Positions 1-22,308 of a stretch of 22,308 bases of DNA are shown here, in pieces; within the stretch, counting starts at the first letter, position 1; every line of letters starts with the position of its first letter. Source of the stretch: a virus; the IMG/VR virus record IMGVR_UViG_3300001533_001757, positions 1 to 22,308 of that record; one strand, given 5' to 3'. Below the pieces are notes generated by a model, which was not told the DNA's origin, did no database searches, and worked only from the letters and a program-made list of their open reading frames with translations. The translations under genes and the position numbers were made by a program.

Positions 1-2963
1 CGTTTCTCAATTATGTTATCAAGCGCTGTTATAATATTCCCACTTGCCTTAACTTCGGCAAGTTCCCGTTCGCCAATTATTCCAATAATTTCTTCTTCAA
101 TAGACCGGATAACATCCTGCTTTTCTCTTGCAGATATCTCATCTTCTGCAGCCTTTTCTAGTCTTTCGTATTGGTCGGCAAGGCTTCTTAGCTTTTCGGA
201 TTCACTGCTTATAGATTCAATATTTGAGTTCATGGACAGTAAAATACTGTCGAGCCCTTTCTGGACATCAGACATTGGCTTTTTCATTGATTCGTATGCA
301 TCTATAAACTTGCGCAACGATTCCTCATTGATGGCAGTAATTTCAGCCATATCATTATAATCTTTAAGTAATGACGGGTTCACGTTTGCTATATCCTGCA
401 TTATATCTTTAAGCTTTTCCTGTGCGCTGGCATAGGCACTTGTTGTGGAGTCCATGCCATCAATTTTTTCTTTGAGCCCAAAGTATTCTTTGCCAAGGCT
501 ACCTACAACTTCGGTCTGTTCCCTGATTTTCTCATTGGCTTTGTTGACGCTGGATATTGCAGTCATTGTTATTGCCCCTGCGGCTAATAAGCCCCATCCC
601 AAAGGGCCAAATGCGGAAGCCCCTGCGGCTGCTGCGCCTGCTGTACCGGCCGCCCCTGCGGCTGCCCCTGTTGCTGCACCAACGCCTAACATGCCAACTA
701 TGCCTTTAACAAGCTTAAAGCCGCCATATAACAATCCTATATTTATGATAAGGCTGCGTACAGTTTCATCTAATGAGTTAAATGCTTCAATAGCAACCAT
801 CCCTGCATCTGTAAGTGCCTTAAGTGATTCTAAAAGCCCGGCTTCGCCCAATGCAACGGCAAGCTTTTCGGCAGATGCCAAAAGTGAATTATATTTCTTT
901 TCAAGGGAATCCATGGTGCGAAGGTTTTCTCTCATGGAATAACCTTCTGCATCCAGCATACTGTTTGCTACTTCCTGAGTCCGACTAAACCTTTTCAATA
1001 AGCTTATGAGATATGTTCTTCTCCTAACGCCGGCAAGTCCTTGCCCCACATCGCGTTTTTGCAGATCGTTCCATTCTTCTTGCAGTCCAATAGCCGCAGC
1101 CAGTTCTTCGTTCATTAATCCGGCTTCATCTGCGGCTTCCTCAAACGCTTTCTTGTATGTTTCCGATACCGTAGGATCGTCCCACGCCGTTGCTATATCT
1201 CTAAAGACGTCCATTACATCACGAAATTGTGTTTTTGCTTCATCTGCGAAAACTCTTATTCCAAGTTGTTCTAATATATCAATAGATTTTGTCCTCTGGA
1301 GATAAGACAAAATAGTGTTTATGGCATTTCCAACTTCACGCCCTGTCCGTCCAGATGCTTCTCTAAGAACTGTAATTACTGATATAGTATCTTCGATTGT
1401 CATGCCAAGATTTTTGGCTGCGGCGCTGGTCCTTATAAGTCCGTCAACGATATCTGTTGATGTGATTGCAAAATCGTCGGCGACTTTGTTAATTTTATCA
1501 ATTGTGGGCACGAGGTCGGCAGACGTTAGCTGCCACTGAGACATTATAGCAATAAGCCCCTGAGTTGCCTGTTCTGCGTTAAGTTCTGCCGTATTAAGTG
1601 CGAGTAACGATGCTTCGGTATTCTTTATAGTATCGGCTACATTATAGCCAGCTTGCGCCCATTTAACGGAAATGTCCTGAACGTTATCAAATGTTTGTCC
1701 ATATTCAACGCCAAGATCCATTAAATCTTCACGCATCTCTCTGAAATTAAAAGACGCATCTTCGGTTATACGGGCAATTTCAATCATGCCCATTTCGACT
1801 TCCTTCATGGTACCAACCGCTTCTCTCGCCCCGGTTATAAGGCCAAAAAATACAGAACCGGCAAGAAACCAGCTCGCACGTCTTTCCCACTGAGACCCAA
1901 TTACATTATAATTACTTCCTTGCTGAGCTTTTGCTATGGTGGCCTTGTCTGCTGATGCTGTTTTGGTCTGCGCTTCAAGAAGTCCCACTTGTTTTTGGAG
2001 TTCCATCGTTTGTGTGACCTCTTCAGCAGTAAGTTTACCTTCAAGTTGCAGCCTTTTCATAACAGATTCAATTTGTCTGCGTAACTGATCTGCCTGATTC
2101 ACATATTCAGCAGAAAGTCCTTGCGCTGCAATTTTTCTCTGGACTTCTGCGGCTCGTGCCTGCATGGTTGGGAGTGCGGCCTTCGCCGCTTCTTCTGCCC
2201 TTCTTGCTTCTTCAGCGGCCAACGATCTTTCGCTGTCGATCCGCATTTCAATTTCTGCTTGTTCTTTAAGCCTTTGCTGTTCAAGAAGATTTTCCTTCTC
2301 TTTCATTCTCCAAGCAGATTCTTCTTGGCGCTTCCTTTCGGCGGCTTCGAGTTGTTGCTGTTTTGCTATTTCAGCATCCCAAAGTTCGTTAATCCTTTCT
2401 TGTGACCTTTGTTCTGCAAGCAAGTCTTTTTGAGCTGATTCGGCCCCTATCTCTTCAAGATTGTTCCGATTTGAATACAACTCAATCTGTTTTTCAAATG
2501 CCCTTGCCGTATTTTCCTGAACACCTGCAAACTTACCAGCTAAGGTGATGGCTTTTTGCTGCTCTTCGTTTAACATACGTTCGTTTACAACAATATCACG
2601 ATACCCGCGGACTTCTGCCAATGCAGGTTGTATTCCGGGAGACTCGACCCCCATCCTCTGGTATATGCGTTCCGCATTAAGGAGCTGTTTTTCAATTCTT
2701 GCAAGATGAACTTCCAATGATCTGCTTACTTTCTCGGCCTGTTGCCCCGCCGTCTGTGTGGCGGCATCGGTTGATTCAGATAATGCCTTCCCAATATTCC
2801 CAAATGCACGATTTATATTGTTAATACTGGTGTTTGCCAAATTTTCAATTTTTTTAAGCTCATCCGAAAAAGTTTTTTCAAACATTTTGGTTGACTGAAT
2901 AGCCATAGAGTAGTCAAGGTTCAAATATGATAATATTTTTACTAATGCATCGTCATCACCCAT
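1..2963 (-). CDS. Phage tail tape measure protein, N-terminal 987 codons (runs off left edge)
   Basis: Translating the minus strand from an ATG at 2963 gives an uninterrupted frame to base 1, so the C-terminus lies outside the window. Tape measure proteins fill the tail tube and set tail length. The start is supported by a leader at 2969-2982 nearly complementary to the 16S tail (AGAAAGGTGGTGAT, 5 nt from ATG). Residues about 85-320 are rich in Q, E, K, A and R in coiled-coil style. Around residue 537 the segment SGRTGREVGNAINTI matches the conserved core of TP901-type tape measure proteins. Residues about 740-800 form an Ala/Gly-rich hydrophobic stretch suited to membrane insertion during genome delivery. 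The gene follows the chaperone pair, the usual order. At least 987 residues implies a fairly long tail, on the family rule that tail length scales with this protein. Confidence 0.93.
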   Translation of the reverse strand, partial: MGDDDALVKILSYLNLDYSMAIQSTKMFEKTFSDELKKIENLANTSINNINRAFGNIGKALSESTDAATQTAGQQAEKVSRSLEVHLARIEKQLLNAERIYQRMGVESPGIQPALAEVRGYRDIVVNERMLNEEQQKAITLAGKFAGVQENTARAFEKQIELYSNRNNLEEIGAESAQKDLLAEQRSQERINELWDAEIAKQQQLEAAERKRQEESAWRMKEKENLLEQQRLKEQAEIEMRIDSERSLAAEEARRAEEAAKAALPTMQARAAEVQRKIAAQGLSAEYVNQADQLRRQIESVMKRLQLEGKLTAEEVTQTMELQKQVGLLEAQTKTASADKATIAKAQQGSNYNVIGSQWERRASWFLAGSVFFGLITGAREAVGTMKEVEMGMIEIARITEDASFNFREMREDLMDLGVEYGQTFDNVQDISVKWAQAGYNVADTIKNTEASLLALNTAELNAEQATQGLIAIMSQWQLTSADLVPTIDKINKVADDFAITSTDIVDGLIRTSAAAKNLGMTIEDTISVITVLREASGRTGREVGNAINTILSYLQRTKSIDILEQLGIRVFADEAKTQFRDVMDVFRDIATAWDDPTVSETYKKAFEEAADEAGLMNEELAAAIGLQEEWNDLQKRDVGQGLAGVRRRTYLISLLKRFSRTQEVANSMLDAEGYSMRENLRTMDSLEKKYNSLLASAEKLAVALGEAGLLESLKALTDAGMVAIEAFNSLDETVRSLIINIGLLYGGFKLVKGIVGMLGVGAATGAAAGAAGTAGAAAAGASAFGPLGWGLLAAGAITMTAISSVNKANEKIREQTEVVGSLGKEYFGLKEKIDGMDSTTSAYASAQEKLKDIMQDIANVNPSLLKDYNDMAEITAINEESLRKFIDAYESMKKPMSDVQKGLDSILLSMNSNIESISSESEKLRSLADQYERLEKAAEDEISAREKQDVIRSIEEEIIGIIGERELAEVKASGNIITALDNIIEK

Positions 2964-2993
2964 CGGCAATCACCACCTTTCTTATAAATTGCG

Positions 2994-3278
2994 TCAATCG
3001 AATTCACTCGCAAACGCCATAAAATCGGATAGTTTGGGATGTTTACCTCCAGAATTAATCTGTTCGCCGTCAACTCTTACGGCACCGCCAAGTAAACCCG
3101 GCATACCAATTTTAAGCGAAACGTTCTCCTGAAAATTTGACATTATGGCTTCAATTTGCGGGATTGTTCGTTCGAGAATAGATTCGTAGCTCATACTCGT
3201 GTGAAATAATAGTTGAGAAATTATTTTACCCCAATCGGTTTTATCGGCCCCATCGTTATCGGACGGAGCCTTAATCAC
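2994..3278 (-). CDS. Downstream tail assembly chaperone ORF (gpT-like extension)
   Basis: A 94-codon ORF lies between the first chaperone ORF and the tape measure gene. It begins with GTG, whose GTGA overlaps the TGA of the preceding ORF, and no Shine-Dalgarno sequence is visible before it. It is therefore probably made by a -1 frameshift from the upstream ORF or by termination-reinitiation. The segment DWGKIISQLLFHTSMSYESI resembles the Trp/Tyr-containing N-terminal motif of the second chaperone ORF in many siphophages (the T part of lambda G-T). The role, known for the family, is to hold the tape measure protein before tube polymerisation. The call rests mainly on position and size. Confidence 0.72.
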   Translation of the reverse strand: MIKAPSDNDGADKTDWGKIISQLLFHTSMSYESILERTIPQIEAIMSNFQENVSLKIGMPGLLGGAVRVDGEQINSGGKHPKLSDFMAFASEFD

Positions 3279-3281
3279 CCC
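3275..3281 (-). promoter_or_regulatory. Candidate -1 frameshift site GGGG-TGA at the chaperone junction
   Basis: On the minus strand the first chaperone ORF ends TCG GGG TGA. A Gly tRNA on GGG can slip back one base and re-pair perfectly with GGG, moving the ribosome into the GTG ATT AAG frame of the next ORF. The site is not a canonical X-XXY-YYZ heptamer. Its support comes from the stop codon next in line, the missing SD for the second ORF, and the common use of -1 shifting at this spot in siphophages. Confidence 0.45.
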
Positions 3282-3631
3282 GAGATACCAAGCAGCACCT
3301 TCATAAACTCTTTCAGGTCATTAACATCCCAATCGTCTCCCATAATTTTTTCAAGAGAAGTTGCCCCGCCATCAGAGTCAAGAAGTTTGCCTGATATCCA
3401 AGCATCAAGCTTCTTGCGGTTTTGCTTGTTCAATATATTAAAAACATGGTTATCAAACAAAAATATACGGTCCTCTGCAATATCATCAACTTCTTTAAGT
3501 TTAAGCGGTAAAACCTTATATTTTTTGCCTTGCGCTTCAAAAGAAGTGCCGCCTTTAACCATAGTAGAAAGCGGCACCGGTTCTTTGATTTTGTCCTCAG
3601 TCTTATTCTTACTTTCAGTCTTTTCAGACAT
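3275..3631 (-). CDS. Tail assembly chaperone (gpG-like)
   Basis: This is a 118-aa ORF with a good AGGAGG site 9 nt before ATG 3631. A charged N-terminus (MSEKTESKNKTEDK) precedes a compact domain with a 'Y-V-P-L-K-L-K-E' strand followed by helices, as in Firmicutes tail assembly chaperones. It sits between the tail tube gene and the tape measure gene, where this chaperone is almost always found. It ends TCG GGG TGA, overlapping the next ORF by four bases in the -1 frame. Family knowledge says the short form and a frameshifted long form are both needed for tail assembly; that both are made here is inference. Confidence 0.78.
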   Translation of the reverse strand: MSEKTESKNKTEDKIKEPVPLSTMVKGGTSFEAQGKKYKVLPLKLKEVDDIAEDRIFLFDNHVFNILNKQNRKKLDAWISGKLLDSDGGATSLEKIMGDDWDVNDLKEFMKVLLGISG

Positions 3632-3661
3632 AAAATTTGCCTCCTATTCAAAATTTAATTT

Positions 3662-4444
3662 TTATGACTGTTCTGCGTACAAGTAGTCAACCGCCTTATT
3701 GTTTCCGCGAGGTCTCAACACTCTGATAGTAAACGGCCACGGTTGAGGTTCTCTTGCCTGTTCCGGAATGTTGATATCGCCGATCGCCTTACACCTATCG
3801 ACAATTACATTGGTGTCATAAGTCGTAGATCCATCTTCGGACAGCGCTTCGCCAGATATAGCAGCATATAATGTCGGCCTGTTGCCTGACTTAGGAAGCC
3901 CGAGCTCGTCTGCCGTGGCTGCGGTCCAGTCATAGGTCAAAAATACATTTTTGCCAGCGTCCGCACTGCTGAAAGTTATTTCATTTGAACTTATTAAAAA
4001 TTCTCCAGTAGCAGGTGAACTTTCTACATTAGTAAACTCCGTATCTGATTCATCCACCAAGATCGGTGTAATGTTATCGTTCGGAGTGTGTTCAAGTTCT
4101 TCGGTATACGGGGCGGCCGAAGGGATAAGCAATTCTTCATCATTTTCCCTCATATTCCTGCTTGCAATCGAGCTTATTGTTACGCCAAGGAGGAAAGCAT
4201 GAACTCCAGGGTTATATGACGACATTGTGACTTCAATCCTGCCGTCTTTGCCGACATCATACACGCCCATGGGCCAATCGCTGTTACCATCTGGCATGTC
4301 TTTTGTATTCAAGGTAACGTTTGACCGTATCCTTTCAACGGTTCCGTTTCTTAGGCACATATTATCCTTTACGTGACTTAAGGCTCCGCTAACATATTTT
4401 GTCATGGCAATTTTGCCACTTTTGTTAAAAATAACACTTTTCAT
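3662..4444 (-). CDS. Major tail tube protein
   Basis: The chosen start at 4444 gives 260 aa. Longer in-frame starts read through the ribosome binding site at 4457-4465 (AGAAAGGAG), so they are rejected. The protein opens MKSVIFNKSGKIAMTKYVSGAL and is rich in beta-type sequence. A central segment (ATGEFLISSNEITFSSADAGKNVFLTY in two overlapping parts) reads like the 'x-G-E-Y-x-x-x-G-x-x-T-F-x-x-x-D-A-G' strand found in Firmicutes tube and tail-fibre-like beta sandwiches. It lies directly upstream of the two chaperone ORFs and the tape measure gene and downstream of the connectors. Its strong ribosome binding site fits a protein needed in many copies. No sheath gene precedes it. Confidence 0.8.
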   Translation of the reverse strand: MKSVIFNKSGKIAMTKYVSGALSHVKDNMCLRNGTVERIRSNVTLNTKDMPDGNSDWPMGVYDVGKDGRIEVTMSSYNPGVHAFLLGVTISSIASRNMRENDEELLIPSAAPYTEELEHTPNDNITPILVDESDTEFTNVESSPATGEFLISSNEITFSSADAGKNVFLTYDWTAATADELGLPKSGNRPTLYAAISGEALSEDGSTTYDTNVIVDRCKAIGDINIPEQAREPQPWPFTIRVLRPRGNNKAVDYLYAEQS

Positions 4445-4456
4445 TAATTGGTACAT

Positions 4457-4465
4457 CTCCTTTCT
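4457..4465 (-). promoter_or_regulatory. Extended ribosome binding site for the tail tube gene
   Basis: The minus strand reads AGAAAGGAG followed by ATG, then 9 further bases to the true ATG at 4444. The match extends the usual GGAG toward the very 3' end of 16S rRNA (UUUCU). It fixes the start, because the ATG touching the GGAG (4456) is too close to be used. Confidence 0.7.
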
Positions 4466-4887
4466 TAAATTGTTGTATAATAAACAAACCTCGCTCCCGT
4501 ACAATAAAAGCCTGGCATAGTGGGCGATTCGCCCATCTGTCCGCTAAAGTATAGGTACCGGTTGTTTATTTTGGTTTTATGCAATAATTCCTTGCATCTT
4601 TTAATAACATCTTCAGCAATATAGTCCAACTTCGCAGGGACATGACATTCAATTTGCAATACCGGTTGAATTATCAATTGGTTTCTACTAGATCGGGAAG
4701 GAGCAAAAAATATATTTAATCTCCTATTGCTACTAGCCAAGTCGTCCCATTTACTTCTCTTTAAAATGTGTTCTGCTATTTCCATATCCGTGGATATGGA
4801 AAGCAAAGATAAGATCGTAGAATCAGATCTTAATATTGCATGAACCGCATTTTTGTCACTATTGGGGTCAAACAATCGCATCGCCAC
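4465..4887 (-). CDS. Neck / tail-terminator-like protein
   Basis: A 140-aa ORF sits between a gp10-like gene and the tail tube gene, where the tail terminator or tail completion protein is normally found. It opens with a region like 'ILRSDSTILSLLSI', the common N-terminal pattern of such proteins (a short helix ending in a target loop), and ends with a beta-rich 'GFYCTGARFVYYTTI'. A GTG start at 4887 or an ATG at 4881 are both possible; GGGTGG lies just before them. It begins 2 bases after the upstream stop. The identity rests on position and size, since no diagnostic motif is visible. Confidence 0.6.
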   Translation of the reverse strand: MAMRLFDPNSDKNAVHAILRSDSTILSLLSISTDMEIAEHILKRSKWDDLASSNRRLNIFFAPSRSSRNQLIIQPVLQIECHVPAKLDYIAEDVIKRCKELLHKTKINNRYLYFSGQMGESPTMPGFYCTGARFVYYTTI

Positions 4888-4889
4888 CC

Positions 4890-5438
4890 TTACAATTCAA
4901 CCATGAATTGACTAAAATTAAATTCTTCAATAGTCGTTTTAATGATATGTTGCACTTCTCCATTAGCAAGCCACCTGGCTGCTTTTTCAAGAGCGTGAGA
5001 CGGGGGGATAGGTGCAAATGGGCCTGTTTCCCTTTCTATGATTTTCCCGGCTCGTTTACCACTGGTTTCAGTCATATCTCCAAATATATTTTGATAAGTA
5101 CCAGGAGGTCTCCCTCTTATAAAATAATCTGGCCTTAAGGGGTTCCACAAGCTGCTGTTTGCATAAGCATCAAGAGCGGGATTATCTTTATCCATTAGCG
5201 AACCTTTCCCATAGTTGTCCATGGCCACATATGCCCCGCCTGTCACAATTATTGCTATGGTATTCGCAACTGATTTTATCTCTTCCGGGTCAGGATCTTT
5301 AAGACTTTCCTTCGCTTCGCCCGTGAGAAAACCATTTCTGGCTTCATCAACGAACCTTTGAGCTATTGCAAATAAAGCAAGCGTAAGAGCGGCGACTAAC
5401 ACTTTCTCGCAGGCAGTGCTATCGAATTTTAACGGCAT
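4890..5438 (-). CDS. HK97 gp10-like / minor capsid neck protein, putative
   Basis: A 182-aa protein with start ATG at 5438 overlaps the upstream gene by 10 bases, indicating coupled translation. The first half is Ala/Leu rich with 'VLVAALTLALFAIAQRFVDEA', which could be an amphipathic helix rather than a membrane segment. The second half has 'NYGKGSLMDKDNPAL', 'WNPLR', 'IRGRPPGTYQNIFG', a Gly/Pro-rich pattern recurring in a family of Firmicutes phage structural proteins at this position. Its place, third to last before the tail tube, suggests a head-tail joining role. This is a positional inference. Confidence 0.55.
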   Translation of the reverse strand: MPLKFDSTACEKVLVAALTLALFAIAQRFVDEARNGFLTGEAKESLKDPDPEEIKSVANTIAIIVTGGAYVAMDNYGKGSLMDKDNPALDAYANSSLWNPLRPDYFIRGRPPGTYQNIFGDMTETSGKRAGKIIERETGPFAPIPPSHALEKAARWLANGEVQHIIKTTIEEFNFSQFMVEL

Positions 5439-6073
5439 AACTGCACCAATCCAATCATCATTTCGTTTGCCCGTTCCATATACTTGTCTCGCTTCTTACC
5501 CAAGCCATTTTTGTATTTTGGCATATTGAATGGAGAACTTTTTGTCCTGCTTATCAAGGCAGTGCAAAGCACACCGCATAAATAATATAGCCCTATGTCC
5601 GTCAAGGTGTCATATTTGTGACTATTGTTAATGTCTTGGACTGTCAACCCTTTATCGTTGAAAGCTCGGCTTATAAGTAATTTCATGGCACCGATATTAT
5701 AATCTGCGTCAATCATGCTGTCAGGCAGCAGTTTTCTGTCTGCAGTCAACAGTTTCCTTATTTTGTCATGGTACCCCGTCCCCAAATAATCTTTGTATGC
5801 CTCTTCTTTTGTAGGTTGGTAGCCCTTTAATATTTTAGAGTTTTCTTCTTTAGCCCATTCAGGAGAACTGGATTCATCAAACAAAGTTAATCCGTTCTGT
5901 AGGCAAATTTTGCTGTATGGATTATCTGCCGACCCTATCAAAACATGGCTTATTAAAAAATCATCAACTGTAAAACTGTTTTGGCTGAAAATGTTTTTTG
6001 CTTCAGTAACGAATCTCTTTTGCGTTACTTCATCAAGATCTTTAAATTTAATATATTTTAAAGCATATGCCAT
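5429..6073 (-). CDS. Phage structural protein of unknown function in the connector cluster
   Basis: The 214-aa product has start ATG 6073 with an upstream AGGAGG site 9 nt away. I do not recognise the family. It is soluble-looking, helical and rich in Lys and Asp, with motifs such as 'FKDLDEVTQKRFVTEAKNIF' and a hydrophobic 'IGLYYLCGVLCTALI' near residue 165 that could be a buried helix. It stands between connector-type genes and overlaps the next gene by 10 bases, so it is probably made with them and may be part of the neck or a packaging accessory. It has no Cys cluster, nucleotide motif or signal peptide. Confidence 0.6.
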   Translation of the reverse strand: MAYALKYIKFKDLDEVTQKRFVTEAKNIFSQNSFTVDDFLISHVLIGSADNPYSKICLQNGLTLFDESSSPEWAKEENSKILKGYQPTKEEAYKDYLGTGYHDKIRKLLTADRKLLPDSMIDADYNIGAMKLLISRAFNDKGLTVQDINNSHKYDTLTDIGLYYLCGVLCTALISRTKSSPFNMPKYKNGLGKKRDKYMERANEMMIGLVQLCR

Positions 6074-6095
6074 AAAATATTCGCCTCCTATAAAT

Positions 6096-6671
6096 TTATG
6101 GCCTGGTGTCTAATCCGGCCTGAAGCCTGTAAACACCCTCGAGCCCAATATCATCAATAGAAACAACAACAAGATTTTTGGAATCATAAACAATCCTGTC
6201 ACGTTCCGTTATACTAACATCCTTTGACATCTGGAAAAGGTATCTTGCTGAGTCCAATAAGCCGGGTTCATACTGCCGCATAGAATCTGTTATTATAGTG
6301 CCGAATACCGCAACATCTATGTCCTCATCTTTCCATGTTTCAACAATGTTATAATCATCGTCAAGGCTTTTTGTTTTTACCTGATGATTTATCAAAGCAT
6401 TTGTTTTAACGGCAAAAAATGATATTTCGCCGGATGCGGGGTCGGTATAAACTGTCTGAGTAATATATTTGTCAGAACCTATTTGAAAAAGTTCGCCACT
6501 TTCAAGATTAGAACTTAATAAAATAAGCCCATCAAAATATGCCTCGCGGGCAGACAGATCCCGTATTGCTTTTGTGGACCGTTTTATTGATACATACGAT
6601 TCTACTTCAGGTGTTCTTAAAATGGTACATTGTTTGCCTTTTGAACGGATGAATTTTTCCGCATAAGTCAT
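6096..6671 (-). CDS. Head-closure-like connector protein, putative
   Basis: The start chosen is ATG 6671 (MTYAEKFIRSKG), giving 191 aa. The longer version begins with a TTG inside the GGTTGGTGAT ribosome binding site and is rejected. The N-terminus 'AEKFIRSKGKQCTILR' followed by strand-rich sequence ('FQIGSDKYITQTVYTDPASGEISFFAV') fits head-completion or stopper proteins, which carry a small beta barrel. It follows the adaptor-type gene at 6688-7113, matching the usual order of adaptor then stopper in siphophages. The family assignment is inferred from order and fold-like pattern. Confidence 0.58.
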   Translation of the reverse strand: MTYAEKFIRSKGKQCTILRTPEVESYVSIKRSTKAIRDLSAREAYFDGLILLSSNLESGELFQIGSDKYITQTVYTDPASGEISFFAVKTNALINHQVKTKSLDDDYNIVETWKDEDIDVAVFGTIITDSMRQYEPGLLDSARYLFQMSKDVSITERDRIVYDSKNLVVVSIDDIGLEGVYRLQAGLDTRP

Positions 6672-6687
6672 TAAAATCACCAACCTT

Positions 6688-7113
6688 TTAATCCGTCTGA
6701 GTCAATCCGAAGTGCATCCTGTAAGTGCTGGTACCAAGTATTTTGTCTATATAACCATCTCGTTCATTCTCAATTAGTGTCTGCCTTTGGTTCCAGTTTG
6801 TAGTTGAGTCTTGGCTAAAGTGCGGACCTCTTTCGGAACGCGGCAGTCTGGTTTCCATAGACGGACAAAGCAACGAAGCACATTCACACACTGTGGCCGC
6901 CTCCAGCCAAGTGCGCTTAAATGTAGGAGGATCACCCGTAGGTTCATCCTCGTAGCTTGCATATAACGGTAGTTGGTTTACTATGTTTCCCTCGGCAACA
7001 TTTATAACTTCTGGCGATTCTATTTCAGCATCGGAAAGATAAGCCGAATGTACACCCAGCTTATACCTTATACGATCCTGCCATCCATCGGATGTTAAGA
7101 TTAAATTCGCCAT
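6688..7113 (-). CDS. Head-tail adaptor-like protein (gp6/gp15-type), putative
   Basis: A 141-aa protein is encoded directly after the major capsid gene, the usual position of the adaptor that binds under the portal. Start ATG 7113 follows GGCGGTGAT. The pattern 'WQDRIRYKLGVHSAYLSDAEIESPEVINVAEGNI' (in overlapping parts), followed by a helix ending 'AATVCECASLLCPSM', agrees with adaptor proteins, which begin with a short helix on a 'sDaeI' turn followed by packed helices. Two vicinal Cys pairs (VCEC and LLC) are noted but have no known role. It is separated from the next connector by 16 bases. Confidence 0.62.
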   Translation of the reverse strand: MANLILTSDGWQDRIRYKLGVHSAYLSDAEIESPEVINVAEGNIVNQLPLYASYEDEPTGDPPTFKRTWLEAATVCECASLLCPSMETRLPRSERGPHFSQDSTTNWNQRQTLIENERDGYIDKILGTSTYRMHFGLTQTD

Positions 7114-7128
7114 AAGGCATCACCGCCC

Positions 7129-8202
7129 TTAAGCATTTATATCCAATACTTTTGTTGCTTCTTTGAAGATTTTGGAATAACCATTGTTTTCAGACAAAGT
7201 AAGAACCTGAGTCTGATTGGTTATGAACCTGTCTGCTTCCTGAATGTCCGAACCAGCTTCTGTTACCTGTTCAATGGCATATTGCTTATTGATACCAAGT
7301 ACTTTCAGACTGTCTACATTGCTATTCCAGAACAAGTTCAATTGCTTATCTGGAAGTTGCGGCATTGAAAGTTTTACGCCAGCAGTAGATCCCTGAGATA
7401 AGAAGCTCAAAACATCAGTTGCAGTATATGCCCCTAAGTCTGTCAACACTAGTTGTAGAAAAGCATCCTTTGCTGCAATAACAGTATCGCAAGGAAACTC
7501 TTCAAATTCCATAAGGAAAGCTATCCATCCTTTTGCTGTCAATGTACCCTCAGATGCCGCGGTATCAAGATCTGTCAGGTTGTGATTTTCGGCTGCGTTG
7601 TCGTTTTCATCGCCGTCCGTGATAACATCAATTATCTCCTCAACTTTGTCTTTCGCCGCCTGCATACCGAACCTGCGTATATGGAGTGCCAAAAGGTCAA
7701 TCTGCATCCTTCTAATAACCTCATATGACGCTTCAATCGCCCGCCCGTATTTGTAAATCTTAACCTCTTGCTGTCTTGTTACCAGCTTAGCTCTCGGAAT
7801 TTCCGAAGCCTCTGTAACCCTTTTCATCGTTTGCTTAGTGGGCTGGTCATCGGCATACACTGTTTTATAACTATTACTGTCGATGGTTGTATACTGCCCT
7901 ATAAGATTTGGCAATATGGTGTCATTTACAATTGCTTCCCTTACGCTTCTTGCAACGAATTCAGGAAACAATATATCATTATCTTCCGTGTGATAAAATG
8001 CTTCTTCAACAATGCTTGCGGATATACCTTTTGCATAGTTGGATTTTGTCAATATCCCACGCACTTTTAATTGACGCTCATAGGCATCAAGGGCATCTCC
8101 ATCCTGTGATGGGTTAATCGATTCGAGATATTGCGAAAATGTCAGCTTTTTTAAAACTGCTTTTTTAAACATACTTCTGTCAAGATCAATTCTTTCAATC
8201 AT
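7129..8202 (-). CDS. Major capsid protein (HK97 fold), putative
   Basis: The start is set at ATG 8202 (MIERIDLDRSMF; 357 aa) because the earlier ATG abuts the AGAAAGGAG site at 8215-8223. The protein has a helical N-terminal arm, a segment 'YKYGRAIEASYEVIRRMQIDLLALHIRRFG' (overlapping parts) resembling the spine helix and P-domain strands of HK97-fold coat proteins, a 'KGWIAFLMEFEEFPCDTVIAA' A-domain strand pattern, and a C-terminus rich in Thr/Asn. It lies downstream of portal, protease and decoration genes and upstream of the adaptor, the canonical order. With an encoded prohead protease, N-terminal processing is possible, but no cleavage site can be assigned. Confidence 0.85.
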   Translation of the reverse strand: MIERIDLDRSMFKKAVLKKLTFSQYLESINPSQDGDALDAYERQLKVRGILTKSNYAKGISASIVEEAFYHTEDNDILFPEFVARSVREAIVNDTILPNLIGQYTTIDSNSYKTVYADDQPTKQTMKRVTEASEIPRAKLVTRQQEVKIYKYGRAIEASYEVIRRMQIDLLALHIRRFGMQAAKDKVEEIIDVITDGDENDNAAENHNLTDLDTAASEGTLTAKGWIAFLMEFEEFPCDTVIAAKDAFLQLVLTDLGAYTATDVLSFLSQGSTAGVKLSMPQLPDKQLNLFWNSNVDSLKVLGINKQYAIEQVTEAGSDIQEADRFITNQTQVLTLSENNGYSKIFKEATKVLDINA

Positions 8203-8214
8203 TTTAAGAGTCAT

Positions 8215-8223
8215 CTCCTTTCT
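8215..8223 (-). promoter_or_regulatory. Extended ribosome binding site for the major capsid gene
   Basis: AGAAAGGAG on the minus strand is followed at once by ATG and, 9 nt later, by the ATG at 8202. The site matches the far 3' end of 16S rRNA and decides that the second ATG is the real start. Confidence 0.7.
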
Positions 8224-8234
8224 AAAAAATAAAA

Positions 8235-8630
8235 TCAGGCAATGAGAACCATTACCTTAGTATTTGTCGCATCAACGCTAACTGCCCTTGCGGGACCAGC
8301 TGTTCCGTCCGATGCGGCGCTTACATTACCGGATCCGTCCACCACCACAAAATCGCCAGCCGTAGGCAATGCGTCCTCAATGCCGTCGAACTCAGTAAAG
8401 CCTTTAATTTGAACGGACATTTTGTGATCATCTTCATATTTGTGGATTCTTCCAAGCAACGGATCACCTGCAGACCCGTACCCGGCTATACCGTTGCCTG
8501 TAAGGGCAACAGCTTTGCCGTCAACATAAGATGCACCACTTACAAGCATCACGGAGCTTACACTACCGTCTGCATAGAAAGTGCTGCGGAGAGAACCCTC
8601 GCCCTCCCAGTCAATCTGATTACGTGACAT
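8235..8630 (-). CDS. Capsid decoration / cement-like protein, putative
   Basis: The start is placed at ATG 8630 (MSRNQIDWEGEG; 131 aa). A longer frame crosses the AGAAAGGAG site (8643-8651) and a terminator-like hairpin, so it is rejected. The product is small, Gly/Ala/Val/Asp rich and strand-like, with 'AVALTGNGIAGYGSAGDPLLGRI' (overlapping parts) and 'GDFVVVDGSGNVSAASDG', a pattern typical of small beta-barrel capsid-stabilising proteins of the DUF2190 or lambda gpD kind. It lies immediately upstream of the major capsid gene, where decoration proteins are encoded, and shares its strong leader. The exact family is not proven. Confidence 0.65.
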   Translation of the reverse strand: MSRNQIDWEGEGSLRSTFYADGSVSSVMLVSGASYVDGKAVALTGNGIAGYGSAGDPLLGRIHKYEDDHKMSVQIKGFTEFDGIEDALPTAGDFVVVDGSGNVSAASDGTAGPARAVSVDATNTKVMVLIA

Positions 8631-8663
8631 ATCAAAATTCAACTCCTTTCTTAAAATAGGCAT

Positions 8664-8687
8664 AAAAAATACCCATAAGTATGGGTA
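8664..8687 (-). terminator. Intrinsic-terminator-like hairpin upstream of the decoration and capsid genes
   Basis: On the minus strand TACCCATA and TATGGGTA form a stem of up to 8 bp around CT (in practice 7 bp with a 4-nt loop), followed directly by six T. The stem has only three G-C pairs, so it is a weak or partial terminator. It lies between the protease/scaffold stop (8724) and the decoration start (8630). Confidence 0.5.
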
Positions 8688-8723
8688 CAACTTCAAACTA
8701 CTGATTTTGTCCGCAACGATATA

Positions 8724-9218
8724 TTAAATTTTATAATAATCGTCCGGTATTGCATCTTTCTTCCCAGATCCGTCGTTGGACTTAAAACTGGTTCTTTTCC
8801 CAGCAGGAATTTCTTCCTCTGCCTGTTTTTTAAATCCATCCCTGAAATCTTTAATGGCCTGAATTGTGCGTCCGGGTTCTGATAGCATCTGTTCCCACGA
8901 ATCTTTGCTGAATTCGTTCCCTTGTGCCCTTACGCCCCACTCAATAGCATCGTCAACGAGTTCTTTCCTGTAAGCCATGCCTTCTTTAGCGAATAAAAGT
9001 ATCTGGTCTGCAGAATACTCTTTGCCAAGAACTTCAATGGCCTTTTCTTTTGGCATGAAATCTTCTGTCTGATCAAGTTTTGCTTCTACCAACTCAATTG
9101 TTTTGGTAGACTTATCCCATTTTTCGGCGACTTGGGTAAGAACATCTTCAAAATTGGTTTCGCCTTCTTTGAGTGTTATCCCAAACGTTTCAAGCATTTC
9201 AAGCGTTTTTTCGTTCAT
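8724..9218 (-). CDS. Putative capsid scaffold from an internal in-frame start
   Basis: Within the protease frame, an ATG at codon 290 (MNEKTLEMLETFG) is preceded by GGGAAGGTGG about 10 nt upstream (around 9229-9238), a ribosome binding site with no reason to exist inside a coding sequence otherwise. The 164-aa product would be acidic and coiled-coil-like, typical of scaffolds. Lambda Nu3, made from inside gene C, is the precedent. Evidence is the site and the domain boundary; expression is not shown. Confidence 0.55.
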   Translation of the reverse strand: MNEKTLEMLETFGITLKEGETNFEDVLTQVAEKWDKSTKTIELVEAKLDQTEDFMPKEKAIEVLGKEYSADQILLFAKEGMAYRKELVDDAIEWGVRAQGNEFSKDSWEQMLSEPGRTIQAIKDFRDGFKKQAEEEIPAGKRTSFKSNDGSGKKDAIPDDYYKI

Positions 9219-10085
9219 CTTATCATCACCACCTTCCCTAGTATACATAGATATAGCAGACTTATTTACAAGGTCATTTTTCTTTGCGAGTACCACAAGC
9301 CGGTCTTTTGCAAGGCTGTAAATACACTTTTTGGGGATATCCTTTTTAAAGTCTTTTTCTCTAATACTGGCATATTCAGATGTCTCTATTTCGCCGCCAT
9401 TAGACAATATCCCAGCGGAATCATAAGCACCGTCAAAAACTCCGGAAAGCTCCATAAGATAACCAGGAGGCTTTCCTACAACATAGCAAAGTTTCTCTTC
9501 CCCGTTTATGTTGTAAGTGGCACCCGGCCAGTGTTCACATTCCCTTATATTCTTCCCACATATCGAACACTCGGAAGTGGAAAAGCCAAAACCAATTGAT
9601 ACGTCAAACAACGTACCGTCCTCTATATCAGCTATTATCTGATCGGTCTTAATGCCGTCCTTTTCCTTACCTCGGACAATATATACGTCGCCATGCACCG
9701 CCCAAGCTTCACCATCTATGTCGCCTTTTTTGGTTAATGCATCATATGTCCTTCCATATGAGTAAGCGGCCTTTGGTCTGCTAAAAACGCCCGCCCATGG
9801 ATGGTCGAGCATAAAAGATACCCCTTTTTGCGCATCAACCTTGTATATATCAAGCAATGACTTGTGAAGCTTTATATATCTATCTTCTATAAGCCTATCA
9901 CCGATCATTTTTGTTCTAAATGAAAAGACTTCATCTGACGATAAAGCCCTTTTAGACAAAGTATTTATTTTTTCAAGTTGACCAGCGGTAGGTGTTCCAT
10001 ATTGTCTTGAAAGATCTATCTCAGAACTAACAGAAACAGCATCTCCATCAACACTTTCCATAGTAGCAATTGAACCATTAGGCAT
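8724..10085 (-). CDS. Prohead protease with C-terminal scaffold domain
   Basis: A 453-aa protein starts at ATG 10085 behind AGAAAGAAGGTGA (10092-10104). Residues about 50-230 look like a caudoviral prohead serine protease: 'MLDHPWAG' supplies the likely catalytic His95, and 'DVSIGFGFS' supplies the likely nucleophile Ser163. Just after this, C173-x2-C176-x6-C183-x-H185 forms a probable zinc knuckle. Residues about 290-453 are acidic and helical with poor conservation, ending KDAIPDDYYKI, as expected for a scaffold that fills the procapsid and is then digested. An in-frame internal start at 9218 could make that part alone. The gene sits between portal and capsid genes. Fusion of protease and scaffold is known in lambda (C/Nu3) and relatives. 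Confidence 0.82.
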   Translation of the reverse strand: MPNGSIATMESVDGDAVSVSSEIDLSRQYGTPTAGQLEKINTLSKRALSSDEVFSFRTKMIGDRLIEDRYIKLHKSLLDIYKVDAQKGVSFMLDHPWAGVFSRPKAAYSYGRTYDALTKKGDIDGEAWAVHGDVYIVRGKEKDGIKTDQIIADIEDGTLFDVSIGFGFSTSECSICGKNIRECEHWPGATYNINGEEKLCYVVGKPPGYLMELSGVFDGAYDSAGILSNGGEIETSEYASIREKDFKKDIPKKCIYSLAKDRLVVLAKKNDLVNKSAISMYTREGGDDKMNEKTLEMLETFGITLKEGETNFEDVLTQVAEKWDKSTKTIELVEAKLDQTEDFMPKEKAIEVLGKEYSADQILLFAKEGMAYRKELVDDAIEWGVRAQGNEFSKDSWEQMLSEPGRTIQAIKDFRDGFKKQAEEEIPAGKRTSFKSNDGSGKKDAIPDDYYKI

Positions 10086-10156
10086 AATTTTTCACCTTCT
10101 TTCTTGCCTTTTTTAAAACAGTAGGAAATTCAACATTGATCTGACCCGGAATATGT

Positions 10157-11581
10157 TCATCGCAATACCCTGAATTTTTTATCGTCTGGATCCTGTTTTT
10201 GTTTCCTCTTATCATCGTTGTTTCGTACACCTTCATCACCCCCTGTAACACCTAAACTTACACGAATGTTTTCGTTAGGAGTACTAACGGCTTTATCGAC
10301 ACCACAGACCTCTGATGCTGCAGTGTCAGCATCTATCCATCCCATCATCTGCGAAATGGCATAAAATTTTTCCTTCAGGATGTTTACTGTCATTCGTTGC
10401 TCTTCGCTGTTCCAATCAATAAGATTGTGTTCAAAAACAGGGATCGCTTGTATACCATTTACTCTCAGCCATAACCGGGCCACTTCCTCTACAAGCCTTT
10501 TGCTTCCCCTTTGTATGCTTGCTATACCAGAACAAAAAATACGGAATTGAACAGTTCCCCAAGACTCTGTTATGCCCTGATTTCTATTCATAAAAATAGC
10601 CATCTGTTTTGTGCCGGACAGTGTTTGAACAGAGAGCATTTCATCTATTGCACGAACATCGAGGCTCCTTGAAGTGTTGGCTCCCTGATTCGTGTTTATC
10701 TCCACATCATCGAAGTGCAAATAGTCATCGTCTGGTTCTATTTTTTGGAACATGGACCTGATATTATTCCACTGATCATTAAGCCAATCTGATAATTTTT
10801 GAGGGTTGTTTTTTATCATGGATGGAGCAGCACTTAACATTCTCTCCAAAATTATTTTAATATCATTTTTGGGGTACCCCTGATGGTGTAAAACTGCTTG
10901 TAAGTCTTGTAATATCTGCATCTGAAAATCTATTGCCTGCAACACAGGCGACAAAATCAAACTACCACGAGGATCATTTATTTCCGGATCGGTCGGCACC
11001 CAAAAGAAATTTGCGATGCCTTGTTCAAGAGATTGATTTTTTAGCCATTGCTGCTGATATGGGATCCATGTCTCCCTTCCATTCCGCTCTTCAAGCGCCC
11101 AATATATCGTTTTTGGCTTTACAGGGAAAACATCATAGATATTTGTTCTGGATTCTTCAACTTCAACCTCCACGCCCATAGCTCCCTGCATAAAGGCACT
11201 GTGATGAAGTTGGTCTATAAGTCCGTCAAGTCCCGAATTCGATATTTCGTTTATCCTTGCTGCAAATTTTCTCCAATCTTCTTCAATTCCCGGTATTTTA
11301 TGTTCCCCGTCAATGGTATAAAAAGACATTTTGTTGCCTTGGTTGGCAAGTCGGACAAAATTCCATACGGCCATTGACACATCAGGATTAACTTTTTTCA
11401 GATATTCAATTGCCGATATCTGATCTTTCTGTTTCCTGAGTGTTTCCAACACATCGGATGTAATTGACCGAGATGGCGAAAGCCTTGCCCTTTTCGTCCC
11501 CGGCGATGTTACTCTTCCTGTTGGGATTTTCGTCTTGGGCCTATCTCTGCTTTTGGCAAATATATCATTAAAAACACCCAT
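10157..11581 (-). CDS. Phage portal protein
   Basis: A 474-aa protein starts at ATG 11581 behind TAAGAAAGGGGTGG (11591-11604), where the upstream stop codon forms part of the site. The portal is the dodecameric ring at the capsid vertex through which DNA is packaged. Supporting sequence includes 'NPDVSMAVWNFVRLANQG' near residue 65, typical of the portal N-terminal wing, a long helical central part with 'AIDFQMQILQDLQAVLHHQGYPK', 'QTLSGTKQMAIFMNRNQGI' and a C-terminal clip/crown that ends in a Lys/Asp-rich tail. Size and position before the protease gene match. It is separated from the terminase by about 9 kb, which is unusual. Confidence 0.85.
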   Translation of the reverse strand: MGVFNDIFAKSRDRPKTKIPTGRVTSPGTKRARLSPSRSITSDVLETLRKQKDQISAIEYLKKVNPDVSMAVWNFVRLANQGNKMSFYTIDGEHKIPGIEEDWRKFAARINEISNSGLDGLIDQLHHSAFMQGAMGVEVEVEESRTNIYDVFPVKPKTIYWALEERNGRETWIPYQQQWLKNQSLEQGIANFFWVPTDPEINDPRGSLILSPVLQAIDFQMQILQDLQAVLHHQGYPKNDIKIILERMLSAAPSMIKNNPQKLSDWLNDQWNNIRSMFQKIEPDDDYLHFDDVEINTNQGANTSRSLDVRAIDEMLSVQTLSGTKQMAIFMNRNQGITESWGTVQFRIFCSGIASIQRGSKRLVEEVARLWLRVNGIQAIPVFEHNLIDWNSEEQRMTVNILKEKFYAISQMMGWIDADTAASEVCGVDKAVSTPNENIRVSLGVTGGDEGVRNNDDKRKQKQDPDDKKFRVLR

Positions 11582-11601
11582 TTAATAAAACCACCCCTTT
11601 C

Positions 11602-11880
11602 TTATTCAACATGTTCTATGGCATCCAGTATTTGAGCTTTTGCAAGCGAAGATAGCGATTGAGAATTCTCGACGAATGATATTAAATTTTTATAATCAGT
11701 CTTATCAATGTCAATTTTTTCGCCATTATAAAGTTTCACAGCCCAATCGTAATACTTTAACGCCTTGCCATTCATTCCAGCATCGCCGGCAAGAACATTG
11801 GCGATTATTTTGTTCATATCGCCTGCAGGGATTTCTTTCCCATCAAGCCCTTTTAATTTCTTGTTTAGATCAATAAGCAC
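11602..11880 (-). CDS. Small conserved-type phage protein, unknown function
   Basis: The best start is GTG 11880 (MLIDLNKKLKGLDGKEI; 92 aa), because AGGAGG lies 9 nt before it; a longer frame from 11916 reads through that site. The sequence 'LDLNKKLKGLDGKEIP'-like N-terminus, a central 'ALKYYDWAVKLYNGEKIDIDKTDY' (overlapping parts) and a C-terminal 'LAKAQILDAIE' helix look like a recurring small helical protein found near phage structural genes. I do not know its function. It begins 13 bases after the methyltransferase stop and its own stop merges with the portal ribosome binding site, so it is co-transcribed with the head genes. Confidence 0.7.
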   Translation of the reverse strand: MLIDLNKKLKGLDGKEIPAGDMNKIIANVLAGDAGMNGKALKYYDWAVKLYNGEKIDIDKTDYKNLISFVENSQSLSSLAKAQILDAIEHVE

Positions 11881-11893
11881 TCCTATTCGCCTC

Positions 11894-12436
11894 CTAATTG
11901 ATTGCTTTTTCAGCAAGGCAATAAACCAAATAACCTTCCGATTCTTCCTTGCCGAACAGTTTTGCCCATCCTTCTCCCATAACGCCCTTGTCTATTACTT
12001 TTAAGCCGATTTTTTCGTGAAGCTTCGCAAGTTTTTCTACCGAATAGTCATCTTCTTTGCGCCATTCCTCCGGCCATCTTGCTGACCTGAACCGTTTTGC
12101 GTTCATATAAGATACGCAATTTGAGTTTGGGACAAACGAAAGGACGTACTTGGTTGATTTGTTCGCCATTGCAGCCAACACTTCTATTGCTTCATGTTCA
12201 GAGTAATGTTCTAAAAGCCCGGAGCTGAAGATCATTTCATATTTCTTCCTTGTCTTGAAATTCCTGATGTCGGCTTTTTTAACATCACTTCGTGATGGGT
12301 TCAGATCAATTCCATCGCCGCCAACTGCTTCCATGAGTTCACCTGTCAGTGCACCTACTTCAAGTATTCTTTTTACTCCAAGCTTTTTTACATATCCCGT
12401 GAAATCTTTGATAAAACCCTGTTCGTTTAAAGACAT
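11894..12436 (-). CDS. Class I SAM-dependent methyltransferase
   Basis: The start is ATG 12436 (MSLNEQGF; 180 aa), preceded by AAGGTGGTGG; earlier GTG codons are part of that site. Motif I is LEVGALTG (residues 25-32), the acidic SAM ribose contact is in GIDLNP (Asp44), and 'FSSGLLEHY' (70-78) is the usual motif IV region of methyltransferase type 11/12 small-molecule enzymes. It lacks a DNA-target motif (no DPPY or NPPF), so a sugar, glycan or small-molecule substrate is likelier than DNA. It closes the glycosylation cluster, directly after a GT2 gene, suggesting it caps or modifies the glycan. The substrate is unknown. Confidence 0.75.
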   Translation of the reverse strand: MSLNEQGFIKDFTGYVKKLGVKRILEVGALTGELMEAVGGDGIDLNPSRSDVKKADIRNFKTRKKYEMIFSSGLLEHYSEHEAIEVLAAMANKSTKYVLSFVPNSNCVSYMNAKRFRSARWPEEWRKEDDYSVEKLAKLHEKIGLKVIDKGVMGEGWAKLFGKEESEGYLVYCLAEKAIN

Positions 12437-12454
12437 TTTTAAAACCACCACCTT

Positions 12455-13168
12455 TTATAAATTATTTTTTAACCTGCGCTTTATTGCTTCATCTTTTATG
12501 CCATCCACTACTTTTTGGAAAACCTTGCCGCCTCCATACTGATAATAAGCACTTTCTCTATAATGTCTATAAAAGTATAAAACTTCGTCCACAAATAAAA
12601 GTTTTGTATGTTCTTCCATAAGATAACCAATATATACGTCCTGTGCTGCAGGGCAATTGTTCTTAAAGCCGCCGCTTTTGTTATAGTCTTTCAATTTGAA
12701 TGTTTTGAAATGGCTGGCGCACCATCCGTTTTCAAGCATATTTTCTCCAGGCTTAACGGATCTGTTAAATCCTTTGCATTGAGGCTTAAGCCTTTTATCG
12801 CAAAACATAAATTGTGAGTATATAAACCCGCAGTCAGGATTATCAACATGGGCTTTGAACATAACGTCAACCGCTCTGTGGGAAAGAGCGTCGTCACTCT
12901 CGAGTATGCCAAAATAATCTGTGCCAACATAACCTATGCCCTGTATCAATGCTTCATCCAGACCTCTTTTTGTATCGTTATGGAAAATCTTTACCCTGCA
13001 ATCATCCTGAGCATACCGGTTCAATATATTCATTGAATCATCGTCAGAATCATCGATAACAATGAGATCCCATTCTGGCATTGTCTGATTTTTTACAGAC
13101 CTTAAAGCATCATTAATGCACCATGCCTTATTGTAATTTGGCATTACAATTGAAAATTTAGGCTTCAT
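12455..13168 (-). CDS. Family 2 (GT-A) glycosyltransferase
   Basis: The start is ATG 13168, 9 nt after AAGGAG; an in-frame GTG two codons earlier is too close. The 237-aa protein begins with the classic GT2 pattern FSIVMPNYN (nucleotide-binding strand), 'SVKNQTMPEWDLIVIDDSDDD' in two overlapping parts (first Asp pair, about 39-41), and 'GILESDDAL' with the DxD-type metal-binding ESDD at 90-93. The C-terminal part has 'QDVYIGYLMEE', where the acceptor-side catalytic acid normally lies. There is no membrane helix, so it acts in the cytoplasm. It follows the TagB/TagF-like gene by about 30 bases and precedes a methyltransferase, consistent with one glycan pathway. Donor and acceptor cannot be told. 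Confidence 0.85.
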   Translation of the reverse strand: MKPKFSIVMPNYNKAWCINDALRSVKNQTMPEWDLIVIDDSDDDSMNILNRYAQDDCRVKIFHNDTKRGLDEALIQGIGYVGTDYFGILESDDALSHRAVDVMFKAHVDNPDCGFIYSQFMFCDKRLKPQCKGFNRSVKPGENMLENGWCASHFKTFKLKDYNKSGGFKNNCPAAQDVYIGYLMEEHTKLLFVDEVLYFYRHYRESAYYQYGGGKVFQKVVDGIKDEAIKRRLKNNL

Positions 13169-13197
13169 ATACACGGTCTCCTTGTATAACTAAAATC

Positions 13198-14091
13198 TTA
13201 TAAGAAATTGAGCAACGTGTCAGCGGCCACCTTTCCTGATTTACCTCTTAGCGTCTCCGGGAACATATATTCCATGAAATTTTTAGCGGCGGGTCCCTGT
13301 TGAAATCCGTTTTTTATGAGTTCTGTTACTATTTTAGATAAGTCAGATGGAGATTCCGCTATCCAACATATCTCATCCCCTTTTTCTCTCGTATATAGCA
13401 ACTTTTCAAATCCTACGGGATTTTTAACAACCCATTTGGTTAATATAACAGGGATGCCTAGGCTTAATGCCTCATAAAGCATAGATGACGTGTCGCTGAT
13501 TACAATATCAGCATCGATCAAATCTTTGAGTGATGTTTTCTTTGGATGTTTGCGATTATGAGGGTGCACGCTTTCTACGAATTCGCAACAATCGCCAAAC
13601 AGATCCCGCAAATCAATCTTTTCAAAACCTGTCCACGGCTTGTGAGCATTGTGTGTGGGAACCCATAATATTTTCACCTTATCAATCGGAACACGGCATT
13701 TTTTGCGTGCCTTAAACACCGGGTCTAGCCTGGGATATCCTATAATATGAAGCTTTGTCTTTGGTACTCCTTCATTAACCAATTTGTCAATATAGGCAGG
13801 CCCCGGATAAAGTCCGGCTATCTGCTTGTTTAGATCGTCTACGTTTTGTAGTCCCTTGTCGGCCATGCCATGAGTAATAAATACGGCCGGGAAAAAATCA
13901 CCCAAGGTAAAGGATACCCGGACATATCTGGCATCATTTCTTTCATTTGCTTCTTTAATCGCCTTGCCCGTGGCTATTTTAATTTCATATAAATCTTTAG
14001 GCAAATGCTTTTCAATCGGTCTAAAGTGTGTTTCCGCAATCGCTCCATATGCATCTGATAATGGAGGAAGATAAAATTGAAGCTTGTTCAT
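13198..14091 (-). CDS. TagB/TagF-like CDP-glycerol (polyol) glycerophosphotransferase
   Basis: A 297-aa protein starts at ATG 14091 with AAAGGAG 9 nt upstream. It matches the GT-B CDP-glycerol glycerophosphotransferase family: 'VFITHGMADKG' with the conserved catalytic-type His74, 'HIIGYPRLDPV' (118-123), 'ILWVPTHN' (141-148), 'ESVHPHN' with His176/His178, and 'ISDTSSMLYEALSLGIPVI' (about 198-216), the donor-phosphate loop equivalent to the DYSS motif. It is shorter than cell-wall TagF because it lacks the membrane-associating N-terminal region. Family enzymes move polyol phosphate from CDP-glycerol or CDP-ribitol to a growing chain or linker. With an IspD-like enzyme and an SDR upstream, ribitol phosphate is a reasonable guess for the donor. 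Confidence 0.82.
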   Translation of the reverse strand: MNKLQFYLPPLSDAYGAIAETHFRPIEKHLPKDLYEIKIATGKAIKEANERNDARYVRVSFTLGDFFPAVFITHGMADKGLQNVDDLNKQIAGLYPGPAYIDKLVNEGVPKTKLHIIGYPRLDPVFKARKKCRVPIDKVKILWVPTHNAHKPWTGFEKIDLRDLFGDCCEFVESVHPHNRKHPKKTSLKDLIDADIVISDTSSMLYEALSLGIPVILTKWVVKNPVGFEKLLYTREKGDEICWIAESPSDLSKIVTELIKNGFQQGPAAKNFMEYMFPETLRGKSGKVAADTLLNFL

Positions 14092-14117
14092 CCTTCCGTC
14101 TCCTTTAACTTTTGTTT

Positions 14118-14399
14118 TTAAACATTGTCATTGTATAAAACGTCTTTTAAAACATCGTCAATTTTAAATCTCGAATCATCCACGTGTAACTTTCTCAAAT
14201 ATTTTATCTGGCTCGCCATATCATGCCAAGCAAATGGGCTGGACCATATTTCGTGACCCGGAACCCATTTGCTCCTGAAAAAGTCAAATCCTGTAGCATA
14301 GACCAATTTTGCGTTGCCGTACAAAGCGTCTGCAATGGCAATGGTTCCAGTATTCGGATTGCCACTGATATAGGATGTCATTTCAGTATATGATTTTTT
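14118..14399 (-). pseudogene. 3' fragment of a sialyltransferase-like (GT29/GT42-like) gene
   Basis: Only the C-terminal part is present: the frame is open from the mini-element edge at 14399 to the TAA at 14118, and the first Met (14381) has no ribosome binding site. The segment 'SGNPNTGTIAIADALYG' followed by 'LVYATGFDFFRS' is like the P-S/T-T-G…A…GFDF motif of bacterial sialyltransferase-type glycosyltransferases; a C-terminal 'HDMASQIKYLRKL' helix follows. The N-terminal donor-binding half is missing and the upstream side is a different gene (KdsB-like), separated by the element at 14400-14562. It is most simply a truncated remnant. The family call is moderately sure; the fragment's inactivity is inferred. 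Confidence 0.6.
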
Positions 14400-14562
14400 T
14401 TGAACCTCCCACGAATAAATTCACGGGATTCTCTTAATCCTTCTCAACCACAAGGGGAACTTTCGTTTTACGAGATTTCAGTTTCCAGAGCTATGTGCTG
14501 CTATCTTACGGATAACTTTTATAAACCTTTGACCTAACTCACGAATGAATTCACAAGTGTGC
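14400..14562 (-). mobile_element. Non-autonomous IS200/IS605-like mini-element, copy A (long form)
   Basis: A 163-bp block with no transposase or tnpB gene. Read on the minus strand it starts just after TTTGACC and ends …GGGAGGTTCAA. Near the right end CCCGTGAATT…TATTCGTGGG (14408-14427) is the degenerate hairpin typical of IS605/IS1341 right ends, which serves as the omega-RNA scaffold 3' end in TnpB systems. The left end holds an inverted repeat: GGTCAAA (rc of 14528-14534) pairs with TTTGACC (rc of 14563-14569) around an imperfect palindrome containing TGAATTCA. The same 96-bp right part and 28-bp left boundary recur without mismatch at 19553-19676. Ends were chosen by comparison of the two copies. 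TTTGACC is the likely insertion target and TAM-like motif. Confidence 0.75.
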
Positions 14563-14850
14563 GGTCAAATCTGCATCAATTCTAGTTGAAACTTCATATA
14601 TTCTATCCGTAGGATTTAAATGCTTATCAGATGTCATTAAAACGTTGACATTTAACCTTTCGCAGACTCTTTCTATTCTTCTGTCATCAGTGGCGACCAA
14701 GACATATGTTAATCCCTCAACCTTTTTTACTTCGTTATATACCCACCATATCATAGGCTTACCGCAAATATCTGCCAACGGCTTCCCTTCAAAACGAGTA
14801 GACTTATAACGAGCCGGGATTATTCCAATAACATCCACAATATTTATCAC
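14563..14850 (-). pseudogene. 5' fragment of a KdsB-like CMP-sugar synthetase
   Basis: The first 96 codons of a 3-deoxy-manno-octulosonate (or related acid sugar) cytidylyltransferase are present: 'VIGIIPARYKSTRFEGKPLADICGKPM' (two overlapping parts) is the CTP-binding signature of KdsB/NeuA-type enzymes, followed by 'LVATDDRRI' and 'MTSDKHLNPTDRI'. The frame then enters the mini-element and stops four codons later (TGA at 14551-14553). The family is about 245 residues, so the metal-binding and dimer parts after 'DAD' are lost. The start is a GTG sharing GTGA with the SDR stop. The protein would normally activate an acid sugar with CTP; this fragment cannot be active alone. Confidence 0.8.
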
Positions 14851-15500
14851 TTCCTCGCCGCAATAATCAAATTCCCGTCTAACAGATTATCGTATAATAT
14901 AAGATTGCTTATCATTTCTGCCAGTTCGTCCGGTTGCATAATCCTTTTTGGATCCTCGTCCGGAGCCAATATACTTCGCAATTTAGTCGCACACCGTCCA
15001 GGCGCGATGCAATAAACCCTTATATTGTAAGGACGTAATTCTTCGGCCATTGTCAATGAAAAGTTTATTAAGCCTGCCTTCGCTGCAGCATAAGCACTCC
15101 ATCCCGGTTGAGGTCTGGTTCCTGCGGTAGAAGCTATATTAACTATTTTACCGCCAGTATTCCTGACGCATCTGGCGAATTCACGAGTACACAAGAAAGC
15201 TCCGGTTAAATTTGTGGAAATGGTCTTATCCCAGTTATCCACCGACATTTCAAAAATTCCTTTTGGGTCAACAAATCCGGCACAGTTTACAAGCACGCCG
15301 GGGACCCCATATTCTCTTAGAACACGAACAAATGAACGTCTTATGCTATCTGGATCACGAACATCTGTTTTATAAGATTCAACAAAATCTACCTTTGCCC
15401 TCGAAAAATTAATAACTGTATGCCCGTTAAGTAGTAGCTTTTTTACTATTTCCTTGCCTATTCCGCTACTACCGCCTGTTACGATTGATATAGTACTCAT
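14847..15500 (-). CDS. SDR-family NAD(P)H-dependent reductase, possibly ribulose-5-phosphate reductase
   Basis: A 217-aa classical short-chain dehydrogenase: nucleotide loop TGGSSGIG (8-15), NCAG (72-75), and the catalytic triad Ser124, Tyr137 and Lys141 in the order expected (SxxxxxxxxxxxxYxxxK). A GGAGG site stands 9 nt before ATG 15500. The gene overlaps the IspD-like gene by 32 bases and the KdsB-like fragment by 4, so the three are translated together. In Bcs1/Acs1-type proteins an IspD-like domain and an SDR domain are fused and make CDP-ribitol from ribulose-5-phosphate and CTP; here the parts are separate. Another substrate such as a keto-sugar is possible, as the sequence alone shows only a general SDR. 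Confidence 0.82.
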   Translation of the reverse strand: MSTISIVTGGSSGIGKEIVKKLLLNGHTVINFSRAKVDFVESYKTDVRDPDSIRRSFVRVLREYGVPGVLVNCAGFVDPKGIFEMSVDNWDKTISTNLTGAFLCTREFARCVRNTGGKIVNIASTAGTRPQPGWSAYAAAKAGLINFSLTMAEELRPYNIRVYCIAPGRCATKLRSILAPDEDPKRIMQPDELAEMISNLILYDNLLDGNLIIAARK

Positions 15501-16158
15501 TATATATCGCCTCCGCTATTACAAGGTCAATCGGAGTAGTTATTTTGATATTTTCTTCAAGTCCTTCAACCATAAACGGGCTAATGCCGGTAATGTCTTG
15601 CATCAATGTTGTGTCATCGGGGTATATTGTTGTTCCTGCGGCCTGATGTGCATTTAATAGCAGTCTCCGGTTAAAAACCTGAGGCAATTGGACGTTTCGC
15701 AACAAATCCCTTTCGATATAATATTTATCATCACGCGAAACAACAGTCTGAGAAACAGGCACAACGGGGACAACGGCAGGCATAGTTTCGTGTGAAAGCG
15801 TTAGTCTTATAAGCGTCTCTGTGACAAACGGCCTCACCGCTTCGTGGATTATAACTCTGTCAGTATGGCACTCATTTAACCCTCTAAAAACCGATTCTTG
15901 CCGTGTACTGTCTCCTTCAATTACATTAGTCTTTGTTATGTCATACTTTAATAGCATTTCAACAACATCAACAACGGTTCCAGGAACTGTAACAACTATG
16001 ATTTTACAGATTTCTTCCATTGCCTGGAGAACTTCAAGCGAGTGTATCATTATTGGCTTACCACCAAGCATGGCGAATTGTTTTGGAAAACCCAATCCCA
16101 ATCGTTTGCCCGTACCGGCTGCCAAAAAAACAACGTCAATCAAAAATATCAACCCCAT
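15469..16158 (-). CDS. IspD/TarI-family cytidylyltransferase (CDP-polyol synthase candidate)
   Basis: A 229-aa GT-A-like nucleotidyltransferase. CTP loop 'FLAAGTGKRLG' with Lys/Arg contacts and 'FPKQF' (about residues 11-27), 'EGDSTRQESVFRGL' (about 82-95), 'IHEAVRPFV' with the acid-to-metal segment, and C-terminal 'EGLEENIKITTPIDLVIAEA' all match IspD and TarI. The Glu-Ala-Val form of the Asp-Ala-Ala motif and the close partner SDR fit a CDP-ribitol role better than isoprenoid synthesis, but IspD activity is not excluded. It overlaps the upstream glycosyltransferase by 23 bases. ATG 16158 lacks a clear SD; a TTG 15 bases downstream behind GGGG is an alternative start that gives the more usual family N-terminus. 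Confidence 0.85.
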   Translation of the reverse strand: MGLIFLIDVVFLAAGTGKRLGLGFPKQFAMLGGKPIMIHSLEVLQAMEEICKIIVVTVPGTVVDVVEMLLKYDITKTNVIEGDSTRQESVFRGLNECHTDRVIIHEAVRPFVTETLIRLTLSHETMPAVVPVVPVSQTVVSRDDKYYIERDLLRNVQLPQVFNRRLLLNAHQAAGTTIYPDDTTLMQDITGISPFMVEGLEENIKITTPIDLVIAEAIYNEYYINRNRR

Positions 16159-19051
16159 CTTTAATGGCTTTCCATCTGTGTTGCCATGTCTGCCCTTTTG
16201 CCCATTCCTGGCCTTTTTTGTTATATGGGTGTACCATTGATATTTCTATTGCATTAAGCCACTGACGAACAGATTGAGTGTCAACTGTCTGTATAAGTCC
16301 GGCATCAGCAAGAGGCGTTAACTCAGGTATAGGGCTGGCAACGACAGGCCTTCCTGCTGCAAGGTACTCATAAACCTTAATTGGGGCGCAATATCGCAGG
16401 TAATCGTCATCTAACCTAAACGGTATTATGCCAACTTTTACAGCAGACAGCACCAACGGAAGGTCAGAATATGGCACATGACCAACCATTTCAATGTTTT
16501 GGTTAGTGTTTGTTATTTCGGACTTAGTAGGTCCAATAATAAGGGTTTTATAATCCCTTCCTATCTCCGATATTATATTTCCGTCAATACAACTCGTAAC
16601 AGCCCCCATATACCCCACAACATTTTCTTTCGCCTGTCCTGTTCTGCTAAAATGTTCATAATCGCAGGCGTTTGGTATATACAAAACTTTTCCTTTTGCG
16701 ATTTCAACACAGCGATCATAAAGAAGTTTAGAAGCGCACAAAACGTAATCCGCATCCTGTATGAGTTGCTTGTCGCTCTCCCCAGCCCAGTCGACACAAT
16801 CATAAATTAAATGTTTATAATTAATATTTTTTAAATATTGTCGCTGCGAAAACGATGTTAAATAGACAACATCAACGTTTTTCACATAACCACAATTTCC
16901 CCAATCATTTATTATTGTTAAATACGGAGCAATTTCTCCTATTCCTGCCGCTTTGTCGTCTCCAAAAAATACCCGGTTTCTTTCGCTGGCCATAAGCTTA
17001 AGCAAGTGGTGTGGCCTTTGTTTCATATTCCCCCACTCCATTCCGGGAGGATATGCTATTGTAAGCTTTCCGGTTTGCCAAATATTGTCATTATCCCATT
17101 TTACAAGCTTATTGTCCTTTGATATTATTGACAGATAAACTTCTTGACTATAATACTTGTTTTCAGGATCGTCTCGTTTCTTTTCTTTAAACTTTTCCTG
17201 TCTGTCTTTAGCCTTTACGTATCCAAGGTGTTTTACTCTTATAGGGCTATGTGTTCCCTGCAGCTTAATCACGTTTTCAGGAATACTTCCGCAATGCCTT
17301 TTCTTATCAGACCATATATATTCTTTTACGCAATTTACCCTGAACATCCGTGGAGCATAACCAACACCGGCTGGCCATATATCGTCGTCTCTGTAGTGTT
17401 CTTCATCGTCCCACATGTCATAAAAACGGAATCCCGCCCAATCAAAATCATCCTGATTCATCAAGATTTCAACTTCACGGCTCATACCGTTTTCATAAAG
17501 TTCGTCTGAATCAATAGCAATTACCCAGTCCGGGTTTCTCTGTAATGCATCAATTAAAAGTTCGGCTCTTAACATGGGCTCATTGTCCCAAGACGACACT
17601 GCAGAATAAATAAATAATCTACTCGGATAATCAACCTTTAAATCGGTCAATATTTTTCTGGTACCGTCAATTGAATGATCGTCAAGTATAACCAATTCAT
17701 CGCAGAACTTAAGCGAGTTTTCTACAACTCTTTCAAGATATCTCCGATCGTCATTATGAGTTAGCATCATTCCAACCAGATTTTGCCTCTTGTTTTTAAC
17801 AACCTTCCTCGTAACAATTTCCCCGTCCGAAACAACAGATATAGCGGTTTTATCCTCTTTGTTGCTAAGATCAACGCCCGCAAACAAGGGGCTTTGTCCT
17901 CCGAATTCTGCCAATATTCTCATCCATTTTTCTTTCCATATTTCTATATCGAAGCAACCTCTGGCTATTTCTATATTTCTTTTCCCCATAACTTCACGCA
18001 TTTGCTGATCCGATCCAAGAGCATCTATGTAACGGAACAGATCTTCGTAGTTATCTTCATAGGCAAATCCATTATAGCCATTAATAATTGCATCTCCAAG
18101 TCCACCTACAGGAGTTGTTATCACTGGAAGCCCTGTTGCCATTGATTCTAACAGAGAAAGGCTAAGTCCCTCACTGCATTTTGTAGGTACAACTGATATA
18201 TCTGCCTCCCTGTATATTTCAGGCATCTGTTCCATAGGACGATGCATAATTTTAATATGCGGTGAGTTTTTGTAAAAGTCAGAAAAGCTTCCTCCTGCAT
18301 TTTCATCATGGCATTGCCCGACTATTAAATAATCGTATTTGGTTTCTCCGATCTTTGATGCATATATATCAACGTCATCCTTTGTTGCCTTAATAAACTC
18401 ATTTATGCCTCGAAGGGTTGTAAGCCGTCTCGGGAATAAAACCCTTAATTTGCCAGGATCTCTTTTTGATTCCGGATAAAACTTTCCCGTATCAACAAAG
18501 TTGTATATAATTCTTATTCGTGATTCGGCCCCCGGTTCGATTGATGCAATTACTTTTTTTACATTGCTGTCAACCGAAATACAAACATCCGGTGCCGTAA
18601 AACCATAGAGCTGTTTTTTCATGTATTCTCTTCTGTCATTGCCGCATAAATGCTTATATTCGCCATAAGGCTGTTCCCAGTAAACCCCGTGGCTTATTGA
18701 AATACATGGGCTTATTGCCTGAGGATATGCAAGGTACGTCGCAAAATATATTCTTAGGTCATCCAATGTGGCCATTTCATTAAAAACCATATTCAGTTCA
18801 GAATTAGTGGTATATTTCCACCCTGCGTTCAGATTTCCTATACATATAATCGGGATGCCTTCATAAAACTTTTCAACATTTGTTTTAGCCCCGGCAAGTG
18901 CCTGATAAACCTTAACATCGTGCCCCAAAGATTGCAATAATTTGCAAAACTCGATAAGATATCTTTCAGCCCCTCCGAATACAATCTTATCTTCTCCGTG
19001 GACTTCTTTTACTTTTGTGTAAAAGTAAGCAGTAAGTATTGATATTTTCAT
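16136..19051 (-). CDS. Three-domain glycosyltransferase fusion (GT4-like, GT2, GT-B)
   Basis: The start is ATG 19051, 7 nt after GGAGG; an ATG two codons earlier is only 1 nt from it. The 971-aa protein has three catalytic-type domains. Residues 1-385 are GT4: GGAER (26-30) and EGLSLSLLE with Glu294/Glu302 (E-x7-E). Residues about 425-650 are GT2: 'LVILDDHSIDGT' (457-460) and 'IAIDSDEL' with the DSD metal motif (514-516). Residues about 660-971 are a second GT-B domain with 'RPHHLLKLM' and 'KVYEYLAAGRPVV' (892-904). The joint at 388-425 ('FAGVDLSNKEDKTAISVV') resembles an RNase H-like strand and is unexplained. No transmembrane segment is seen. It probably builds several linkages of one glycan; donors are unknown. 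Confidence 0.88.
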   Translation of the reverse strand: MKISILTAYFYTKVKEVHGEDKIVFGGAERYLIEFCKLLQSLGHDVKVYQALAGAKTNVEKFYEGIPIICIGNLNAGWKYTTNSELNMVFNEMATLDDLRIYFATYLAYPQAISPCISISHGVYWEQPYGEYKHLCGNDRREYMKKQLYGFTAPDVCISVDSNVKKVIASIEPGAESRIRIIYNFVDTGKFYPESKRDPGKLRVLFPRRLTTLRGINEFIKATKDDVDIYASKIGETKYDYLIVGQCHDENAGGSFSDFYKNSPHIKIMHRPMEQMPEIYREADISVVPTKCSEGLSLSLLESMATGLPVITTPVGGLGDAIINGYNGFAYEDNYEDLFRYIDALGSDQQMREVMGKRNIEIARGCFDIEIWKEKWMRILAEFGGQSPLFAGVDLSNKEDKTAISVVSDGEIVTRKVVKNKRQNLVGMMLTHNDDRRYLERVVENSLKFCDELVILDDHSIDGTRKILTDLKVDYPSRLFIYSAVSSWDNEPMLRAELLIDALQRNPDWVIAIDSDELYENGMSREVEILMNQDDFDWAGFRFYDMWDDEEHYRDDDIWPAGVGYAPRMFRVNCVKEYIWSDKKRHCGSIPENVIKLQGTHSPIRVKHLGYVKAKDRQEKFKEKKRDDPENKYYSQEVYLSIISKDNKLVKWDNDNIWQTGKLTIAYPPGMEWGNMKQRPHHLLKLMASERNRVFFGDDKAAGIGEIAPYLTIINDWGNCGYVKNVDVVYLTSFSQRQYLKNINYKHLIYDCVDWAGESDKQLIQDADYVLCASKLLYDRCVEIAKGKVLYIPNACDYEHFSRTGQAKENVVGYMGAVTSCIDGNIISEIGRDYKTLIIGPTKSEITNTNQNIEMVGHVPYSDLPLVLSAVKVGIIPFRLDDDYLRYCAPIKVYEYLAAGRPVVASPIPELTPLADAGLIQTVDTQSVRQWLNAIEISMVHPYNKKGQEWAKGQTWQHRWKAIKDGVDIFD

Positions 19052-19074
19052 AAACATGCCTCCATAACATATTT

Positions 19075-19350
19075 TTATTCCTTTTTGGCATCCTTCTTTG
19101 CGCCCTCTTTGGCATCCACCTTCTTGTTGAAATATCGTGTAACTGCTGTTGAGTAGGATGTGCCAAGCCCCTTTTTATCTAACACAAGCTTGTCGGGATC
19201 GTTTTTATCTATTGCAGTCTTGATCCCATCCAGACACAATTGCGGCACTCCAAAAAGTTTTTTCCTGATTAAAATTTCTTCTTTCCCGACGTCGATTAAA
19301 ACAATATCGACATTGGACTTGCTTTGTGCATCAATAAACATTAATTTCAT
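19075..19350 (-). CDS. Small protein of unknown function
   Basis: A 91-aa ORF starts at ATG 19350, 7 nt after a GGAGG site. I do not recognise a family. The first half has alternating hydrophobic strands ('MKLMFIDAQSKSNVDIVLIDV', 'EEILIRKKLFGVP'), suggesting a small alpha/beta fold. The C-terminus is a Lys/Ala/Asp-rich tail ('KKVDAKEGAKKDAKKE'), likely flexible and perhaps nucleic-acid or acidic-surface binding. It lies between the interrupted gene and the large glycosyltransferase, 23 bases before the latter, so it is co-transcribed. No Cys pairs, signal peptide or transmembrane helix are seen. Confidence 0.6.
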   Translation of the reverse strand: MKLMFIDAQSKSNVDIVLIDVGKEEILIRKKLFGVPQLCLDGIKTAIDKNDPDKLVLDKKGLGTSYSTAVTRYFNKKVDAKEGAKKDAKKE

Positions 19351-19366
19351 AAAATCGCCTCCAGTT

Positions 19367-19793
19367 TTATTGTGGATTATCGGGATCTTGGTAAATAAAA
19401 CCCAAGGTTTTCATTCTCTGTTCATGCTTCTCTTTAATAAATGCCTGCGCCTTTTTTATTTTCTCTTTCGGGAATTGTACTTTTAAATAAAGTATCCCTT
19501 CAGGGTCATCCCTATAATCCCATATACCGCCAAGTTTTTCAGTTCCATCATCTTGAACCTCCCACGAATAAATTCACGGGATTCTCTTAATCCTTCTCAA
19601 CCACAAGGGGAACTTTCGTTTTACGAGATTTCAGTTTCCAGAGCTATGAATGAATTCACAAGTGTGCGGTCAAATCATCATCCACAATTATTTCCAATGC
19701 TAATCCAAGAGGATGAAGAAAAGACCTGTTTATTTCTGCTAAAAGCCCCATTTCCCTGAATTCTTTAATTTCAATCCTTTTAATTTCTGACAT
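19367..19793 (-). pseudogene. Small phage gene interrupted by mini-element copy B
   Basis: From ATG 19793 (AAGGAGG 8 nt upstream) the frame reads MSEIKRIEIKEFREMGLLA… with 'FLHPLGLALEIIV', then enters the element and stops at TGA 19656-19658. After the element the same frame resumes with 'DGTEKLGGIWDYRDD' and ends at TAA 19367. Removing 19553-19667 leaves 42 plus 62 codons in one open frame (103 aa). The joined sequence, with HPLGLALE and DGTE…GGIWDYRDDPEGI, looks like a small conserved phage protein whose function I do not know. The two halves are uninterrupted apart from the element, so the insertion looks recent. Without precise excision the gene makes only a 45-aa fragment. Confidence 0.75.
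19553..19667 (-). mobile_element. Non-autonomous IS200/IS605-like mini-element, copy B (short form)
   Basis: A 115-bp block identical to copy A except that 48 bases (14496-14543 in A) are missing. It retains the right-end hairpin CCCGTGAATT…TATTCGTGGG (19561-19580) and GGGAGGTTCAA end, and the TTTGACC-type left border. It has lost the internal GGTCAAA arm that would pair with TTTGACC, so copy B may be unable to move again. No transposase or TnpB gene occurs in the window, so any mobility or guide-RNA role would depend on proteins supplied in trans. It splits a small gene at codon 42. Confidence 0.75.
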
Positions 19794-19834
19794 ACAAAAT
19801 TCCTCCTTGTATTCGTTTTTGCCTCCATAATTTG

Positions 19835-19902
19835 TTTTGCAGCGGCTTTCGCCAGGAGGCTTGGGTTAATGGCATGGGCTGATGCCACAAGCCGCTGCAA
19901 AA
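19835..19902 (-). promoter_or_regulatory. Large structured inverted repeat in the leader of the interrupted small gene
   Basis: In the 116-base gap between methyltransferase and small gene, perfect 14-base arms (TTTTGCAGCGGCTT and AAGCCGCTGCAAAA) enclose 40 bases that hold two further hairpins: GGCAT…ATGCC (5 bp) and GCC-TCCT-GGC. The whole folds as a probable three-way junction. It is not followed by a T-run on the minus strand, so it is not a standard terminator. The loop CCTCCT is exactly complementary to the AGGAGG start site of the gene downstream, which could let the RNA hide that site. This is a sequence-based guess at function. Confidence 0.55.
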
Positions 19903-19909
19903 TTTTATG

Positions 19910-20584
19910 TTAAAGCAATGATGATTGTATATATTGCGTTCTTAAAGTGGCATCATTACAATACTTCTCGGATATTTCAAAACACATAAAATTCCTTTTC
20001 AGCTTTATGCAGCTATGTGGCGTTGTACCGCTTCCGCAAAAGGGGTCAAGCACTAAATCGCCATGATTTGACACCAACTTGACAATATCATCCCAGCACC
20101 TTACCGGTCGCCTTGCGGGGTGATCTATTTTTGGGGGAGTTTTTTCTATCCACACGTCCATAAAACCAACACAATTTCTATTATTAAGCTTCTTAAATTT
20201 GCCTTTCGTAAAATCCATGATCGGTTCCCAAGAATAAGGCCATTGTCCCGGCCATGACCCCGCTTTTCTTTGAGGGTTATGCCATACCCCTAAATGCCTA
20301 AAAACAAAGCCCATGCTTTCGAGCAAGGGCTTGTATTTCCATATTTGTATTTGAGCGCACGTAAAGGTTAAATGGGCCTTGGGTTTCAACACCCTATATA
20401 TCTCCCTGAAAACAGCTTCAATCCAAATCCAGAAATCATGTTCCTTCATACTGTCCATATGATTATCATATTTAAGCCCAATGTTGAAAGGCGGGTCAGT
20501 AACGCACCCGTCTATACTTTCACTTTCCAGCATTGACATGCCCTCAATGCAATCTAAGTTATATATTTTGTTTGCCTCCAGCAT
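19910..20584 (-). CDS. Orphan beta-class DNA methyltransferase (N6-adenine or N4-cytosine)
   Basis: A 224-aa enzyme starting at ATG 20584, behind GGTGG, 4 bases after the terminase stop. Catalytic motif IV is TDPPFN (29-34). The SAM-binding motif I is DPFCGSGTT (180-188), followed by 'CFEISEKYC' (motif II). The order IV then I defines the beta class, and DPPF/Y points to an exocyclic amino methyltransferase; base specificity is not readable. The middle part (about 100-165, Trp/Pro/Arg rich) would be the target recognition region. No restriction enzyme gene is adjacent, so it probably protects phage DNA or marks it for packaging or gene control. Confidence 0.88.
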   Translation of the reverse strand: MLEANKIYNLDCIEGMSMLESESIDGCVTDPPFNIGLKYDNHMDSMKEHDFWIWIEAVFREIYRVLKPKAHLTFTCAQIQIWKYKPLLESMGFVFRHLGVWHNPQRKAGSWPGQWPYSWEPIMDFTKGKFKKLNNRNCVGFMDVWIEKTPPKIDHPARRPVRCWDDIVKLVSNHGDLVLDPFCGSGTTPHSCIKLKRNFMCFEISEKYCNDATLRTQYIQSSLL

Positions 20585-20588
20585 TGTG

Positions 20589-22301
20589 TTAGACCACCTT
20601 TTTGTTTTGTCTTGGGCGTCCTTTACATTTCCTTCTGTCCTCGTTGCAGCCGGCGCAAGGATCCTCGCCGCTCTGCATCAGGCGGAATATCATTTCCCCT
20701 GGCATCGTGCATGTAGGAGGGACATATCCCTGCCTTACGCAAATGTTAAACATAATATCGTCCGTTTCAGCGAACACATGTTTTTCTTTTTTATCATCCT
20801 GCTTTTTGGTGCTACGCTTGCTGGTCTCAGTAAAGGTTCCTTTCTGTATATTAACCCCTCCGATTCGCCCAACCCAAGGGATATTAAAGACAGTTATCTG
20901 ATAATCATAAAATGCCAGCATCATTGCCGATACAATATCATCGTGTTTGCTCTGGCTGCTCGAAGAAAATCTAATTTTGTTGCTTCGTGTGTATTCGTAA
21001 GTGTAATCCTGCAGCTCATTAATAACTATAGGGTCTTTAGGATAGCTTATGAGTTCCTGTTCCAACAAGATAGCAAGATTATTAACCATGGCTTCTTTCT
21101 CTGCGTTGCTAAACCTGTTAGATATAACTTCAAGTCCACGGTTTGTTAGCATTTCAGGAATGGTTTCGCCGGGTCCATTGCAGTCCATAACAATTACTGC
21201 ATTGTTATATTTGCGCGAGTAGTACTCTATACGGTCAAGCTGTGATGTCCACGACTTGATGCCGCCCATAAGTCTTTCGGCTTTTATCGCTTGCCCCCTT
21301 GAATTCCTTATGACTATTCCTGCAAAGTCAACAGTACGTGCAGGGTCATACCCAATAGTATAAATTTCACCGGGTTCCGGTTCTCCATTCCCGGTATATG
21401 TAGCGCATTTTTCGGCATCCGGGAACACTGCACTGCCATCGGCTATAAACAGCCCCAGAACTTCCTGATCGTATATCCTCTTTGGGAAACGCCTTTTAAT
21501 ACTTTGCAGATACTTCTTGTCTTTTTTCATAAGATACGGGTTGTCCCAAGAAGAAAACTGCCAGCTTTCCCAGCCCTGTTCATATTCGGGGATTTTTTTC
21601 TGTCCCCACCTGTACATATCATAGTAAAAGCCTTTTCCTCGTGGTGTCCCATTAATTAAGGCAAGCCCGCCTGTTCCGTCCGGACCTCTGCCGTCAGACA
21701 AAAGCCTCATTTCGAGGTTGGCCCATACCAGGTCAAAGTTTTTAATTCTTCCCGCTTCTGTTATAAGCACAATGTCGAGTCCGACACCGACTAACCCTTC
21801 GGGATCATCTGCAGAACGCACTTCTATAATTCCGTCGTTGACGGTCTCAATCATCTTGTCGGAATCCCATACGTTCATTATCCATTCGTTTGGGAAAAAG
21901 GTTTTTAACTCCCTCCACAACTGTCTTGCTAATGTAAAAGTAGGAGCAATTATCCATCCGTGTACGGAAGGGATAAGCTCCGGCCCCCTGTATTCCGACA
22001 ACATCTGGCTGAATTTAAGTATAAATTCATTAACCATGCATCTATCTTTACCAAACCTGGCCCCTGCTGCAAGCACTTTAAATCTTGCCGTGCTGTTGTG
22101 AATCGGGATCTGGTTTTCGTGCGGCTTATATGGAATATGCGCATTAAAATAGCCCCTTGCAATCGCCATTCTGCAGTCGGAGCATAATTCAAACTGCGTA
22201 TAAATTTGTCGTTCGGGCCTCCACACCTGTTCAAAAGATTTTCCACACTTCTTACATATTGATATTTTTCCTCCTGAAGTCTGGTCAATCCGCTGTTCCA
22301 T
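20589..22301 (-). CDS. terL: Phage terminase large subunit (ATPase-nuclease)
   Basis: The packaging motor and DNA cutter. ATPase: Walker A-type GARFGKD (80-86, Asp instead of Ser/Thr at the end), Walker B 'GLDIVLITEAG' with likely catalytic Glu182, and coupling motif 'INGTPRG' (216-222). Nuclease: RNase H-like triad candidates Asp319 ('GYDPARTVDFAG'), Asp373 ('VMDCNG') and Asp454/455 ('HDDIVSAMML'). The N-terminus carries C16-x2-C19 and C40-x2-C43, a probable zinc ribbon, and the C-terminus has C549-x2-C552-x6-C559. The product is 570 aa from ATG 22301, but only 7 bases precede it, no ribosome binding site can be seen and the frame is open upstream, so the true start may lie outside. No small subunit is in the window. 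Confidence 0.93.
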   Translation of the reverse strand: MEQRIDQTSGGKISICKKCGKSFEQVWRPERQIYTQFELCSDCRMAIARGYFNAHIPYKPHENQIPIHNSTARFKVLAAGARFGKDRCMVNEFILKFSQMLSEYRGPELIPSVHGWIIAPTFTLARQLWRELKTFFPNEWIMNVWDSDKMIETVNDGIIEVRSADDPEGLVGVGLDIVLITEAGRIKNFDLVWANLEMRLLSDGRGPDGTGGLALINGTPRGKGFYYDMYRWGQKKIPEYEQGWESWQFSSWDNPYLMKKDKKYLQSIKRRFPKRIYDQEVLGLFIADGSAVFPDAEKCATYTGNGEPEPGEIYTIGYDPARTVDFAGIVIRNSRGQAIKAERLMGGIKSWTSQLDRIEYYSRKYNNAVIVMDCNGPGETIPEMLTNRGLEVISNRFSNAEKEAMVNNLAILLEQELISYPKDPIVINELQDYTYEYTRSNKIRFSSSSQSKHDDIVSAMMLAFYDYQITVFNIPWVGRIGGVNIQKGTFTETSKRSTKKQDDKKEKHVFAETDDIMFNICVRQGYVPPTCTMPGEMIFRLMQSGEDPCAGCNEDRRKCKGRPRQNKKVV

Positions 22302-22308
22302 TCTAGCC

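Follow-up and report, generated by a model that had tools for sequence, protein, structure and literature searches.

A putative virion glycosylation cassette at an exchangeable site between the terminase and portal genes of a tailed-phage family

Comparison of related sequences indicates that the gap between the genes for the terminase large subunit (TerL) and the portal is an exchangeable accessory site in a family of tailed phages. The cassette that occupies it in the window analysed here (an entire virus record of 22,308 bases, itself a fragment) is likely to carry out late, virion-directed glycosylation, possibly of the capsid cement protein. The evidence, all of it computational, comprises the gene content of the cassette, the TagF fold of one of its products, the recurrence of an enzyme module in other phages, the turnover of the site and the co-segregation of glycosyltransferase (GT) genes with the cement gene.

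TerL and portal lie 9.0 kb apart (Table 1), in agreement with the roughly 9 kb given in an earlier note on this DNA, and glycan genes on the same strand fill most of this distance. The gene order, strand and overlaps described in that note (GTGA, 23 and 32 bases, the last shared by the SDR and IspD genes) are borne out by the coordinates, and its view of an inserted, late cassette on the phage strand is supported. The small ORF immediately before the portal is also present in cassette-free relatives, and the small ORF interrupted by element copy 2 at about 19.6 kb has an intact form of ~104 aa (e.g., L046 8826-9140). L046 also carries, at the equivalent place, a gene weakly similar (24% identity) to the DNA methyltransferase of the window. 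An Rfam scan of the window gave no relevant match.

Table 1 Features of the TerL-portal site and adjacent head genes in the window
Feature	Coordinates	Strand	Evidence
Terminase large subunit (TerL), left flank of site	20589..22301	-	phrog_2 E 3e-41
DNA methyltransferase adjoining TerL; glycan-set membership not clear	19910..20584	-	phrog_67 E 3e-45
Element copy 2, shorter copy of IS200/IS605-like non-autonomous element	19553..19676	-	100% identical to copy 1 over 96 + 29 bp
Small phage ORF, split by element copy 2	19368..19793	-	
Triple glycosyltransferase, 973 aa	16136..19057	-	Pfam/NCBIfam
IspD-family CTP cytidylyltransferase, 229 aa	15469..16158	-	PF01128 E 2e-45
Short-chain dehydrogenase/reductase (SDR), 217 aa	14847..15500	-	PF00106 E 2e-44
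Truncated KdsB/CTP_transf_3 gene, N-terminal piece	14551..14850	-	PF02348 positions 1-87 of 217
Element copy 1, IS200/IS605-like	14400..14571	-	LE hairpin, TnpB-type RE end (...GGGAGGTTCAA)
C-terminal piece of GT29/sialyltransferase-like gene	14118..14381	-	Weak matches (20-23 bits) to L114/L118 proteins
TagF/TarL-fold CDP-alditol phosphate transferase (predicted), 297 aa	13198..14091	-	AF2 + Foldseek
GT2 glycosyltransferase, 239 aa	12455..13174	-	PF00535 E 8e-23
Class-I methyltransferase (MT)	11894..12451	-	Pfam/NCBIfam match weak, below cut-off; 46% to L003
Small conserved ORF immediately before portal	11602..11916	-	Cluster of 22
Portal, right flank of site	10157..11581	-	phrog_3753 E 2e-46
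Capsid cement/decoration protein (predicted); candidate glycan acceptor in family	8235..8696	-	phrog_4588; Foldseek
Major capsid protein (MCP)	7129..8214	-	phrog_3922 E 4e-64

Pfam and NCBIfam profiles upheld the identities previously proposed for the triple GT, IspD, SDR and GT2 proteins. The triple GT consists of GT4 (1-387), GT2 (~427-700) and GT4/TuaH-like (~750-970) domains, shows TuaG/TuaH-like similarity and has a full-length relative of 966 aa in L054 (53% identity). The closest solved chains to the IspD-family protein are IspD and TarI, and it scores below the curated cut-offs for both ribitol-5-phosphate cytidylyltransferase (NF001183, 106 vs 166 bits) and ispD (174.5 vs 181.3). The GT2 protein is weakly similar to GtrB-like phage enzymes (PHROG match). 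The methyltransferase kept its class-I family assignment, although by a weak match below cut-off; its gene is frequently the last glycan gene ahead of the portal and in L016 it is fused to TagF. The frames of the triple GT, IspD, SDR, TagF, GT2 and MT are all open, and several overlap. Family searches found neither a GtrA flippase nor TagO/TagA among the cassette genes, and hydropathy profiles showed no strongly hydrophobic segment, the highest 19-residue Kyte-Doolittle mean among its proteins being 1.77, in IspD.

The AF2 model of the TagF-fold protein (pLDDT 87.9, pTM 0.88) had TagF as its best Foldseek match (E 9e-9, TM 0.57-0.64) and also matched TarL with CDP-ribitol (E 1.8e-7), while profile comparison with the PDB found Cps3D (6e-7) and TarL (5e-5). 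Fold and profile matches together confirmed the former TagB/TagF-like assignment, with a PF04464 score (19.7 bits) that does not pass the cut-off of 22.1, and on this modelling the protein has the TagF/TarL fold. H74-G75 is invariant and the D200-x-[SG]-S203 motif kept among 32 aligned sequences; the D/S motif aligns with TarL and Cps3D, in a stretch that stops short of the His region. In fold and profile, the wall teichoic acid polymerases TagF/TarL and the capsule polymerase Cps3D are the best matches. Unlike TagF/TarL, the window protein is a transferase domain only, below the PF04464 cut-off, with no TagO/A/B or export genes around it, and it sits in a phage late operon. Of the 50,697 phage records searched, a single one has a TagF-like enzyme, yet dozens of metagenomic phage contigs do.

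The IspD, SDR and TagF genes recur in this same order in other phages (28 of the 50 viral loci with TagF; 14 TagF clusters at 70% identity), and the modules of other phage groups lie inside head-gene clusters where examined. Those of the uncultured phages L091, L098, L105, L110 and L114 share with the window the gene order, the head-gene neighbours and, in some cases, CTP_transf_3 or GT29 enzymes. They differ in phage group and in site (before scaffold and MCP, directly upstream in L091, L098, L105 and L114), and some of them have additional PseB-, DegT- and NeuB-like genes that the window lacks. Elsewhere TagF neighbours a TagD-like enzyme (L016) or an NTP_transferase (L048, L053); cytidylyltransferases of three kinds occur beside it, and L030 and L085 have TagF without a recognised one nearby. 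Since IspD, SDR and TagF recur together, and TagF is found elsewhere with other cytidylyltransferases, the CDP-polyol route suggested earlier is supported, with CDP-alditol phosphate as the putative donor used by the TagF-fold enzyme. The CDP-ribitol synthesis enzyme Bcs1 is a cytidylyltransferase-reductase fusion. As in Bcs1 and TarI-TarJ, an IspD-type cytidylyltransferase adjoins a reductase in the window (14847-16158) and in 28 other loci; unlike in Bcs1, the window genes are separate and the reductase is an SDR (FabG-like), and the window IspD misses the ribitol cytidylyltransferase cut-off given above.

Alignment-based searches found homologous sets between TerL and portal in many other contigs, whereas viral scans with single window proteins gave few or no relatives. 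This gap holds GT4 and MT in L003, a triple GT and MT in L054, GT4 and TagF (with or without MT) in L085 and L030, and a DGR in L016, where 15 of 16 TR/VR differences fall at TR adenines. Other relatives have no set there (gaps of ~200-460 bp), and in outgroups TerL adjoins the portal, mostly at 9-400 bp. On the portal tree, GT state switches at least 7 times and TagF sets occur in 6 places. The named-genome loci of the family belong to Tissierella and to MAGs mostly labelled Clostridia/Bacillota.

The cement protein, encoded just ahead of the MCP, had HFTV1 head chains, Pam3, T1 and TW1 as top Foldseek matches. GT state changes twice on the cement tree vs 5-8 times on other structural-gene trees, and L018 and L023 share ~96% identity from portal to h195 where aligned, the cement gene excepted, and over their shared stretch differ in little but the GT and cement genes. 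A Ser loop, chosen as motif after the alignment had been viewed, occurs in 17 of 19 GT-positive and in none of 14 GT-negative cement proteins. The window protein has GIEDALP, without the correlated Ser loop, where its GT-positive relatives have G[VI]SG.LP; L055 is GT-positive with the other cement type. Phylogenetic contrasts were 3-4 concordant and none opposite; with five contrasts only (p 0.125), the association is not significant. Together, these patterns are suggestive of a link between GT presence and cement variant and make the cement protein the likeliest glycan acceptor in the family.

We infer enzyme activities, donor, acceptor and role from sequence, as follows. From the late-expressed cassette, IspD and SDR would produce a CDP-activated alditol phosphate (CDP-ribitol type), while the GT4/GT2/GT4 enzyme and GT2 would build a short glycan on a virion protein in the cytoplasm. 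The TagF-fold enzyme would then add alditol phosphate from the CDP donor and the methyltransferase would cap or edit the glycan, with the cement protein as candidate acceptor in the family and a shielded or altered virion surface as the outcome. A bolder version, which we advance only tentatively, is that an exchangeable 'virion capsule locus' exists in some of the tailed phages that infect Clostridia and related bacteria; its late cassettes might assemble glycans of alditol-phosphate (teichoic-acid-like) or ulosonate type directly on the cement protein, with matched cement variants, enzyme set and acceptor being swapped together. To our knowledge, most of what is known of phage virion glycosylation comes from a few actinobacteriophages; the present data point to a widespread, mostly uncultured form with teichoic-acid-type donor chemistry. 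They also name a candidate acceptor from sequence alone, so the target of head-operon GTs becomes directly testable.

The earlier note had left open whether the cassette decorates virions or remodels host teichoic acid. In the latter case, the enzymes would act late on host wall glycopolymer precursors, blocking superinfection or aiding release, and virions would be unglycosylated. The TagF/TarL fold and the GtrB-like and TuaG/TuaH-like similarities agree with host remodelling; nevertheless, we regard it as rather unlikely, because the cassette lacks membrane and lipid-carrier genes, lies among late head genes in two phage groups and co-segregates with the cement gene, which remodelling leaves unexplained. 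In addition, PF04464 is missing from three genomes that host related phages, though those of L076 and L079 carry cassette-free phages. Virion decoration is thus favoured. Literature searches yielded no paper dealing directly with phage virions that contain nonulosonic acid or CDP-ribitol. Mycobacteriophages (Che8 and others) encode GTs that place glycans on capsid and tail-tube proteins (Freeman et al. 2023, as cited in PMC12619734 and PMC11256854), those of Maravista being located near the 3' end of the genome (PMC11256854). The window has phage-encoded GTs in common with them and differs by its swappable TerL-portal set, putative alditol-phosphate chemistry and cement protein as candidate acceptor. 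The gtr seroconversion clusters of temperate phages also carry GTs, but the window has no flippase or membrane bactoprenol GT and its genes lie in a late virion operon instead of a lysogeny region.

The KdsB and sialyltransferase 'fragments' listed earlier are remnants of two genes flanking element copy 1, which had been overlooked. The first is indeed an N-terminal KdsB piece, whose frame terminates within the element. The sialyltransferase call holds in part: the piece weakly matches phage proteins, and its L114 relatives match PF00777 (GT29), but it has no direct Pfam match, and searches of phage records with it or with the L114 GT29 gave none. As both genes are truncated around the element, they are not supported as working parts; this CMP-sugar arm is probably dead in the window phage and the cassette may be decaying. 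That the whole cassette is once-useful cargo being lost, with little function left, would also fit the ORF split by copy 2, the cement loop without Ser and the rapid gain and loss of sets. We nonetheless find this improbable, given the six open frames, several of them overlapping, the conserved TagF motif residues and the many relatives that keep related sets intact.

Decoration of phage DNA, a common role of phage GTs (literature cited in PMC12619734) and one that the DNA methyltransferase adjoining TerL might evoke, is very improbable: no cassette enzyme matched a base-modifying or DNA-glucosylating family, TagF and CDP-alditol enzymes belong to wall or capsule chemistry, and the placement is late. 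That the contig is an assembly artefact combining host with phage DNA, perhaps fused at the 100-170 bp repeat element, might be suspected from the two near-identical copies of this element in one contig and from the parts of two different genes flanking copy 1, but is equally hard to credit because relatives carry varied sets, or none, in the same gap across many independent contigs (some of 65-70 kb) and a genome MAG, and G+C is even across the window; a local collapse between the two copies around KdsB/GT29 may have occurred. A host-chromosome origin was considered and rejected: among 391 genomes of the same class, strong homologues of the GT4 part turned up in no more than 2, and one of these is the L078 phage itself.

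As for the element, its DNA pattern was found in no viral contig and its RNA fold was not better than that of shuffles (z -0.83). TTTGAC precedes both copies or sits in their left end, and GATGAT repeats flank copy 2. The left end matches (88% over 40 bp) one located, in the Clostridia-class genome L137, upstream of a frameshifted HUH-type tnpA followed by a tnpB frame, these transposases being recognised by eye and not by family search.

The window, a complete 22,308-base virus record and itself a fragment, carries a run of glycan genes between TerL and portal. The earlier note had described this run, and its gene order, strand and overlaps agree with our annotation, with corrections. Adjacent frames of the cassette share 4, 23 and 32 bases, its G+C is even throughout, and a terminator-like scan returned a single minus-strand candidate within it, at 17535, which is intragenic. 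The small ORF beside the portal had no family match; it falls in a cluster of 22 relatives, both with and without the cassette.

Features of the TerL-portal region of the window
Feature	Position	Strand	Remark
TerL	20589-22301	minus	
DNA methyltransferase		minus	next after TerL
Element copy 2	19553-19676	minus	IS200/IS605-like, non-autonomous, shorter
Triple glycosyltransferase	16136-19057	minus	
IspD	15469-16158	minus	
SDR	14847-15500	minus	
KdsB piece, then GT29-like piece		minus	between SDR and TagF-like gene
Element copy 1	14400-14571	minus	IS200/IS605-like, short, non-autonomous; hairpin at both ends
TagF-like protein	13198-14091	minus	
GT2	12455-13174	minus	
Methyltransferase	11894-12451	minus	
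Small ORF	11602-11916	minus	just before portal
Portal	10157-11581	minus	

A portal alignment search yielded 71 viral loci and five loci in named genomes, of which two are Tissierella and three are MAGs carrying the labels Clostridia, Bacillota and Rikenellaceae. Gene maps of these relatives revealed a TerL-portal gap of variable content: empty (about 200-460 bp) or occupied by small ORFs, by GT4 alone, by GT4 and a methyltransferase (loci L003, L028 and L056), by GT4 and TagF (L016, L030 and L085) or by a large set that includes genes for radical-SAM, SDR, nucleotidyltransferase and TagF proteins (L053). In L054, it holds a methyltransferase and a 966-aa triple glycosyltransferase 53% identical across its whole length to that of the window. 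In most of the distant relatives, the spacing is just 9-400 bp and there is no glycosyltransferase. On the portal tree, glycosyltransferase presence requires at least seven changes, and TagF sets occur in six separate places. The L016 gap also contains a diversity-generating retroelement with a reverse transcriptase and a 111-bp TR/VR repeat pair, 15 of whose 16 differences lie at template adenines; including the variable protein, it spans 6804-9634. In the same gap, L011 (5355-9926) and L012 encode three large proteins (708, 266 and 532 aa) that look like tail spikes or fibres; their only family match, to Big_2, is weak. The TerL frames of L076 (5923-8694) and L035 (4676-7453) reach 923-925 aa versus about 530 in relatives, possibly owing to an intein.

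The TagF-like protein, modelled from a 32-sequence alignment, gave a confident structure (pLDDT 87.9, pTM 0.88) whose best solved Foldseek match was TagF (E 9e-9), followed by Cps3D and TarL with CDP-ribitol. Below these ranked the UDP-GlcNAc 2-epimerases, enzymes of the same fold, and profile searches agreed with the TagF assignment. Among 50 TagF-bearing viral loci, IspD was nearby in 29 and SDR in 30; the 28 loci with both span 14 TagF clusters (70% identity), always with IspD before SDR and often with overlapping ends. Within the window's family, the cytidylyltransferase beside TagF is IspD (window), TagD-like (L016, where the transferase is fused to a methyltransferase) or NTP_transferase (L048 and L053); none was recognised near TagF in L030 and L085. 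That one cytidylyltransferase type can take the place of another next to a constant transferase points to a donor linked to CDP, whichever the alditol, in keeping with the CDP-polyol phosphate route proposed from the sequence alone.

A second arm of the cassette seems to be broken. The KdsB frame enters element copy 1 and terminates there, and the C-terminal part of the GT29-like protein lies on the opposite side; the KdsB-like and sialyltransferase-like fragments that the earlier note had counted as cassette members come from two incomplete genes. Their missing portions reflect either deletion or assembly repeat collapse. Because parts of both genes are missing, the CMP-sugar arm is probably non-functional in the window phage. 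The right end of copy 1 reads ...CCCGTGAATTTATTCGTGGGAGGTTCAA, a type known from the 3' termini of IS605-type tnpB genes. The left end of copy 1 shows an 88% match over 40 bp to the left end of an element from a genome belonging to Tissierella pigra's class, where a HUH-type transposase interrupted by a frameshift comes next, together with a tnpB frame. Copy 2, identical to copy 1 over 96+29 bp, interrupts a small phage ORF whose L046 counterpart is intact. GATGAT flanks copy 2 on both sides, which is unexpected for such elements.

A candidate acceptor emerged from two relatives, L018 (glycosyltransferase gene present) and L023 (absent), about 96% identical over their aligned stretch, which runs from the portal leader to h195; their MCP proteins do not differ. 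The sole exception is the gene just before MCP, encoding proteins of 137 versus 253 aa that are 42% identical. By structure modelling, this is a predicted capsid cement/decoration protein (Foldseek matches to HFTV1 head chains first, then Pam3, T1, XM1 and TW1 head structures) and corresponds to phrog_4588, a virion structural protein, with a weak Pfam Phage_cement match in L036. On trees of relatives, glycosyltransferase state requires two changes for the cement gene versus 5-6 for eight other genes (two versus 6-8 when more relatives are included). The alignment also shows a loop, defined post hoc as G[VI]SG.LP and allowing slight variation, in 17 of 19 cement proteins from glycosyltransferase-bearing loci and in 0 of 14 from the others (Fisher p 1.5e-7, uncorrected for kinship); the two glycosyltransferase-bearing exceptions are L055 and the window, which reads GIEDALP. 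A few loci (L007, L018, L020, L033 and L053) were called glycosyltransferase-bearing on contigs ending short of TerL. As there are just five independent contrasts once kinship is allowed for (3-4 concordant, 0 opposite, p 0.125), the link between glycosyltransferase presence and cement-protein type is suggestive, not proven. In L023 (3725-4486), which is cassette-free, and L015 (3450-4199), of unassigned cassette state, the cement protein carries an additional domain, an insertion of about 115 aa with a weak Bbp16 match.

Of the two roles offered initially, virion decoration is favoured and remodelling of host wall polymers such as teichoic acid, the main rival, is weakened by the late placement of the cassette, its lack of membrane or lipid-carrier genes and its co-segregation with the cement gene. 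Three genomes that host related phages also lack PF04464, a limited point because two of them carry cassette-free phages. Most likely, the cassette would be expressed late along with the head genes and its enzymes would modify a virion protein in the cytoplasm: IspD and SDR would supply an activated alditol phosphate, the glycosyltransferases build a glycan chain, the TagF-fold enzyme attach the alditol phosphate and the methyltransferase provide a methyl group. The computations themselves show the gene content, the fold, the recurrence of the module, the turnover of the site and the co-segregation, from which enzyme activity, donor, acceptor and role are inferred. Glycosylation of virions by phage enzymes is already known; work cited in PMC12619734 and PMC11256854 describes glycans on mycobacteriophage capsid and tail-tube proteins. 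Our literature search, of incomplete coverage, found no paper dealing with phage virions that carry alditol-phosphate or ulosonate chemistry.

Among 50,697 phage records, tblastn detected a TagF-like enzyme in only one, Thermobifida phage P1312. A second group of phages (L091, L098, L105 and L114 among them) encodes IspD-SDR-TagF a short way upstream of scaffold and MCP, with a minor head protein also upstream in L091 and L105. Some add PseB-like, DegT, NeuB-like, CTP_transf_3 and GT29 genes, so that the pairing of CDP-alditol and CMP-sugar arms recurs outside the window. Genes of these five kinds, parts of nonulosonic-acid type pathways, lie within head-gene clusters of the uncultured phages L091, L098, L110 and L114, and the minor capsid protein of L105 (2085-4658) contains intein-splicing and DUF559 domains, that is, an intein.
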